Assembly: GCF_024055795.1 (NCBI RefSeq)
Contig: NZ_JAMXMY010000001.1
Span: 744,001-808,000, forward strand
Direction of reading: 5' to 3'
DNA from: Actinoallomurus purpureus
GTDB taxonomy: Bacteria; Actinomycetota; Actinomycetes; Streptosporangiales; Streptosporangiaceae
DNA length: 64,000 nt
The notes below the pieces were generated by a model. That model worked only from the letters and a program-made list of their open reading frames with translations. It was not told the origin of the DNA and did no database searches. This document shows, in pieces, positions 1-64,000 of the stretch; position 1 is the stretch's first letter, and each line of letters begins with the position of its first letter. The position numbers and the translations under genes were made by a program.

Positions 1-867
1 CAGCCGGCTGCCGCCCTGGCCGGTGCGCAGAGCGACCGCGAGGACGACGGCCGTGCCGACCAGGACGGGCGCGACGGACGCCGCGACCAGGACGGATCCG
101 GACACCGTGATCAGACCCCAGGTCACCAGCGCGGCGAACAGGAAGGTCACGTTCACGCAGACGGCCAGGACCAGCAGCGCCCGCGCGGTCGCCGAGACGA
201 AACGGCGGTGCCGTACCGTCGCGCATGAACTCTCGGCGTCCAGTAGTGCCCTTCCGCGCAGGGCGACCTGCGGCAGGACGAGCAGCAGCGCCGTCACCAG
301 GGCCTGCGTCAGGACGGGCCCGAACACCGAGCCGATCGACTTCGCCGCGTAGTGATCGGCGTGCCCGCCCTGCCCGAAGTGGGTCGCAAGCCGCGCGGGC
401 ATTCGCGGGTACTCCACGACCCCCGCCACGACCGTGCCCGCCAGGAGCAGGACCAAGGGCACGGCCCAGGACGTCGGATAGCGTTCCGGATCGGTCCGGA
501 GCGAGGTGTCTGCCGCCACGACCTGTCGGTGTCCGCCGAACCAGTCCTCGGACCTCTTGACCGCGATGATGCGCCCGCGCGCGAGACGGTATAGCCCGAC
601 GCCCGCGACGACCTCGGCGCCGCCGGCGACCGCGCCCGACGCGGGGTGGCCGGCGGCGAGGATCACACCCGCGGCTGCGGCGGCGGTCACGATGGCCGTG
701 CCGAGGCGGTATCGCCGCCGCTGCGCGGCGATGACCGGCGTGTCCGCCCGGTCGCCGGGGATACGGACGCCGAACGGCGTCGTGGCCGGGACGAGCGACG
801 GCGTCAGCCACTGCAGAGCGCCGATCAGGAGAACGGGGAAGAGCGAGATGAGGATGGAAGTGATCAT
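1..867 (-). CDS. DUF1648-type membrane protein, partial (runs off left edge)
   Basis: The reading frame is open from an ATG at 867 to the window edge, giving 289 residues without a stop. It begins MITSILISLFPVLLIGALQW, a membrane segment. Further hydrophobic segments follow near residues 55-85, 125-145, 175-200 and 220-275. The stretch LATHFGQGGHADHYAAK matches the DUF1648 signature (THF...G..D.Y..K). The ATG overlaps the TGA of the upstream GntR-type regulator gene as ATGA, so the two are probably translationally coupled. Proteins of this type in Bacillus and actinomycetes are integral membrane proteins of unclear function, often paired with a YtrA-like GntR repressor. The C-terminus is missing. 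Confidence 0.85.
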   Translation of the reverse strand, partial: MITSILISLFPVLLIGALQWLTPSLVPATTPFGVRIPGDRADTPVIAAQRRRYRLGTAIVTAAAAAGVILAAGHPASGAVAGGAEVVAGVGLYRLARGRIIAVKRSEDWFGGHRQVVAADTSLRTDPERYPTSWAVPLVLLLAGTVVAGVVEYPRMPARLATHFGQGGHADHYAAKSIGSVFGPVLTQALVTALLLVLPQVALRGRALLDAESSCATVRHRRFVSATARALLVLAVCVNVTFLFAALVTWGLITVSGSVLVAASVAPVLVGTAVVLAVALRTGQGGSRL

Positions 868-1283
868 GAACGGCTCTCAGTGATCGGCCGATCCGGTGAG
901 GCGGCGGGGAAACGCTCGAGAATGGCCTGCACGCGCTGCCGGATCTGCTCCTGGGACAGTCCCTTGGCGGCGGCCTCGGCGAGGAGGGTTCGCGTCCGGG
1001 CCTCCCAGTCCTCGGTGACGCCCGCCGCCGGCGGCCCGCCGTCCGCGTCGCGGATGACGACCGCGCCCGTACGACGGCCCAGCCGGACGAGGCCCTCCTG
1101 ACGCAACAGGTCGTAGGCCTTGTTGACCGTGTGCATGTTGATGCCGAGATCGGCGGCGAGCTGACGCGTGGTGGGCAGCGAGTCGCCGGTCCGCAACCGA
1201 CCCTCCGCGATCGCCTCGACGATGCGGTCGCGAAGCTGCTGGTAGAGCGGCGTCTCGCCGTCCACGTTCAGCGTCAAGATCAT
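864..1283 (-). CDS. GntR-family (YtrA-like) transcriptional regulator
   Basis: This 139-residue protein has an N-terminal winged helix: PLYQQLRDRIVEAIAEGRL, then LPTTRQLAADLGINMHTVNKAY as the recognition helix region, and GLVRLGRRTGAVV as the wing. The C-terminal part is short and helical, without a large effector domain, as expected of the YtrA subfamily. It is followed by the DUF1648 gene with a 4-bp overlap, so it probably represses its own operon. A dyad with CTAGTTG/CAACTAG arms lies directly upstream and is a candidate operator. Confidence 0.9.
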   Translation of the reverse strand: MILTLNVDGETPLYQQLRDRIVEAIAEGRLRTGDSLPTTRQLAADLGINMHTVNKAYDLLRQEGLVRLGRRTGAVVIRDADGGPPAAGVTEDWEARTRTLLAEAAAKGLSQEQIRQRVQAILERFPAASPDRPITESRS

Positions 1284-1301
1284 CCAAACCCCCGGCCGGA
1301 G

Positions 1302-1328
1302 CTAGTTGCATTGATATATAACAACTAG
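1302..1328. promoter_or_regulatory. Inverted repeat, candidate GntR autoregulatory operator
   Basis: Perfect 7-bp arms CTAGTTG (1302-1308) and CAACTAG (1322-1328) are separated by 13 bp of AT-rich sequence containing TATATA. The site lies 19-45 bp upstream of the GntR start, where the promoter of the minus-strand operon should be. The AT-rich centre could serve as its -10. Operator function is inferred from position and symmetry. Confidence 0.6.
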
Positions 1329-1591
1329 AACATTCACGAGCGCAAGTCGGGACCGACCGAACCGATCTGGCGGCGTACGCGGGCTGCCACTCGTTCCGAT
1401 AGGCCATGCGTGCGGGTTCGGGCAGCGGGGCCGGCATGGTCGCGATGGTCTGCTCGCTTGCGCCGTCCAGCATCCGGTGATGGTGTCGGGCGAGGTGGTT
1501 CATTCACCGGGCGCCGGCGGCCCGTGGGGGCTGCGGGATCTCCGTCTCCTGCGGGGCTTGTACTGCTCGGGATATTGCGCCGCTGGGGCGG

Positions 1592-1951
1592 TCACCAGCT
1601 GTAGGGGCCGAATCGACCCCAGGCGACGAGCGCGGTGAGAACGAACAGGACGGCGGTGACCGCCACTCCGGACGGCTCTTTGCGGCGGATGTGCATGGCA
1701 GCGCCCAGGACCACAATGACCGCCAGCCCGGTCCAGGCGATCGGTGTCAAGACGGGTGCGATTCCGGTCGCGGCCGGCACGATCAGCCCGATCGCGCCGA
1801 GTAACTCCGTCACTCCGATGAACCGCACCGTCGACTGGGAGACGTCCTGCATCCACGGATACTTGCCGGCCAGCTTGTCCTTCGACTGGAGGACTTTCCC
1901 CAGGCCGGACATGGCGAACATGGCGGCCAGGATCGCCTGCACGATCCACAC
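1592..1951 (-). CDS. DoxX-family membrane protein
   Basis: This is a 119-residue protein with four hydrophobic helices (about residues 1-20, 45-65, 70-88 and 95-115). It carries the DoxX pattern FAMSGLGKVLQSK near the N-terminus and GVTELLGAIGLIVPAATG in helix 2. The start is GTG at 1951. DoxX proteins are small integral membrane proteins, sometimes linked to redox or thiol stress, without a firm enzymatic role. It lies downstream of the ECF41 sigma gene on the same strand with a 134-bp gap, so co-regulation is possible but not shown. A related DoxX gene lies at 18039-18422. Confidence 0.85.
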   Translation of the reverse strand: MWIVQAILAAMFAMSGLGKVLQSKDKLAGKYPWMQDVSQSTVRFIGVTELLGAIGLIVPAATGIAPVLTPIAWTGLAVIVVLGAAMHIRRKEPSGVAVTAVLFVLTALVAWGRFGPYSW

Positions 1952-2085
1952 GGGCCGGGGCGGATGCCGGCTGCGCGGCGTGAGCCTGCATCGAGGTACG
2001 TCAACCTCTGGCTGCTGTGCGCTCGTGGGTGCTCCGGGCGGTTCTCACGGCCCGGAACACCCACGGCGCCAGAGCAGCAGCGGGC

Positions 2086-2937
2086 CTACCTGGCGAGTTC
2101 TGCCGGTTCATCCAGCCGCGTCAGTTTCCGCGGGTTCGCGATAGCGTGGATCCGGGTGACCCGCCCGTTCTCCACCACGAGGCTCACCGCGGCCACCCGG
2201 CCGTCGATCTCGATCCGGCCCGCAGGCGCGCCGTTGAGCCACACGGCCGACACCACCCGGTTCGGACGCGCGAGCAGCTTCGCCACCAGCTCGGCCCCGT
2301 GGACCGGAGCCGGAGCGGCGGCCGCAAGCCCGCCGCCATCGGCGATCAGGACCACGTCCGGTGCCATGACCTCCATCAGCTCCTGCACCTGCCCGGTTCG
2401 CAACGCGGTCAGGAACCGGTCCACCACGGCCTGCTGCTCCGACCGGCTCACCTGTATCCGCGGCTGCCGGGCCGCCACATGCCCGCGGGCCCGCCGCGCG
2501 ATCTGCCGCACCGTGGCCGCTGACTTCCCGACGGCCTCGGCGATCTCGCCGTACGGCATCTCGAAGACCTCGCGGAGCACGAACACCGCCCGCTCCGCCG
2601 GCCCGAGCGTTTCCAGCACGGTCAGCATCGCGATCGAGACGCTCTCCGCGAGTTCGACGTCCTCGGCAACATCAGGGCTGGTCAGCAGCGGTTCCGGCAG
2701 CCACTCGCCAACGTATTCCTCGCGGCTGCGCGACAACGTTCGCAGGCGGTTGAGCGCTTGCCGTGTGACGGTTCGGACGAGGTAGGCCCGCGGGTCGTGC
2801 ACCTGCGAGTGGTCGACGTCGGCCCACCGCAGCCAGGACTCCTGCAACACGTCCTCCGCGTCGGCCGCCGACCCGAGCATCTCGTAGGCGACCGTGAACA
2901 GCAGGCTGCGATGGGCCACGAACGGATCCTCGGTCAT
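2086..2937 (-). CDS. ECF41-group RNA polymerase sigma factor
   Basis: The 283-residue protein has region 2 (AHRSLLFTVAYEMLGS, DAEDVLQESWLRW), region 4 (GPAERAVFVLREVF, GEIAEAVGKSAATVRQIARRA) and a long SnoaL-like C-terminal extension. Three marks define group ECF41: WLPEP between regions 2 and 4, DGGG in the extension, and an NPxKL motif near the end (NPRKL). In this family the extension replaces a separate anti-sigma factor. The gene starts inside the stop of the CMD gene (ATGA overlap), the typical ECF41 partner. An ECF41-like promoter lies ahead of the pair, so it is probably autoregulated. Confidence 0.93.
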   Translation of the reverse strand: MTEDPFVAHRSLLFTVAYEMLGSAADAEDVLQESWLRWADVDHSQVHDPRAYLVRTVTRQALNRLRTLSRSREEYVGEWLPEPLLTSPDVAEDVELAESVSIAMLTVLETLGPAERAVFVLREVFEMPYGEIAEAVGKSAATVRQIARRARGHVAARQPRIQVSRSEQQAVVDRFLTALRTGQVQELMEVMAPDVVLIADGGGLAAAAPAPVHGAELVAKLLARPNRVVSAVWLNGAPAGRIEIDGRVAAVSLVVENGRVTRIHAIANPRKLTRLDEPAELAR

Positions 2938-3512
2938 GCCGTCGCCGTTACGCCGGACTTCTCAGGACGCGCGGCCAGCGGAATCTCGCATGCATCGGAG
3001 AAGCCCTGCGACGTGACCCCGTTCGCATTGTTGTTCCTGGTCGCCATGTTGACAAAGGCGATGAACGCGGTGAGCTCGACCATCGCCGCCGGGCCGAGCC
3101 GCTCGAGCAGGCTTCCGTACAGCTCGTCGGTGACGGTCAGCGGGGTGTTCGTCATGGCCTCGGCGTACTCCAGCACGTCCCGCTCCAGCGGGGTGAACAC
3201 CTCCGACTCCCGCCAGCGCGGCACCTGGCTCGCCTTGGCCAGGTCCAGGTCCTGGTTCTGCGCCTGGAAGTAGCCGACGTCGAGGCACCAGCTGCAGCCG
3301 ACCTGTGCCGCGACGGCCATGTGCGCGAACGACTTGAGGCTCGCGTCGGCCGCATCCCACTCGCCCACCTTGGCCGAAAACTCCAGATTGGACGTGGCGA
3401 CCTTGGGGCTGTGCCACACCACCTCGACGGGCTCGGGCACTTCGCCGAGCTGCTTGATCATGTTCTCCCTGAGCTCGGTGGGGAGCTCCGCCTTCGGGAC
3501 GCGTAGCGCCAT
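2934..3512 (-). CDS. Carboxymuconolactone decarboxylase / AhpD-like protein
   Basis: This 192-residue CMD-family protein carries the redox motif CSWC in VGCSWCLDVGYF and the helical pattern FVNMATRNNNANG typical of the family. The start ATG at 3512 is chosen because AAGGAG lies 6 bp upstream; a longer frame would begin at 3584 without a ribosome site. AhpD-like members act as alkylhydroperoxide reductases, though the substrate here is unknown. CMD genes are the commonest neighbours and targets of ECF41 factors. The stop overlaps the sigma gene start, and an ECF41-like promoter lies 45-71 bp upstream. Confidence 0.9.
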   Translation of the reverse strand: MALRVPKAELPTELRENMIKQLGEVPEPVEVVWHSPKVATSNLEFSAKVGEWDAADASLKSFAHMAVAAQVGCSWCLDVGYFQAQNQDLDLAKASQVPRWRESEVFTPLERDVLEYAEAMTNTPLTVTDELYGSLLERLGPAAMVELTAFIAFVNMATRNNNANGVTSQGFSDACEIPLAARPEKSGVTATA

Positions 3513-3556
3513 GATGTTCTCCTTGTACGTGCATACGTTGGCCTGTCCGACATGAA

Positions 3557-3583
3557 GACACCACCGGGCCCCCGCGCGTGACA
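3557..3583 (-). promoter_or_regulatory. ECF41-like promoter of the CMD/sigma operon
   Basis: Read on the minus strand: TGTCACG (3583-3577), 16 bp, then TGTC (3560-3557). The known ECF41 consensus is TGTCACA-N16-CGTC, so spacing is exact and each box has one mismatch. It sits about 45 bp upstream of the CMD start. A closely similar site precedes the second CMD gene. Confidence 0.65.
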
Positions 3584-3586
3584 ACG

Positions 3587-3615
3587 GGGCCCGGATACCC
3601 GCGGTATCCGGGCCC
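3587..3615. terminator. Strong 13-bp hairpin, probable terminator or insulator
   Basis: Perfect arms GGGCCCGGATACC (3587-3599) and its complement (3603-3615) enclose a 3-nt loop. There is no clear T-tract. It lies directly upstream of the CMD promoter and could stop readthrough from the mobile region. Confidence 0.55.
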
Positions 3616-3660
3616 TGACATCTCGCGCGTGGTGCGGGCGCGCCGCCGTGCTACGGCCTG

Positions 3661-3843
3661 TCGTTAACGACGGGGCAACTGGCCACCGCCGAGTACGTCG
3701 ACTGGTACAACGCCCAGCGGATCCACACCGCCATCGGGGACGTTCCACCCGACGAATTCGAAGCCACCTACTACGCGCAGCACCAACCCCGCGAGGCGGT
3801 TGGAGCCAACCACTGAGGTCTCCATAGAACCCGGGGTGGCTCA
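3661..3843 (+). pseudogene. 3' remnant of an IS3-family transposase with terminal repeat
   Basis: The frame ending at the TGA at 3814-3816 reads LATAEYVDWYNAQRIHTAIG and then PPDEFEATYY, the extreme C-terminus of IS3-family transposases. No upstream catalytic domain is present. The sequence after the stop, ending ACCCGGGGTGGCTCA at 3843, resembles the terminal inverted repeat of such elements. It marks the left border of the mobile-element zone. Confidence 0.75.
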
Positions 3844-3844
3844 G

Positions 3845-5047
3845 TTACGCGGTCGCCGGCGGGGTGGATTCTGCTGGATGTCCGCGCGCAGCCAATTCTT
3901 CGCGGGCGGCCTGGGCTTCTTCTCGAGCAGCCTGGGCGCGCAGTTCGGCCTGGACGGCGCGTTCGCGCTGGGTTGCGGCGTCGGCGCGGGCGGTATCCCG
4001 GTCGCTGCGCAGGGCCTCGATCTCGGCGGCCAGGCGATGGGCGTCGGCGCGCGCGTGTTCGGCCTCCCGCCGCAGCTCATCGACCTGCCGGGTGAGCTCT
4101 AGACCGGCCCGCTCGGCGCGGTCGGCCAGCGCCGTCATCGCCGCGGCGTTCTGCCGGGCCTCGGCGGCCTGACCTTCGGCGGTCTCGGACCGCTGCCATG
4201 CGGTGCGGGCGTCGGCCTGGGCGGCCTGTGCGGCGGCCTGCGCCGCGGCCAGCTCGGCGCGGCACTGGGCGAGCTGGGCGGTGAGTTGCTCGCGGGCCTG
4301 ACGTTCCTTTTCCAGGTTCTGGGCGGTCTCCTCCAGGCGTGCTGCCAGGGACTGTTCGGCCTGGCGGGCCAGCGCTGCCGCGCGTTCGGCGTTCACCGCG
4401 GCCTGCCGGTGGACGGCTACAGTCTCGGCCGCCTGTTGTCTGGTCTGCTCGGCCTCGGCATGGGCCTGGGCGGCCGCGTCTTCGGCCTTGGCCCGCGCAG
4501 CCCGGTCCTGTTCGCTGCGGGCCGCCGCCTGGGCGGCCCGTTCCTCGGCTTCGTCGGTACGGCGGCGCGCCGCCTCCGCCTCCTCCCGGGCCACTGCCGC
4601 CTCGGCCTTGACCTCGGCGGCCTGCGCGGTGGTGACGCCGGTGATGGCCGCGAACCCCTCGATGGCCTTGGTCAGCACCGCCTGGGTCTCGGTCATGGCC
4701 GGGACAGCCTCCTCGGCCACGGCCGCCACCAGCCGCAACGGGTCACCGAGCGCCTCGGCCACCCGTGCATCCCGCAGGGCCTGGGCGCGTTCCTTGCAGT
4801 CCTTGGGCGGCGGGCAGTACAGCCGGCGCCGGCCGCCCTTGTAGCGGCCGTCGGCACGGCGCACCGGCTCGGGCAGCGGCGCCCGGCACACCTGGCAGCG
4901 CCCGTGCGGGGCCGGCTCCTCCCGCTCATGGCCAGCCGTGGCGTCGTCTGGTCCGCCGGCGGCGGTGAGCGCGGGAACGGAGGAGGCCTCGGCGACCTCG
5001 TCACGGTCGGGGGCGGGGTCCTCGGTGCTGGTGGAGGCGTCAGTCAT
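3845..5047 (-). CDS. Zinc-ribbon / long coiled-coil protein of unknown function
   Basis: About 400 residues. The N-terminus is acidic and disordered. A Cys cluster follows at about residues 50-85 (GRCQVCRAPL, then LYCPPPKDCKERAQ), likely a zinc ribbon or a degenerate DNA-binding motif. The rest (about 130-390) is an Ala/Glu/Arg/Gln heptad-rich coiled coil. The architecture recalls KfrA-like plasmid proteins and actinomycete plasmid or integrative-element proteins, but I do not recognise the family. The start is uncertain: ATG 5047 is preferred because ATG 5068 and GTG 5077 run into the upstream repeats. No Shine-Dalgarno is seen, so it may be leaderless. It lies between an IS3 end and the left end of the Tn7-like element. 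Confidence 0.7.
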   Translation of the reverse strand: MTDASTSTEDPAPDRDEVAEASSVPALTAAGGPDDATAGHEREEPAPHGRCQVCRAPLPEPVRRADGRYKGGRRRLYCPPPKDCKERAQALRDARVAEALGDPLRLVAAVAEEAVPAMTETQAVLTKAIEGFAAITGVTTAQAAEVKAEAAVAREEAEAARRRTDEAEERAAQAAARSEQDRAARAKAEDAAAQAHAEAEQTRQQAAETVAVHRQAAVNAERAAALARQAEQSLAARLEETAQNLEKERQAREQLTAQLAQCRAELAAAQAAAQAAQADARTAWQRSETAEGQAAEARQNAAAMTALADRAERAGLELTRQVDELRREAEHARADAHRLAAEIEALRSDRDTARADAATQRERAVQAELRAQAAREEAQAAREELAARGHPAESTPPATA

Positions 5048-5068
5048 GATCCAAACGCTAGCAGACAT

Positions 5069-5102
5069 TCGTTTCACGATACTCGAAACTCGTTTCGCGA
5101 TA
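5069..5102. promoter_or_regulatory. Direct and inverted repeats at the coiled-coil gene promoter
   Basis: TCGTTTCACGATA (5069-5081) recurs as TCGTTTCGCGATA (5090-5102), a 21-bp period or two helical turns. Between them CGAAAC and GTTTCG form a dyad (5084-5097). The site overlaps or abuts the gene start, suggesting autoregulation, perhaps by the coiled-coil protein itself. This is inferred. Confidence 0.5.
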
Positions 5103-5220
5103 GATGACTCTAAACTATCTGTGATCTAGAGAGTGAATGAGAATGACTGTTATCAACCACTCTCCGGCCGCGCCGGAACGGCCGCGGGTGTGAGTAGTTG
5201 TTCCGTTGTCCTGGTGTCCT

Positions 5221-5291
5221 GACTCAGTGAATCTGAGGCAGTCTCATCGAATCTGAGGCAGAGGAGTGGCTGTCTCGCTACAGTCGAGGCA
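5221..5291 (+). repeat. Left-end TnsB-binding-like repeats (three copies)
   Basis: Copies: GACTCAGTGAATCTGAGGCA (5221-5240), GTCTCATCGAATCTGAGGCA (5241-5260, directly abutting), and a degenerate GTCTCGCTACAGTCGAGGCA (5272-5291). The conserved outer parts are CTC and GAGGCA. Tandem end sites are typical of Tn7-like elements. Confidence 0.7.
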
Positions 5292-5429
5292 CGTGTGGCG
5301 GGAAGGGTTGGTGTCGGATCGCGCTGGACCTGGTCTTCTCAGGTGACCTGGCGGAGTGATGGTGGTTTCCCAGCTGGTCCAGCGCATCTGAAGTGATTCT
5401 TGGGGGTATTCCCGAGATTTGGAGGCGGA

Positions 5430-5933
5430 GTGTCGCCGTTGATCATCGAGCTGGATCCGCTGCGGGCTGCTGGCCCGGTGTCGCTGGGGATGTCGTTTGA
5501 GGAGGCGGGGCGGGCGCTGGCGGCGTGGGGAACGCCGCGGCCGTTTGCTCCGTATCCGGGGGCTGAGCCGCTGGATTGGCAGCTGTGGGATTCGGGTGTT
5601 AGTGCTCACGTGTTCTGCGGGTCCGCGGGCGTGGTGCAGACGGTCGAGATCTCCCGGGCCTTCGAGGACCCCGATGTGGAGCCGCAGGCGCGGGTGCTCC
5701 TGCTGGGCATGGACGTGTTCTCGGTGCCTGCCAGGCAGGTGATCGCGGAGCTGGGTGCCCGCTACGACGTGGATGACGACGTGGGTCACGGCGTGGTCGT
5801 GCGGGAGTTGTCGGTCGGGATGTCCCGCGATTTGGGGGAGCCGTTCCCGAGCGCTGACCGGTGGTGTTTCGACGGCGTTTTGATCGCGGGTCCGGGCTAC
5901 TACGACCCGCCGCCTCGGGACGGCGGGTCATGA
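5430..5933 (+). CDS. Hypothetical protein, passenger of the Tn7-like element
   Basis: The protein has 167 residues from GTG 5430, which follows GGAGG by 4 bp; a longer TTG-started frame lacks a ribosome site. It reads SLGMSFEEAGRALAAWG near the N-terminus, a small mixed alpha/beta protein without signal peptide or membrane helix. I do not recognise the family. The composition and length resemble actinomycete immunity-like or DUF proteins, but this is only an impression. It lies between the left-end repeats and tnsA and is the only cargo candidate. A gap of 83 bp separates it from tnsA. Confidence 0.65.
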   Translation: MSPLIIELDPLRAAGPVSLGMSFEEAGRALAAWGTPRPFAPYPGAEPLDWQLWDSGVSAHVFCGSAGVVQTVEISRAFEDPDVEPQARVLLLGMDVFSVPARQVIAELGARYDVDDDVGHGVVVRELSVGMSRDLGEPFPSADRWCFDGVLIAGPGYYDPPPRDGGS

Positions 5934-6016
5934 GCGCGGGTCTGCCAAGACCCGCACCTATCGTGGAAACCGCCACTTCAAATGAGAGACATGAACGGTA
6001 ATAACGAACAAGGCAC

Positions 6017-6838
6017 GTGGCGAACCGCAGTTCAGCCAGGGAGACGCCTCGCCAACTAAAACGAGAGGCGACGGTCGGGAAGGTGCCGATGGGTGGTTCG
6101 CTGTCGGTCGCGCAGCGGCTGCCGGGCACCGAGTATGAGGTCACGTTCGTTGATGAGGCTGGCCGCGAGCAGCGGGAGCCGTTGGAACGGGCGTGGTCGG
6201 TGCCGTTCGAGTATGGCCGGCCGGTGCGGGCGTTGCGGTCGTTTAAGGGGCAGAAGAACTTTACGGGGGTCTGGTTCGCTGCATCGGTGGGCCGTCACGT
6301 CGGGTTCGAGTCGTGGGTGGAACGCGATCAGGCGATGTGGCTGGACTTCGACCGCGAGGTCGCTTCGTTCGCATCGCAGCCGTTCGTGTTGAGCTGGGCC
6401 GCTGGTGGTCACAGGCGCCGGCATGTGCCGGATTACTTCGCGCGGTTAGTCGACGGCACCGGCGTGGTGATCGATGTGCGTCCGGATGAACTGGTGGACA
6501 CCGCCTCCCAGGAGCAGTTCGCGGCGATGGCTGAGGCGTGTGAGGCGGTGGGCTGGGTGTTTCGCCGTGTCGGTGTGCTGGACCCGGTGATGGCGGCGAA
6601 CCTGCGGTGGCTGGCCGGTTACCGGCATGAGCGCTGCTGCTCGCCGCGATTCGCTGGGGTCTGCCGGGAGGTGTTTGCCGAGCCACGGCCGTTGATGGCC
6701 GGCGCCGGGATGATCGGTGATCCGATCGCGGTGTTGCCGACGTTGTTCCACCTGCTGTGGCGGCAGGAGTTGACGACCGATGTCACCTCCCGGGTACTGG
6801 GACCGGGATCGGTGGTTCGCGCTGGTGATGGCTCGTGA
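6017..6838 (+). CDS. tnsA: TnsA-like transposase endonuclease subunit
   Basis: 273 residues. The TnsA endonuclease fold is indicated by ESWVERDQAMWLDFD (acidic residue E98 or E102), RRRHVPDYFARLVDG (D139) and VVIDVRPDE (D153, R155). TnsA cuts the 5' ends of the element so that, with TnsB, it is excised cleanly. The residue after the last acidic strand is usually Lys (xVK); here it is Arg, which may be conservative. The GTG at 6017 is taken as start; ATG 6089 with upstream GGGAAGG is an alternative, since the first 24 residues are not conserved-looking. The end overlaps tnsB by GTGA. Confidence 0.85.
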   Translation: MANRSSARETPRQLKREATVGKVPMGGSLSVAQRLPGTEYEVTFVDEAGREQREPLERAWSVPFEYGRPVRALRSFKGQKNFTGVWFAASVGRHVGFESWVERDQAMWLDFDREVASFASQPFVLSWAAGGHRRRHVPDYFARLVDGTGVVIDVRPDELVDTASQEQFAAMAEACEAVGWVFRRVGVLDPVMAANLRWLAGYRHERCCSPRFAGVCREVFAEPRPLMAGAGMIGDPIAVLPTLFHLLWRQELTTDVTSRVLGPGSVVRAGDGS

Positions 6839-8913
6839 CCGCGAGGCGCCCGGCGGTGCTGCGGGTGGGCGACACAATCTGTTTCGACGGGGCGCATCAC
6901 GTGGTGATGGGCTTGTCGGGCCAGGTGGTGCACCTGGTCGATGAGACCGGAGAACAGTCGGCGGTGTCGCTGCCCCATCTGCTGGGCGACCCTCAGTTCG
7001 AGGTCGTGACCTCGATCGAACGACGCGGCCGGGTGCCGCAAGAGGGGTTGCTGGAGGCGCTGCCTAAACGGGTGGTCGAACAGGCCCGCTGGTGGGAACG
7101 GCACCTGATCGAGGTGATCACGGGGCTGCCCCCGAATCCGGCCGAGGGTGCGCGGCCGCAGACGGAGTACGATCCGCAGGCCCGTTCACTGCGGCAACGC
7201 GAGGAAGCCAAGGTCGCCGAGCTGGCCGCTGGCGGGCACGCGGTCGGGTTGAGCACGCTTCAGCGGTTGCGGCTGCGTTATCAGCGGCAGGGCGTGTGGG
7301 GTCTGGTGGATCACCGCGCGGCCCGGCGCACTGCCGCCACGGGGCGGGTCGATGAGCGTGTCGTGGCCGCGCTGCGCACGGCGGTCGTCGAACAGACCGA
7401 CCGCTCGACCGGCACCGCCGAGCGGCTGCGCCGCCGGATGGAACAGATCATCGCCGAAGAGCACGGGGCTGGTGTGGTCCCCTTGCCGTCCAAGGCGACG
7501 TTTTACCGCCTGCTGGCGGTGGTGAGCGCCGGTCGGCACACGTTGGGGTCGGCCCGCACTCGCCGATCGCTGGCCAACCGCCCGGAGGGGCCGTTCGGCA
7601 CGCTGAGTGCGGCACGTCCCGGTGAGCTGGTGCAGATCGATTCGACGCCGCTGGATGTCGCGGTGGTGCTCGATGACGGCGTTGTCGGGCGGGTGGAGTT
7701 GACCGGCATGGTGGACGTGGCGACCCGCACCGTCGCCGCCGCGGTGCTGCGCCCGACGACCAAGGCGGTGGACGCCAGCTTGCTGCTGGCCAAGGCGATG
7801 ACGCCCGAGCCGATGCGGCCGGGCTGGCCGGAGGCGCTGCGGATGTCACGATCGGTGCTGCCGCACCGGGCGCTGACGGAGATCGACCAGCGTCTGGCGG
7901 ACGCGGCGGCCCGGCCGGTGATCGTGCCGGAGTCGATGGTGTGTGATCGCGGCAAGGTCTACCTCTCGCGGGCGTTCACCTCGGCATGCCGCACGCTGGG
8001 GATCAATGTCTATCCGGCGCACCCGGATACGCCGACGGACAAGCCGATCATCGAGCGCACGCTGCAGTCGGTGGGCACGCTGTTTTGCCAGTACGTCGCG
8101 GGTTACCTCGGCTCGTCGGTCGAGCGTCGCGGCAAGAACGCCGACGCGGAGGCGGCGTGGTCGCTGCTGGAACTGCAGGCCCTGCTGGATGAATGGATCG
8201 TGGCGTGCTGGCAGAACCGTCCGCACGATGGGCTGCGAGATGCGGCGATGCCGGCCAAGCCGCTCACGCCTAACGAGAAGTACGCCGCGCTGGTGGCCGC
8301 GGCCGGATATGTCGCGGTGCCGTTGGAGGCGGAGGACTACATCGAGCTGCTGCCGGTGAAGCGGCGGGCGATTAACGCCTGGGGCGTGAAGATCGATCAC
8401 CGCGTCTATGACTCCGAAGACTTCAACGGCTACCGAGGACAATCATCAGGCGTCCAGGCTCATCAGGGGCGGTGGGAAGTGCACTACGACCCCTATGACG
8501 TCTCCCGGATCTGGGTGCGCAACCACCACGACGGCGGCTGGCTGGTCGGGACCTGGCGGCACCTGCGCACCGCTCCAGTGCCGTTCGGGGATCACGCATG
8601 GGACCGCGCCCGACAGCTTCTGGCCCACCGCGGCACGGACCCGGCCACCGAGGCCGAGATCGCCCAGGCGGTCAACGACCTGCTGGATCGGGCCGAACGC
8701 GGACCCACCCGGATGGACAAACGCGATCAGAGGGTCGCCGCACGCACCCGGGCCACCGCCGAACCGACCTGGCCCCGCCCCGAACCGCCCGACGACCTCA
8801 CTGCCCCGGCCGAGCCGGTCGAAGCCATCGATGACGCCGATGACGAGCCCGGTGCCCAAGTCATCCCCCTTGGCGTCTACGACGCCCGCAAGGAAGCGGA
8901 GAACTGGTGGTGA
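6835..8913 (+). CDS. tnsB: TnsB/TniA-like DDE transposase (Mu-type)
   Basis: 692 residues. A helix-turn-helix N-terminal half (about 115-240) is followed by an RNase H-like DDE core: D269 in LVQIDSTPLD, D371 in MVCDRGKVYL, E407 in PIIERTLQSV. A Mu-transposase C-terminal beta domain follows (about 500-590). It binds the end repeats and carries out 3' cleavage and strand transfer. Length and motif order are normal. It is translationally coupled on both sides (GTGA with tnsA, short overlap with tnsC), so the four transposition genes form one operon. Confidence 0.92.
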   Translation: MTARRPAVLRVGDTICFDGAHHVVMGLSGQVVHLVDETGEQSAVSLPHLLGDPQFEVVTSIERRGRVPQEGLLEALPKRVVEQARWWERHLIEVITGLPPNPAEGARPQTEYDPQARSLRQREEAKVAELAAGGHAVGLSTLQRLRLRYQRQGVWGLVDHRAARRTAATGRVDERVVAALRTAVVEQTDRSTGTAERLRRRMEQIIAEEHGAGVVPLPSKATFYRLLAVVSAGRHTLGSARTRRSLANRPEGPFGTLSAARPGELVQIDSTPLDVAVVLDDGVVGRVELTGMVDVATRTVAAAVLRPTTKAVDASLLLAKAMTPEPMRPGWPEALRMSRSVLPHRALTEIDQRLADAAARPVIVPESMVCDRGKVYLSRAFTSACRTLGINVYPAHPDTPTDKPIIERTLQSVGTLFCQYVAGYLGSSVERRGKNADAEAAWSLLELQALLDEWIVACWQNRPHDGLRDAAMPAKPLTPNEKYAALVAAAGYVAVPLEAEDYIELLPVKRRAINAWGVKIDHRVYDSEDFNGYRGQSSGVQAHQGRWEVHYDPYDVSRIWVRNHHDGGWLVGTWRHLRTAPVPFGDHAWDRARQLLAHRGTDPATEAEIAQAVNDLLDRAERGPTRMDKRDQRVAARTRATAEPTWPRPEPPDDLTAPAEPVEAIDDADDEPGAQVIPLGVYDARKEAENWW

Positions 8914-9947
8914 ACCTCACCGACCCGCCGATCGTGGGGGAGCGGCGGCCTCCCACGATCACCCTGGAAGGCTGGCGCCGCTTCGTCCAAGAAGACCCGG
9001 TCAACCTCGATCTGCTGCCCGATGACGCTCGCGCCTCGCTCACGCCCGAGCAGCGATTGGCCTACGACGACGCACGCATCCGCTACCACTCCGAACTGGT
9101 GGTTGTGAAGACCTCCACGGTCCGTGAGGTCACCCACCAAGGCCGGCTGCTGATGCTGCTCAACCAGCGGGAGATCGGCGCCCGCCGCGGACTGATCGTC
9201 TCCGGAGCATGGGCGACCGGCAAGAGCACCGCGATCAAACAGCTCGGCCGCACCCACGAACTCCGGGTCCGCACCCAGTATCCCGAGGACGACCGCATCC
9301 CCGTCGTCTACGTCACCACGCCACCGAAGGGCTCCCCGCGCAAGCTCGCCGCCGAATTCGCCCGCTTCCTCGGCCTGCCGGCCATCGTCAAGCCCCGCTA
9401 CAACGTCACCGACATCGCCGATGTCGTCTGCCAAGTCCTCACCGACGCCCGCACCGACCTGGTCATCGTGGACGAGATCCACAACCTCAACCTGGGCACC
9501 AGCGCCGGCGAGGACATGTCCGACCATCTGAAGTACTTCACCGAACACCTGCCCGCCACGTTCGTCTATGCCGGCATCAACGTCGAACGCGAAGGACTGT
9601 TCACCGGAGTGCGCGGCAAGCAGATCGCGGCCCGCTGCGTGCTCACCCGCACCGGCTCCTTCCCCTACAAACAGGAATGGAAAGACCTCGTCGCGACCTT
9701 CGAACAAACGCTCCGGCTGCACGACCACACCACCGGCACCCTGGTCGGACTCAGTAAATACCTCCACCAGCGCACCAGTGGGGTGATCAGCAGCCTGTCG
9801 CACCTCGTCCGAGCCGCCGCAATCAAAGCGATCCTCGATGAGAGCGAACAGATCACCCGGCAGCTGCTGGATACCATCCAACTCGATCACGCCGCCGAAG
9901 AAGCCATGCCTGCACCTTCCCGGACGCGGACACGGTCAACGGGCTGA
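8907..9947 (+). CDS. tnsC: TnsC/TniB-like AAA+ transposition regulator
   Basis: 346 residues with Walker A GAWATGKST (100-108), Walker B LVIVDEIHNL (about 185-194) and an AAA+ core. Sensor-1 is likely in YAGINVEREGLF. TnsC ATPases form filaments on target DNA and link the TniQ selector to TnsAB. It overlaps the tnsB end and stops 2 bp before the tniQ ATG. Two adjacent GTG codons (8907, 8910) are possible starts. Confidence 0.9.
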   Translation: MVNLTDPPIVGERRPPTITLEGWRRFVQEDPVNLDLLPDDARASLTPEQRLAYDDARIRYHSELVVVKTSTVREVTHQGRLLMLLNQREIGARRGLIVSGAWATGKSTAIKQLGRTHELRVRTQYPEDDRIPVVYVTTPPKGSPRKLAAEFARFLGLPAIVKPRYNVTDIADVVCQVLTDARTDLVIVDEIHNLNLGTSAGEDMSDHLKYFTEHLPATFVYAGINVEREGLFTGVRGKQIAARCVLTRTGSFPYKQEWKDLVATFEQTLRLHDHTTGTLVGLSKYLHQRTSGVISSLSHLVRAAAIKAILDESEQITRQLLDTIQLDHAAEEAMPAPSRTRTRSTG

Positions 9948-9949
9948 CG

Positions 9950-11059
9950 ATGGAGGTCTTCCCCGCCCGGCCCAGACGCCGCCTGCCCCGCGTCCTTCCC
10001 CCGATCCTCGACGAAACCCTCGACTCATACGCCTCCCGGCTCGCCCACGCCAACCGGCTGCACAACGACGACCTACACGCCCACCTCACCGGCAGCAAGA
10101 ACCCAGCCGCACCGATCCAGGCCAGAGCGCTGGCCACCGTGACCGGATATCCGCTGGACTCCCTGCACTACGCCATGCTCGAACTCTGTGGCCCTACCGA
10201 CCTGGTCGCCATGAGCATCACCGGACGTCCCATCCCCGGCGGCCTTCGACGTCCCGCCTGCTACCAGTGCACTCCTCCGGCATCACCACGCACCGATGAG
10301 CTGCGTATCGGGGAACACGCATGGCGCTGGAGCCGACACGAAGACCTCCTCTGCAGGCGGCACCAACGCTGGATCGGAGACGCCCTATCACCGGACACAG
10401 CCCAGCCGAGCCTGACCAAACAGCCCGAAATCCTCGCAGCCAACCGGCGACACCGCCGCCTCATCAAGCATCACGGACGCGACCAAGTACGCCTCGCCCT
10501 GGGCAGCGCCCACTTGATCTGCACCGAGTGGCACAGCCGCGGCGGCCAATTCGCCCGCGACTACCACCGACTGATGGCCACCTTCCATCGACACGGTGAC
10601 ATCTACTATCGCGACGGTCCCACGGCCGAAGCCTCCCGTTACCCGCAGATCATCGCGCTCACCCGGCTGCTGGCGTCGCCGACCTGGCGATCCCGGGCGC
10701 TGCACGACAACCTCAACGTCGAACCACCAACCGAGCCGTTCTCGCCCCTCGAAGATCTCGACCGCATGCCGGAACGGGCCAGACGGTACTACGCCGGAGT
10801 ACTCCAAGACGGCCCTCAGCTCGACATCTTCCTCGCCGAGCTTCGCCGCACCGTCGCCCCCCGCTACCGCTGGGACCCCTACGCCTACCACCGCTACTAC
10901 GACCCACTGGTCCGATGGATCAAAGACGAGCTCAAGCCGGACCCGGGATCACCACTGCCGCCGGAGGCCTACGAACCAGGTTGGATCCGACGACTTGCCT
11001 CAGATCTAATGAGACATCCGCGGCCCGACCGTCTCATCGAATCTGAGGCACCCAGGTAA
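9950..11059 (+). CDS. tniQ: TniQ/TnsD-family target-selection protein
   Basis: 369 residues. The N-terminus has the TniQ pattern LPPILDETLDSYASRLAHAN. A zinc-binding set follows: CYQC at about 104-107, then the HEDLLCRRHQRW segment. The C-terminal half is helical and would contact DNA. TniQ proteins choose the target and recruit TnsC. The last codons run through the right-end repeat at 11031-11050 (encoding RLIESEA), so the stop codon lies at or just beyond the element edge. The C-terminus may therefore depend on the insertion site. Confidence 0.88.
   Translation: MEVFPARPRRRLPRVLPPILDETLDSYASRLAHANRLHNDDLHAHLTGSKNPAAPIQARALATVTGYPLDSLHYAMLELCGPTDLVAMSITGRPIPGGLRRPACYQCTPPASPRTDELRIGEHAWRWSRHEDLLCRRHQRWIGDALSPDTAQPSLTKQPEILAANRRHRRLIKHHGRDQVRLALGSAHLICTEWHSRGGQFARDYHRLMATFHRHGDIYYRDGPTAEASRYPQIIALTRLLASPTWRSRALHDNLNVEPPTEPFSPLEDLDRMPERARRYYAGVLQDGPQLDIFLAELRRTVAPRYRWDPYAYHRYYDPLVRWIKDELKPDPGSPLPPEAYEPGWIRRLASDLMRHPRPDRLIESEAPR
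10996..11050. repeat. Right-end repeats of the Tn7-like element, in opposite orientations
   Basis: TGCCTCAGATCTAATGAGAC (10996-11015) is inverted relative to the left-end sites, as expected for a right end. A second site at 11031-11050, GTCTCATCGAATCTGAGGCA, is identical to the left site at 5241-5260 and in the same orientation. The two right-hand copies form a 20-bp imperfect inverted repeat with 15-bp spacing. Confidence 0.7.
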
Positions 11060-11200
11060 GAAGGCATGCATGCCTCACATTGGATGCGAGAGGACACCTG
11101 GGGTGTCGGTAAGACTCGTGCCACCAGGTACACGCGATGGTGTCGGACCAGGCCAGCGGGGCCTTCTGTCACTGCTTGAGAATCTTTCGCTGATCCCGGC

Positions 11201-11712
11201 GTGTCTGATCAGATGCAGCCAGTATTGATCCGGGCACGTAGGGTTTGCGGCGGCCTGGATGCCGCCTGTTTGCAGGGGCCGGATAGCTTCGTGGCGCGTG
11301 TTCTGGACGATGACGAGCTGATCGGGCATTGGACGCTGGTCGGGGATGAGCTGGAGCAGTTGTCCGGCCGGCGGGGCGCGACGAAGCTCGGGTTCGCGCT
11401 GCTGCTCAGGTTCTATGCGGTGCACGGCCGCTTCCCGATGGGTCGCGGCGAGATCCCGGACCAGGCTGTCGCCTATGTCGCCCGGCTGGTGCCTGCGTCC
11501 GAGTTGGGGCCCTACGAATGGGATGGCCGGACGATCAAGGCTCATCGGGCTGACATTCGTAAGTTCTTCGGGTTCAGGGAGTGCTCGGTCCCGGACGCGG
11601 AGAAGGCGGCGGAGTGGCTAGCCATCAACGTGTGCGAGAAGGAAGCGCCAGGTCGACCGCGTGCGGCAGGAACTGCTGGCGCATTTGAAGGCGGAGGGCC
11701 TGCTGGGCGGGC
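11201..11712 (+). pseudogene. Truncated Tn3-family transposase, N-terminal part
   Basis: The frame from GTG 11201 encodes the DUF4158 N-terminal domain of Tn3 TnpA: LIGHWTLVGDELEQL, RGATKLGFALLLRFYAVHGRF, IKAHRADIRKFFGFREC. Near 11640 homology moves to another frame (DRVRQELLAHLKAEGL), so there is a frameshift, and it ends about 11712. The catalytic domain is absent. It is the debris into or beside which the rifamycin glycosyltransferase gene sits. Confidence 0.8.
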
Positions 11713-11809
11713 GTGGCCTGGTCGGGGGTGAGCTGGGGACGGCGGCCCCGACCAGGCCGCGGGCACGCGCGGACAGGCGGGGTGCCCGCCCGCGCAACCT
11801 CCGGGGGGA

Positions 11810-13057
11810 TCAGCCCGCGGACACCGCGGACCCGCTCCGGCCGATCTTGTCGAGCAGAAGCTTCGCGGCCAGCTCCGCCCCGTCGGTGCGGACCGTCTCG
11901 GCCACGACGGCCGCGCGGGCACCGGTCTCGGGGGCCAAGGCGATCTTGAGTGCGGCCGACAGCGACTCGGCGGTCGGCGTCGGACCGTCGTGTCCCGTGC
12001 CGATGCCCAGCTCGGTTACCCGGCCCGCCCAGTACGGCTGGTCCGCGACCTGGGGTACCAGCACCTGCGGCGCCCCGGCACGGGCCGCCGTCGTCGTGGT
12101 GCCCGCGCCGCCGTGGTGCACGACCGCGGCCACCCGGCGGAACAGCGCCTGCTGGTTGACCTCGCCGACGACGAAGCAGTCGTCCCGGTCGTCGATCAGG
12201 GCCAGGTCGGCCCAGCCGCTCCCGAGCAGGACGCGGCGACCCTGCGTCCGGACCGCTTCGATGATGGCCCGGGAGACGTCCTGCGCGTTCGCGCCCCGCA
12301 TCGACATGCTGCCGAAGCCCACGTACACCGGCTCTGCACCGGTGGCCAGGAACGCCTCCAGGTCGGCCGGGAGCGAGCGCTCGTCCAGCCGGATCCATGC
12401 ACCGGTCTGTGCCACGTCGAGCTCCGGCGTCTCCTGCCACGGCCCCAGGACCGGGTCAGCCGCCAGGAACGGGTGGTCAGTGAAGACATGGTCGCGGATG
12501 CCGTCCACCGGCGGCAGGCCGATCGAGGTCCGGTGGGTATTGATCGTGTCGCCGAACAGCGCGTTCTTGTGCTCGGCGTTGAGGTCCCACAGCCCCCGGT
12601 TGTCGGTCACCTCCGCGGGGATCACCTGGCCCGGCCAGGGGCGAGGCGGGTGGTGCGGCGACGGCAGGTAGCACGGGGAGAAGGACGTGAACGCATAGGG
12701 CACGCCCAGCTTCTCGGCCGCCGCCCGCGCACCGGCCACGGCCGGGAACGAGCCGGTGGCCACCACCGCGCCGCAACCCTCGGCCACCCCGGCGACCGCC
12801 TCGTAGGCCATGGCGGTCAGCTCGGCGGCGATGTCGGATAGGCGCGCCTGCGCCTTGCCGGGGACCGCCCCCGTCGCCAGCGCGCGGATCGGCCAGCCGA
12901 CGGGAGTCAGTGGCACGTCGACACTGTCCAGCAGCTCCGCGAAGTCCGGCGGCGCGCACACCCGCACCTCAACGCCGAGAGCCTTTAGCTGCAGCGCCAG
13001 CCCCGTCATCGGCTCGACGTCCCCGCGCGACCCGTAGGTCACCAACACAACGCGCAT
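11810..13057 (-). CDS. rgt: Rifamycin-inactivating glycosyltransferase (Rgt), GT1 family
   Basis: 415 residues, GT-B fold. The N-terminus VVLVTYGSRGDVEPMTGLA and the acceptor domain resemble glycopeptide Gtf proteins and actinomycete Rgt. The donor domain has the signature VVHHGGAGTTTTAARAGAP and QVADQPYWAGRV, the NDP-sugar site. Family members glycosylate natural products, and Rgt adds glucose to rifampin. Substrate assignment rests mainly on the rifamycin-associated element at 13116-13136, 59 bp upstream, the mark of rifamycin-inactivation genes. The gene stands alone between a transposase fragment and an empty region, so it was probably acquired. A glycosyltransferase for another macrocycle cannot be excluded. 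Confidence 0.82.
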   Translation of the reverse strand: MRVVLVTYGSRGDVEPMTGLALQLKALGVEVRVCAPPDFAELLDSVDVPLTPVGWPIRALATGAVPGKAQARLSDIAAELTAMAYEAVAGVAEGCGAVVATGSFPAVAGARAAAEKLGVPYAFTSFSPCYLPSPHHPPRPWPGQVIPAEVTDNRGLWDLNAEHKNALFGDTINTHRTSIGLPPVDGIRDHVFTDHPFLAADPVLGPWQETPELDVAQTGAWIRLDERSLPADLEAFLATGAEPVYVGFGSMSMRGANAQDVSRAIIEAVRTQGRRVLLGSGWADLALIDDRDDCFVVGEVNQQALFRRVAAVVHHGGAGTTTTAARAGAPQVLVPQVADQPYWAGRVTELGIGTGHDGPTPTAESLSAALKIALAPETGARAAVVAETVRTDGAELAAKLLLDKIGRSGSAVSAG

Positions 13058-13115
13058 TCCGCAGCCCCCACTTTCCGTACGTTCCGGCGTCGAGGGGTGA
13101 TTGTGCGGTATGACC

Positions 13116-13136
13116 GGGGCCTTGTGGCAAGGCCCC
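13116..13136. promoter_or_regulatory. Rifamycin-associated element (RAE)
   Basis: Perfect 9-bp arms GGGGCCTTG and CAAGGCCCC enclose TGG. This matches the known RAE (GGGGCTTGCGGCAAGGCCCC type) found ahead of rgt, rph, rox, arr and helR genes and needed for rifamycin induction. It lies 59-79 bp upstream of the glycosyltransferase start. Confidence 0.88.
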
Positions 13137-13150
13137 CCATGCGCTATATG
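13122..13150 (+). promoter_or_regulatory. Plus-strand sigma-A-type promoter overlapping the RAE
   Basis: TTGTGG (13122-13127), 17 bp, TATATG (13145-13150). The -35 lies inside the RAE and points away from rgt. The start would be near 13157. The opposing minus-strand boxes toward rgt are weaker: TTGCCA at 13130-13125 with CACAAT at 13105-13100, 19-bp spacing. Inferred from sequence only. Confidence 0.55.
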
Positions 13151-13158
13151 TTGGTAGT

Positions 13159-13191
13159 GGCAAGGAGCGGATATCCCCCTTGCCCTTTTTT
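13159..13191 (+). terminator. Intrinsic terminator just downstream of the RAE plus-strand promoter
   Basis: Arms GGCAAGG (13159-13165) and CCTTGCC (13178-13184), with an inner GG/CC stem, are followed by CTTTTTT (13185-13191). A transcript from the plus-strand promoter would begin at about 13157 and end after about 35 nt. Confidence 0.65.
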
Positions 13192-13806
13192 ATTGCTTCG
13201 CCGCCCAGTAGGTAGCCCCCTCCCGCCTCGGGAGACGACTCCAATACCCACTGTCCAGCATCTCGCCATGATCGTGCGGCAGCCCGTGGATGACCTGAAA
13301 TCGCCCCAGCTCAGGGCGGGTTGGCGAAGCGTCAGAACTGGATGAGGGCCCTCAGGGTCGTACGCTCGTCCATGGCCTTATCGGCTGCCGGTCATTGCCG
13401 ACCAGCGTCCACGACCCGATCAGATCCTCGGTCGACCACTCCTGACGCACCAACCGAACCCGTAAGGCCGCCAACAACCTACCGGCGCGTCACTTTGCAC
13501 TTCATAACAGCTTCAGGAGTTCAGGGCCTGCAAAGACCCATCACCGTTCACCACCAGTAACCACAACTACGCACAGCTACTTTGGGGCTGGTCGCACGGA
13601 CCCGAGCGGAGGGCCACTTAAGAACTCAACGGGCACAAACGCGCAAGCTACGACCGAACACCCAACGAGCGACGGGGACGTCCGGGCGCATCGGAACCGA
13701 AACGTACGCCAAGACCCTCGCCACGCCAGGCCTCAAGATCACCGCGGTTGCGTCCACGGGCGTGGTGTACGAGTTTCCGCTGGTGACAGGCGTGGCGTCG
13801 TGAACT
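13192..13806. other. No recognisable gene
   Basis: No frame here has a recognisable domain or a convincing ribosome site. A short open frame at 13582-13803 (plus) has no recognisable similarity and atypical codon usage. The stretch is less GC-rich than its neighbours and is probably decayed mobile-element DNA. Confidence 0.5.
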
Positions 13807-13867
13807 GAGACGGCCACCGCGTGATCCTTTCGATTAGCCAGTTCAAGATCGAAAGGACACCAACGCG

Positions 13868-14335
13868 ATGGCCGTCAGTGACAGTGTGGACCCTGCAAGC
13901 TGGTTCGCCGAGCAGATCGGGGCGTGTGAGCCGGATCTGCTGAGATCGATGGTCAAGACCATGGCCGAGGCGCTGATGAGCGCCGAAGCCGACGCGATCT
14001 GCCGCGTGGAGTACGGGCAGCGCTCGGGCGAGCGGGTCAACCGGCGCAACGGGTACCGAGAGCGGGACTGGGACACCCGGGCGGGCACGATCGAGCTGGC
14101 GATCCCGAAACTGCGGACCGGTTCCTACTTCCCCGAGTGGCTGCTGGAACGCCGCCGCCGCGCCGAGCAGGCGCTGGTCTCGGTGGTCGCCACCTCCTAT
14201 GTGCTGGGGGTTTCGACCCGGCGGGTGGACAAGCTGGTCGACCAGCTCGGCATCAAGAACATCTCCAAAAGTCAGGTCAGCCAAAGTCCTGGATGAGCAG
14301 GTCACCGCGTTCCGGAACCGGGCCTTGGACGCGGG
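13868..14335 (+). pseudogene. IS256-family transposase, 5' fragment with internal deletion
   Basis: The frame from ATG 13868 reads the IS256 N-terminal region: MVKTMAEALMSAEADAICR, VNRRNGYRERDWDTRAGTI, YVLGVSTRRVDKLVDQLG. After SKSQVS a small deletion shifts frame, and homology resumes as VLDEQVTAFRNRALDAGPY to about 14335. The DDE catalytic part is then lost at a junction with a resolvase tail. Upstream, CTTTCGAT and ATCGAAAG form a dyad that may belong to the IS left end. Confidence 0.8.
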
Positions 14336-14577
14336 CCCGTACGTACGAGCACGAGCTGCGCGCCGAGCGCCAGGCCGAAGGGATCGCCGCGGCCAAGCGC
14401 CGCGAGGCCGAGGGGCGGATGCTGCCCGGCAAGAAACCCACTGGACGCCCCCGAACGGTCGGCCCGGCCGAGTTGGCCACGCTACGGCGCCTGGTCAACG
14501 ACGGCGTGAGTGTCACCGAGGCCGCACGCACACTGAAGATCGGCCGGTCCACCGCCTACCAAGCTCTCGCAGAATGA
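14336..14577 (+). pseudogene. C-terminal tail of a serine resolvase
   Basis: The frame ending at the TGA near 14577 reads ERQAEGIAAAKRREAEGR, GKKPTGRPRTVGPAE and LVNDGVSVTEAARTLKIGR, the linker and helix-turn-helix of a Tn3-type resolvase. The catalytic N-terminus is missing. It joins the IS256 fragment directly, forming a mosaic. Confidence 0.75.
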
Positions 14578-14756
14578 TCAGACGGCGGCCAGGCCTCGAG
14601 AAACAGCGCTGCGTGGTCCCCGGACAGCGGCCGGCCCCGCGCCGCAGGGCGGCGCGGGGCCGGTGCATGAGGGTGCGGGCCGGGTCAGCCTGCGGCGCGG
14701 GCCCGGTCCTGGGCGGCGTGCAGGTCAGAGTCGTACGAGCTCAGGAGCTCATCACG

Positions 14757-15185
14757 TCATTTGCCGAGCCACTGCCACGCAACGCAGTCGGTGGGAACCC
14801 AGCCCTTGATCGTTGGGCTGTTCTTCTTCTGCCGGTAGGTGATGTGGGACCAAACGTTCTTGTAGCCGCTCAATTCCGGCCTGTGCTTGCACTTGCCCGT
14901 GTACTTGTACTTTCCGCCGTGCAGGTCGTACTTGTCTTCGCAGACCCATCGCCCGTTGGCGAGGAACGTGCCGAGGATGGGGTTGCCCTTCTTCGACATG
15001 GTCGGCTTCTTGCGGATCCCGACGTTGTACCGCGCCTTGAGCTGGTAGCCCGTGCCGCAGTGCTTGGCGGCCGACACGGTGGGGGACTGGGGGGCTGGCG
15101 TGGCGGCGGACGCGGTGCCGGCCAGGCCGAGACCCGTGGCCGTGAACACGGCGGCGGCCGCGCTCGACAGCAGAACCTTCTTCAT
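14757..15185 (-). CDS. Secreted Cys-containing protein, possibly SH3-like
   Basis: 142 residues from ATG 15185, with AAGGA upstream. The N-terminus MKKVLLSSAAAAVFTATGLG...GTASAA is a clear Sec signal peptide cleaved near residue 28. The mature part has four Cys (HCGTGY, WVCEDKY, GKCKH, TDCVAW) that could form two disulfides. Its spacing and Trp content (YNVGIRKKPT, GRWVCED, GWVPTDCV) resemble bacterial SH3 domains of small actinomycete exoproteins. No catalytic motif is seen. Function is unknown. It lies between two mobile-element fragments. Confidence 0.75.
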   Translation of the reverse strand: MKKVLLSSAAAAVFTATGLGLAGTASAATPAPQSPTVSAAKHCGTGYQLKARYNVGIRKKPTMSKKGNPILGTFLANGRWVCEDKYDLHGGKYKYTGKCKHRPELSGYKNVWSHITYRQKKNSPTIKGWVPTDCVAWQWLGK

Positions 15186-15632
15186 GGATGTCCTTATCTT
15201 TCCGAGCGGACGGATCGTTTGTGATGACACTCCCCCGCGAAAACGACGGGCCGGATGGCTTCTATACGGCACACGCGGTTCCTTCGGCGGGGAGGCCAGT
15301 TACATGATCACGGTTCGTCTCGTGGGCATGGGCGGGATAGGTCGCGATTGTGATCTTGTTCACTGGGGGGCCGGCGGAAGAGTCAACGGATTTGAGGCCC
15401 CGCGCCCTGGACGGTGTTCGTAAGAGGCTGTGAGCTGCGAGGAGAACTGCGAACGCGGCAGCGAGGTGTGGGGCGGCACCGGATACGTCAGCGCCGCGGG
15501 CCACGGCGGGGAGGATGTCCGCAGGATCGTGGCCCTGTACGCGGAGACTCTGACCGTTGACCTCCACATACGCCGCTGCAGGTCCACCGCCTACGCCGCG
15601 CTGGCCGCCGCTGCGGCGGCCAGCTGGTCACG
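15186..15632. other. No recognisable gene
   Basis: Open frames here lack ribosome sites and domains. The right part (from about 15590) may be degenerate downstream DNA of the neighbouring Tn3 transposase fragment. Confidence 0.45.
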
Positions 15633-16345
15633 CGGCGAGGCCGAGGTGGCGGTCCATGTCGATCTCGATGGTCCCCTACAGGTTGGCGTGTGACCAGAAC
15701 AGCGGGCTCAGCCCGCGTTTGTCGGCGTCGGTGAGCCGCTCGGCCCACTCGGGTTCCTTGAGGATCGACTGGACCAGCAGGGTGTTGACGAAGACGAGGG
15801 CGGACCGGAGCAGGTGCAGCGCGAGCATCGACACCTCCTGGTTCTCCTTGTCCGATCCCGGGATGGTGCCGGCCTTGCCGTAGAACAGGTCGGAGTTGGC
15901 CGAGTTCCAGTTCTCCACCACCTGCAGTCCTTCGTGGATCTCCCGGCGCAGCTCTTCAGAGGCCATGTACTCGGCGATGAACACGCTCTTGGCCGCCCGG
16001 CCGAGCTCTTCGATCGCCCGGTAGGTGGGGTGCTTGGGGCCGCCGCGGGTGAAGCGGCGCAGCACATGCTCGGCCTCGGCGGTGCGCAGCTTCAGCGCGG
16101 TCGCGTACTTGACCATCTGGTCGTACTGCTGGGCGATCAGCTCCCAGTTGATGACCTTGTCCGACACCATCTCGGCCAGGCAGTCCGGCACCGGGTCGTC
16201 GGCGCCTGCGCGGGCCAGCTTCTGGTGGGCGACGTTCTTCATCCGGGACAGCAGCTTGAACCCCATCAGGTGCGCGAACGCGAACCCGACCAGGATCTGG
16301 CCGTGCGTGTCGGTGTACTGCCGGTCGATGCTCGCGTCGGTGCAG
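15633..16345 (-). pseudogene. Tn3-family transposase, C-terminal fragment with nonsense codon
   Basis: From about 16345 downwards the frame reads [56 protein letters not shown] and [13 protein letters not shown], the C-terminal Tn3 DDE domain. A TAG near 15676 replaces the usual Asn-Pro-Tyr continuation. Homology resumes in frame afterwards (GTIEIDMDRHLGL) to about 15633. The N-terminal two thirds are absent. It is not the same sequence as the intact tnpA at 22-27 kb. Confidence 0.85.
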
Positions 16346-16481
16346 TGCCGCCGCGAAACCGAGGCCGTCGGCACGACCGCGACCGTTGACGCCATCGCCC
16401 GCACGGCAGGAGTCTCGCGCCGCCGACCAGAGCAAGCTGAAACAATGATCATCTCGCACGCGTCACCTGGGGGATTCGTCG

Positions 16482-17519
16482 ATGAAGGTCGGGCTCGCAC
16501 GTTCCGCCGCGGTCCAGTGGGTTGCCGAGCATGCCCAATCCGATGCCGGCTTTCGGGGCGCTTACTTCAGCGGCTCGACCGTCGGGTTGCCGGACGATGC
16601 CGAACTGCCACCGTCCTCCGACATCGACATCTTCGTCGTCACCGCCGCCGACACCCCGCCGGCCAAGCCGGGGAAACTCCGCCACCAGGGCGCCCTGCTG
16701 GAAGTCAGCTACCTGCCCTGGGCACAGCTTGCCTCCGTGGACGACGTTCTCGCCTCCTACCACCTGGCCGGCAGCTTCCGTACCGACGCGATCATCAATG
16801 ATCCCACCGGCCATCTGCGTAAGCTGCACGCGCACATCGCGCCCCGTTTCACCGCCCGGCCCTGGGTCCGCCGCAGGCGCCAGGACGCCCGCCACCGGAT
16901 CGAAACCCGCCTCGGGGCGATCGACACCTCGGCACCGTTCCACGAACAGGTGAGCGCCTGGCTGTTCCCCACCGGCGTGACCTGCCACGTGCTCCTCGTC
17001 GCCGCCCTGCGCAACCCCACCGTCCGTTTGCGCTACCCGGCCGCACGCGAGGTCCTCGCCGACTACGGCCACCTCAGCCTCTACCCGGAGCTCCTCGCCC
17101 TCCTCGGCTGCCCGCACCTGCCACCGCAACGGGTCCAGCACCATCTGCGCGAACTCGCCGCAACCTTCGACGCCACCGTTCAGGTGGCGAAGACCCCGTT
17201 CTTCTTCAGCAGCGACATCACCCCCACCGCACGGCCTATCGCCATCGACGGAAGCCAGACCCTCATCGACCGCGGCGACCACCACGAGGCGGTCTTCTGG
17301 ATCATCGCAACCTTCGCCCGCTGCCATACCATCCTGGCCACGGACGCTCCCCAGCTGCACGAGGCCCTCGCTCCGGCGTTCCAGGAAGCCGTCGCGGACC
17401 TCGGTCTCGCCTCCACCGCTGATCTTCTCGACCGCGCCGCAGAGGTCACCCGGTTCCTGCCCCGGCTCTGGCAGACCACCGAGGAGATCTTGGCCAGTAA
17501 CCCCGACGTCACTGAATAG
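16482..17519 (+). CDS. Nucleotidyltransferase-domain protein
   Basis: 345 residues. The N-terminal DNA polymerase beta-like nucleotidyltransferase core shows [10 protein letters not shown] then SSDIDIFVV, the GS...DxD metal-binding pattern (D46 and D48 region), with a further strand LLEVSYLPW. The rest is helical, without a recognised domain. Such proteins transfer nucleotides to small molecules, including aminoglycosides, or to proteins; the substrate cannot be told. ATG 16482 follows GGGGGAT by about 7 bp. It is a lone gene between a transposase fragment and an integrase fragment, so probably mobile cargo. Confidence 0.8.
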
Positions 17520-17744
17520 CAAAAGCACAGCATCGCTTCGGACCCTGAGTGGTGTCGGTTCGACGCTCGCGCGGCCACGATCGCCTGGCCTGGGCGCCGT
17601 CTGCGTTCACGGTCGGGTCTGGTCACGACGGGCGCGACCGCAGTACGCGGGCGTGGGCGAGGCGGATGTCACTTCGACCAGTTGCCGACCATCTCGACGT
17701 AATTCCAGCCGGTGACCTCCTTGCCCTCTTAGGTGCCGGTGGCC
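17520..17744. other. Intergenic debris with a short coding tail
   Basis: On the minus strand at 17730-17672 a frame reads GKEVTGWNYVEMVGNWSK followed by a stop. It looks like the C-terminus of a lost gene, but I do not recognise it. Nothing else is supported here. Confidence 0.35.
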
Positions 17745-18037
17745 GTGCCGGTGCCTTCGAGGCGGGCCGGCCGGCCGCTGCCGAGCTCCGGGGCGTTGGT
17801 CCCGGTGATGCGGACGGTGAGGTCGGCCTTCAGCGAGGGGATGCTGAACGGCCGGACCAGCGGGCCGGTGTTCCTGGCCGACCGCCGCACCCCTGTCTCC
17901 GGACCATGCACCCCCGCGGCCACCGACGTCTGCCCGACCACCGGGCGGGCCCGGCTGTCGTATCCGCGCGCGGAGTACCTATTCAAGATCGCCTCCACAG
18001 CACTCGACCCCATGGGGACGGGTGGACGCCGCACCCG
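17745..18037 (+). pseudogene. Tyrosine-recombinase (integrase) internal fragment
   Basis: The plus-strand frame reads MLNGRTSGPVFLADRRTPV, then TDVCPTTGRARLSYPRAEYL. This corresponds to the segment just before the catalytic HxxR of actinomycete site-specific integrases (typically RGPLFLTDRR...GRARLSYRRA). The HxxR...Y part and the N-terminus are missing. Beyond about 18037 the sequence is the DoxX gene on the other strand. Confidence 0.65.
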
Positions 18038-18038
18038 G

Positions 18039-18422
18039 TCAGCCGATGAAGGACGCGGGGCCCAAGCAGCCCCACGCCACGAAGGCGGCCAGGGCGAGAT
18101 AGACCAGGTTCGCCCCGACGGCGATGGCCTCGTGACGGCGGAGGTGCGTGATCATCGCGCCGACCATCAGCAACACCGCACAGACAGCGGCCAGCGGCAC
18201 CAGCATCGGTGCGATATCGAGCGCGGCGGGCAGGATCAGGCCTACCGCACCCAGGATCTCGAGGGCTCCGAGGGCCTTGACGAAGCCGACGCCGGCGTCT
18301 CCGGTCCATCCCCTGCCGGGGGCGGCGGCCAGCTTCTGTTTGGGCGCGACCAGCTTGGTGGTGCCACTGAACAGGAAGACGACGGCCAGCAGCCCGGCGG
18401 CGATCCACAGAGCGAGGTTCAT
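18039..18422 (-). CDS. DoxX-family membrane protein
   Basis: 127 residues from ATG 18422, with GGAG 9 bp upstream. Four hydrophobic helices are visible: LALWIAAGLLAVVFLFSGTT, the LEILGAVGLILPAALDI segment, MLVPLAAVCAVLLMVGAM, and LVYLALAAFVAWGCLG. The patterns FSGTTKLVAPKQKL and ALEILGAVGLILPA are DoxX signatures. Role unknown. It lies just outside the left inverted repeat of the Tn3 transposon. The paralogue is at 1592-1951. Confidence 0.85.
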   Translation of the reverse strand: MNLALWIAAGLLAVVFLFSGTTKLVAPKQKLAAAPGRGWTGDAGVGFVKALGALEILGAVGLILPAALDIAPMLVPLAAVCAVLLMVGAMITHLRRHEAIAVGANLVYLALAAFVAWGCLGPASFIG

Positions 18423-18518
18423 GAGGTTCTCCAATGATGACCACGAGCGCGAACGTCTTGAGCGCGCCCAGAGTGCGGAAGGGGGGTGGAAGATCTCTGG
18501 TTATCCGAACTGGCCTCC

Positions 18519-18544
18519 GGGGAGGATCGGAACGGCCAGTAGCG
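18519..18544 (+). repeat. Tn3 left terminal inverted repeat
   Basis: GGGG at 18519-18522 runs into GAGGATCGGAACGGCCAGT and AGCG. It is an exact 24-bp complement of the right repeat from 18521. It resembles other actinomycete Tn3 ends, which typically begin GGGG. Confidence 0.85.
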
Positions 18545-18551
18545 GTAGCAG

Positions 18552-19217
18552 TCAGCTTGAGGTGAGCTGCCCGGGGATGCGGCCGGAGGCGCGGAGTTCC
18601 TGCAGGTCGGGGATGTGGTTGTAGAGAGTGCCGGGGCTGACGCCGAGGATCTTGGCGATCGAGGTGATCGAGTTCTCGGGGTTGGGGAGCATGTCGCGGG
18701 CGGCGCGGATGATCTCAGGGGTGGCGACGGTCGGGCGGCCGCCGACCCGGCCGCGGGCGCGTGCGGCGTCCAAGCCCTCGCGGGTGCCGGAAACGATCAG
18801 CTCGCGGATGAACTCGGCGAGCGCGGCGAAGACGTGGAAGACGAGCCGGCCGCCGGGGGTGGTGGTGTCCAGGCGCTCGTGCAGCGAGCAGAACCCGATC
18901 TCCCGGCGGCGCAGTTCACCGACCATGTTCACCAAGTCCTTGAGGGAGCGGCCGTAGCGGTCGAGCGCGGGGACCACCAGGGTGTCGCCGGCGGCGAGGA
19001 AGGCGTGGCAGGCCTTGAGCTCGGGCCGGAGGTCGTCCTTGCCGGACTTCTTGTCGGCGAAGATGCGTCGGCACCCGGCGGCGGTGAGTGCGTCGATCTG
19101 GCGGTCGAGCTTTTGCCCGCCGGTGGAGACCCGGGCGTAGCCGATGAGGATCTCGGTGCGGTGGGCGGGTTCGGCGACCAGGAGGTCGAAGACGTCGGGC
19201 TCGGAGGGGGTGCTCAC
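18552..19217 (-). CDS. tnpR: Serine resolvase TnpR
   Basis: About 221 residues from GTG 19217. The catalytic domain begins ILIGYARVSTGGQKLDRQID (catalytic Ser in ARVS). ALDRYGRSLKDLV and FHVFAALAEFIRELI (the E-helix) follow, then a C-terminal helix-turn-helix (ITSIAKILGVSPGTLYNHI). It resolves cointegrates at res. A longer frame to 19262 exists, but its extra codons overlap a likely recombination-site region. The gene is transcribed toward the left repeat, away from the passengers. Confidence 0.9.
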   Translation of the reverse strand: MSTPSEPDVFDLLVAEPAHRTEILIGYARVSTGGQKLDRQIDALTAAGCRRIFADKKSGKDDLRPELKACHAFLAAGDTLVVPALDRYGRSLKDLVNMVGELRRREIGFCSLHERLDTTTPGGRLVFHVFAALAEFIRELIVSGTREGLDAARARGRVGGRPTVATPEIIRAARDMLPNPENSITSIAKILGVSPGTLYNHIPDLQELRASGRIPGQLTSS

Positions 19218-19520
19218 GCCCGGGATTCTGTCAGAAAACGGTGTGCCGTACTTCTTGAACAAGCCTGGTTTTTGAAGGAGTTTTTGAAGGCCCTGAGGGG
19301 CCGTCGGGCGGTCCGGCTGCTGGTCTTCAGTAAACGATGGTTTATTGAAGCCTCTGTTCTATCGGCGCGCGCCTGAAGGTGTTGGGACGAGGACTTGATG
19401 GCCCCTGGGCATCAACGCAAGCCAGCGGGGTCGACCTCGGACTACCGGGTTTGCCGGATCCGATCTTGGAGTGCACACAGATTTCTTGCCATAACTGGTT
19501 TGTGATGCAAAGCTGACTGG
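19218..19520. other. res / divergent promoter region between tnpR and the passenger genes
   Basis: This 300-bp non-coding stretch separates divergent tnpR and the first passenger. It holds the 26-bp dyad at 19325-19350 and further partial repeats (CTGTCAGAAAACGG near 19228). Expected contents are the resolvase-binding subsites and promoters for both directions. Confidence 0.5.
19325..19350. repeat. Candidate res crossover dyad
   Basis: CTTCAGTAAAC (19325-19335), GATG, then GTTTATTGAAG (19340-19350) form 11-bp arms with one mismatch. The AT-rich symmetry, length and place upstream of tnpR fit a resolvase binding site with a central AT dinucleotide. Confidence 0.6.
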
Positions 19521-20267
19521 GTGACAGACGCTTCGATGCCCTTGCAAGGCACGCCTCACGAAGTCCTCGCCGGTCTCGGTGAATTGACCCGCAAGGTCCG
19601 AGCCGCTCAGCGCGGCACCTGGTTTCCTCTCCTGCTGCTCGGCGTGCTCATGTTGGGGGGAATCCTGGTCAGCCGCTTCACGTTCCAGGTCCTGACCGTT
19701 CCCTGCCCGGCGACCGCCCCCGCCGCAGGCGTGGGCTGCACCGTCGTCAAGCAGGGGTCGCCGCTCTACTGGCCCATCGGGATTGCCCTCGCCTATGCGG
19801 CGACGGCGTTCTTCTACATCCGCCGCTCCCGCAACCGCGGCGTCGGCACCCCGGTCCGGCCCTACATCCTCACCGGCATCGCCCTGCTCGGTGTGGTGGC
19901 CGCCACCTCCTTCTGGAGCACCCGCCACGGGATCCCGCGGCCCGGTGAACCACTCGACTTCTGGGGCCTACACCTCGACCCCAGCTCCGAGATGACGAGG
20001 TTCCTCGAGCGACTCGTGGGGAACGCCACGGCCGTTGGGCTGCCGCTGCTGGTGCTGTCCTGGGTGGAACGCAGCCGGGTCCTGCTGCTGCTCACCGCGG
20101 TGTATGTGGCCATCGAATTGGTGCCGCTGCCCACCGGTTGGTCGGGGATCCCCTTCACCTCGCCTTGGTTCTTCCTGCCCCGCTACGCCGTCCCCGGCGT
20201 GCTCCTCCTGCTCGGCGCCCTCGGCTTTGGCCTGGCCGAGCTGCCCCGCAGGCGCAATGCGTCATGA
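19521..20267 (+). CDS. Integral membrane protein, Tn3 passenger
   Basis: 248 residues from GTG 19521, with about six predicted membrane helices: FPLLLLGVLMLGGILV, WPIGIALAYAATAFFYI, ILTGIALLGVVAATSFW, VGLPLLVLSWV, VLLLLTAVYVAIELV and GVLLLLGALGFGLAEL. There is no transport or enzyme signature. The short N-terminal cytosolic stretch ends LGELTRKVRAAQRGTWF. It overlaps the next regulator gene by ATGA, so the pair is coupled and the regulator may control or sense its activity. Similar membrane-protein/winged-helix pairs are common in actinomycetes, without known function. Confidence 0.8.
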   Translation: MTDASMPLQGTPHEVLAGLGELTRKVRAAQRGTWFPLLLLGVLMLGGILVSRFTFQVLTVPCPATAPAAGVGCTVVKQGSPLYWPIGIALAYAATAFFYIRRSRNRGVGTPVRPYILTGIALLGVVAATSFWSTRHGIPRPGEPLDFWGLHLDPSSEMTRFLERLVGNATAVGLPLLVLSWVERSRVLLLLTAVYVAIELVPLPTGWSGIPFTSPWFFLPRYAVPGVLLLLGALGFGLAELPRRRNAS

Positions 20268-20602
20268 CCGATCAGCCCGAACAGCACCCCGTCACCGGTC
20301 TGGACGACGTGGTCCACCAGCGCGTCCGCCTCGGCATCCTCACCGTCGCCCACCAGGCGCGCCGGGTCGAGTTCGGCTTCCTGCGCACGGCACTCGGCCT
20401 CACCGCCGGAAACCTCAGCCAGCACCTCGCCATCCTGGAGAAGGCTGGACTGGTCGATATCGAGAAGGGCTACGAGGGTAAACGCGCCCGCACCTGGCTC
20501 TCCCCCACCCCCGCGGGCGACCGCGCCCTGCGGGACGAGGTCGCCCAGCTCAAGCGCCTCATCCACCAGATCGAGCACGGCAGCTCAGCCCCGGAGTCCT
20601 GA
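20264..20602 (+). CDS. Winged-helix DNA-binding regulator (ArsR/MarR-like)
   Basis: 112 residues from ATG 20264, overlapping the upstream stop (ATGA). The core reads VHQRVRLGILTVAHQARRVEF, FLRTALGLTAGNLSQHLAIL (recognition helix) and a wing with GKRARTWLSPTPAG. This is the compact winged-helix type often annotated as transcriptional regulator with a downstream helix (AQLKRLIHQIEHG). It probably regulates the passenger operon or the membrane protein. Confidence 0.85.
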   Translation: MTDQPEQHPVTGLDDVVHQRVRLGILTVAHQARRVEFGFLRTALGLTAGNLSQHLAILEKAGLVDIEKGYEGKRARTWLSPTPAGDRALRDEVAQLKRLIHQIEHGSSAPES

Positions 20603-20705
20603 TCCGGACCCCGGCGAACCGTGGTGAGCCGTGAGCGGCTCCCGCCGACGTCCGGCGGACCCGGGCAGCACGCCGAACACCGTCCAAGAAACCCAGGGAG
20701 GACAC

Positions 20706-21911
20706 GTGACCATCACACCGGTCACCACGACGGACGTGACGCGCCGTCGCTTGCTCGCAGCCGCGCTGGTGACGGGGGTCGGGGCCGCCGTGCCGATCAG
20801 CGCAGCGCGCCAGGCGTGGGCGGCTCCGACCGCCCCCGGTCCGTCGCAGCTCACGCTGCCCAGGCCCACCGGGCCGCACCCGGTGGGCACGGTGCCGCTC
20901 CACCTCGTCGACACCTCGCGTCCGGATCCTGTGGCCGGCCCGGGGCATCACCGCGAGTTGATGGCCAGCGTCTGGTACCCCGCTTGCAAGACGAAGGCCC
21001 TGCCGCATGCTCCCTGGATGACCCAGGGTGCGCTGCGGGCGTTTCTGGCGGACGTCGGCTTCCCCCTCGATCCCGCCCTCGGCCCACTCACCGCCGCACA
21101 CGTGGGCGCACCCGTGCACCAAACGGGCCACCGCCTGCCCGTCGTCGTGTACTCGCACGGCGCGGGCGGCCATCGTGGCGACCACACCATCATGGTCCAG
21201 GAACTCGCCAGCCACGGCTACGCCGTGGTCACCGTCGACCACACGTACGACGCGTTCAGCGAGTTCCCCGACGGCCGGCTCACCGTTCCGGCAGAGGTCC
21301 CGCCGTTCCTGGGGCCCCGGGACTTCGCCACGGACCTCCGGTTCGTGCTCGACGTCGTCGAGGGCCTTGCTGCCGGGCACAACCCCGACGTCGACGGCAG
21401 GCCACTGCCCCAGGGACTGCTCGGCGCCCTCGACCCGAGGTGCATCGGCGCGTTCGGCTGGTCGAAGGGTGGCACCGCCACTGCGCTCACTATGCTCGCC
21501 GACCAGCGCGTTGGCGCCGGGCTCAGTATCGACGGTCCGATGCAGCCGACCATCACCTCCGACCTGGACCGGCCGTTCATGATGATGACCGCTTCGTTTA
21601 CCCGGGCCACCATGCCGGACGTCGCCGAGTTCTGGACACACCTTCGCGGTTGGCGGCTGAACATCCAGGCCGACGGGGCCATTCACAAGACGTACGGCGA
21701 CGACGCGACACTGATCCCGCAAGCGGGCAAGGTCCTCGGCATGACCAACCAGCAGATTCAGGAGATGATCGGCGCCCTAGATCCGGCTCGGGCGGTCCGG
21801 ATCCAGCAGGCCTACCCCCTCGCGTTCTTCGACCTGCACCTGCGACACCGCCGGGGACATCTGCTCGACGGTCCGAGCGTGGCCTTCCCAGAGGTGAAGT
21901 TCATCCCGTGA
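20706..21911 (+). CDS. Tat-exported alpha/beta hydrolase (PAF-acetylhydrolase/lipase-like)
   Basis: 401 residues from GTG 20706, 6 bp after AGGGAGG. The N-terminus TTTDVTRRRLLAAALVTGVG is a twin-arginine signal, ending near AAP. The hydrolase core has the oxyanion segment VVVYSHGAGGHRGDH, the nucleophile elbow GWSKGG, and a late His in FFDLHLRHRRGH that may complete the triad. It resembles secreted platelet-activating-factor acetylhydrolase-like or cutinase-like esterases. The substrate is unknown. It is the third passenger of the Tn3 transposon, in the same direction as the membrane protein/regulator pair. Confidence 0.85.
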   Translation: MTITPVTTTDVTRRRLLAAALVTGVGAAVPISAARQAWAAPTAPGPSQLTLPRPTGPHPVGTVPLHLVDTSRPDPVAGPGHHRELMASVWYPACKTKALPHAPWMTQGALRAFLADVGFPLDPALGPLTAAHVGAPVHQTGHRLPVVVYSHGAGGHRGDHTIMVQELASHGYAVVTVDHTYDAFSEFPDGRLTVPAEVPPFLGPRDFATDLRFVLDVVEGLAAGHNPDVDGRPLPQGLLGALDPRCIGAFGWSKGGTATALTMLADQRVGAGLSIDGPMQPTITSDLDRPFMMMTASFTRATMPDVAEFWTHLRGWRLNIQADGAIHKTYGDDATLIPQAGKVLGMTNQQIQEMIGALDPARAVRIQQAYPLAFFDLHLRHRRGHLLDGPSVAFPEVKFIP

Positions 21912-22022
21912 AGCGTCGGACCGCGCAATGCGCGGTCCGACCAAGCCCGCCAGGAATGCCGTCGCCATCCGGGCACGGCCTTCGCAAGTCCGCGCAGCCC
22001 TTCCATCGCGTGATCGGCGCTC

Positions 22023-25000
22023 CTACCGCTCGCCGTCGTCCTCCCCGCCGGTCGAGGGTTCGCGTAGCGGCCTGCGGCCGGCCTCCTGCGGGCGGAAGAA
22101 CGCGTAGCGGCCGAGGAAGTTGATGTGGTCGAACTGCAGCGGTGACAGGCGAGCCAGCAGGTCGTCGGTGACGGGGAAGCCGTCAGCGGCGAGTTGCTTG
22201 GCCTCCCGGTCCAGGTAGAGGCTGTTCCACAGCACCACGGCGTTCAGGGCCAAGCCAAGGGCGCCGAGCTGGTCTTCCATGCCCTCGCGGTAGTTCTGCC
22301 GCAGCTCGCCGCGCTGACCGAAGAAGATCCTGCGGGCCAGACGATGGCGGGCCTCGGTGATGTTCAGCTGCTTGCCGATCATGCGGCGGTATCCGTCGTC
22401 GGAGATGAACTGCAGCAGGGTTGGGTCGGACCGGGGCGCGGTGCTGGCCTTGCAGCCAGTCCGTTTCCCCGGCCCGCCCGCCGCACCCGACGTGCGCGTC
22501 TCCGCGCATCGGGCGCTCCACGTGCCTTTCCCGCTGGTCAGCCGCCGATGGTGACGGCTCCCGGCTTCGGGGTCCATGGAGTCGGGATCTTGCTGCCGCG
22601 GTAGCGGTAGCGGGTCACTTTGACGCTGGATGTGCCAGTGAACTCGACTCCGTTGTGGGCGATGGTCCAGGTTCCCGGTCGGCAGAACCGGCGGCGCAGA
22701 TCTTGCCATCTGAGCCGGGAGTGTTTGTGGTGGATCCACTTGGCGACGCGGTGCCACGCATGGTGGTCGATCGCGTGGAACACCTGCTTTGACACTCCGT
22801 ATCTGAAGTAGTTCGCCCAGCCCCGCAACATCCTGTTCAAGCTGATCAGCAGCTCGCCCAGGTCCAGGTGCAGGGTTGACCTGTTCACTTTCTCCTTCAC
22901 CTTGTCCTTGATCGACTGGATCGCCTTCTTGGACGGCTTGGTGTAGATGTAATGCTTCTGCGTTCCCCGCTTCCGCTGCCTGCGGATGTTGAAGCCGAGG
23001 AAGTCAAAGCCCTCGTCGATGTGGACCACGCGGGTCTTCTCCGGTGCCAGGCGCATCCCCAGCGGGGCGAGCACACCTGCCACCTCCTCACGCAGTGCCT
23101 CGGCATGGCGCCGGTCGCCCGACACCATCAGGACGAAGTCGTCCGCGAATCGGACGATCCTCCAATTGCCCAGGCCCTTCTTCTTGCGTGTGGCCCGCCG
23201 CTTGCAAGTGCTCATCGTCTCCTGCCATTGCCGGTCGAAGTGTTCGTCCAGCGCCGACAGGGCGATGTTGGCCAGCAGCGGTGACAAGATCCCGCCCTGG
23301 GGTGTTCCGGTCCAGGTGTCTTCCACCTCTCCGAAGGTCGTCATGACCCCGGATTTCAGGAACGCCTTCACCAGCGCACACATCCGCTTATCCTTGATCC
23401 TTGCTCGCAGACGACCCACCAGCGCCGTGTGATCGATCTCGTCAAAGCACGACTTGATGTCCGCCTCCAGCACCCATTGGTAGTTCCTGGGGTTGGACGC
23501 GAGGAAGTGGATCTCGGAAATGGCGTCGTGTGCGCGCCGGTTGGGGCGGAACCCATACGAGCACGGCAGAAAATCCGCCTCGAAAATTGGTTCGAGCACC
23601 GCCTTGAGGCTGGCCTGGACCACTCGGTCGGCGACGGTGGGGATCCCCAACTTGCGGAGCTTTCCGCTCCCCTTGGGAATCATCACCTGCCGCACTTCGA
23701 CCGGCTCGAACGCACCAGACTTCAGCGAGTCCCGAATGTGCCCCAGGAACCTCTCCACCCCGATTCTGGTTTCGACACGGGCCACTGTGACCCCGTCAAT
23801 CCCCGAGGTCCTCGCCCCGACGTTGGAGGCGACGCGTTCCCACGCATTCACCAAGAACGCCGGGTCATAGACGAGGTTGAACAGATCACCGAAGCGGCGG
23901 GACGAATCCTCTCCCGCCCAGCGGTGCAACTTGATCTGCATTCTCCGTACCGCGAAGTGCGCCGAATCTGGATCCGGCCACTCCACAGCGCTGGTATTCA
24001 CCAACGCGTCTTCGGACATTGCACTCTTCTCCTTGACTGGCACGCTGCCGTCCTTCCCCACGTGCCGGGCTCTCCCCGGCTCCGAGTACTACGACGGCTC
24101 CGCCCCGTCCGCGCCTTCGGCCGGCGTCGCACCTATCCCCACCTTGGCCCTCTGGCCGAGGGCGGGTGGGGAACGTACGCGGACGGTTCCCACGTTCACT
24201 GCTGTTCGGTCGACGGGTTAGGCACCCGGCTCTGCCCCTGCGGCATCGCCACGGCTACGCCGTAGTCATTCACCGTGGCCTCCCAGCCCAGACCAACAAT
24301 GCCCGACCAGGAGTTCCCCGCCCTTTGCAGGCGGTTGCGCACCGCGTCCCAGCCCAGATCCACCGGGTTGGAGCTGGTCCAAATTGAAGAGGCTTAATGA
24401 CACCGGTTCCTCGCGTATACCTTCCCGTCTCGTTCACCGGGCCCGGCCCATCCGGTAGTGCTAGACCGACCCGACTTCGTCGAGGCTGCTCCCACCCTCC
24501 CCGGCGACCCCCGGATCAGGCTGCCTCCCACTTCACCCCGCCGCTACGACGGCAGAGCGACGGCGGTATCTCACCCCCGTCCGAACAGACCAGCGCCTCG
24601 TGGCGCACTGCAGGGTCTTGAAGATCCGCCCGTAGTGGGCGAACGCATCACCCAGACCGGTCGGGCGCCCGTCCCGGGACAGCATGCGGATCAGGTCGTG
24701 CCCGCGGACCTCACCGAGCGTCGGGGAGCCGGCCACCCGCAGCATGTCGCCCCAGTGCGCCCGGACCCGGTCCAAGCGCACCGTGTGCCGGGAGACCTCC
24801 TGCAGCGGCCCGTAGTCTGCGCTGGCGTGGGTGCGCCACAGCCGCGCGTCGGAGATGTCCGCGATCCGCGGGGAGAACTGGTAGCCACAGATCGCGAACA
24901 GCCCGAACACGATGTCGCTGTAGCTGGCGGTGTCGGTGACCACGGTTTCCGGCTTCGGTCCGCCGTCGCGGCCCAGCAGCGCGTCCAGGATGAACAGCGA

Positions 25001-27256
25001 GTCGCGCAGCGTGCCGGGCACCACCACTCCGCCCAGGCCCATGACCTGGTCATTGACCACGTTCAACCAGGTGGCGCCCTTCTTGCGAAGGCCGAAGTAG
25101 AGAGGGCTGTAGCCCGCGTGGATCGTCTGGACCGGCACGGTGAAGCGGACCCCGTCCGCAGAGGCGACCAGCCCGCCGCCCCAGGCCCGGACGATGTCCA
25201 CCTTGGCCTGCGCGCCGATGAGCATCCCGTTGGCGGCGCTGATGGTCTCGGCCCGCAGGTAGCCCTGGTCGACCTGGACCAGCCGGGCGCGGGTGAGCGC
25301 CGGCACGTTCGGCTTGGCGACCGGGGTCAGGCCGACGTTGCAGGCCTCCGCGAGCAGCAGCGCGCACACGCTGACCTCGAAGTCGTCCATGTGCGGATCG
25401 GCGCCGGAGATGTGGGTGAACGCGGTCGTCATGCCGGTCAGCTCGGCGACCTCCAGCAGCAGCTCGGGGAAGTCGACCTTCGGCAGCATGCTGTTGGCCA
25501 GCTGCCGGAAGGCCGGCATCAGATTCGGCTCGAGGGCGGGGCCGAGGCGGTCCAGCTGCAGCTTGCCGTCCTTCACCGTCACCGCGCTGTTCGTCGGCAG
25601 CCCGGCGACGACCTGGTGGTAGGCGCCGTGCAGGGCCGAGGCGAGTTCGGCCAGGTGCGCGGCCGGCTCCGCCTCGAGCCCGAGTGCGGTCAACACGGTC
25701 GGCTCGGCCGTCTCCCAGCGGTCACCCGCCAGCAGTTTGGCCCGCGGGTCGCCCCACCGGTCCCCGTCCCTGGCGAACACGTCCCGGCGCCGAAGCGCCC
25801 GGTGCAGGTGCTCCAGCACGCAGAACGAGTACGCCGCCTTCTCCACGCAGCCCGGCTCGACATCCGGGTTGGCGAACACCAGGCGCCGCCACGAGCCGGT
25901 CACCAACTGCTGGTCGACCTCGGACGCGGCGACCTTGCGCCGGCCGACCAGGTGGGGCAGCTGCTTGAGCGCCTTCACCACCGGAGCCCCGGCCTCCACC
26001 GCGCCGAAGTCCACGGTGTCCACCAGCAGCCGGATGAAGCCGCGCACCGTGCCGTACCGGGAGGCCAGCGCTGCCCGCCACTCCGCGTCCTCGTCCCCGT
26101 CGCCGTCCGGCACGCACTCGGCGATCACGCTCAGCGCCTCCGCGAGCTTGGCGCGCGGCACTACCTTCTCGATCGCCTCCCAGGCGTCCAGCACCGATAC
26201 CGCCTCGCCGTCTAGGGTGGCGGGCGCGGTGCCCAGCAGCACCTCCACCGCCTTGGCCACCCGTCCAGCCGCCTTCTTCAGCTTCGGCAGGCTCTTGAGC
26301 TTCTCCTCTCGTCCGATCCGCTCGGCCCGCGCCAGCAGCCGGCTGCCCATCAGGACGTCGAGCAGGTCCAGGGCGTCGTCCACCGAGGCGGTCTCCAGGT
26401 GCCGGACCGTGGCCAGCATCGTCGCGGTCTTCCGGGTCTCCTCCAGGTCCCGCAAGGTAGGCGCCTTCGAGCCCAGCCCGTACCGGGCCAGCGCCGCCAT
26501 CCGCGCCGACGGCACCGCGCCCGTCTCCACCCGGCCGGCCCCGAGCGCCCGCACTTCCCGGGCGCGGTCCAGGGCTTCGCGCATTGCCGTGCCCGACACC
26601 CGCACCGGCCCGGTCCGCAGCCGCTCCAGCTCCGAGACCCGCTTCCCGGGCGGCACCTTCAGCAGCTCGCGCATCGCCTGCCGCAGCTCGCTCGGCACCG
26701 CCTCGTCCAGCGTCCGGTACAGCTCGGCCAGCTCCTGGGCCCGTGTCTCGGCCACCAGCCGGGTCAGCGTCGTGATCCCCGGCAGCAGCACCCGGTTGTC
26801 CACCAGCCACACCACCGCCCGGTCGAACAGCGCCCGCGGCCCCTCCACCGACGCCCACACCCGCGCCGCCAGGAAGGCGCGCACCTCCTGCTCCGCCTCG
26901 CCGAACTCGCGGTAGCCGAACGCGTCCCGGATCTCCCAGGCATGCTCGTAGCGGCTCTGCTTCCGCACCCCGTACCCGGCCCACTCGGACGCCTCGACGC
27001 CGAGCTGCTCGGCCGCGAACCGCACCACCACGGCCGGCACCACCGCCAGGTCCTCGGTCGGGAACACCCCAAGCATCCGCACCGAGCCCCACAGCACCGT
27101 GAAGCCGAGCCGGTTCGCCGGCGACCGCTTCGAGCGGGCAGCCTCCAGCCCCGGCACGTCAAGGCGGAAGAACTGCTCCAGCTCACCGGGCGTCGGCTCG
27201 GCCGCGAACCGGCCATAGCGGGAGACCTGATCGTCAGACAGGAAATCAACTGGCAT
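22023..27256 (-). CDS. tnpA: Tn3-family transposase TnpA, split by a group II intron
   Basis: Exon 1 runs 27256-24609 and exon 2 runs 22419-22023. Joining them gives AAG ACC CTG CA|C CTG CTG CAG, reading KTLHLLQF without frame change and matching the conserved Tn3 motif KTLHLL. The spliced protein has about 1,014 residues: MPVDFLSDDQVSRYGRF at the start, then DUF4158, and the DDE region with VVTDTASYSDIVFGLF, YQFSPRIADI and IRMLSRDG. Start ATG 27256 is chosen for the conserved MPVDFLSDDQ. Without splicing the protein would stop about 40 residues into the intron. Activity therefore depends on the intron ribozyme. Confidence 0.9.
22420..24608 (-). mobile_element. Group II intron inserted in tnpA
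   Basis: The intron is 2,189 nt. Its 5' end begins GTGCGCC (24608 downwards), fitting the GUGYG rule. Its 3' end is CCCAAC (22425-22420), fitting AY. Domain V is visible about 60-100 nt before the 3' end, with GAGCGCCCGA, a GGAGA loop and CGTCGGGTGC. Domain VI follows. The intron-encoded protein lies within domain IV. Exact restoration of the tnpA frame supports the boundaries. Confidence 0.9.
22538..24019 (-). CDS. ltrA: Group II intron reverse transcriptase/maturase
   Basis: About 493 residues from ATG 24019, with AAGGAG upstream; GTG 24061 is possible. RT blocks: FEPVEVRQVMIPKGSGKLR, LPCSYGFRPNRRAHDAI, VLEADIKSCFDEIDH, GTPQGGILSPLLANI, RIVRFADDFVLM and GFDFLGFNIRR. The catalytic box is FADD rather than YADD, common in bacterial intron RTs. 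The GIIM maturase domain follows (LLISLNRMLRGWANYFRYG, then HHAWHRVAKWIHHKH). No HNH endonuclease is visible after it. It would assist splicing and mobility of its own intron. Confidence 0.92.
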   Translation of the reverse strand: MSEDALVNTSAVEWPDPDSAHFAVRRMQIKLHRWAGEDSSRRFGDLFNLVYDPAFLVNAWERVASNVGARTSGIDGVTVARVETRIGVERFLGHIRDSLKSGAFEPVEVRQVMIPKGSGKLRKLGIPTVADRVVQASLKAVLEPIFEADFLPCSYGFRPNRRAHDAISEIHFLASNPRNYQWVLEADIKSCFDEIDHTALVGRLRARIKDKRMCALVKAFLKSGVMTTFGEVEDTWTGTPQGGILSPLLANIALSALDEHFDRQWQETMSTCKRRATRKKKGLGNWRIVRFADDFVLMVSGDRRHAEALREEVAGVLAPLGMRLAPEKTRVVHIDEGFDFLGFNIRRQRKRGTQKHYIYTKPSKKAIQSIKDKVKEKVNRSTLHLDLGELLISLNRMLRGWANYFRYGVSKQVFHAIDHHAWHRVAKWIHHKHSRLRWQDLRRRFCRPGTWTIAHNGVEFTGTSSVKVTRYRYRGSKIPTPWTPKPGAVTIGG

Positions 27257-27329
27257 GAGCCGGAACGTAGGGCCGCTGACCAGCGCAGATGGCCGGTTCA
27301 CCGAACCGGAATCAAGATCGGTCCGTTGT

Positions 27330-27353
27330 CGCTACTGGCCGTTCCGATCCTCC
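27330..27353 (-). repeat. Tn3 right terminal inverted repeat
   Basis: On the minus strand this reads GGAGGATCGGAACGGCCAGT then AGCG, identical over 24 bp to the left repeat. It touches the stop codon of the CMD gene (27354-27356). Confidence 0.88.
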
Positions 27354-27830
27354 TCAGAGGCCGAACTGGCCGGGCTGGTAGTCGCCGGCGGGCTGCTGGA
27401 CGATGACGTTCAGGCGGTTGAAGGCGTTGATGAGGGCGATGGCGCACACCAGGGCGGCGAGCTGGTCCTCGTCGTAGTGCTTGGCGGCGTTCGCCCAGGC
27501 CTCGTCGGTGACGCCACCGGCCGCGTCGGCGATGCGGGTGCCCTGCTCGGTCAACTCCAGGGCGGCGCGCTCGGCGTCGGTGAACACCGTGGCCTCCCGC
27601 CAGGCCGCGACCAGGTTGATGCGGGTGGAGGTCTCCCCGGCGTGCGCGGCGTCCTTGGCGTGCATGTCGGTGCAGAAGCCGCAGCCATTGATCTGACTGG
27701 CGCGGAGCTTCACCAGTTCCTGCGTCGCGGCCGGCAGCGTCGAGTCCGCGAGCACCTTGCCCGCCGAGACGATGTGCTTCCCGAACTTGGCTGCGACCGG
27801 GCTGGCGAAGAGGTTCAAGCGAGCGTCCAT
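27354..27830 (-). CDS. Carboxymuconolactone decarboxylase / AhpD-like protein, second copy
   Basis: 158 residues from ATG 27830 with AGGAG 7 bp upstream; a longer frame to 27899 would swallow the promoter. The start MDARLNLFASPVAAKFGKHI and the CxxC motif in INGCGFCTDMHAKDAAHAG identify the peroxidase-like CMD family, with ALINAFNRLNV near the end. It is transcribed divergently from the second ECF41 sigma gene, which probably controls it through the TGTCACA-type promoter at 27867-27893. The Tn3 transposon is inserted immediately behind its stop, leaving the protein intact. Confidence 0.92.
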   Translation of the reverse strand: MDARLNLFASPVAAKFGKHIVSAGKVLADSTLPAATQELVKLRASQINGCGFCTDMHAKDAAHAGETSTRINLVAAWREATVFTDAERAALELTEQGTRIADAAGGVTDEAWANAAKHYDEDQLAALVCAIALINAFNRLNVIVQQPAGDYQPGQFGL

Positions 27831-27866
27831 GTCGGTCTCCTGTTGAGGGTGACTGGGCGAACATGA

Positions 27867-27893
27867 GATGCCGGCGACCCGATCCCTGTGACA
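27867..27893 (-). promoter_or_regulatory. ECF41-like promoter of the second CMD gene
   Basis: On the minus strand: TGTCACA (27893-27887), 16 bp, CATC (27870-27867). The -35 is perfect; the -10 has one mismatch to CGTC. It gives a leader of about 30 nt before the CMD start. Confidence 0.75.
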
Positions 27894-27965
27894 GCGCACC
27901 TACGTGACGCGCGCCACAGACAGGCGCCGGCGCGGTCAGCCCCGTTCTGCTCTTTGCCGTCGTGG

Positions 27966-27992
27966 TGTCACAAGACGCCGGGGCCCGGCGTC
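27966..27992 (+). promoter_or_regulatory. Perfect ECF41 promoter of the second ECF41 sigma gene
   Basis: TGTCACA (27966-27972), exactly 16 bp, CGTC (27989-27992), identical to the published ECF41 consensus. It lies 42 bp upstream of the sigma gene start, implying autoregulation. Confidence 0.88.
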
Positions 27993-28033
27993 TTATGGGT
28001 GGCACAGTCAGGAGTGAAGAGACAGGAGCACCC

Positions 28034-29002
28034 ATGGCCAGAACGTTCCGGACCCCCGAGGCGTCGGCTGCGTCGCGGACCGCGCCGGAGGTCGAGGCGG
28101 GGGACATGAGCGGGGACGGTCGCCCGGACCCTGCCACCGAGGCGTTCGTCGCCCACCGCAACCTGCTGTTCACCGTCGCCTACGAGATGCTCGGCTCGGT
28201 CGCCGACGCCGAAGACGTCCTGCAGGAGACATGGCTGCGGTGGGCGGGCGTCGATCTGGCCACGGTGCGGGATCAGCGTGCGTACCTCGTCCGGATCACC
28301 ACCCGCCAGGCACTCACCCGGCTGCGTACGCTCAGCCGCCGCAAGGAGTCCTACGTAGGGCCCTGGCTGCCCGAGCCGCTGCTTACCGCGCCCGACGTGG
28401 CCGAGGACGTCGAGCTCGCCGACAGCGTCTCAATGTCCATGCTGCTGGTACTGGAGACACTCGGGCCGACCGAGCGGGCGGTGTTCGTGCTGCGCGAGGT
28501 GTTCGATCTGGAGTACGACGAGATCGCCGAAGCCGTCGACAAGACCCCCGCCGCCGTCCGCCAGATCGCCCACCGGGCACGGGCCCATGTCGCCGCGCGC
28601 CGCCCGCGCGGCGTCGTGTCCCCGGCTGAGACCCGGGCTGCGCTCGGGGCCTTCCAACGGGCGGTCGAGACGGGCGACCTACAGAGCCTGCTCGACATCC
28701 TCGCGCCGGACGTCGTCGCCCTGAGCGACGGCGGCGGAGTCAAACAGGCCGTGCCGCGGCCCATCGTGGGGGCCGACAAGGTGGCTCGACTGTACGCCGC
28801 CGGTTTGAACACGGTCGGCGCCGAAATGTCGGTCGAGCCGGTAGAGGTCAATGGTGGCCCGGCGCTGCTCGTCCGACTCAACGGGGAGATCGACGGCGTG
28901 ATGGCGATGCGGATCGAGGACGGCTACGTCACCGGCCTCTACTACGTGCGCAATCCCGAGAAGCTGTCGCGTGTGGAGCGGGAGACCGCTGTGAGCCGCT
29001 GA
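28034..29002 (+). CDS. ECF41-group RNA polymerase sigma factor, second copy
   Basis: 322 residues from ATG 28034, preceded by AGGAG. A longer frame from 27962 is rejected because it would run through the promoter. After a variable N-terminal tail come region 2 (AHRNLLFTVAYEMLGS, DAEDVLQETWLRW), WLPEP, region 4 (GPTERAVFVLREVF, DEIAEAVDKTPAAVRQIAH) and the SnoaL-like extension with DGGG and NPEKL. The extension tunes activity in this group without an anti-sigma protein. It closely resembles the ECF41 protein at 2086-2937 but is arranged divergently from its CMD partner. Confidence 0.93.
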   Translation: MARTFRTPEASAASRTAPEVEAGDMSGDGRPDPATEAFVAHRNLLFTVAYEMLGSVADAEDVLQETWLRWAGVDLATVRDQRAYLVRITTRQALTRLRTLSRRKESYVGPWLPEPLLTAPDVAEDVELADSVSMSMLLVLETLGPTERAVFVLREVFDLEYDEIAEAVDKTPAAVRQIAHRARAHVAARRPRGVVSPAETRAALGAFQRAVETGDLQSLLDILAPDVVALSDGGGVKQAVPRPIVGADKVARLYAAGLNTVGAEMSVEPVEVNGGPALLVRLNGEIDGVMAMRIEDGYVTGLYYVRNPEKLSRVERETAVSR

Positions 29003-29246
29003 GGCCGGAACGACCTACAGCCGCTGCGCCCCGGAGATCACACGCGGCCACTGCCGCGGCCACCATGCCAAGGAACTCGCGACAGCGATCTCAGGCCCAT
29101 CGGCCTACGGCGTCGCCGCTGTGCGTGCCATACCTGAACGCGGTACCTTTCCGGACGAGGCCGGGCATGCGATGCATGGGCGTCACCGAACGACGGTGAC
29201 CCGACGAAGATGACGGTCGGCCGACCCGAAAATCTGGTGGTGATCG

Positions 29247-30275
29247 ATGGCGGTGGGCGTGGAGGTGGTGGCCTCTGCGGCATCGGCTTCGGTGGAGCTA
29301 CGCGGCGCCCCACCGGCCCGGACACCGCATGAGTTGGCGAGCCTGCTGCGGGTGGCGGGGATGCCGGAGGCAGGGCTGCGGGCGACCGCGATGTGGCTGG
29401 TCTCGGGCAGACGTGAGTCACCACATACGCGCATCGCCTATGTCCGCGACGTGAGCTGGTGGGTGTCGTGGTGCGCCGCGCGCGGCTGCGTGCCGGCGAC
29501 GGCGACCACCGCGGCGGCGGATTTGTACATCGCGGCGTTGAAGGAATCAGGGCTGGCCCGCGCCAGCATCGGCCGCCGCATTGCGGCGGTCTCATCGTGG
29601 TACACCTACCTGGTCCGGGAGCAGTGCGCGGCGATCAACCCCTTCGAGGGCGCCGAGCGACCCCGGCTGGACACCCAGGCCTCCCGCACGCGGGGACTGT
29701 CGCGGGACCAGGTCACCGCGATCCTCCGCCATGCCGCCGATCACGAATCGGCGCGCACGTACGCGCTGTTGTGGTTGATGTTCGCCACGGCAGGGCGGAT
29801 CAGCTCGATCCTGGACGCCCGGATCGAGCAGCTGAGCCAAGACCGCGGCCATCAGGTCCTGGACCTGGCCATCAAGGGCGGCCAGGTCAAACGGTTCGCG
29901 ATTCCCCCGGCGGCGCTGGCGGCGGTGCAGCGCTACCTGGAGGAACGGGAGCACCCCCGCGACGGGCTGCTCTTCGTGTCCCGCACCGGCCGGCGGCTGG
30001 GGCAGTCGTATGCCTGGAAGCTGGTCAACCGAGTCGCCCGCGCGGCCGGGGTCACCCATGCGATCTCCCCGCACTCGTTCCGGCATTCGGCGATCACCAT
30101 CGCGCTGGGGGACGGGCGGCCGTTGCACGTGGTGCAGGACTTCGCCGGCCACGCCGATCCGCGCACCACCCGGCGCTATGACCGGGCCCGTGACTCACTC
30201 GACCGCTCACCCGCCTACGAACTGGCCGCGATGGTCACCCCGGAGCAAGATCAAGAGCATCCACAGCGGCACTGA
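29247..30275 (+). CDS. Tyrosine recombinase / integrase
   Basis: 342 residues from ATG 29247. The N-terminal SAM-like DNA-binding domain includes SPHTRIAYVRDVSWWVSWC and RRIAAVSSWYTYLVR. The catalytic domain has Arg in ATAGRISSILDARI, Lys in IKGGQVKRFAI, HSFRHS (HxxR), GHADPRTTRRYDRAR (His and the Tyr nucleophile). All catalytic residues are present, so it is probably active. This XerC/D-like type is found as integrase of actinomycete elements. No attachment site was recognised nearby. The 244-bp gap before it shows no gene. Confidence 0.9.
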   Translation: MAVGVEVVASAASASVELRGAPPARTPHELASLLRVAGMPEAGLRATAMWLVSGRRESPHTRIAYVRDVSWWVSWCAARGCVPATATTAAADLYIAALKESGLARASIGRRIAAVSSWYTYLVREQCAAINPFEGAERPRLDTQASRTRGLSRDQVTAILRHAADHESARTYALLWLMFATAGRISSILDARIEQLSQDRGHQVLDLAIKGGQVKRFAIPPAALAAVQRYLEEREHPRDGLLFVSRTGRRLGQSYAWKLVNRVARAAGVTHAISPHSFRHSAITIALGDGRPLHVVQDFAGHADPRTTRRYDRARDSLDRSPAYELAAMVTPEQDQEHPQRH

Positions 30276-30671
30276 TTCCGGGCTTGGAACACACTCCGGG
30301 GAGCAGCTGATCGTCGAAGCAGCCGCTGTTGTTCACACCCGCCAGTTCATCGCACTGGTCCTGGCCGCCAGCGAGCATCCGGGGCACCTCGGCAACTGGG
30401 CACTCGCCTTCGGAACCACCGGCCTCTGGCGGCCTCCGGTCCGCCCCAGCCAGAGCTTGCATGGGAGAGGGAACCACCGCACGACCATGAGGGGCAGACC
30501 AAGTAAGCCTGAAAGGGGCCAACGGGCTGGTCAGCGGTGGTGCGAACAGGTTGATGTGTGACCGTTCGCGTTGATTTGATCACGGTTCGGTGAACTGTGT
30601 GATATTGGATCGTTGCAGTCCGTTACGGTGCGCGGGTCCTGGTTCGAGGTGTTTCGGAAAGGGCTCCGCGA
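30276..30671. other. Intergenic region, possible gene remnant
   Basis: On the plus strand at about 30294-30450 a frame reads EQLIVEAAAVVHTRQFIALV then a GHLGNWALAFGTTG segment. It looks like real protein sequence but has no start or full domain. It may be the remnant of an unknown gene. From about 30540 the DNA is AT-richer and could carry the end of the following transposase fragment. Confidence 0.35.
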
Positions 30672-31127
30672 GTGACGTTGATCGAGCGCACCGCCTACTC
30701 GCAGTTCAAGAAGCTGACCTCGGCGCGGGTGCTGCACGTGTTCTTCACCCCGACGGCGGAGGAGATCGCCTGGTCGCGGGAGCGGACCAAGACGCCTGAG
30801 GCGTGGTTCGCGCAGGTGATGGATCTCAAGTGCTTCCAGAAGATGGCGCGGTTCTGCCCGCGGGAGGAGATACCGGAGGTGGTGGTCGACCACGTCCGGC
30901 GCTGTCTGGAGCTGGGAGCCGATGTCGAGCCGGATCACGGGGCGTCGCGGACGGCCAAGCTGCACCGCAAGCAGGTGCGGGCCCGGCAGGGGGTGAAGTA
31001 CGACAAGGTCCGGGCGCGGGCGATCACCGCGGGCCGGGGCGCCAGAGCTGCTGCTGCGCGCCGCTACGAGCAGGCCAGCCCGGACTTCGCGGGGCTTGAC
31101 GAGCATCGGAACGAAAATCCGCGCTAG
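30672..31127 (+). pseudogene. Tn3-family transposase, N-terminal fragment
   Basis: The frame from GTG 30672 reads MTLIERTAYSQFKKLTSARV, LHVFFTPTAEEIAWSRERTK, KCFQKMARFCPREEIPEVVV and HRKQVRARQGVKYDKVRAR, the DUF4158 start of Tn3 TnpA. After about residue 125 the homology breaks (deletion), and only about 150 residues remain. A truncated N-domain could still bind Tn3 ends, but expression is unproven. Confidence 0.85.
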
Positions 31128-31265
31128 CGAACCGTCGTGACTGACATTGGCGTGACTTTTCGTTCGGATGGTCCTGCTGACGACCGGTCCTCTGAGTCGT
31201 ATCGCATCAGGCGCGTACACCTGCGAGGCCTGGAGGCCGCTATGAGGTGGTCGGCGTCCTGTGTT

Positions 31266-31664
31266 TCAGGGGCGTGCGTCGAATTGGGCGCGGGCTTCGA
31301 AGACGCGGTCCATGTGCGTCTCCGCCCAGTCCTTGATCGCGATCATGACCGGGAACAGTTCATGGCCGAGCGGGGTGAGCGCGTAGTCGACGCGGACGGG
31401 TACCGAGGCGGTGACCGTGCGGGTGACCAGTCCGTCGCGCTCCAGCGTCCGCAGGGTCTGGGTGAGCATCTTCTGGCTGACGCCGGCGATGCGGTGGGCG
31501 AGCTCGCCGTGCCGCTGCGGGCCGCTGGCGAGAGCCGGGATCACCAGCGCGACCCACTTGTCGGTGAGTCTGCTCAGCAGCTCACGGGTCGGACAGCCTT
31601 CCAGGAACGCGTCGTAGTCGCGTTTTGCCTGTTCACGGCGCTGTGCCGCGGTCGTCGTCGCCAT
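31266..31664 (-). CDS. HxlR-family transcriptional regulator
   Basis: 132 residues from ATG 31664, preceded by AGGAGGGGAAG. The winged helix reads CPTRELLSRLTDKWVALVIP, RHGELAHRIAGVSQKMLTQT (recognition helix) and VDYALTPLGHEL. The Cys in EGCPTRE is the redox or aldehyde-sensing Cys position of HxlR proteins. It is divergent from a quinone oxidoreductase gene, the classical HxlR target in the reactive electrophile response, with about 100 bp between starts. A small palindrome GTGCCCTAGGCAC and a nearby GGTGCCTAC in that gap are candidate operators. Confidence 0.9.
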   Translation of the reverse strand: MATTTAAQRREQAKRDYDAFLEGCPTRELLSRLTDKWVALVIPALASGPQRHGELAHRIAGVSQKMLTQTLRTLERDGLVTRTVTASVPVRVDYALTPLGHELFPVMIAIKDWAETHMDRVFEARAQFDARP

Positions 31665-31768
31665 CTTCCCCTCCTGTGGTGCCCTAGGCACTTCACGGTG
31701 CCTACTTTCTCACAGTTCCTTTGATTCGTACGGTCGTGGTGATCACGAGGTCCCACGAGGAGACGGCG

Positions 31769-32671
31769 ATGCGCGCAGTCAGCTATTCACAGTTCGGAGG
31801 GCCGGAGGTCCTGCACGTGGCCGACGTGCCGGTGCACGAGCCCGGGCCGGGGCAGGTGCGGGTGCGGGTCGCCGCGTCCGTTGTGCACCCGGTCGACCTG
31901 ATGGTCCGCTCTGGTCGGTTCCCGGCCCCGCTGCCGACCGGTTTGCCGTACACGCCCGGCTGGGACGTCGCCGGCACCGTCGACGCGGTCGGCCCATCGG
32001 TCGAGGAGTTCACGATCGGCGACGAGGTCATCGGCTTCTCGCCATGGCTGCAAACCACGGTCGGTGCCCACGCGGAGTACGTGCTGCTCGATGCCGCCTG
32101 GCTGACCTCCGCACCCACCGGCGTCCCCGCCACCGAGGCGGCGACCCTGCCGACCAACGGCCTCGCCGCCGCCCAGGCCCTCGACCTGCTGGCGCTCCCG
32201 GCGGGTTCGACCGTGCTCGTCACCGGCGCCGCCGGGCAGGTCGGCGGGTTCGTCCTGGCGCTGGCCCGGGCGACCGGCCTGCACGCCACAGGACTCGCCG
32301 GAGCCGACGACCGTGAGTTCGTCGAGTCGCTGGGCGCGGCTTTCCTGCCGCGCTCCGGCGATCCGACGGGGACGTTCGACGCGGTCATCGACCTGGCGGT
32401 GATCGGCCCGTCGCTGCTGGACCTCATCCGCGACGGCGGCGGCTACGTGGCCGCGTCACCCCCGCTTCGCCCGGAACCGGTGCGGGGAATCCGGACATTC
32501 GCGCTGGAGGTGCGACCCGACGGATCCCGGCTGGGCGAACTGGTCAAACTCGTCACCAGCGGCGACATCCCGCTCCGGGTCGCCGGCGTGTACCCCTTCG
32601 CCGACGCGGCGGCCGCCCACGACCGGCTGGCCCAAGGCGGCGTGCGCGGCGGCGTGGTGATCGTCCCCTGA
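31769..32671 (+). CDS. NADPH:quinone oxidoreductase (MDR superfamily)
   Basis: 300 residues from ATG 31769, preceded by GAGGAGAC. It has the GroES-like N-domain (YTPGWDVAGTVDAVGPSVEE) and a Rossmann NADP domain (STVLVTGAAGQVGGFVLALA). The zinc ligands of alcohol dehydrogenases are absent, as in zeta-crystallin/quinone reductase types. It probably reduces quinones or enones. It is divergent from and likely regulated by the HxlR protein. Confidence 0.9.
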   Translation: MRAVSYSQFGGPEVLHVADVPVHEPGPGQVRVRVAASVVHPVDLMVRSGRFPAPLPTGLPYTPGWDVAGTVDAVGPSVEEFTIGDEVIGFSPWLQTTVGAHAEYVLLDAAWLTSAPTGVPATEAATLPTNGLAAAQALDLLALPAGSTVLVTGAAGQVGGFVLALARATGLHATGLAGADDREFVESLGAAFLPRSGDPTGTFDAVIDLAVIGPSLLDLIRDGGGYVAASPPLRPEPVRGIRTFALEVRPDGSRLGELVKLVTSGDIPLRVAGVYPFADAAAAHDRLAQGGVRGGVVIVP

Positions 32672-32818
32672 CCCGCAGCGAAGCCAGGCCGTCGCGATCA
32701 TGCTCGCGGGCCGCCCGAGCACCTGAATACGACACAGTCCAATACGACAGGGCACCAGCCTGGGGTTGCGCAGGCCCGTCCGGACGGAGGCCGGCGGTGT
32801 GGTCGGCCTCGTCTTCGT

Positions 32819-33532
32819 TCACGAGGACTCTTCCTGTTCGGCGGCGGTCTCGGCAAGGTCGACCAGGGTCAGCGCCTGATCGAGCATGCGCCTGGTCTCG
32901 GCGGCCAGGGCGGCGCGGACGGGGTGGCCGGCGGGCAGGAACTCAAGCACCTCGTCCTCGATCCTTGCGGAGAGGCCGTTGAGCAGCCCGGCGGTGCCGC
33001 GTAGGGCGTCGGCGATGCGATTGTGGTCCAGGGCGTCTTCGGTCTGGTGGTAGACCGCCGCGGGCCGCAGTTCGTCCTTGGCGGGGACATGGTCGTGTGG
33101 GAGGCCTTCGGGCAGGAACACCGTCTGGAGTTCGAGGCCCGGCACGAATCCCTCCCACCCGTCGGGGTAGGCGGGCCCGGCGGGTTCGGGGTGCCGCTCG
33201 GTCAGCATGATCCGGCGGGCGATCACCGTGCTGACTCCCCACGGTGCGGGCCCGGCCGCCCACTCGATCGGGTCGAGGTGGACGCTCATGTCGCGGGGCA
33301 GCGCGGCCAGCAGGTCGGCGAGCTCGCCGGCTTCGGCGATCGACCGGCCGCCCTCGCCGACGATCGAGTCCACCAGCGCGACCTGCATCTCCAGGTCGTC
33401 GTGGTAGCCGGGCCACGGTTCCGCGCCGTCTGCGCGGCGCATCGCCAGCGGCAACGGTCTCTCCTCTGGGTAGGACGGACGGTCGTCGTCGCTGCTCACT
33501 GGGGTGTTCCCTGACCTTTTCGTCTGTGTCAC
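32819..33532 (-). CDS. Hypothetical protein paired with a ferritin-like diiron protein
   Basis: 237 residues, acidic, without signal peptide or membrane helix. It reads MQVALVDSIVGEGGRSIAEA, WGVSTVIARRIMLTERHPEP and a helical C-terminus (AALAAETRRMLDQALTLVDL). I do not recognise the family. The start is uncertain: GTG 33532, or GTG 33499. It lies 20 bp downstream of the ferritin-like gene on the same strand, so the two are probably one operon. A role with that protein is possible but unproven. Confidence 0.65.
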   Translation of the reverse strand: MTQTKRSGNTPVSSDDDRPSYPEERPLPLAMRRADGAEPWPGYHDDLEMQVALVDSIVGEGGRSIAEAGELADLLAALPRDMSVHLDPIEWAAGPAPWGVSTVIARRIMLTERHPEPAGPAYPDGWEGFVPGLELQTVFLPEGLPHDHVPAKDELRPAAVYHQTEDALDHNRIADALRGTAGLLNGLSARIEDEVLEFLPAGHPVRAALAAETRRMLDQALTLVDLAETAAEQEESS

Positions 33533-33552
33533 CGATCGCCATCAGGTATTCA

Positions 33553-34344
33553 TTAGACGATGCCGCGTGAGTCGAGTGCGGCTTCGACGATGTGCAGGTT
33601 CGCCAAGCCCGGCAGCTTCTGAAGGTGTGCATCGATTCCGTGGGCCGCCCGGCGGCCGTCGGGTCCGCTCATGAGGTGTCGCAGACTTTGTCGTACGGCT
33701 GCCTCGGGCATGACGCCTGATCCGACCGGAGCCCAGAATCTCCGCAGGGCGAACCGCGTCAGCCTCCGGGCCTTCTCGCTGCGTGCCAGCCGATCACGCG
33801 CCTGCGTCGCGTAGAAGGCGACATGGCGGCTCTCCTGCCGGACGATCCGCTCCAGCAGTGCCGACAGAACCGGGTGGTCCTCAAGTACGGCAAGGCGTTT
33901 GTATGCGGCGATCGCCGACCATTCATTGACCGCGCCCCACGCCATATGGACGGCTACGAAGTCGTCCCCGACGATATTGGCGAGAAGCGACTGCTTGATC
34001 GGGTCCAGCCGGTCGCGCCAGCCCCCGTCGCGGCGAACGGCCGCGAGGTGCTCATGGCCGACGTGGACGGCATGCATGCCGAGGACCGCGGCGAGGGCCT
34101 CACCGTGCCAGAATTCCTCGACATTCCACATGGTCATGAACGCCGTCACAACGGGATCCCGGTGTGACGGCGTGACGAGGATGTCGCGCATGTAACAGAC
34201 CGTGTGGTACTCGATGTCGCACATGTACCGCAGGCTCACCACCGCCTGCGGTGACAGGGGACGATCGCGAAAATCACTCAGCGGAAGATCATCCCAGGTA
34301 ATTCCCCGAGACGTGCGAGTGTAGTTCTCAATGTCAAAAGCCAT
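33553..34344 (-). CDS. Ferritin-like diiron protein
   Basis: 263 residues. Candidate metal ligands sit in helices: E in CDIEYHTVCYMRD, E and H in NVEEFWHGEAL (ExxH-type), E in GAVNEWSAIAAYKRL, and ExxH in RQESRHVAFYATQAR. This arrangement fits a four-helix diiron oxygenase or acyl-ACP desaturase-like fold, and such proteins act on secondary metabolites in actinomycetes. The start ATG 34344 lacks a strong ribosome site. The substrate is unknown. It is the first gene of the two-gene minus-strand unit. Confidence 0.8.
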   Translation of the reverse strand: MAFDIENYTRTSRGITWDDLPLSDFRDRPLSPQAVVSLRYMCDIEYHTVCYMRDILVTPSHRDPVVTAFMTMWNVEEFWHGEALAAVLGMHAVHVGHEHLAAVRRDGGWRDRLDPIKQSLLANIVGDDFVAVHMAWGAVNEWSAIAAYKRLAVLEDHPVLSALLERIVRQESRHVAFYATQARDRLARSEKARRLTRFALRRFWAPVGSGVMPEAAVRQSLRHLMSGPDGRRAAHGIDAHLQKLPGLANLHIVEAALDSRGIV

Positions 34345-34600
34345 GCGGTCGTCGCGGCTCGCCTGACGCGAGCCCCTGCCTCCCTACGTTCAGTCACCGT
34401 GGTGTAGGTCATCCATCAACATCGGCCATGCGCCGTGGCCTCTGATGAGCCGGAGCGCGACGTGGTGACCGTTGCCCTCCGGCTCATCAGCTAAGACAAA
34501 ACGACATCGCGGTATGTGACAGCTCCGGGTGGCACATCCCATTGGTCGAGTGCCGCAGCGCCGCGCGAAGGAGGCCCGCATGAAACGCGGCAGCTCGCAG

Positions 34601-34880
34601 GTCGTGCCGCGCGAGCAGCTGGCTGCCGCGCTGGCCAGGATCGCCGGGCTCGTCCCGGATACGGACGGGGACGACATGGGGAGGGGCGGGCCGAGCTGGT
34701 CGCCTGCTACGGCACGGTGCACCGCTTCATCCGGCTCCTGGTCGACGTCATCGACTTCCGCGCGGTCCGAGGCCGGTGCCCCGGTTGTGCAGGCCCTCAA
34801 ACGGCTGCCGGACCTGATCGGCAGGAAGAAGGTCTGCGGCGGATCTCATCATCGCCGTCCACCGGCACCAGGTTGAGGCC
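34601..34880 (+). pseudogene. Tn3-family transposase, middle fragment, frameshifted
   Basis: Pieces VPREQLAAALARIAGLVPDT, then (other frame) CYGTVHRFIRLLVDVIDFRA, then EAGAPVVQALKRLPDLIGR match residues about 410-490 of the intact tnpA in this window (for example YGTVRGFIRLLVDTVDFGAV). Two frame changes separate them. No other gene is seen between 34345 and 34982. Confidence 0.8.
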
Positions 34881-34982
34881 TGCGCCGAGGCCGGTCCAGC
34901 CCTGCTGGTGACCAGCGCAAATCCCTCACGCTGCACCAGGACGATGGATCAACCTCGGAGTGGACCGATAAGCGTGGTGGCA

Positions 34983-35690
34983 TCAGCTGTGGTCCGTGTG
35001 CCGGCCCTGCTCGTGGAGATAGTGACCGGTCTCGGCGGACGCGTGGAGCATGGCGAGGGCGCGGGTGTGGAGGCGGTTGCGACGGTCGGCGATCGCGGAC
35101 GCGGCCGAGGCGGGGGATGTGGCGTCGCGTAGTTCGCCCAGGAGCGGCGCGATCTGGGTGAGGAGGTATCCGCTGCGCCGTAGCTGGTGGACGATGTTGG
35201 CGTCTCGGATGTCGCTGGGGGTGTAGGTCCGGTACCCGGTGGCGGGATCTCGGTTCGGGTGTAGCAGGCCGGCTCCTTCCCACCGTCGCAGTGTGGCTGG
35301 GCGGAGGCCGAGCCGGTGGGCCAGGGCGCCGATCGTGGTGGGGCGGTGGGTCGGTCGCTCGTCGGGTGCGGGAGTCAGCTCCGTGAGTGCTTGCTCGATC
35401 GCGTCCAGAGTTTGCCGGTCGGTGAGCAGTTCGGCATGGCTGCGGTCGATGACGGTGAGTGCCTCGTCGGTTCGGCCGGTGTTGAGCAGCGTCATGATCG
35501 ACCGGGCTGCGGCGTGGCCGTGGGCCGGGATCAGGGCGAGAAAGGTCCGCAACGCGGCGGCGTGCTCGCTGGTGTAGTGCCGATAGCCCGAGGGGGTGCG
35601 CTCGGCGGCGGGCAGGATGCCGGCCGCTTCGTAGTTGCGGACCGCCTGGCCGGACAGTCCGTGCGGCCGCGCCAAGTCCACGGGCCTCAT
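34983..35690 (-). CDS. MerR-family regulator, TioE-like
   Basis: 235 residues with two MerR-type winged-helix segments: MRPVDLARPHGLSGQAVRNY...GILPAAERTPSGYRHY at the N-terminus, and IGALAHRLGLRPATLRRW...GLLHPNRDPATGYRTY at about 120-165. The C-terminus is helical with GHYLHEQGRH. This double architecture is known from TioE-like regulators found beside UvrA-like drug-resistance ATPases. It is divergent from the UvrA-like gene. A 10-bp inverted repeat lies in the shared upstream region. Confidence 0.88.
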   Translation of the reverse strand: MRPVDLARPHGLSGQAVRNYEAAGILPAAERTPSGYRHYTSEHAAALRTFLALIPAHGHAAARSIMTLLNTGRTDEALTVIDRSHAELLTDRQTLDAIEQALTELTPAPDERPTHRPTTIGALAHRLGLRPATLRRWEGAGLLHPNRDPATGYRTYTPSDIRDANIVHQLRRSGYLLTQIAPLLGELRDATSPASAASAIADRRNRLHTRALAMLHASAETGHYLHEQGRHTDHS

Positions 35691-35716
35691 GAGTTCTCCT
35701 CCAGGTATCGCCCCTG

Positions 35717-35764
35717 TTTAAGGTTGTTGCCACTGTTGCCCGCAGTTATTGAGTCAACCTTAAA
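35717..35764. promoter_or_regulatory. Divergent operator pair of the MerR regulator
   Basis: TTTAAGGTTG (35717-35726) and CAACCTTAAA (35755-35764) are exact complements, 28 bp apart. Read outward in each direction the box continues as CAACCTTAAAC(A/T)GG. The boxes lie 27 bp upstream of the MerR start and 7 bp before the plus-strand ATG at 35772, so one site probably serves each divergent promoter. Confidence 0.65.
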
Positions 35765-35771
35765 CTGGAAC

Positions 35772-36165
35772 ATGAACGTTACCATCGAAGCCATGGTGAT
35801 TGATGAGTTGACGCACGCAGCCGTCGAGCAGTTCCTGAACGAGCGAGCACAGCAGCCTCGCCGGCGAACCGCGCGCTGGTGGAATGGATCAGGGAGCACA
35901 ACCGCGTGCGGCCTCCGGCCGAGCAGCCGCGGGCGTGACGGTCGACAGGGACTACGGCAACAAGTACGCCGACTTTCGCCCGGCCCCTGGAACGTGCAGG
36001 TTCGGCCTGATGCCACCAGGTCCCCTCGCGAAGGATGCGGGCGTCAATGAGGACGGCGCCGGCCTCCGCGCGGCGGTCTTCAACCGCGGGGCCGAGTCCC
36101 GTGAAGAGGTCGACGCCCTCCTCAGCCTTGACCGCCCACCCCGGCCGACAGCGCCGATCAGGTAG
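35772..36165 (+). pseudogene. Degenerate glyoxalase/VOC-family gene
   Basis: The plus-strand ATG 35772 begins MNVTIEAMVIDELTHAAVEQ. Later, at about 35937-36165, a frame reads YGNKYADFRPAPGTCRFGLM then AGVNEDGAGLRAAVFNRGAE and SREEVDALL, the second half of actinomycete VOC proteins. The join between them is not colinear, so the gene appears internally deleted. It would have been the first gene under the divergent MerR promoter. The rest of the gap to 36292 holds nothing else. Confidence 0.55.
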
Positions 36166-36292
36166 ACAGGGGACCGTTGCCGCGACCGCGCTGACGGGGG
36201 AGAACCGGTCGTACTGCTCAAGGCTGGTCAGATCGAGCCAGGCGACGCCGACGGAGCCGCGAAGGCGGCCCCGCCTAAAAGATGGAGACACG

Positions 36293-38689
<2,397 letters not shown>

Positions 38690-38697
38690 GGCGAGAG

Positions 38698-38719
38698 GAG
38701 CGAAAGCTCGCTTTCGCTC
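38698..38719. terminator. Hairpin behind the UvrA-like gene
   Basis: Perfect 10-bp arms GAGCGAAAGC and GCTTTCGCTC with a 2-nt centre, 9 bp after the stop codon. No T-tract. It probably terminates the UvrA-like transcript. Confidence 0.65.
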
Positions 38720-38907
38720 CCGAGCCGATTGAGCTTGTAAGAGGCGCCGCAGGCGCCGAACACCTGACCGAGGCCCTCGCGGACACCACAGAAAGCCCCA
38801 GCCGTACGACTGGGGGAGGTGCTCCGGACTTGCCAGGCGGCCATCGGAAGTGGGTGTCGCGGACGCGCAGGGGCGGGTAGCCGGTGGGGCCGAGCTGGGC
38901 GAGCTCT

Positions 38908-38941
38908 CCCTCGACGTCGACGTCGACGTCGACGTCGAGGG
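38908..38941. repeat. Palindromic GACGTC tandem repeat
   Basis: CCCTCGACGTC at the left and GACGTCGAGGG at the right frame further TCGACG units, giving a 34-bp perfect palindrome between convergent genes. It can fold as a long hairpin. It may act as a terminator or be a replication-slippage repeat. Confidence 0.6.
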
Positions 38942-38953
38942 AGCCGAACATCG

Positions 38954-40396
38954 TCATTGAAACCGAGGGGAAGGGCGTTTCTCGCCCCCGGGCTGTGCGA
39001 TGAGCCGCCAGGCGCAGAGCGCACCGATGAGATAGACGACGCCGACGAGCAGGAACGAGGCCGAGGCGCCCTGGTACCAGTCGTGTGCGACGTGCAGCAC
39101 GGCACCGACCGCCGCGACGCCGACAAGCGAGCCGAGCTGGCGGTTGGCGTTCAGCATCGAACCGCCGATGTTGGCGTGTTCGCGTCCCGCCGCGTCCACC
39201 AGGGCCGCCGTCATGGCGGGAGCGATGACCCCGGCTCCGACGTTGGCGACCCCGATGACGACGGCCATCACCCAGTAGGGGGTGCCGGGTGACACCCCGA
39301 TCATGGAGATGGACGCCACTCCGGCTACGAGAAGGAAGACCGTGAGCAGCGTGCCGTTCGTGAATCTCGCGGAGACCCGGGAGAACACGACGTTGGCCAG
39401 CGGAAAGGAGAAGGTCACCGGCAGCAGCTCCAGCCCGGCCCGGAACGGGCTGGCACCTCGCGCGTGCTGGAAGAACAGGCCGAGCATGAAGAGATTGCCG
39501 AACAGGGCGAGGTTGAAGAGAAAACCGACGGCGTTGGCCCCGGAGAAGCAGGGGTCTCGGAACAGCGCCCAGGGCATGATCGGGTTATCGGTACGGCGTT
39601 CGCGTGCCACCAGCAGTCCGGTGGCGATGACGCCCACGGCGAACGCCACAAGGACCGACGCGGCGTACCAGCCCAGATGAGGTCCTTCGATCAGCGCGTA
39701 GCTCAGCGCGGCGAGCGCGGTGATCCACACGATGTGCCCGGGCACGGCCAGTCTTGTGGAGCGGCCGGCGGCGGGGGCGATGTGGCGATGCGTCATCAGC
39801 ATGCCGACAAGGCCGATCGGCAGGTTCAGCAGAAAGACACTTCGCCAGCCGAGCGCGTTGACCACGATGCCGCCGATCGTCGGCCCGAACCCGGCCGAAG
39901 CCGCCACGATGGCGGACCACAGACCCAGCATCCTCGTGCGCTCCCGCCGATCAGGGAAGGAGTACACGAGCAAGGCCAGGGAACTCGGCATGAACAGCGC
40001 GGCCCCGGCCCCCTGGACGAGCCGAGCGCCGATGAGCGCGCCACCGCTGGGAGCGAGCGCGCACGCCAGGGATGCGACGAAGAAGACCCCCATGCCTCTC
40101 ATGTACGCGGTCTTCGCGCCCACGCGGTTGGCCACGCCACCCCCGAGGAGCAGCAGCGAGGCGAAGGTGAGGACGTAGCCGTCCACAACCCAGGTGAGCT
40201 CGGTGAGCGTGGTGTGCAGCCGTGCCTGGATCGTCGCTCCGGCGACGTTCACCACGGTGATGTCCAGGCTCGCCATGACGAATCCGGTGGCAAGTGCGGT
40301 GATCTTGATCTTGCCGGAGGTCGCCCGCCCGGCAGAGGCAATGTCGTCTGCTCCCCGCACGCTGCCAGCCCCGGCCTTCTCATTTAGTCGCGACAT
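38954..40396 (-). CDS. MFS drug exporter, DHA2 (EmrB/QacA) type, 14 TM
   Basis: 480 residues from ATG 40396, 5 bp after AGGAG; a longer frame is rejected. Motif A/C regions: LDITVVNVAGATIQ in TM1, GGGVANRVGAKTAYMRGMGV, LVQGAGAALFMPSSLALL and GFGPTIGGIVVNALGWRSVF (motif C, antiporter type). The 14-helix layout includes two extra central helices (VWITALAALSYALIEGP, VLVAFAVGVIATGLLVA). It exports a drug or metabolite by proton antiport. It is convergent with the UvrA-like gene and is possibly part of the same resistance group. Confidence 0.9.
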   Translation of the reverse strand: MSRLNEKAGAGSVRGADDIASAGRATSGKIKITALATGFVMASLDITVVNVAGATIQARLHTTLTELTWVVDGYVLTFASLLLLGGGVANRVGAKTAYMRGMGVFFVASLACALAPSGGALIGARLVQGAGAALFMPSSLALLVYSFPDRRERTRMLGLWSAIVAASAGFGPTIGGIVVNALGWRSVFLLNLPIGLVGMLMTHRHIAPAAGRSTRLAVPGHIVWITALAALSYALIEGPHLGWYAASVLVAFAVGVIATGLLVARERRTDNPIMPWALFRDPCFSGANAVGFLFNLALFGNLFMLGLFFQHARGASPFRAGLELLPVTFSFPLANVVFSRVSARFTNGTLLTVFLLVAGVASISMIGVSPGTPYWVMAVVIGVANVGAGVIAPAMTAALVDAAGREHANIGGSMLNANRQLGSLVGVAAVGAVLHVAHDWYQGASASFLLVGVVYLIGALCAWRLIAQPGGEKRPSPRFQ

Positions 40397-40921
40397 TACG
40401 CTCCTACCCAACTCAATGCATCGATATTTGTCAATGACAACGAGAGTGGATTGAGTCCTTCCTCGACCGATGGCCGGGATCGCCAACGCAGCCGACGTGC
40501 CGCGCTCAGGCCTTCGGGCCATCGGCCGATCCGAGGGCGTGAGACGGGCCGGCTCGCAGGCCGACTCAAACCCGTAACGGCAGCCCAAGTAGGCCGCTCG
40601 GTGGCGACATAGTCGTGATTCATCTACTTATCCGACTAGGGTCATTTCCAATACTATTACTATTTACACCAGTAAATCACTTGCGGGCTGGCACGTTCCA
40701 CTCCGATCGCGACACCATGCTACAGAAGGACAAAAAGGGAGAATATCGCCCTAGATGCGACAGGGCTGGCATTACCGCCTCATACGTCACTGGCGAGAGC
40801 TTACATGCCTGCAAGAAGCAGTGTTTGTCACTGGTGGTTGAATTGCCATCACGGTATGTGATTCAAGAAAACCTTCTGTGAGTAATTGACATGACTATTG
40901 GGCTGATCTAGCTTCGGCGGC
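40397..40921. other. AT-richer regulatory gap between MFS and XRE genes
   Basis: This 525-bp stretch is markedly less GC-rich than the surroundings, especially 40610-40900. No gene is recognised; short open frames lack domains. It must hold the MFS promoter and holds the XRE promoter at 40886-40914. Its composition suggests acquired or strongly regulated DNA. Confidence 0.5.
40886..40914 (+). promoter_or_regulatory. Consensus-like promoter of the XRE regulator
   Basis: TTGACA (40886-40891), 17 bp, TAGCTT (40909-40914). The expected start is 6-8 bp later at about 40921, next to the GTG start at 40922. Translation would be leaderless. Confidence 0.7.
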
Positions 40922-41764
40922 GTGACATCCGAACACTCAAGAGTGGATGGTCAAGGTACGAGACGAGAGGCGCTACGCCATTTTCTTCGGTCCCGCAGAG
41001 CTCGTATTTCTCCGGGCGATGTAGGGCTACCGGAGGCCGGCCGACGTCATACACCGGGTCTGCGTCGCGAGGAGGTCGCCGTGCTGGCCGGGGTGAGCGC
41101 CTCGTGGTACACGTGGCTCGAACAGGGTCGGGACATCCAAGTCTCCAATGGCGTTCTCGATGCAGTCGGCGGTGCCCTGCGACTGGACTCCACGGAGCGA
41201 GCACACCTGTACCGACTCGCCGGCAAACTGCCGCCACCAGCGATGACGGCGCCTACTGGAGTCACGCCCCATCTCCAGCGAGTCGTCGACGGATGGCTTC
41301 CGGCGCCCGCCTATGTCGTTGATCGCTACTGGAACACATTGGCCGCGAACGCGATCGCGCGTTCGGTTCTCGGCATCGACGACACGGACTACAACTACCT
41401 CTCGGCGTTCTTTACAGATCCGCTGACCGAAAGCCGGTATCCACAGTGGAACGAAATCGCGGTGCAGCTCGTCGGCCAGTTCCGTGTCCAGGCGGCACGT
41501 TTCCCAGACGATCCGAGCTTCGATCGAATGGCCAGGAAGCTTTCCTCGACCAGTCCACGCTTCGCCGAACTCTGGGCACGGCACGAGATAAGAGATTGCG
41601 AGATGAGTAACGTCGAGGTCCGGTGCCCCGACCAGAGGATCCTTTCTTTCGAGCACATCTCTCTCGGCTTCGTCGAACGCGTCGACTTCAGGATCATGCT
41701 CTACACGCCACGCACCGGGGCGAACGTGAGCCCTGAATTGCAGCAGCTGACCGGAACACTCTGA
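40922..41764 (+). CDS. XRE-family regulator with MmyB-like ligand-binding domain
   Basis: 280 residues from GTG 40922. The N-terminal helix-turn-helix reads ALRHFLRSRRARISPGDVGL, RRHTPGLRREEVAVLAGVSA and SWYTWLEQGRDIQVSNGVLD. The C-terminal PAS-like MmyB domain starts GWLPAPAYVVDRYWNTLAAN and ends with FRIMLYTPRTG. In this family the C-domain binds fatty-acid-like ligands. It immediately precedes the AvrD/KAS III operon, whose product could be acyl-derived, so it is a plausible sensor for that pathway. Confidence 0.9.
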   Translation: MTSEHSRVDGQGTRREALRHFLRSRRARISPGDVGLPEAGRRHTPGLRREEVAVLAGVSASWYTWLEQGRDIQVSNGVLDAVGGALRLDSTERAHLYRLAGKLPPPAMTAPTGVTPHLQRVVDGWLPAPAYVVDRYWNTLAANAIARSVLGIDDTDYNYLSAFFTDPLTESRYPQWNEIAVQLVGQFRVQAARFPDDPSFDRMARKLSSTSPRFAELWARHEIRDCEMSNVEVRCPDQRILSFEHISLGFVERVDFRIMLYTPRTGANVSPELQQLTGTL

Positions 41765-41925
41765 CCTCGGCCATCACCCCTCGTATCACAATCCCTGCGT
41801 TTATCACGCCACCCACTGATCGGCGGACATCAGGTTGGCACCCAATGGGCGGTGCTCTCACGCATGCCTCTTCCCGCAAATAATTCCCGGGCTATCGGAC
41901 GGTCACATCAAGGAGACATACCGAG

Positions 41926-42579
41926 ATGACAGAAGCCAATGGAACTCGGCGGATCGGCCTCCTCGGCGCCGGCAACATCGGGCGACCGATCGGCCGGCAC
42001 TGGCTGGCGGCCGGACACACCGTCACGTTCGGCTCGCGCTCCCCGCAACGACTGGCCTCGTTCATCGGGCCACTGGGGCCGGGCGCACGAGCGGCGTCGT
42101 ACGCCGATGCGGCGACGGCCGGCGACGTCGTCATGCTCGCGGTCCCGTACCAGGCGCTGGACGAGCTGCTCGACACGGTCCGCGACCGGTTGGCCGGAAA
42201 GATAGTCATCGACGCGGCCAACCCGATGGGCCTGTCTCCGGACGGACGCATCATCTCCACGCTGGAGCCGGGCGTGACCCAGGGGCGCCGCACCGCCGAC
42301 CTGCTGCCCGGCAGCACTGTCGTCAGGGCGTTCACCCATGTCATGGACGAGCTGCTGTGGTCGCGCGGAACACGGCAACGGCACTTCTGGGGCATGGCCC
42401 TCGCCGGCGACGACGCCGAGGCCAAGGACCTGGTCTCGAACCTGATCCTCGACGCGGGGTTCACCCCGGTAGACCTGGGCGGTTTGGAAAACTCCTCGGC
42501 ACTGGACCCGGGTGGGCCGATCTTCCCGCACATGTTCACCCCGGCGGATCTGCGAGCCACGGTCACGCTCGTCGGCTGA
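41926..42579 (+). CDS. F420-dependent NADP reductase-like oxidoreductase
   Basis: 217 residues from ATG 41926, preceded by AAGGAGAC. The Rossmann start RIGLLGAGNIGRPIGRHWLA and HTVTFGSRSP (2'-phosphate-binding Arg, favouring NADP) match the NADPH:F420 oxidoreductase/NADP-binding family (Fno-like). DVVMLAVPYQALDELLD and IVIDAANPMG follow. Many members are not F420 enzymes but reduce or epimerise small carbonyl compounds, so the cofactor partner is uncertain. It is the first gene of the seven-gene operon and could carry out a redox step on the lipid or sugar precursor. Confidence 0.85.
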   Translation: MTEANGTRRIGLLGAGNIGRPIGRHWLAAGHTVTFGSRSPQRLASFIGPLGPGARAASYADAATAGDVVMLAVPYQALDELLDTVRDRLAGKIVIDAANPMGLSPDGRIISTLEPGVTQGRRTADLLPGSTVVRAFTHVMDELLWSRGTRQRHFWGMALAGDDAEAKDLVSNLILDAGFTPVDLGGLENSSALDPGGPIFPHMFTPADLRATVTLVG

Positions 42580-42623
42580 CGGTGACGCCCTGATGGCCCC
42601 ACGGAACGGAAGGAAGGATCCTC

Positions 42624-43796
42624 ATGGCGACCACCCCCGTCCTCTCCACCTCCACGGCCCCGCTGTTCACCACGTTCACGGTGGGCTCCCTGACGCTGGA
42701 CAACCGGATCGTCATGGCCCCCATGACCAGAGAGCTCTCACCGGACGGCGTGCCTGGGCCCGATGCGGCCGCCTACTACGCCCGCCGGGCGGAGAACGGC
42801 GTCGGGCTGATCATCACCGAAGGCACGGTCATCGACCACCCGGCCTCGGCGAGCAGCGATGCGATTCCCCGATTCCACGGCGAGGACGCGCTCGCCGGAT
42901 GGGCGGACGTCGTGCGGGCGGTGCACGCCGCGGGCAGCCGGATAGCGCCACAGCTCTGGCATGTCGGCCTGGACCCGCTGCTGTGGGGGGCCGCGCCGCG
43001 GACCCGGCGCGCGATGCCGGGCGATGTCCGCCCGATCAGCCCCTCCGGAGTCGATCCGGACGCAGTGGCGGACGACTCGAGCGCAGACCTCCAGACGGTA
43101 GGCCGCCCGATGAGCGAATCCGAGATCGCCGATGTCATCGACGCGTTCGCGCGGGCGGCCGCCGATGCTCGCCGCATCGGCTTCGACGGGATCGAGCTGC
43201 ATGCGGCCCATGGCTACCTCATCGACCAGTTCTTCTGGGATGTGACGAACCGGCGTACCGATCGTTACAACGGCGGCGTGGCCGACCGCGCCCGCTTCGG
43301 CGCCGAGATCGTACAGGCCTGCCGGCGGGCGGTCGGCCCCGGTTTTCCGATCAGCCTCCGCTTCTCCCAATGGAAGGTCGGTCACTACAACACCCGGCTC
43401 GCGAACGATCCGGCGCAGCTGGAGGCGTTCCTTGCTCCGCTCGTGGACGCCGGCGTCGACCTGTTCCACTGCTCGACCCGCCGGTTCTGGCTCCCGGAGT
43501 TCGACGGGTCCGCTCTCAACCTGGCGGGCTGGGTGAAGAAGCTCACCGGGAAGCCGACGATCACTGTCGGATCGGTCGGTCTCAGGGACAGCGACTTCCT
43601 GACCTATCTGGACGGCAAGGGCGCCGAGACCGGCGATGTCAACGCGGTCACCGAACGGCTGGAGCGGGGGGAGTTCGACCTCGTCGCCGTCGGACGCTCG
43701 CTGATCGCCGACCCGGCGTGGCCGATCAAGATCCGTGAAGGCCGGCTGGACGACCTCATCGACTTCCGAGCCGACATGCTCAGGACGCTCGACTGA
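42624..43796 (+). CDS. Old yellow enzyme-type NADH:flavin oxidoreductase
   Basis: 390 residues from ATG 42624, with AAGGAAGG upstream. The FMN barrel shows LDNRIVMAPMTRELSPDGVP, YYARRAENGVGLIITEGTVI, APQLWHVG, GFDGIELHAAHGYLIDQFFW and FDLVAVGRSLIADPAW. The substrate-binding His pair typical of ene-reductases maps to HAAHGYL. OYEs reduce activated C=C bonds. In a butenolide-type pathway such an enzyme would saturate the ring double bond, as the butenolide reductase does in A-factor synthesis (analogy only). It is separated by 44 bp from the previous gene. Confidence 0.93.
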   Translation: MATTPVLSTSTAPLFTTFTVGSLTLDNRIVMAPMTRELSPDGVPGPDAAAYYARRAENGVGLIITEGTVIDHPASASSDAIPRFHGEDALAGWADVVRAVHAAGSRIAPQLWHVGLDPLLWGAAPRTRRAMPGDVRPISPSGVDPDAVADDSSADLQTVGRPMSESEIADVIDAFARAAADARRIGFDGIELHAAHGYLIDQFFWDVTNRRTDRYNGGVADRARFGAEIVQACRRAVGPGFPISLRFSQWKVGHYNTRLANDPAQLEAFLAPLVDAGVDLFHCSTRRFWLPEFDGSALNLAGWVKKLTGKPTITVGSVGLRDSDFLTYLDGKGAETGDVNAVTERLERGEFDLVAVGRSLIADPAWPIKIREGRLDDLIDFRADMLRTLD

Positions 43797-43949
43797 GGCA
43801 GAGCGTGCATTCCGTGGCCGATGCGCGGAGCGGCGATCGTGGTGGCCACACCACCACCCGGTCCGGTGCTACCAGAACCCGCCCCTGGAATCCACGATTT
43901 CATTTCTTGATACTCAAACTCACAGGCGCCTACCAGAAAAGGACTCTAC

Positions 43950-44411
43950 GTGGACGACCAGTCACTCCGTGACCGCTTCGAGATCATAGAGATCTGCACG
44001 CGAATGGCGTGGCATCTAGATCATTGTGATTGGGAGCCGTTGCTCGAACTTTTCACTGACGACGTATCCCTCGACTACAGCAGCCTCAACGGCGGAGAGC
44101 CGCAGATCGTCTCACGCAAGGACATGGTCGAAAAATGGCGAGGCAATCGAGAAGGGCTCACGGCGACGCAGCACCTGGTGTCCAACCAGTTGGTGAGCGT
44201 CGACGGTAACACGGGAACGGCGACCGCCATGTTCCAGGCGACGCACCTTCTCCCCAACCCATACGGAGCGCCGACCTGGACTCTTGGGGGTGAGTACCGA
44301 TACGGCCTGATCCGCACGGAAGGCGGTTGGCGGATCAACGCCCTGGCGATGACCATCATCTGGGCGGACGGCAATCGCAATATCAGAGACCTCGCCACCC
44401 AAGGAAGCTGA
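43950..44411 (+). CDS. SnoaL/NTF2-like protein
   Basis: 153 residues from GTG 43950, 8 bp after AAAGGA. NTF2 fold: IIEICTRMAWHLDHCDWEPL, LFTDDVSLDYSSLNGGE and GEYRYGLIRTEGGWRINALA. Polar residues (D24, H23, H84 region) line the expected pocket, as in scytalone dehydratase or SnoaL cyclases. Such proteins catalyse dehydration, cyclisation or isomerisation of keto compounds. Within this operon a cyclisation or dehydration step is plausible. No direct evidence of activity exists. Confidence 0.85.
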   Translation: MDDQSLRDRFEIIEICTRMAWHLDHCDWEPLLELFTDDVSLDYSSLNGGEPQIVSRKDMVEKWRGNREGLTATQHLVSNQLVSVDGNTGTATAMFQATHLLPNPYGAPTWTLGGEYRYGLIRTEGGWRINALAMTIIWADGNRNIRDLATQGS

Positions 44412-44519
44412 GGCCGTCCGTGCACACCGTCACCCTCGCCCGGGATCGTTGGCCGCCTCCGTGACGCCCTGTTCTCACGGCTCCGAAAGCGGCCCATGCC
44501 GACTGTCCTGGAGGGCGAC

Positions 44520-45542
44520 ATGACCACCAAAGATGCGGCGTCCACAGAGGTTGCCGGCGCCTCTATCGATGAGTTCCTCGGACCGAGAGAATGGCGCTTC
44601 TTCGGCGAAGGATTCAAACGGGCGCGGCATCGGATGAGCGCCGTTCGAATCACCATCGGCGCGGACGGCTCAGGACAGATCGAGTCTCGTGCCTCAGTGG
44701 CCTATCCGGCGGACTGGTCGCGCAAGGGCGACGTCGACCAGCGTCCGCATCTGAGTACGATCGATGTCATCGTCATCGGCGCGCAGCTGGGCGAGATGTA
44801 TCTGGCCCACACTCGCCGGCTCGACCGCGAACAGCGCCGTCGGATGGCGGTACGGCGGATCAGGGTCAAGGCAGGGAGGCGGCCGGTCGAGGACGACCTG
44901 TCGGGCTTTCCGGCGACCGCCCACGTCTCAGGGCCCCTGGCGCGGTGCCGGAACGGCCATGACCTTCTCACCACCACCGTCGAGTGCACCGTCGCGACCA
45001 TGCGGGTCCAGCTCGAGATCTGCCACGAGGCGGGGCGCCCCGATCCGGGGCCCGGCTCCTACGGGTCGCCGCAGGTACTTCTCGGCGATGCCGGGTCACG
45101 TCTGTTCGGCGCGGGCTACAAGGTCAGGCGGCAACTGGTCGAGAACGTCGATGTCGATCCGACAGCCCAGACGGCGCGAGCCGTCGTGCGAGTCCTACTC
45201 GATGCCGGAGCGACGGCCCCGGACGAGGGGCTGGAGGGCGAGCACCGGGCATCCGCAACAGTGATCGACTGTTTCGTGGCGGGGCTCCAACTCGGGCAGG
45301 TGCTGCTGTACGAACTGGACGGAGTCCCCCGGGCGCGGAGTAACACACTGTGGATGCGGCGCACCGTTCTGGAATGCGCGGCGCCGCGCCCGGCGCTCGA
45401 GAACCCGACGCCCGTCATCGCCTTCCTGGACGATGTCCGACTGCTGAAGAACAGCAAGGCAGAGACCTGGCGCTCCGCCGACATCGTCGCGGAGCTGAAC
45501 GGAATCAGCATGCGCTGCTCCGTCGTCCATCTCCTTTCGTGA
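44520..45542 (+). CDS. AvrD-family protein (syringolide-synthase-like)
   Basis: 340 residues from ATG 44520, with GGAGGGCGAC directly upstream; an ATG at 44496 lacks one. The N-terminal pattern IDEFLGPREWRFFGEGFKRA, then VAYPADWSRKG and RPHLSTIDVIVIGAQLGEMY, is that of Pseudomonas AvrD. The second half repeats the first: LFGAGYKVRRQLV, ATVIDCFVAGLQLGQVLLYE, NTLWMRRTV. AvrD makes syringolides from a beta-ketoacyl chain and a pentulose. The tandem arrangement recalls AfsA-type proteins, which condense beta-ketoacyl chains with a C3 sugar phosphate. Here it is the probable committing enzyme of the operon. The family call is confident; the product is inferred. Confidence 0.82.
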   Translation: MTTKDAASTEVAGASIDEFLGPREWRFFGEGFKRARHRMSAVRITIGADGSGQIESRASVAYPADWSRKGDVDQRPHLSTIDVIVIGAQLGEMYLAHTRRLDREQRRRMAVRRIRVKAGRRPVEDDLSGFPATAHVSGPLARCRNGHDLLTTTVECTVATMRVQLEICHEAGRPDPGPGSYGSPQVLLGDAGSRLFGAGYKVRRQLVENVDVDPTAQTARAVVRVLLDAGATAPDEGLEGEHRASATVIDCFVAGLQLGQVLLYELDGVPRARSNTLWMRRTVLECAAPRPALENPTPVIAFLDDVRLLKNSKAETWRSADIVAELNGISMRCSVVHLLS

Positions 45543-45611
45543 CGGCGCACGCGGGAAGCTCAACCTCGACCGAGACTAATCCAACGGACGATCCGATGAG
45601 GGAGAAAGAAA

Positions 45612-46316
45612 TTGAAACTGGCGATCTCTGGAACCTATTCGGTCGGAAAGACCATCACCACCATGGCGGTATCTCATCTCACCGGCATTCCGCGCAGTGC
45701 CGCCCTGACGATGCGCGAGCTGTTGCCGATCTCGGTTCCGGGAAAGACTCTCGAAGAGTGCACCGCGCCGGAGATAATCATGCTTATCATGCGCCGCAAT
45801 CAGGTGCGTGCGGTGAACGAAAGCCACCTACCCGACGGCTTCGTCTCCGATGGGTCGTCACTGCACGAGTGGTGCTACGGCACCGTCCGCGTCCTGGTCG
45901 GCATCAATCCCAACGAATCCGCGCACGTCGACTCCGTGGAGATGACGGATGAGATCCGGTTCTACGCGGGTGTCCTGGAGCAGATGGGCATACCGGCCCG
46001 GCAACACGCCAAGGCCGCTTACGACGCGTTCGTCCACCTCCCCATCGAGTTCCCTCTCGTAAAAGACGGCCATCGTCCGGTGAATGAGCGGTTCCGTGCC
46101 CTGGCCGATGAAATGTTGCTCAAGGTTATCGACGACCTGCAGATACCGGTACAAATCGTCGGCGGATCCATTCCAGAGCGCTTGGAAAAGATCATGGATA
46201 TCTTCGGCTTCACGGCCCGGATGAGCATCGATGAGGCCATCGAACGAGCCCAGCAGGACTACGCGAAGATCGACACGACCCCGGAAACCGCCCGCGTCCC
46301 GGCCACGGCGCAATGA
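45612..46316 (+). CDS. P-loop nucleotide kinase-like protein
   Basis: 234 residues from TTG 45612, with GGAG upstream at about 8 bp. Walker A is in MKLAISGTYSVGKTITTMAV. A lid and base region follow with FVSDGSSLHEWCYGTVRVLV, and a late PVQIVGGSIPERLEKIM strand-helix. It resembles NadR-type or AAA_28 kinases in actinomycete biosynthetic clusters. A closely related architecture occurs at 59606-60151. The substrate could be a sugar or nucleoside; within the operon it might phosphorylate the sugar partner of AvrD. The end overlaps the KAS III start (ATGA), so it is certainly part of the operon. Confidence 0.8.
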   Translation: MKLAISGTYSVGKTITTMAVSHLTGIPRSAALTMRELLPISVPGKTLEECTAPEIIMLIMRRNQVRAVNESHLPDGFVSDGSSLHEWCYGTVRVLVGINPNESAHVDSVEMTDEIRFYAGVLEQMGIPARQHAKAAYDAFVHLPIEFPLVKDGHRPVNERFRALADEMLLKVIDDLQIPVQIVGGSIPERLEKIMDIFGFTARMSIDEAIERAQQDYAKIDTTPETARVPATAQ

Positions 46317-47311
46317 CCCGGGCGGCCGTCCTCTCCGGGTTGGGCACGGCGCTTCCACCTCGTCTGGTGACCAACGACGAACTGTCGCTTCGGCTGAACA
46401 CATCCGACGAATGGATACGGTCCAGAACCGGAATCGGGCAGCGTTACTGGACGGACCGGATGGCGACGAGCGACCTCGCCGTGGATGCCGGTCGCCGCGC
46501 GCTGAAGGCCGCGGACACCGACCTGGTCGACCTCGTGGTGCTCGCCACCACCACTCCCGACCATCCGTGCCCGGCCACCGCACCGGACGTCGCCGCGCGT
46601 CTCGGGCTCGGCCCGGTGGCGGCCTTCGACGTCGCGGCCGTCTGCAGTGGTTTCGTATACGGCCTGGCCACCGCGGCCGCCCACGTCGAAGCGAGACTCG
46701 CGGAACGGGCGCTGGTGATCGGCGCCGAGACGTTCTCCACCATTCTCGACCCGGGCGACCGCAGCACCTCGATCATTTTCGGTGATGGCGCCGGCGCCGT
46801 GATCCTGCGGGCCGGCCACGACGACGAGCCCGGAGCGCTTCTCGAATCCGATCTCGGGAGCGACGGATCATTGAAGGAACTCATCCGCATTCCCGGCGGC
46901 GGTTCACGTCAGCGGACCACGTCGGCCGACTCGGACCTCGCGTCCGGCCATCTGACAATGGACGGCAGAGCCGTCTTTCGCCATGCGGTCATGCGGATGG
47001 CCGAATCGGCGCGGACCCTTCTCGCACGGACGGGCTGGGGCCCCGCATCGGTCGACTGCTTCGTGGCCCACCAGGCCAACGTCCGTATCCTGCACGCCGT
47101 GGCCGACCAGCTCGGAATCGACCGGGACCGCACTGTGGTCGACCTCGACCGGGTGGGCAACACCTCCGCGGCATCCATCCCCCTGGCACTGTCACGTGCA
47201 GCCGAGACCGGTCGGCTCATGCCCGGTCATCGTGTCCTGCTGAGCGCCTTCGGCGCCGGAGCGACGTGGGGTTCCATCGCGCTGACCTGGCCTGACATCA
47301 CCGCAGACTGA
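46313..47311 (+). CDS. FabH-like beta-ketoacyl-ACP synthase III
   Basis: 332 residues with the KAS III triad: Cys111 in FDVAAVCSGFVYGL, His253 in CFVAHQANVRI and Asn283 in RVGNTSAASIPLAL. Other family marks are NTSDEWIRSRTGIGQRYW and IIFGDGAGAVIL. It condenses an acyl-CoA with malonyl-ACP to a beta-ketoacyl-ACP. The malonyl carrier is presumably the ACP encoded 57 bp downstream. Its place directly before a lone ACP and after AvrD suggests it supplies the beta-ketoacyl chain for AvrD, not bulk fatty acid synthesis. Confidence 0.93.
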   Translation: MTRAAVLSGLGTALPPRLVTNDELSLRLNTSDEWIRSRTGIGQRYWTDRMATSDLAVDAGRRALKAADTDLVDLVVLATTTPDHPCPATAPDVAARLGLGPVAAFDVAAVCSGFVYGLATAAAHVEARLAERALVIGAETFSTILDPGDRSTSIIFGDGAGAVILRAGHDDEPGALLESDLGSDGSLKELIRIPGGGSRQRTTSADSDLASGHLTMDGRAVFRHAVMRMAESARTLLARTGWGPASVDCFVAHQANVRILHAVADQLGIDRDRTVVDLDRVGNTSAASIPLALSRAAETGRLMPGHRVLLSAFGAGATWGSIALTWPDITAD

Positions 47312-47368
47312 GATCGAGAAACCGTCCGGCACCTTGAGGCGGAAACCGCGTACCGAAGGAGACACGTC

Positions 47369-47611
47369 ATGGCCGACTCCGTTGCCGAGCGCATCATCGC
47401 CGTCATGGCCGAGAACCTTCAGATGGCCGCAGCTGGGATCACACCGGCCACCGTGTTCGACGACCTGGAATTCGACTCTCTCGTCCTTGTGGAACTCGCG
47501 GTGATCCTGCAGCGAGAATTCGGCGTTGAGGTCAGCGACGATGAACTGGCAGAGAGCAAGACCGTCGGGAAGGCGGCCGCCCTCGTGAACGAAAGGATCG
47601 CCGCGGCCTGA
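47369..47611 (+). CDS. Acyl carrier protein
   Basis: 80 residues from ATG 47369 with AAGGAGAC upstream. The phosphopantetheine site is Ser37 in LEFDSLVLVELAV. Helices II-III read ILQREFGVEVSDDELAES. It is the dedicated carrier of the operon, acting with the KAS III. It is the last gene before the hairpin terminator. Confidence 0.95.
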   Translation: MADSVAERIIAVMAENLQMAAAGITPATVFDDLEFDSLVLVELAVILQREFGVEVSDDELAESKTVGKAAALVNERIAAA

Positions 47612-47626
47612 ACCCACCGTCGCCCG

Positions 47627-47659
47627 ACCCGGCTCGTCGACAACGCCGACGAGCCGGGT
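47627..47659. terminator. Operon-terminating hairpin after the ACP gene
   Basis: Perfect 13-bp arms ACCCGGCTCGTCG (47627-47639) and CGACGAGCCGGGT (47647-47659) with a 7-nt loop, 16 bp after the ACP stop. It lacks a T-tract, as usual in actinomycetes. It closes the 41.9-47.6 kb operon. The following 200 bp hold no gene. Confidence 0.8.
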
Positions 47660-47867
47660 GTCGCCGATCCCGCGCTCGTAGAACATCCCAGAGCCGTCGT
47701 ACGCCGCGGCCGGCTTCTTCGGAGCGGAACGAGGCGGCGATCAGGGCTGCGACGATCGGCGGCCGCGCCGTCAGGGCCGCCTGGCTTTCGTGGTTCAGGG
47801 CCGCCAGGTCGCCCTGGAGGGAGCCGGTGTCCTGGGGCTGCCAGTCATCGTCACTCGCCGCTTCCGG

Positions 47868-48062
47868 TCAGTCCTCGATCTGGATGGCCAGCGCCGGGCA
47901 CACCACCGCGGCCTGCCGGACATCGGCGGCCAGTTCCGCCGGGGGATGCTCGTTGAGCAGCACCACGACGCCGTCCTCGTCACGCTGGTCGAACACGTCC
48001 GCGGCGCTGGTGACGCACTGACCGGACGCGACGCACTTCTCCTGGTCGATGGTGACGCGCAT
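47868..48062 (-). CDS. [3Fe-4S] ferredoxin
   Basis: 64 residues from ATG 48062, with AGGAG upstream. Cys10 and Cys16 in EKCVASGQCV and Cys55 in VVCPALAI give the three-Cys pattern of P450-associated 3Fe-4S ferredoxins (SoyB/FdxD type). It starts 27 bp behind the P450 gene and is probably its electron donor. Confidence 0.95.
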   Translation of the reverse strand: MRVTIDQEKCVASGQCVTSAADVFDQRDEDGVVVLLNEHPPAELAADVRQAAVVCPALAIQIED

Positions 48063-48089
48063 GGGATTCTCCTGTTCGTTCTTCTGGGA

Positions 48090-49313
48090 TCACCAGGTGA
48101 CGGGGAGTTCGTAGACCCCGTAGACGGATCCGTCGTGCTTGAACGGGATCTGGTCCAGATCGGTGGCGCGTTTCAGGGTGGGGATGCGCCTGTAGAGGGT
48201 GCTGTAGACGACCTGCAGCTCCATGCGGGCCAGTGTCTGGCCCAGGCACTGGTGGACGCCGAAGCCGAAGGCGACGTGGTGGCGGGCGTCGCGCCGGATG
48301 TCCAGCTGATCGGGTTCTTCGAAGGCGCCGGGGTCACGGTTGCCGATGTCGTTCGGCACGATCAGGCCCTCGCCGGCGCGGATGGTCTGGCCGGCGACCT
48401 CGATGTCCTCAAGCACCGCCCGCCGTCGCCCGTTGTGGGTGATGTGCAGGTAGCGGAGCAGTTCCTCCACGGCCGAGGCGACCAGTTTCGGGTCGTCGGT
48501 GTCGCGCAGCAGGGCCAGCTGGTCGGGGTGTTCCAGCAGGGCCAGGGTGCCCAGGGCGATCATGTTCGCGGTGGTCTCGTGGCCGGCGATCAGCAGCAGC
48601 ACGCCCATCTGCGCCGCGTCCTGCCGGGTCAGCTCGCCGGCCTTGATGCGCTCGGTCAGTCCGGACAGCAGGTCCTCGGCAGGGCGGTCGAGCTTCTCAT
48701 CCACCAGCCGGTCCAGGTAGCCGGTGAGGTTCTTGCTCGCCGTCATCCGCTGTTCGGGCGTCGCGGTCCGCCTGATGATGGTCTTGCTGTTGTCCTGGAA
48801 GAAGTCGTGGTCGGAGTACGGCACGCCGAGCAGGTCGCAGATGACCAGGGAGGGAACGGGCAGCGCGAACGACTCCACCAGGTCCACCGGCTTCGGACCG
48901 GCCAGCATGTCGTCGATCAACCCGTCCACGATCTTCTGCACCGCCGAGCGCATGGCCTCGATCCGCTTGACGGCGAACGGGGCGGTCACCATCCGGCGCA
49001 GCCGGGCGTGTTCGGGATCGTCCATCAGGATGAAACCGATCTTCGAGCCGCCCGGTTGGATCGGCGCCGGGCTCGGGTAGCCGGGGCGCTCGACATCGGA
49101 GCTGACCCGCCGGTCGGCCAGCACCGTCCGCTGGTCGGCATAGCGGGTCACCAGCCACGGGGTGCTGCCGTCCCACAACCGGACCTTGGTCAGCGGGCCC
49201 TTCCGCTGTTCGGCGAGCAGGTCGGGGGGCGGATCGAACGGGCAGCCGGCCGCCCTGGTCATCGGGTACTCCGGGATTTCGGCCGGCTCCGGGCCGGTCG
49301 GTGTGCTGGTCAT
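48090..49313 (-). CDS. Cytochrome P450 (CYP105-like)
   Basis: 407 residues from ATG 49313. I-helix LLLIAGHETTANMIALG (acid-alcohol pair replaced by E-T, as is common), ExxR in EELLRYLHI, and heme loop FGFGVHQCLGQTLARMEL with the Cys ligand. The N-terminus reads PMTRAAGCPFDPPPDLL, typical of CYP105 relatives. It is a soluble class I P450 and is followed by its ferredoxin. It may hydroxylate a secondary metabolite, possibly the product of the adjacent AvrD operon, which is convergent with it. Confidence 0.93.
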   Translation of the reverse strand: MTSTPTGPEPAEIPEYPMTRAAGCPFDPPPDLLAEQRKGPLTKVRLWDGSTPWLVTRYADQRTVLADRRVSSDVERPGYPSPAPIQPGGSKIGFILMDDPEHARLRRMVTAPFAVKRIEAMRSAVQKIVDGLIDDMLAGPKPVDLVESFALPVPSLVICDLLGVPYSDHDFFQDNSKTIIRRTATPEQRMTASKNLTGYLDRLVDEKLDRPAEDLLSGLTERIKAGELTRQDAAQMGVLLLIAGHETTANMIALGTLALLEHPDQLALLRDTDDPKLVASAVEELLRYLHITHNGRRRAVLEDIEVAGQTIRAGEGLIVPNDIGNRDPGAFEEPDQLDIRRDARHHVAFGFGVHQCLGQTLARMELQVVYSTLYRRIPTLKRATDLDQIPFKHDGSVYGVYELPVTW

Positions 49314-49331
49314 CTGAACCCTCCGAGGAAA

Positions 49332-49358
49332 CCCCGCCCTTCAGACTTCAGGGCGGGG
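49332..49358. repeat. IS605-type left-end hairpin
   Basis: Arms CCCCGCCCT (49332-49340) and AGGGCGGGG (49350-49358), 9-nt loop. Such subterminal hairpins are recognised as single strands by TnpA. Confidence 0.7.
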
Positions 49359-49475
49359 AGGAATCGGACCCCTGCGGAGCAGGGCAGGGAGAGCCGAATC
49401 GCCGCCACGGCGATTCGGCGTCCACCGCCCGAACACCCGCAGACGATCACACACTGACGCTATAGTTTGCGGACT

Positions 49476-50771
49476 GTGATCACCCACGTGAAGCGTGCTT
49501 TCAAGTACCGCTTCTATCCCACCGATGCGCAGGCAGCGGAGCTGTCGCGCACGTTCGGGTGCGTGCGGAAGGTCTACAACATGGCGCTCACGGTCCGCAC
49601 CGAGGCCTGGACGTTGCGCCAAGAACACGTCGGCTACAACGCCACCTCCGCGATGCTGACGGCATGGAAGAAGACCGAGGAACTGGCCTACCTCAACGAG
49701 GTGTCCTCGGTCCCGCTCCAGCAGGCGCTGCGGCACCTGCAAACCGCGTTCACGAACTTCTTCGCCAAGCGGGCCAGGTATCCGCGTTTTAAGGCGAAGA
49801 AGAAGTCCCGCAAGTCCGCCGAGTACACCACCAGCGCGTTCCGCTTCCGGGACGGAAAGCTGACGCTGGCGAAGATGACGCAGCCGCTCGACATCGTGTG
49901 GTCTCGTCCCCTTCCCGAGGGCGCAAAGCCCTCGACGGTGACCGTGTCCCAGGATGCGGCCGGACGCTGGTTCGTTTCCCTGCTGTGCCAAGACCCCGGC
50001 GTCAAGCCGTTGCTTGCGAACGGCAACGCCATCGGGGTCGATGCCGGGCTGGAGCATCTGCTGACGTTGTCCACCGGGGAGAAGATCGCCAATCCCCGGC
50101 ACGAGCGCCGGGACCGTGCCCGGCTCGCCCGCGCTGCGCGGGAGCTGTCCCGAAAGGCCAAGGGGGATGGTTCCAAGGCCAAGGGGGATGGTTCCAACCG
50201 GGCCAAGGCCCGGCGTAAGGTCGCCCGGATCCACGCGCGGATCGCCGACCGGCGCCGTGATGCCCTGCACAAGCTCACCACTCGGCTCGTCCGCGAAAAC
50301 CAAGTGGTCGTGATCGAGGATCTGACCGTTCGGAATCTGCTGAAGAATGGCCATCTGGCCCGTGCCATCTCCGATGCCGCGTGGTCGCAGTTCCGCAACA
50401 TGGTGGAGTACAAAGCGCAGTGGTACGGCCGCGAAGTGATCGTGGTCGACCGCTGGTTCCCTTCCTCCAAGCTGTGCTCCGTCTGTGGCACCTTGGCGGA
50501 CAAGATGCCCCTGAACGTCCGCACCTGGACGTGCGAGTGCGGCACGACCCACGATCGGGACGTGAACGCAGCCAAGAACATCCTGGCCGCCGGGCTGGCG
50601 GTGTCGGCCTGTGGAGCCGGTGTAAGACCTCAACGGAGTTCTCCGGATGGGGCTGTCGGCGCTGAAGCAGGAAGCCCTACGGCGCGAGCCGTAGGAATCC
50701 CCCTCGTTTACGAGGGGGAGGAAGTCAACGTTGATGCTCCTCCTCCGAGTCGTCGTCATGAGCCGGGGTGA
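49476..50771 (+). CDS. tnpB: TnpB RNA-guided nuclease (OrfB)
   Basis: About 431 residues from GTG 49476, 10 bp after TATAGT and so probably leaderless. It has the N-terminal AFKYRFYPTDAQAAELSRTF pattern. RuvC-like residues are D in AIGVDAGLEHLL, E in VVVIEDLTVRNLL and D in THDRDVNAAKNILA, with a zinc ribbon CSVCG...CECG between. All catalytic positions are present. A tandem 21-bp duplication inserts a second KAKGDGS. The last 45 codons run through the right-end hairpins, where the guide (omega) RNA is usually encoded. Confidence 0.92.
   Translation: MITHVKRAFKYRFYPTDAQAAELSRTFGCVRKVYNMALTVRTEAWTLRQEHVGYNATSAMLTAWKKTEELAYLNEVSSVPLQQALRHLQTAFTNFFAKRARYPRFKAKKKSRKSAEYTTSAFRFRDGKLTLAKMTQPLDIVWSRPLPEGAKPSTVTVSQDAAGRWFVSLLCQDPGVKPLLANGNAIGVDAGLEHLLTLSTGEKIANPRHERRDRARLARAARELSRKAKGDGSKAKGDGSNRAKARRKVARIHARIADRRRDALHKLTTRLVRENQVVVIEDLTVRNLLKNGHLARAISDAAWSQFRNMVEYKAQWYGREVIVVDRWFPSSKLCSVCGTLADKMPLNVRTWTCECGTTHDRDVNAAKNILAAGLAVSACGAGVRPQRSSPDGAVGAEAGSPTARAVGIPLVYEGEEVNVDAPPPSRRHEPG
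50154..50195 (+). repeat. Exact 21-bp tandem duplication inside tnpB
   Basis: The unit AAGGCCAAGGGGGATGGTTC plus C occurs twice without mismatch, adding seven residues in frame. It looks recent. Confidence 0.85.
50676..50718 (+). ncRNA. Right-end hairpins, probable omega-RNA 3' region
   Basis: Two consecutive hairpins (50676-50695 and 50699-50718) overlap the 3' end of the tnpB frame. In IS605 elements this region yields the guide RNA scaffold, with the guide derived from flanking DNA beyond the element edge. The RNA extent is not determinable from sequence alone. Confidence 0.5.
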
Positions 50772-51405
50772 CCGGGGCCAGTAGCAGCCCGACGATCGCG
50801 TCGATCAGGCCGGTCGCCGCGTCATGCCAGCTGGCCCGGGTGGTGGGCGTGCCCTCGGCGAGAGCGCGTTCGCGCTCTGCGGTCACGTGCACCATCAGCT
50901 GGCGGATCATCTCGTCGCGTTCGGCACGCACTTCGACCGGCAGTTCGGGAAGGCACCGGTTCAGCCCGTCCAGGGCCCGCTGGAGCGACGGCGCGCCCAA
51001 TGACTCCACGATCATGATCGTGCGCAGCTCGGGGTCGGTCATCACCTGCGCGCCGAACCGGGCGAACCAGCTGGGGCGGGTCAGCGAGGCCAGATGCTCG
51101 GTCGTCGGGCGCACCAGGCAGGTGACCCAGTCCCGCAGGTCCATCGAGCCGGCGGCCTCGGCCACCAGCCGCATGCGTATCCGCTCGATGTCCTCCGTGT
51201 GCCTGCGCACGATCGCGCGGACCAGATCGGTCTTGGTGCCGAAGTGGTAGCCGACCGCCGCAGTGTTGCCCTGGCCCGCGGCCTCGCTGATCTGGCGGTT
51301 GGACACCGCGAACACCCCGTGCTCGGCGAACAATCGCTCCGCCGCGGCCAGGATCGACTCACGTGTCGCCTGCACCCGCTCGGCCCGTGCCGTTCCACCA
51401 GGCAT
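50725..51405 (-). CDS. TetR-family repressor
   Basis: 226 residues from ATG 51405; the AGGAG of GGTGAGGAG lies 6 bp upstream and overlaps the stop of the P450 gene. The DNA-binding domain reads RESILAAAERLFAEHGVFAV and IAEAAGQGNTAAVGYHFGTKTD-like (ISEAAGQGNTAAVGYHFGTK). The ligand domain is about 150 residues. It lies 10 bp behind the second P450 and probably regulates that operon and the divergent MFS exporter. The IS right end lies directly behind it, so the last residues may come from IS sequence. Confidence 0.92.
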   Translation of the reverse strand: MPGGTARAERVQATRESILAAAERLFAEHGVFAVSNRQISEAAGQGNTAAVGYHFGTKTDLVRAIVRRHTEDIERIRMRLVAEAAGSMDLRDWVTCLVRPTTEHLASLTRPSWFARFGAQVMTDPELRTIMIVESLGAPSLQRALDGLNRCLPELPVEVRAERDEMIRQLMVHVTAERERALAEGTPTTRASWHDAATGLIDAIVGLLLAPVTPAHDDDSEEEHQR

Positions 51406-51415
51406 GATCATCTCC

Positions 51416-52633
51416 TCACCATCGCACCGGCAGGCTGCGCAGCCCGCCGACGACCAGTCCGTCAACGCGCTCTAGATTCTCCGCCGGGACGACGAGCGTC
51501 AGTGACGGGAGCCGGTCCAGCAGCACGCCGAGGACGGTCTGCAGTTCGGTGCGGGCCAGTGACTGCCCGAGGCAGGAGTGCGCCCCGGCACCGAAGGCCA
51601 GGTGCGGGTTCGGGTTGCGGGCCAGGTCCATCTCGTCGGCGCCGTCGAAGGCGGTCTCGTCCCGGTTGGCCGCGGCCATGTCGCACAGCACGGTGGTGCC
51701 GCCGGTGATCAGTGCGTCGCCGATCTCGACGTCCTGGTCGATGTAGCGGACCATGCCGAGCCCCAGATTGGTGTCGAAGCGCAGGGCCTCCTCCACCGCG
51801 GAACGGATCAGCGACCGGTCGGCCAGCAGCCGCTCCCAGCGCCGCCGGTCGGCCAGCAGCATGGCCACCATCTTCGCGATCATGTTCGCGGTGGTCTCGT
51901 GCCCCGCGACCAGCAGGCCCTGGCCGGTGGCCACGAGTTCCGCCTCGGACAGGCCCCGGCCCTCGGCGTCGGTCGCGACGATCAGTTCGCTCAGCAGGTC
52001 GTCGCTCGGCTCGGCCCGGCGGGCGGCGATGTGGCCCGCCATGTACGCGTTGAACTCCGCCTGGGCGGTGTCCACCTGCTCCTGGGTGTAACGGGTCAGG
52101 TTCAGCATGCTGTCCGACCAGTGGGCGAACCGGTCCCGGTCGGCCTCGGGGACGCCGAGCAGATCGCAGATCACCCACACGGGCAGCGGGAACGCCAGGC
52201 TCGCCTTGAGGTCCGCCGGCTTGCCGTCCTCCACCATCGTGTCGATGAGCCGGTGGGCCATGGCCTCGATCCGCGGTCGCAGCGCCGTCATCCGCCTGGC
52301 GGTGAACCACTTGCCCACCAGCCGCCGCCACCGCAGGTGAGCCTCGCCGGCCTGGGGGAGCACGGTGGCCATCTCGTTGTTGAACACGCCGCCGGATTCG
52401 GTGTCGGAGAGCCGGGCCGCGTCGGGCGCGTCGAGCCGTCGGCCGAACCGCGAATCGGACAGCACCTGCTTGACATCCGCGTAGCGGGTGACCATCGACA
52501 CCTCGTCCCCGCTGGGCATCCTCACCCGCGCCACCGGGCACTGCCGGCGCAGCGCCGTCCATTCGGCCGGGGGCTCCAAGGCCGCCGGGCGGGGCAGCGG
52601 GTAGCTCAGCTTCTGCTCGTCGCCGTGGCTCAT
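51416..52633 (-). CDS. Cytochrome P450, second copy
   Basis: 405 residues from ATG 52633, with GGAGGT upstream. Key motifs: I-helix GLLVAGHETTANMIAKM, ExxR in VEEALRFDTNLG, heme loop FGAGAHSCLGQSLART. It is soluble and actinomycete-type. It forms an operon with the TetR gene. It has no ferredoxin of its own, so the ferredoxin at 47868 may serve both P450s. It probably oxidises a secondary metabolite or xenobiotic exported by the divergent MFS protein. Confidence 0.93.
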   Translation of the reverse strand: MSHGDEQKLSYPLPRPAALEPPAEWTALRRQCPVARVRMPSGDEVSMVTRYADVKQVLSDSRFGRRLDAPDAARLSDTESGGVFNNEMATVLPQAGEAHLRWRRLVGKWFTARRMTALRPRIEAMAHRLIDTMVEDGKPADLKASLAFPLPVWVICDLLGVPEADRDRFAHWSDSMLNLTRYTQEQVDTAQAEFNAYMAGHIAARRAEPSDDLLSELIVATDAEGRGLSEAELVATGQGLLVAGHETTANMIAKMVAMLLADRRRWERLLADRSLIRSAVEEALRFDTNLGLGMVRYIDQDVEIGDALITGGTTVLCDMAAANRDETAFDGADEMDLARNPNPHLAFGAGAHSCLGQSLARTELQTVLGVLLDRLPSLTLVVPAENLERVDGLVVGGLRSLPVRW

Positions 52634-52697
52634 GGTGACCTCCTGCCGAACCGATGTCGCCGATGTGGCCAGTGAACCCCCTCCGATACACTAAGTC

Positions 52698-52709
52698 AAT
52701 CAGTTGATT
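52698..52709. promoter_or_regulatory. Candidate TetR operator between P450 and MFS genes
   Basis: AATCAGTTGATT: 5-bp arms AATCA/TGATT around GT, inside an AT-rich block (52690-52718) of the 121-bp divergent gap. The position between P450 and MFS promoters fits control by the TetR protein of the P450 operon. Confidence 0.5.
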
Positions 52710-52754
52710 TAAATTTTTCGATTCGTGCACGTCACCGCCCCCGGAGGATCCGCC

Positions 52755-54224
52755 ATGTCCCACGTCCCGACCGCCGCCAGAGCGTCCGGCCCGCCACAAC
52801 CGAATCCCGTCGCCATCGTGTCGGTGCTGGCGCTGGCCGGGATCGTCGTATCGCTCATGCAGACCCTGGTGATCCCGCTGGTGCCCCAGCTGCCCCGGCT
52901 GCTGGGCTCGTCGGCCTCGGACACCACCTGGGCGATCACCGCCACGCTGCTGGCCGCCGCGGTGGCCACCCCGGTGGTGGGGCGGCTCGGCGACATGTAC
53001 GGCAAGCGGCGCATGCTGCTCGCCAGCCTGGTGGTGCTGGTCGCCGGCTCAGTCGTGGCCGGCCTGTCCAGCTCCCTGACGCCCATGGTCGTCGGCCGCG
53101 CCCTGCAGGGCCTGGCGGCCGGTGTGATCCCGCTGGGAATCAGCATCATGCGCGACGAGCTGCCGGCCGAGCGACTCGGCGCGGCGACCGCGCTCATGAG
53201 CGCCTCACTCGGGGTGGGCGGCGCGCTCGGCCTGCCGACCGCGGCGTTCCTGGCCGAGCACGCCGACTGGCACGTGCTGTTCTGGACCTCGGCGGGCATG
53301 GGTGTGCTGGCCACCGTGCTCGTGCTGGCGATCGTGCCGGAATCGACCGTGCGCACGCCAGGACGCTTCGACGTCGTCGGCGGGGCCGGGCTGTCCGCCG
53401 GGCTCGTCTGCCTGCTGCTGGCCATCTCCAAGGGCGCCGACTGGGGCTGGACCAGCGGCCTGACCGGCGGCCTGTTCGCCGTGGCGGTCGTCGTGCTGGT
53501 GGCGTGGGGCTGGTGGGAACTGCGCATCGCGCAGCCGCTGGTGGACCTGCGGGCCACCGCCCGCCGTCAGGTGCTGCTGACGAACATCGCCTCCGCCGTG
53601 TTCGGCATCGCCATGTTCGCGATGTCCCTGGTGCTGCCGCAACTGCTGCAACTGCCCAAGGCGACCGGGTTCGGTCTGGGCCGGACCATGGTGGCGGCGG
53701 GTCTGGTGATGGCGCCGACCGGGCTGGTGATGATGGCCATGGCCCCGGTCTCCGCGCGCATCTCCGCCGGGCGGGGCCCGAAGGTGACGCTGATGCTCGG
53801 CGCGGTCGTGGTCGCCACGGGGTACGCGGTGGGCATCGTCGCGATGTCGGCGATCTGGCAGCTGGTGCTGGTCTCCTGCGTGATCGGCGCCGGTATCGGC
53901 CTGGCCTACGGCGCCATGCCCGCGCTGATCATGGGGGCGGTGCCGGTGTCGGAGACCGCCGCCGCCAACAGCCTGAACACCCTGATGCGCTCGATCGGCA
54001 CCTCGGTCTCCAGCGCGGTCGCGGGCGTGGTGCTGGCCCATATGACCATCACCCTCGGCCCGGCGACCCTGCCCTCGCAGAACGCCTTCCGCGTGGTCCT
54101 GGCGATCTCCGCGGCCGGGGCCGTCATCGCCATGGTGGTCGCGGCCTTCCTGCCCGCCCGGCGCCCGAGCACCACGACGTCGCACGTGGCCGCGGCACCT
54201 GCCGGGACACGCTCGAGCGGCTGA
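52755..54224 (+). CDS. MFS exporter, DHA2 type, 14 TM
   Basis: 489 residues from ATG 52755, preceded by GGAGGATC. Membrane helices begin with VSVLALAGIVVSLMQTLVIP. Motif A is in GRLGDMYGKRRMLLASLVVL, and motif C-like GVGGALGLPTAAFLAEHADW follows. It has 14 predicted helices and no large loops. It exports drugs or a pathway product. It is divergent from the P450-TetR operon, sharing the AATCA/TGATT region. Confidence 0.92.
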   Translation: MSHVPTAARASGPPQPNPVAIVSVLALAGIVVSLMQTLVIPLVPQLPRLLGSSASDTTWAITATLLAAAVATPVVGRLGDMYGKRRMLLASLVVLVAGSVVAGLSSSLTPMVVGRALQGLAAGVIPLGISIMRDELPAERLGAATALMSASLGVGGALGLPTAAFLAEHADWHVLFWTSAGMGVLATVLVLAIVPESTVRTPGRFDVVGGAGLSAGLVCLLLAISKGADWGWTSGLTGGLFAVAVVVLVAWGWWELRIAQPLVDLRATARRQVLLTNIASAVFGIAMFAMSLVLPQLLQLPKATGFGLGRTMVAAGLVMAPTGLVMMAMAPVSARISAGRGPKVTLMLGAVVVATGYAVGIVAMSAIWQLVLVSCVIGAGIGLAYGAMPALIMGAVPVSETAAANSLNTLMRSIGTSVSSAVAGVVLAHMTITLGPATLPSQNAFRVVLAISAAGAVIAMVVAAFLPARRPSTTTSHVAAAPAGTRSSG

Positions 54225-54337
54225 ACCCGCGGGCTCTGTCCCGACGCCCCGGCCTCCGCGAAGGCGTAAGCCCGCCATCCCCGGCTCCGGACGGTCGGCG
54301 GGCAATCTCCATACTCGCTTCCACGTAGAGGCCTGGT

Positions 54338-54354
54338 AGTTCGCCTCGCGAATT
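54338..54354. promoter_or_regulatory. MarR operator copy 1 (autoregulatory)
   Basis: AGTTCGC-CTC-GCGAATT, one mismatch from a perfect 7-bp dyad. It lies 30 bp upstream of the MarR start, in its promoter. The same pattern recurs twice at 54897-54935. Confidence 0.7.
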
Positions 54355-54383
54355 ATATGGGCCCCGGGTGTTACCCTGGCCGG

Positions 54384-54866
54384 GTGGGTAAGAATGATGA
54401 TGGTGGCATCGGGGTGGTGGCCGCACTGGTGCGGTCCACGTTCTTGGTGAATGCCGTGTACGCCGAGTCGGCTCGAGAGCATGGCCTGACCCCGCAGCAG
54501 GGACAGTTGCTGTGCGTGCTGATGGCGCAGCCGTACGGCATGAGTGAATTGGGCGCGATGCTGGGGCTGGCCAAGTCGAGCCTCACCGGCCTGGTCGACC
54601 GCACCGAGCGCAACGGCCTGGTCCGGCGCGAATCAGACCCGCGGGACACGCGTGCGGTGCGGGTCGCGCTCACTCCGCAAGGCGGCGGGCTGGCAGGGGA
54701 GTTCTACGCCGAGACCTGCCGGCGGGTCGAGAGGCTGTCAGCGGGGCTCGACATCGCCGAGCAAGGCGCGCTCGCCGACCTGCTCGGCCGCATCGTGCTG
54801 GACAACGAGGTTCCCGTGGTCTTCATGGAACCGGAGGAAGGTGCCCCCACCGCTCGCAGGCACTGA
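54384..54866 (+). CDS. MarR-family regulator
   Basis: 160 residues from GTG 54384. Winged helix: GLTPQQGQLLCVLMAQPYGM, LGAMLGLAKSSLTGLVDRTE (recognition) and LVRRESDPRDTRAVRVALTP (wing). The start is uncertain, with few ribosome-site hints, so it may be leaderless. It precedes the FSP1-like flavoprotein gene by 97 bp. Three copies of a 17-bp dyad in the two promoters indicate that it controls itself and that operon. Confidence 0.9.
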   Translation: MGKNDDGGIGVVAALVRSTFLVNAVYAESAREHGLTPQQGQLLCVLMAQPYGMSELGAMLGLAKSSLTGLVDRTERNGLVRRESDPRDTRAVRVALTPQGGGLAGEFYAETCRRVERLSAGLDIAEQGALADLLGRIVLDNEVPVVFMEPEEGAPTARRH

Positions 54867-54896
54867 GACCGCGACGTTCCATCCGAGACGGGTTGC

Positions 54897-54935
54897 AGTT
54901 CGTATGACGAACTAATATCGTTCGCTCTACGAACT
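54897..54935. promoter_or_regulatory. MarR operator copies 2 and 3 before the flavoprotein operon
   Basis: Copy 2: AGTTCGT-ATG-ACGAACT (54897-54913), a perfect 7-bp dyad. Copy 3: CGTTCGC-TCT-ACGAACT (54919-54935). Centres are 22 bp apart (two helical turns). Together they form a larger inverted repeat bounded by TTGCAGTTCGTA and TACGAACTGCAA. Confidence 0.8.
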
Positions 54936-54963
54936 GCAACTCTTCTCTGTGGAGCGTGAAATC

Positions 54964-56055
54964 ATGGGTCGTACGGTCGCGGTCATCGGCGGTGGTTATG
55001 GGGGTTCGGCGGTCGCCAAGGCACTGGACTCCGAGGCCGACGTCGTCCTCATCGATCCCCGGGACGCGTTCGTCAACGCGGCGGGGTCGCTGCGCGCGCT
55101 GGTCCAGCCCGACTGGGCGGACAACATCTTCTTCTCCTTCGACACGCTGCTCACGCGGGGCACGGTCATTCGCGACCGCGCGGTCTCGGTGGACCCCGGC
55201 GGCGTCACCCTGGCCTCAGGCCGGCGTGTCGCGGCGGACTATCTGGTCCTGGCCACCGGTTCCGGCTACGCCTATCCGGCCAAGCCCGACGCCGACTCCA
55301 CCGGCGAGGCGCTGAACGACCTCCGCCGGACCCACAAGGAACTGCTCGGTGCCGAGCGGATACTGATCGTCGGCGCCGGGCCCGTCGGCCTGGAACTGGC
55401 CGGGGAGATCAAGGAGGTCTGGCCGCACAAGCACGTGACCATCGTCGACCCGGCCGAGCGGCTTCTGCCCGCCTTCCGGCCGGAGATGCGCCAGGATCTG
55501 CACCGTCAGCTCGACGAACTGGGCGTCCGGCTGCGGCTGGGCACCGGCCTGACAGCACCGCCAACGACCGAGCCCGGTCAGGCCGGGACCTTCACCGTCA
55601 CCACCACCGGCGGTGACGAGGTCACCGCCGACATCTGGTTCCGCGCCCACGGCGTGCACGTCAACAGCGGCTATCTCGCCGACGGCCGGCTCACGACCCG
55701 CACGCCGCAGGGGCAGGTCCCCGTGACCGAGACCCTCAACGTCCACGGGCACGAGCGCGTCTACGCGATCGGCGACATCACCGATGTCGCCGAGGACAAG
55801 AGGGCGGGGTACGCGATGAAGCACGCCGAGGTGGTGGCGCAGAACATCATCGCCCAACTGCACGGCGAACAGCCCACGGCCGTCCACCGGCCCTCGCCCG
55901 ACCCCATGATCCTGCTCCCGCTCGGACCGCGTGGCGGTGTCGGCCAGCTGCCCACACCCGACGGCCCGGCCGTCCTCCCGGCGACGGCGGTCGCCGAGTA
56001 CAAGGGCGCCGACCTGTTCACCGGCCGCTTCGCCGAACTGTTCGGCACCGTCTGA
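54964..56055 (+). CDS. FSP1/NDH-2-like FAD oxidoreductase
   Basis: 363 residues from ATG 54964, 9 bp after GGAG. FAD-binding GxGxxG-type start TVAVIGGGYGGSAVAKALDS, NAD-binding ILIVGAGPVGLELAGEIKEV, and the second FAD motif VYAIGDITDVAEDKRAGYAM. It belongs to the AIF/FSP1 or type II NADH dehydrogenase-like family, which reduces quinones. It starts an operon with the luciferase-like gene 4 bp downstream. Regulated by MarR through two dyads. Confidence 0.9.
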   Translation: MGRTVAVIGGGYGGSAVAKALDSEADVVLIDPRDAFVNAAGSLRALVQPDWADNIFFSFDTLLTRGTVIRDRAVSVDPGGVTLASGRRVAADYLVLATGSGYAYPAKPDADSTGEALNDLRRTHKELLGAERILIVGAGPVGLELAGEIKEVWPHKHVTIVDPAERLLPAFRPEMRQDLHRQLDELGVRLRLGTGLTAPPTTEPGQAGTFTVTTTGGDEVTADIWFRAHGVHVNSGYLADGRLTTRTPQGQVPVTETLNVHGHERVYAIGDITDVAEDKRAGYAMKHAEVVAQNIIAQLHGEQPTAVHRPSPDPMILLPLGPRGGVGQLPTPDGPAVLPATAVAEYKGADLFTGRFAELFGTV

Positions 56056-56058
56056 AGG

Positions 56059-57024
56059 GTGGGAAAAGTGGAGTACACCCACAGAGGAACGGCATCGGCC
56101 GTCCACGACGTCGTCTTCGGTTTCGGGGCGCACAGCGGCGTCGACGAGGTGCCGGAGCTGCTGCGCATGACCCAACAGGCCGACCGTGACGGGCTTGACG
56201 TCTTCTCGCTGTCGGACCATCCCTACATCGGCGGGCGACTGGACGCCTACGCCTCCGTCGGCTTCATCCTCGGACGTACGCAGCACATCTCGGGCTTCGC
56301 CAACGTCACCAACCTGCCGACCCGGCCCGCTCCTATGCTGGCGCGAACGGTCACGTCACTGTCGGCGCTGTCCGGTGGCCGCATTGTGCTCGGCATGGGC
56401 GCGGGCGGACTGTGGGACCGGATCTCCGACATGGGGGTGGCGCGGCTGTCACCGGGCGATGCCGTGGACGCCTTCGAGGAGGCGATCGTACTGATCAAGT
56501 CGCTGTCGGGCGGCGGTCCGCCGGTCACCTACCAGGGCCGCCACTACCAGGTGGAGCAGATAGAGCCGGCTCCTGTGGCCGCGCCTGCCGTGTGGACCGG
56601 ATCGGTCGGCCGGAAATCCCTGGCCGCCACCGGCCGGGTGGCCGACGGCTGGATCCCCGGCCACGCGGCGGACTGGCTCAGCGAGCGGTACCGGGCATCG
56701 CGGCCGGTCATCGACGAAGCGGCGGCGGCCGTCGGTCGCGATCCGCGCGAGATCCGCACGGTCTTCAACTTCCCCGGACACATCACCGACCGGCCGCTGC
56801 CCGCCACGCGCGACCGCGACGGCCGCTGGATCGGCGGCTCCGCCGGCCAGTGGATCGAGGAACTGAGCGGAGCCGTGCTGGAGCACGGCGCATCAGGGTT
56901 CATTGTCTTCTCACCCGAAGGCGGCACGCCGGACCTCGTCTCCCTCGGCCGCTGGGCCAAGGAGATCGTCCCAGCCGTACGCGAAGCGATCGCGACGGAG
57001 ACCGGCCGACCCCATTCCGGCTGA
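56059..57024 (+). CDS. Luciferase-like (LLM) flavin/F420-dependent oxidoreductase
   Basis: 321 residues from GTG 56059 (GTG 56068 also possible). The barrel shows DGLDVFSLSDHPYIGGRLDA, NVTNLPTRPAPMLARTVTSL, RIVLGMGAGGLWDRI and PAVWTGSVGRKSLAATGRVA. These are F420-type bacterial luciferase-family marks; FMN use cannot be excluded. It begins 4 bp after the flavoprotein stop, so the two are co-transcribed. Substrate unknown. A quinone or xenobiotic redox role would fit the MarR control. Confidence 0.9.
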   Translation: MGKVEYTHRGTASAVHDVVFGFGAHSGVDEVPELLRMTQQADRDGLDVFSLSDHPYIGGRLDAYASVGFILGRTQHISGFANVTNLPTRPAPMLARTVTSLSALSGGRIVLGMGAGGLWDRISDMGVARLSPGDAVDAFEEAIVLIKSLSGGGPPVTYQGRHYQVEQIEPAPVAAPAVWTGSVGRKSLAATGRVADGWIPGHAADWLSERYRASRPVIDEAAAAVGRDPREIRTVFNFPGHITDRPLPATRDRDGRWIGGSAGQWIEELSGAVLEHGASGFIVFSPEGGTPDLVSLGRWAKEIVPAVREAIATETGRPHSG

Positions 57025-57110
57025 TCGCCGTCCCCCCGGAGGCGCAGGCCCCTTCGGGGGGACCCGGGGCACCATAAGAGGATTAAATAAGCCTCCGATA
57101 TATTCGGCGT

Positions 57111-57563
57111 GTGGCCGACCATGACGACCTGGACGTGAACGCCTTCACCACGGCGATCGAGAACTTCAACCGCTTCTACATCCGGCTCCCCGCGCTGGAG
57201 AAGCTGTCGTTCACGACGCTGTCGGTACTGGACACCCTCGCGTTCGGCGGAGCGATGCGGCTGACCGACCTGACCCGGACCGAGCAGATCAGCCAGCCCG
57301 GCATCACCCAGCTGGTCACCCGGCTGGAGCGCGACGGCCTGGTCGAGCGCCGCCCCGACCCCAGCGACGGACGCGCAGTCCTCGTCCACATCACCGATGC
57401 CGGCCGGCAGATCGGCCGCTCGCGCCACGACGACCGGACACGCCACCTGGACCCTCTGATCGCCCAGCTGACCCCCGAAGAGCGCCAGGCGATCGCCGGC
57501 GCGCTACCCGCCCTCGCCCGCCTCGCGGAGCTCGGGCGCGCTCAGAACCGTTCTCACCGGTAA
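57111..57563 (+). CDS. MarR-family regulator, second copy
   Basis: 150 residues from GTG 57111. TATATT at 57099-57104 suggests leaderless transcription. Winged helix: LEKLSFTTLSVLDTLAFGGA, LTRTEQISQPGITQLVTRLE and LVERRPDPSDGRAVLVHITD. It is a stand-alone regulator; its target is unclear. No copy of the operator seen at 54.3-54.9 kb was found at its promoter. Confidence 0.9.
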   Translation: MADHDDLDVNAFTTAIENFNRFYIRLPALEKLSFTTLSVLDTLAFGGAMRLTDLTRTEQISQPGITQLVTRLERDGLVERRPDPSDGRAVLVHITDAGRQIGRSRHDDRTRHLDPLIAQLTPEERQAIAGALPALARLAELGRAQNRSHR

Positions 57564-57643
57564 CCGCCGTACGGCTGACGGCTGAGATCGACGACCTGTG
57601 TCCCGCGCTTGATCGACGCCGGCATCCTGCGGATCATCGCCGG

Positions 57644-58096
57644 CTATGCGGCGCAGAACTCATTGCCCTCCGGGTCCCGCATCACCCACCAGTGGCCGGC
57701 CGGTCCCTGGTCGACCTCGTGGACACACGTGGCGCCGAGGGATTCCAGCCGGGCCACCAGCTCGTCGACTCCGCCGGCTCCGGCGTGGACGTCGATGTGC
57801 AGGCGGTTCTTGGCGGACTTGCCCTCGGGTACCTCCTGGAAGAGCAGGCGGCGGCCGCGGCCGATTCCGCTGGTCTCGTCGAACGGATCGTCCGGATGCC
57901 GGATCGCGGCGAATCCGCGGAACATCCGCCGGCCGCGGTACTCGATCACCTTGTCCTCTCCGATGTGGCCGGCGGCCAGCAGGTGATCGATGAGCGCACC
58001 GGGATCCTCGACCTCGTACTCCAGCGCGGCGGCCCAGAAGTCCGCGAGTGCGGGAGCATCGTGGCTGTCGATGACCAGCTTCCAGTGCAAAGGCAT
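57644..58096 (-). CDS. Glyoxalase/VOC-family protein
   Basis: 150 residues from ATG 58096. VOC repeats: WKLVIDSHDAPALADFWAAA, then KNRLHIDVHAGAGGVDELVA and HWWVMRDPEGNEFCAA. The metal-ligand positions of true glyoxalases are only partly kept, so it may be a binding or resistance protein (glyoxalase-like domain 6 type). It is convergent with MarR and divergent from the epoxide hydrolase. Confidence 0.88.
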   Translation of the reverse strand: MPLHWKLVIDSHDAPALADFWAAALEYEVEDPGALIDHLLAAGHIGEDKVIEYRGRRMFRGFAAIRHPDDPFDETSGIGRGRRLLFQEVPEGKSAKNRLHIDVHAGAGGVDELVARLESLGATCVHEVDQGPAGHWWVMRDPEGNEFCAA

Positions 58097-58220
58097 GGGA
58101 GCGGTTATACCCGGCGCGCCTGACAGTCGGACCTCGCGCCAGGGGCGCTGCCCGCCGAGACCGCCGCGACCACCGGGAAACCAGGGTGCCGCGTGCGCGG
58201 CGGTTCTTTAGCATGGCCGG

Positions 58221-59432
58221 GTGACGACGCCCGCCGATGAGAGCATCCGCCCGTACCGCCTCGACATTCCCCAGGCCGACCTGGACGATCTGCACGCGCG
58301 CCTGGACCGCACCCGGTGGCCGGATGAACTGCCCGGGGTCGGCTGGGCCTACGGCGTCCCGCGTGACTACCTGCGAGAGCTCGTGCGGTACTGGCGGCAC
58401 GAGTACGACTGGCGGGCCGCCGAAGCCCGGCTGAACACCTGGCCGCAGTTCACCACCACCATCGACGGAGCGAACCTCCACTTCGCCCACGTCCGCTCCC
58501 CGGAGCCGGACGCGACCCCGCTGATCATCACGCACGGCTGGCCCGGGTCGATCGTGGAGTTCACCGAGGTCGCCGGCCCGTTGTCGGACCCGCGAGCCCA
58601 CGGCGGCGATCCAGCCGACGCGTTCCACCTGGTGATCCCCAGCATCCCCGGGTTCGGCCTGTCCGGGCCGACCCGCCAGACCGGCTGGGAGTTCCAGCGG
58701 ATCGCCGCCGCGTTCGCCGAGCTGATGGAACGCCTCGGCTATCGGCGGTACGGCGCGCAGGGCGGCGACTGGGGCGCGGCCATCTCCCGCGAGCTCGGCC
58801 GGACCCGCCCCGACCAGATCATCGGCGTTCACCTGAACCTGATCCCCGGCTCGGCCGCGGCCGGCGAACCGGACGCGGATGAGCTCGCCGCGCTGTCCCC
58901 TGCCGAACGCGAGCGCGCCCTGGCGTCCTGGCGGCGCAACCGCGAGTGGGAGCGGGAGCGCACCGGCTACGCGGCGATCCAGGCCACGCGCCCGCAGACG
59001 CTCGCCTACGGCCTGACCGACTCCCCGGTCGGTCAGCTGGCCTGGATCGTGGAGAAGTTCAAGGAATGGACGGATTCGCGGGACCGGCCTGAGGACGCCG
59101 TCGACCGTGACCAGCTGCTCACCGACGTGATGCTGTACTGGCTGACCGGGACCGCCGGATCCTCCGCCCGCGTCTACTACGAGCGGGCGCACGCCGACTA
59201 CCAGGACCAGCCGCCGGAGCCGTCGACCGCGCCCACCGCCCTGGCCGTCTTCCCCCGGGAGAACTTCATCCCGCTGCGGCACATCGCCGAGCGGACGAAC
59301 ACCATCGTGCGATGGACGGAGTACGACCGGGGCGGGCACTTCCCCGCGATGGAGGAGCCCGACCTGCTGGTCGCCGACGTCCGGGCGTTCTTCCGGACCC
59401 TGCGTCAGGGGCCCGTTCGCGCCGGACGATGA
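58221..59432 (+). CDS. Epoxide hydrolase (EHN-domain alpha/beta hydrolase)
   Basis: 403 residues from GTG 58221. The N-terminal EHN domain reads PYRLDIPQADLDDLHARLDR and YLRELVRYWRHEYDWRAAEA. The hydrolase core has HGWPGSIVEF (oxyanion HGWP), nucleophile Asp in GAQGGDWGAAISRELG, and His in DRGGHFPAMEEPDLL. This is the microsomal-type actinomycete epoxide hydrolase with normal length. It opens epoxides of xenobiotics or metabolites. Confidence 0.93.
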   Translation: MTTPADESIRPYRLDIPQADLDDLHARLDRTRWPDELPGVGWAYGVPRDYLRELVRYWRHEYDWRAAEARLNTWPQFTTTIDGANLHFAHVRSPEPDATPLIITHGWPGSIVEFTEVAGPLSDPRAHGGDPADAFHLVIPSIPGFGLSGPTRQTGWEFQRIAAAFAELMERLGYRRYGAQGGDWGAAISRELGRTRPDQIIGVHLNLIPGSAAAGEPDADELAALSPAERERALASWRRNREWERERTGYAAIQATRPQTLAYGLTDSPVGQLAWIVEKFKEWTDSRDRPEDAVDRDQLLTDVMLYWLTGTAGSSARVYYERAHADYQDQPPEPSTAPTALAVFPRENFIPLRHIAERTNTIVRWTEYDRGGHFPAMEEPDLLVADVRAFFRTLRQGPVRAGR

Positions 59433-59605
59433 GTGCCCGGGCAGCGCAGTCGCTTGTAGAAGAAGCTGCAGTCGCGCGGCACGCCCGCCGGGTCGGCGGC
59501 GTAGTCGGGGACGATGCCGTAGCGGGTGGCGTCCTGGTCGCGGCGGGCTCCGCTCTCACGGTGGGGCCAAAGGCCGGGGCGAGGCGCTCCTGAATGCCTG
59601 ATCCT

Positions 59606-60151
59606 TCATGAGGCGGGCAGCGAGATCATCGAACTGACTGTGGCGACACGGTGGGCCAGGTCGCCGGCGGGAATGTCGATGAGTTCGTAGCCGAACGCGC
59701 GGTAGCTCTGTTCGTGGATCTTCTCGAATACCAGCGACTCTTGGAAGCTGATCCGACGGGCACTGGTGGGCTCACAGAATCCCAGATTGCGGACGAAGAG
59801 CACCTGACGCTCGTAGATCTCCTCGGCAGTGATCCGCTCGATCTCCGCAGTCAGTGCCCGGGACACCGGCCGCTCCAGGTAGGTGGCGAGCGCGTGTGTG
59901 CAGACCGGCGACCGGTCGAACACCTGCACGGAGCCCGTGGTGGCGGCCTCCGACTGCCGTTGCCTCTGCAGGGCGACGATCTCGTCGATGAAGGACGCCC
60001 GTGTCCACGGTTCGTCCTCGCCCCGAGCCTGCGCTCGTGCGATGACTGCGGTCGCCGCCTCCTCGACGACCCCGTAGCCAAGCTCGGCCAAGCACCGCAG
60101 GATCGATGTCTTGCCCGCGCCCGGAGTACCGGTGAGAACGTACCGCCGCAT
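59606..60151 (-). CDS. P-loop kinase/ATPase (AAA_28 type)
   Basis: 181 residues from ATG 60151; a longer frame lacks conserved sequence. Walker A is in RRYVLTGTPGAGKTSILRCL. Typical following motifs are YGVVEEAATAVIARAQARGE, VQVFDRSPVCTHALATYLER (Walker B-like DRS) and VLFVRNLGFCEPTSARRISF. These small NadR-like proteins are thought to be nucleoside or small-molecule kinases. Stand-alone gene. Distantly similar to the kinase in the AvrD operon. Confidence 0.85.
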   Translation of the reverse strand: MRRYVLTGTPGAGKTSILRCLAELGYGVVEEAATAVIARAQARGEDEPWTRASFIDEIVALQRQRQSEAATTGSVQVFDRSPVCTHALATYLERPVSRALTAEIERITAEEIYERQVLFVRNLGFCEPTSARRISFQESLVFEKIHEQSYRAFGYELIDIPAGDLAHRVATVSSMISLPAS

Positions 60152-60315
60152 GATCGGAGGCCTTTCGTACGTTGGAGACAGGCCCACTGCTTCCCGTCCT
60201 GGGCCGCGGCAGACCGAGACCCCCACGGCGGGGCACATGGGCACCGCCCTCGAGGTGGTCGCCGATCCGGCGGGGACCGGTCGGCCGCGCCGGGCGGTGA
60301 CGTCCCCGCCCGGCC

Positions 60316-60781
60316 TCAGCGGCCCGGCGGGCCGGGGTCGCCGGACGCCACTTCATCGGCGGTGCCGGGTGCCAGGTGCGCCACCAGCACGGCCGCCTCG
60401 CTCCGCAGCCGCTCAGCGCGCTCCGGCCGGCCGGCCCGGTGATAGTCGCGGGCGGCGGCCTCCCGCTCGGCCACCTCGGCGCCCACGATGTCGGCCACCT
60501 GCGCCTCGGTCAGCACCCGGCGTTCGACCTCCGCCACGCCGACCCCCACAGGGATCCACTCGATGGCGAGCGACCCCTCGGCGGACGCCGGCCGGTCCAC
60601 GGCCTCGGCATTGTCTCGCCGCGAGCGTGGAACGCAGCGCGGCGACGGCGGTCCGGTCACCTGTCTTCATCGCGGCCCGGAGCGCCTCGCCGAGCCGCCG
60701 CCTCAGCGGCGCACCCGAGTCGTCCCGAGGTCCGGCGGAGGGAATCGGCACGGCCGTGACCCTACTCGGCACCGGGCACAC
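60316..60781 (-). pseudogene. GatB/YqeY-domain protein, frameshifted
   Basis: The N-terminal part reads PLRRRLGEALRAAMKTGDRT, AVAALRSTLAA; the C-terminal part, in another frame, reads NAEAVDRPASAEGSLAIEWI, VGVAEVERRVLTEAQVADIV and YHRAGRPERAERLRSEAAVL. The junction lies near 60620-60628, where two bases seem lost compared with the usual AAIDNAEAV. GatB/YqeY proteins help tRNA-related or translation functions. It may be a true pseudogene or a sequencing error. Confidence 0.75.
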
Positions 60782-60839
60782 CGGTCGAGCGAAAAACCGG
60801 CTCCCGGCCCCCCTGCGAACCTCACGGACGCGCCGCCCC

Positions 60840-61727
60840 TCAACCGTCCAGCACCGTGAGGTCGAGCCCGCGAAGACGCTCGGGGTCGGCGAGGATGTCG
60901 ATCGCCGCGATCATCCCGTTCGTGACCGTGAACCCCAGAACCGACACCGGCCGTCCGTCCACGAGACTCACGATCCCCGCGGCGCCGTTCACCAGAGCAG
61001 GTCGCGTGGAGAAGGCCGTGGCGAAGCGATTGAACGCGGCGGCCTGCCCGGAGACCGCCCGTGCGCCGCGCACCTCCGTCCACCCGCCCGGGACGGCGCC
61101 ACGGTCGGAGCGCAGCACCACATCGGGGTGGAGCACGGCGACCAGCCCCTCGATGTCGCCGCCGCGCGAGGCCGCGAGGAAGGCGTCGACGACCTCACGC
61201 TGACGCATCAGATCGGGATCGGGAACCGGGGCCGCCCCCTGGACACGGCGGCGGGCACGGCTGGCCAACTGCCGGGCCGCCGCCGGGGAGCGGCCGACGA
61301 TCGGGGCGATCTCCTCGAACGGCACCGCGAACATGTCGTGCAACACGAACGCCAGACGCTCGGCCGGCCCGAGCGACTGCAGCACCACCAGCAGCGCCAA
61401 TCCGACCGAGTCGGCCACCAGCGCCTCGTGCTCGGGGTCGAGCCCGCCGACGCCGCCGACCACCGGATCGGGCAGGCGCGCCTCCAGCGGCTCCTCACGC
61501 CGGGCGGTGCGCGCACGGAGCATGTCCAGGCAGACCCGGCCGACGACGGTGGTCAGCCAGCCGCCGAGGTTCTCCACGTCACCGACGTCGGCGCGGTTCA
61601 GCTTCAACCACGCCTCCTGGACGGCGTCGTCGGCCTCCGCCAGAGAACCGAGCATCCGATAGGCGACCGCCCTCAGATGGTCACGGTGCGCCTCGAACCG
61701 GCCGGCCAGAAATTCGCGTTCGTCCAT
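60840..61727 (-). CDS. SigJ-like ECF sigma factor with SnoaL-type C-terminus
   Basis: 295 residues. Region 2: FEAHRDHLRAVAYRMLGSLA, EADDAVQEAWLKLN. Region 4: GPAERLAFVLHDMFAVPFEE, IGRSPAAARQLASRARRRVQ-like (IVGRSPAAARQLASRARRRV). The extension has a SnoaL-like fold and ends DPERLRGLDLTVL. It lacks WLPEP and DGGG, so it is not ECF41 but a SigJ-type factor, which also works without a classical anti-sigma protein. No CMD gene lies beside it. Confidence 0.9.
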   Translation of the reverse strand: MDEREFLAGRFEAHRDHLRAVAYRMLGSLAEADDAVQEAWLKLNRADVGDVENLGGWLTTVVGRVCLDMLRARTARREEPLEARLPDPVVGGVGGLDPEHEALVADSVGLALLVVLQSLGPAERLAFVLHDMFAVPFEEIAPIVGRSPAAARQLASRARRRVQGAAPVPDPDLMRQREVVDAFLAASRGGDIEGLVAVLHPDVVLRSDRGAVPGGWTEVRGARAVSGQAAAFNRFATAFSTRPALVNGAAGIVSLVDGRPVSVLGFTVTNGMIAAIDILADPERLRGLDLTVLDG

Positions 61728-61845
61728 CCGTTCACATCCCTTTGTCGCATGTCGTCATACCGATGACGGACCGGATCCCGCCGGTGTGACAGACATCGTG
61801 CTGCGGCCCACGCCGGTCGGTGGCGGTGACCGGCCCCGCAGACCG

Positions 61846-62193
61846 TCAGGGACCCGGGTCCGGGTCCGGGGAGGTCAGCAGGAAGTCCGGCGGCGCGGCC
61901 TCCCAGCGCGGGGCCTCCAGCGCGTTGAGCGCGGACACCAGGCGCTTCTCCTCGTAACCGAAGTGGGACTCCAGCAGGGCGGCCAGGCCGTCCAGCTCCG
62001 CCCGTACGCGCCGCCGCCCGGCCGGATCCGGATCGACGGTCAGGCCGACGAGCAGGTCCTGGAGGGCGCGCATGATCCCGGCGACGATGTCATGGTCGCG
62101 TCGCAGCTCCGTCAGTACGGGACGTAGCTCGGGGAACCGCCCGGCCAGGTAGGGAAAGGCGAGGTCGTCCTCGCCAGTGTGGTGCCGGGTCAC
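61846..62193 (-). CDS. Hemerythrin-like protein, N-terminally truncated
   Basis: 115 residues from GTG 62193, overlapping the pentapeptide-gene stop (GTGA). Iron ligands expected in helices 2-4 are visible: [24 protein letters not shown]. The first helix with its His is missing; normal proteins have 30-60 more N-terminal residues. It may be translated by coupling but is unlikely to hold a full diiron site. Confidence 0.7.
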
Positions 62194-63080
62194 CAGTGGG
62201 CCGGGCGGGTGAGCGCCCGCGGCAGCCGTGTGGCGGCATCGCCTCGGGCGGCGTTGACCTGGGCCTGCGTCACGAAGATGGCGCCGGTCAGATCCGCCGC
62301 GCGCAGGTCGGCGTCGCGCAGGTCCGCCCCGATCAGGTCGGCCGCCCGCAGATCGGCGTTCCTCAGGTCGGCGGCGATGAGGTAGGCCCCGCGCAGATCG
62401 GCGCCCTTAAGATCGGCGCCCTTGAGACGGGCCCCGATCAGGTCGGCGCCCCGGCGGTTCTTCTTGCTGCCCGGCACCCCGGCTCGTACGAGTTCGCTGG
62501 TGCGCAGCAGGAGGGGGTTGACCCGGCCGCGGTGCGCGGCCACGTCGAGGCCGGCGAGCTCCCCGGCGTCGGCGCGGGTGAGGCGGTCGGTCGCCTCCAG
62601 GGCCTGCCGCAGCTCCCCGTGGATCGGGCGGGCCGGGGACAGCGCCAGCGCCTCGGCCAGGTACCAGAGGATCTCGTGCAGCTGCCGCATGACGGCGAAC
62701 ACCGCGAACATGCTCCGGGCGGTGTCCGGCCCCTCCCGCCAGTCCAGCCCGGCGAAGGTGACCTGGGAGACCTTCTGCCCGGCGCCGAAGCAGTCGAAGA
62801 CGGTGCAGCCGGAGAAGCCCTTCTCGCGCAGGTCGGCGTGGATGCCGCAGCGGGAGTCGCCGCGCAGGTTCGGGCAGGGCCGCCCGGCCTCCTTGCCGAT
62901 CGCGAAGTCGGCCGACGCCGTGAAGGGCAGCGCGACGCAGCACAGCCCCTGGCAGCGGCCGCAGTCGGCCCGCAGGTCCGAACGGCCCGGCGTGGCGGGA
63001 AGGGGCTGGCGGTCCTGCGGCAACGGCGCGCTCTCCTGCTCGGTTCGGCGCCTCACGTGGCGCCCGCAATGGACCTCCAT
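62190..63080 (-). CDS. Pentapeptide-repeat protein with Cys-rich N-terminal domain
   Basis: 296 residues. The N-terminal part has [36 protein letters not shown] and [13 protein letters not shown], a YkgJ-like CxxxCxxCC zinc or Fe-S cluster motif. The middle is helical (residues 130-200). The C-terminus has about 12 A(D/N)LxxA pentapeptides ([20 protein letters not shown] and following), a right-handed quadrilateral helix that may mimic DNA, as in fluoroquinolone-resistance Qnr-like proteins. Role unknown. Start uncertain. Confidence 0.85.
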
Positions 63081-63146
63081 TGTCCCGGATCGGGCGCCGT
63101 GCCCGGGTATGAGGCGGGGGCCGGGACGATGCCGGCCCCGGCACGT

Positions 63147-64000
63147 TCAGAGGCGCTCGATGATGGTCGCGTTGGCGAGGCCACCGGCCTCGCACATCGT
63201 CTGCAGCCCGTAACGCCCGCCGCGCTGTTCGAGGACCGACAGCAGGGTGGTCATCAACCGGGCGCCGCTGGCTCCGAGCGGGTGGCCGATGGCGGTGGCT
63301 CCGCCGTTGACGTTCACCTTGGCCGGATCGGCCCCGGTCTCGGCCAGCCAGGCGAGCACCACGCTGGTGAAGGCCTCGTTGACCTCGAACGCGTCGATGT
63401 CATCGAGCGACAGCCCCGCGCGGTCGAGGACCTTGCGCGTCGCGGGGATGATGCCGGTGAGCATGAGCAGGGGGTCGTCGCCCACGACGGCGAAGGTGTG
63501 CAGCCGGGCGCGGGGCCGGAGCCCGAGCCGCCGAGCGGTCTCGCCGCTGGTGATGAGCACGGCCGCGGCTCCGTCGTTGACGGGAGAGGAGTTGCCCGCG
63601 GTGATCCGCCAGTCGATCTGCGGGAACCGCTCCTCCCAGAGCTCGGCCCGGAACGCCGGCCGCAGGCCGGCCAGGATCTGCGGCGACGTGCTCGGCCGTA
63701 CGGACTCGTCCTCGGTGATCTGCACGAAGGCGCCGTCGGCCGACGGCGCCTTCACCGGGGAGACCTCCGCGGCGAACCGGCCGTCCGCCCATGCCCGCGC
63801 GGCGCGGTGGTGGCTCTCGGCGGCGAAGTCGTCCAGGCGCTCGCGGGACAGGTCCCAGCGCTGAGCGATCAGCTCGGCGCTGATCCCCTGCGGTACGAGG
63901 CCGTTCGGATAGCGCTGGGCCACGCCCGTGCCGAGGAAGTCGCGTCCGGCCGTCTGGCTGCCGATCGGCACCCGGCTCATCGACTCGACCCCGGAGGCGA
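63147..64000 (-). CDS. Acetyl-CoA acetyltransferase (thiolase), partial
   Basis: The frame stays open to the window edge: before SMSRVPIGSQTAGRD it continues ASGVE, the usual thiolase GGVESMS motif. The visible 284 residues include AGNSSPVNDGAAAVLI, DDIDAFEVNEAFTSVVLAWL, NVNGGATAIGHPLGASGARL (GHP His) and QTMCEAGGLANATIIERL (CEAGG catalytic Cys). The first catalytic Cys is outside the window. It degrades or condenses acyl-CoA. Confidence 0.93.
   Translation of the reverse strand, partial: ASGVESMSRVPIGSQTAGRDFLGTGVAQRYPNGLVPQGISAELIAQRWDLSRERLDDFAAESHHRAARAWADGRFAAEVSPVKAPSADGAFVQITEDESVRPSTSPQILAGLRPAFRAELWEERFPQIDWRITAGNSSPVNDGAAAVLITSGETARRLGLRPRARLHTFAVVGDDPLLMLTGIIPATRKVLDRAGLSLDDIDAFEVNEAFTSVVLAWLAETGADPAKVNVNGGATAIGHPLGASGARLMTTLLSVLEQRGGRYGLQTMCEAGGLANATIIERL

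Follow-up and report, generated by a model that had tools for sequence, protein, structure and literature searches.

The closest described counterpart of the locus analysed here is the methylenomycin (mmy) cluster of Streptomyces coelicolor plasmid SCP1, compared in the form found on S. anthocyanicus plasmids (NZ_CP109276.1 and NZ_CP109103.1); the S. anthocyanicus plasmid cluster used as reference (L001) encodes WP_011039544.1, which is the S. coelicolor MmfR according to PMC6335953. In the pathway logic set out in a 2025 JACS paper (PMC12593393), a KAS III and an ACP supply a beta-ketoacyl group that the AvrD-type enzyme joins to a pentulose. Deletion of mmyD abolishes all methylenomycins and deletion of mmyE leads to the accumulation of premethylenomycin C and its lactone, the scheme requiring opening of the lactone before MmyE acts and assigning the last epoxidation to MmyO/MmyF (PMC12593393). 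The same paper proposes mmyT, mmyE, mmyO, and mmyF as later additions, names MmyG, MmyK, MmyQ, MmyX, and MmyY as an open mid-pathway question, and has aureus and E. faecium isolates among those tested.

AvrD-family proteins are also found in the syringolide system of Pseudomonas syringae and in the sphydrofuran cluster of S. ambofaciens, which shares AvrD, KAS III, and ACP with our locus and adds aldo/keto reductases, a thioesterase, and monooxygenases, its published list naming no gene of the Q, E, Y, or X type (PMC11195616). AvrD clusters of Thermobifida cellulosilytica (L017) and Streptomyces (L018 to L023) resemble the locus in their D-X-C-A order, related proteins, and MmyB-family regulator, but they lack Q, E, and Y and carry a HAD phosphatase and a second kinase after the ACP.

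Results

The window, i.e., the whole 64,000-nucleotide stretch of Actinoallomurus purpureus DNA analysed, contains a seven-gene operon (41926 to 47611) in which all the same-strand ORFs read from the letters by the original prediction were confirmed, each by a Pfam match (Table 1). Of the tight spacing or overlap described there, the X-C overlap (-4 nt) held, while the E-Y (153 nt) and Y-D (108 nt) gaps are not tight; the remaining gaps are 44 (Q-E), 69 (D-X), and 57 nt (C-A). The label F420-NADP-reductase-like given to the first gene is fair, but with 69.7 bits, below the cut-off of 149.8, the protein does not qualify as NpdG. The closing 13-bp hairpin was found as a perfect stem, and two flanking genes of the unit had been overlooked, an MmyB-like regulator and an Mmr-like exporter, both upstream. 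Pfam assigned the operon proteins to families other than the aldo/keto reductases and thioesterase, none of which lies beside AvrD-KAS III-ACP in the operon.

Table 1. Features of the methylenomycin-type locus (positions in the window; identities are to the L001 mmy cluster)
Feature	Position	Strand	Evidence
Hairpin, probable left end of the unit	38906..38943	-	~10 nt past the stop of the Mmr-like gene; stem over CGACGT repeats
Mmr homologue, MFS exporter (methylenomycin efflux/resistance)	38954..40396	-	68.8% identity over 464 aa to the MFS protein
Probable MARE-like repressor operator remnant	40868..40891	+	Left half AAAACCTTC exact, right half decayed
MmyB-like Xre/MLTR activator	40922..41764	+	MLTR_LBD + HTH_31 (Pfam); 63.7% identity to MmyB
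MmyQ homologue, F420_oxidored-type NAD(P) reductase	41926..42579	+	Pfam 5e-21; 68.4% identity
MmyE homologue, old-yellow-enzyme-type flavoprotein	42624..43796	+	Pfam Oxidored_FMN 3.6e-61; 68.7% identity
MmyY homologue, SnoaL_4/NTF2-like	43950..44411	+	Pfam 2.5e-31; 72.8% identity
MmyD homologue, AvrD-type butenolide synthase (predicted)	44520..45542	+	Pfam AvrD 1.3e-108 (scanned from 44496); 53.7% identity
MmyX homologue, AAA_28 P-loop kinase-like (GTYSVGKT)	45612..46316	+	Pfam 4.4e-07; 81.5% identity
MmyC homologue, KAS III	46313..47311	+	Pfam ACP_syn_III; 73.1% identity; beta-ketoacyl-ACP synthase 3 model 384 bits
MmyA homologue, acyl carrier protein (DSL serine motif)	47369..47611	+	Pfam PP-binding 5e-15; 55.7% identity
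Hairpin, probable right end of the unit	47627..47659	+	Perfect 13-bp stem, 7-nt loop

The seven operon genes correspond to seven mmy biosynthetic genes in nearly the same order (54 to 82% protein identity), and with the two flanking genes there are nine homologues, colinear or adjacent, in the same identity range to the L001 cluster: MmyA, C, D, E, Q, X, Y, MmyB, and Mmr, the letters Q, X, and Y being those that probably apply by the mmy gene order. The order B-Q-E-D-X-C-A is common to both, with the KAS III (MmyC, 73%) and the ACP (MmyA, 56%) beside AvrD. The exact gene set, with which the original prediction was not acquainted, has a known counterpart, the methylenomycin core. The locus differs from the SCP1-type cluster in that the exporter lies upstream of mmyB and mmyY sits inside the operon, whereas in five other mmy loci mmyY is divergent together with mmyF. 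The AvrD start is most likely at 44520, behind GGAGGG, rather than at 44496. The MmyE homologue carries a HAAHGY motif in the alignment to 12-oxophytodienoate reductase 3; among solved structures, profile searches gave no match for AvrD at E 1 nor for the AAA_28 protein at E 0.1.

Beyond this strain, the neighbourhood is conserved in mmy-type clusters. Of 45 other AvrD loci, five have homologues of Q, E, Y, and Mmr with at least 60% identity, each of the five having all four and being an mmy-type cluster; the Mmr-like exporter is 63 to 69% identical to its counterparts in five mmy loci and at most 32% in other AvrD loci. Among plasmid records, identities of at least 60% were reached by 2 of 341 matching records for Q and 2 of 91 for Y, in both cases the two S. 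anthocyanicus plasmids. A profile made from the alignment found 35 AvrD relatives in genome contigs, where the single window AvrD as a query found none, and the genome has only one AvrD, that of the window. This protein groups with the MmyDs in the AvrD tree (support 97/97), and the D+X+C+A tree places the window inside the mmy clade (100/98). The AvrD-like protein is thus not nearer to a family with another proven reaction, and the reaction proposed for MmyD is the one that had been guessed. An mmy-type cluster of Amycolatopsis roodepoortensis (L013) contains all nine genes and resembles the window in lacking an MmyG match and a phosphatase next to MmyA; unlike the window, it has O, F, K, J, a T-like gene (40%), mmfR/L/H/P, and a full operator palindrome.

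Both ends of the unit are marked by hairpins, with predicted folding energies of -40.5 kcal/mol on the left (38890 to 38953, minus strand; z -4.08) and -31.5 kcal/mol on the right (47612 to 47672; z -4.09). Perfect 13-bp stems with a 3- to 10-nt loop occur at four places in the 64 kb, the right hairpin being one of these. The unit is probably composed of mmr and of mmyB-mmyQ-mmyE-mmyY-mmyD-mmyX-mmyC-mmyA, closed by hairpins at both ends.

Upstream of mmyB, the putative operator remnant runs into the TTGACA of the presumed mmyB-like promoter. A full operator palindrome stands at the same place in all five other mmy loci, and only a half-site in the window. The 64 kb hold a single copy of the 9-mer AAAACCTTC, against an expectation of 0.03, and a copy turned up in 3 of 100 shuffles. 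A sigma-70 consensus scan of 40300 to 47900 found no promoter (shuffle mean, 1.1), so the promoter elements were read by eye from the comparison of mmy loci; a search for an MmyB site common to the window's intergenic regions and those of four mmy loci yielded no convincing candidate. The furan-signal cassette mmfR-mmfLHP-mmyR has no match within the window, and the mmyB-like gene, by codon count, has no TTA codon, a further difference from the SCP1 type. The methylenomycin-type pathway here thus appears to have escaped control by the furan signal.

Compared with the SCP1-type cluster, the window is also devoid of mmyF, G, K, O, P, T, and J: with these and with mmfR, L, H, P, and mmyR as queries, there was no window match at E 1e-3 apart from MmyX (for K) and a luciferase-family protein (for O), whose gene (56059 to 57024) was ruled out as mmyO at 24% identity. 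The best-scoring matches in the genome were about 28 to 29% for O, about 42 to 43% for F, 34% for P, 32% for T, 33% for G, and only MmyX (40%) for K. By these comparisons, the missing mmy genes that were searched have no good orthologue elsewhere in the genome; as the assembly is 97.9% complete and in 52 contigs, there is a small chance that a missing gene lies elsewhere. Of the 13 genes considered to make methylenomycin, six (F, G, K, O, P, T) are absent, and as MmyG and MmyK, proposed to act mid-pathway, are among them, a different scaffold is possible.

A P450/ferredoxin block (47868 to 52717) was ruled out as extra tailoring since it is present in relatives without an AvrD match, both P450s and the ferredoxin together in two (G003 and G016) and the first P450 in a third (G010).

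Discussion

We consider it likely that this locus is a reduced methylenomycin-type cluster whose pathway ends at methylenomycin C, or at premethylenomycin C or its lactone, and not at methylenomycin A; we infer every reaction and the product from homology, gene order, phylogeny, and absences. In the proposed model, MmyC and MmyA would form acetoacetyl-ACP, which MmyD would join to a pentulose or its phosphate to give a butenolide. Homology to the methylenomycin operon thus favours two earlier suggestions, that KAS III/ACP may give the beta-ketoacyl group and that AvrD may link it to a pentulose. As the MmyD homologue shows the lowest conservation among the nine (54%), it may use another acyl chain or sugar. 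MmyX, MmyQ, and MmyY would then convert the butenolide to a fused cyclopentenone lactone and MmyE would bring in the exomethylene group, the tasks of MmyT, MmyK, MmyP, and MmyG being dispensable, spontaneous, or performed by housekeeping enzymes or MmyX. With MmyT missing, lactone opening has no assigned enzyme, and with MmyO and MmyF missing, the pathway should stop before epoxidation. MmyB would switch the operon on and the Mmr-like pump would export the product, furan-signal control having been lost.

There is a small chance that the pathway is instead complete, split over the genome among an unlinked flavin monooxygenase/reductase, thioesterase, kinase, and phosphatase, and that methylenomycin A is made. 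Thioesterase and HAD homologues are indeed present, and a flavin reductase (about 42 to 43%) and a luciferase-family protein (about 28 to 29%) lie ~7 kb apart on one contig (C50), a neighbourhood that was examined but not taken as MmyO/MmyF: the best MmyO match reaches 29% over part of its length, against at least 83% among the five other mmy loci and 52 to 74% in seven other AvrD loci with a match, and no second kinase was matched in the genome. Decay into a non-functional remnant of a methylenomycin cluster, to which we give the same low probability, would account for the loss of six biosynthetic genes, the signal/repressor cassette, and half of the operator. It fits poorly with nine open frames devoid of internal stops, ribosome-binding-site-like sequences at 7 of the 9 genes, and the presence of the P-loop, the KAS III cysteine, the ACP serine, and the His-His motif of old yellow enzymes, the signatures of these protein families. 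Moreover, in identity to the S. anthocyanicus proteins the locus is roughly on a par with the Amycolatopsis cluster, mmyY has been relocated into the operon, and hairpins stand at both ends.

AfsA-type chemistry resembles that of AvrD, which lends some appeal to the syringolide- or butenolide-type signalling pathway first proposed for this operon, in our view a very improbable role. Butenolide chemistry is retained by homology, but the Pseudomonas AvrD proteins are 26 to 30% identical to that of the window, versus 53.7% for S. anthocyanicus MmyD, and the AfsA-type MmfL had no match in the genome at E 1e-3 in a search without a positive control, nor had mmfR or mmyR, sought for an ArpA-type receptor, in the window. 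The neighbours, an exporter of the self-resistance type and an MmyB-type, antibiotic-type activator, point to an antibiotic and not to a signal.

Within the reading as a reduced methylenomycin-type cluster, we tentatively suggest, as a possibility somewhat short of even, that A, C, D, E, Q, X, and Y form a natural minimal pathway sufficient for a C9 cyclopentanoid, with methylenomycin C or premethylenomycin C lactone, far the more potent of the two, as end product. If true, this would give MmyG, K, P, and T accessory roles and make MmyE either more ancient than T, O, and F or independent of them, at odds with part of the acquisition order that the 2025 JACS paper suggested. A compact cluster without about half of the usual enzymes could reveal the genes truly needed for the ring molecule, and one that keeps Q, X, Y, and E without G, K, P, T, O, and F makes the mid-pathway question directly testable.

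As for the direction of change, eight sister AvrD loci (L017 to L023 and L047) carry a HAD phosphatase and a second kinase after the ACP, which, with the retained operator half-site, favours the view that P, K, and the signal cassette were lost. Both loss and later gain are possible for O, F, and T, as the AvrD tree places the window outermost of window, Amycolatopsis, and Streptomyces (94/76) and the D+X+C+A tree places Amycolatopsis there (76/53). The window marks an mmy-type lineage apparently outside Streptomyces and Amycolatopsis. MmyY-like genes (54%) also occur on other Streptomyces plasmids, and the two inspected of the five among the matches listed have unrelated surroundings.

A probable methylenomycin-type cluster in an unusually short form

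The original prediction had described seven open reading frames, all of which are there in the stated families according to Pfam. The unit is larger than these seven genes, as an upstream regulator and a divergent exporter also belong to it (see the table). When 72,556 plasmid records were searched by tblastn with the window AvrD, 22 gave a match, with two S. anthocyanicus plasmids ranking first (53.7 and 53.4% identity) and Pseudomonas AvrD at 26 to 30% identity. The S. anthocyanicus AvrD gene is surrounded by a first stretch encoding flavin reductase, NTF2-like, HTH, F420-reductase-like, NADH:flavin oxidoreductase, AvrD, AAA, KAS III, and ACP proteins, followed by HAD, ATP-binding, MFS, HTH, Gfo/Idh, luciferase-family, and thioesterase genes, and finally by ScbR-, ScbA-, acyl-CoA-dehydrogenase-, and HAD-type genes and then TetR. 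This gene set is the methylenomycin (mmy) cluster. The S. anthocyanicus genes were lettered B-Q-E-D-X-C-A-P-K, Y, F, J, G, O, and T after the mmy gene order, with MmyP taken as the thirteenth biosynthetic protein. On this naming, the window holds A, C, D, E, Q, X, and Y and lacks F, G, K, O, P, and T. In PMC12593393, 13 methylenomycin biosynthetic proteins are counted, with D, E, O, F, T, A, and C described and G, K, Q, X, and Y named. The ScbR-type protein of the S. anthocyanicus cluster (WP_011039544.1) is given as S. coelicolor MmfR in PMC6335953. Protein identities between the window and the S. anthocyanicus cluster (L001) are 64% for B, 68% for Q, 69% for E, 73% for Y, 54% for D, 82% for X, 73% for C, 56% for A, and 69% for the exporter Mmr. 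Altogether, the window genes make up the core of a known pathway, shortened to an unusual degree.

Features of the window and of the compared AvrD loci
Location	Feature	Coordinates	Remark
Window	UvrA-like gene	36035-38689	adjoins cluster on the left; 884 aa
Window	Inverted repeat after UvrA-like gene	~38698-38719	read in sequence
Window	Strong hairpin after exporter	38906-38943	z -4.08
Window	MFS exporter	38954-40396	divergent to regulator
Window	MmyB-family regulator	40922-41764	upstream of the seven frames
Window	Strong hairpin after ACP	47627-47659	z -4.09
Window	Ferredoxin/P450 block	from 47868	excluded from cluster
L003	AvrD-KAS III-ACP with ketoacid dehydrogenase genes	4962-14366	S. sp. 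NBC_00503
L014	AvrD-KAS III-ACP with ketoacid dehydrogenase genes	1657-12432	K. mediocidica
L014	Long AvrD frame	10019-12142	708 aa
L040	AvrD-KAS III-ACP with ketoacid dehydrogenase genes	5262-12427	K. xanthocidica
L017	Second conserved AvrD cluster type	6441-14560	T. cellulosilytica
L019	MmyO homologue	125	S. griseorubiginosus

The ferredoxin/P450 block was left out, setting the right boundary, because AvrD-free relatives have counterparts of it. On the left, the UvrA-like protein scores 680 bits, below the UvrA equivalog cutoff of 729.8, and its gene could serve in self-protection or be unrelated.

Distribution and phylogeny

We compared 46 AvrD loci, the window included: 35 came from an alignment-based scan of genome contigs, four were taken out of the 22 matching plasmid records, and six came from relatives, one of which (L048) shares its Thermobifida cellulosilytica genome with L017. 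Of the 45 other loci, 5 have homologues of Q, E, and Y that cover half or more of the protein, and these are the same five each time (L001, L002, L012, L013, and L015), on stretches spanning ~10 kb each side of AvrD, several of which end near AvrD (that of L016 begins ~100 bases before the gene), so that a few absences cannot be judged. The same five carry an exporter homologue at 63 to 69% identity, the next best AvrD locus reaching 32%. The neighborhood, whose conservation outside this strain the original prediction had left to be checked, is conserved in five other loci. After the two S. anthocyanicus plasmids, the next plasmid matches fall to ~40% for Q and 54% for Y, and the loci of these weaker matches have other surroundings where opened. 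The operon is therefore no chance assembly of common families. AvrD is rare among the kin of the window (7 of 297 genomes, its own counted).

The AvrD tree (45 rows) places the window and the five mmy MmyD proteins in a single clade (support 97/97), and the combined D, X, C, and A tree (19 loci) groups the window with the mmy clade (100/98). Inside this clade there are three lineages, those of the window, of Amycolatopsis, and of Streptomyces, with an unsettled branching order.

Absent genes and proposed pathway

The window was queried with F, G, K, O, P, T, J, mmfR, mmfL, mmfH, mmfP, and mmyR. At an E value of 1e-3, these twelve matched only MmyX (for K, 39%) and a luciferase-family protein (for O, 24%), and up to an E value of 1 only short pieces were added (18 to 64 aa; E 0.18 to 0.98). 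Since the window sits within a 1.0-Mb contig, the absence of these genes from the neighborhood is no contig-edge artifact. Across the genome, an assembly of 9.25 Mb in 52 contigs at 97.9% completeness that was queried with O, F, K, P, T, G, and mmfL, the best-scoring matches outside the window were at 29% for O, 42% for F, 34% for P, 32% for T, and 33% for G; K matched MmyX alone and mmfL had no match.

As described in PMC12593393, acetoacetyl-ACP (C and A) and a pentulose are joined to a butenolide by AvrD (D), the next steps on the lactone are attributed to G, K, Q, Y, and X, and then T opens the lactone, E dehydrates to the exomethylene, and O and F epoxidize. In the window, C and A would likewise supply acetoacetyl-ACP, to which D would join the pentulose. 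X, Q, and Y could then reach the cyclopentenone lactone, G, K, and P being absent, and the MmyE homologue would act, without T, on acid opened spontaneously. With O and F absent as well, the pathway would be expected to end at methylenomycin C, at premethylenomycin C and its lactone, or at both. The window OYE may still have a redox role, as it has kept the HAAHGY motif.

Putative operator and proposed loss of furan control

Upstream of mmyB, all five of the other mmy loci carry a palindrome, AAAACCTTC-NN-GAAGGTTTG (L015 has a single mismatch), that leads into TTGAC(A). We take this palindrome as a putative MARE, the motif bound by MmfR/MmyR according to PMC5625687 and PMC13307308. In the window, the left arm is exact, the right arm is decayed, and TTGACA lies one base further on. 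The left-arm 9-mer occurs once in the window (0.03 expected) and in 0.1% of simulated intergenic regions; together with TTGACA at the observed distance, it occurred in 0 of 200,000. The L001 mmyB contains a TTA codon and the window mmyB-like gene none. We read these features as pointing to a furan-controlled ancestor, from which the repressors and the signal genes would have been lost first and the operator arm afterwards.

No reduced mmy cluster appears in the literature titles and abstracts among the matches listed, subscription papers and supplements aside. The observation is genuine, and it informs directly which mmy genes are needed and the order in which they were gained or lost.

Other AvrD loci

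Xanthocidin is a relative of methylenomycin with an isopropyl group. In three loci, AvrD-KAS III-ACP adjoins pyruvate/branched-chain-type ketoacid dehydrogenase genes, L003 and L014 additionally carrying acetolactate synthase/ketol-acid reductoisomerase; this type is a candidate for the xanthocidin cluster, which was deferred to a later paper (PMC6256639). In K. mediocidica, the AvrD frame stays open across the KAS III gene, itself read in a different frame, probably reflecting a frameshift or altered stop and no fusion. A second conserved type, in Thermobifida and Streptomyces (L017, L018 to L023, and L047), has the order B..MFS..D-X-C-A-HAD-kinase and, unlike the window, is without Q, E, and Y. 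Six AvrD-KAS III loci (L025, L026, L030, L032, L034, and L049) have an MmyB-type gene, most also with an MFS gene and a further, distant KAS III ~6.5 to 10 kb downstream, and their gene order resembles the published sphydrofuran island. In L019, an MmyO homologue (74% identity) ~10 kb upstream of the AvrD gene is closer to MmyO than those in other non-mmy AvrD loci.
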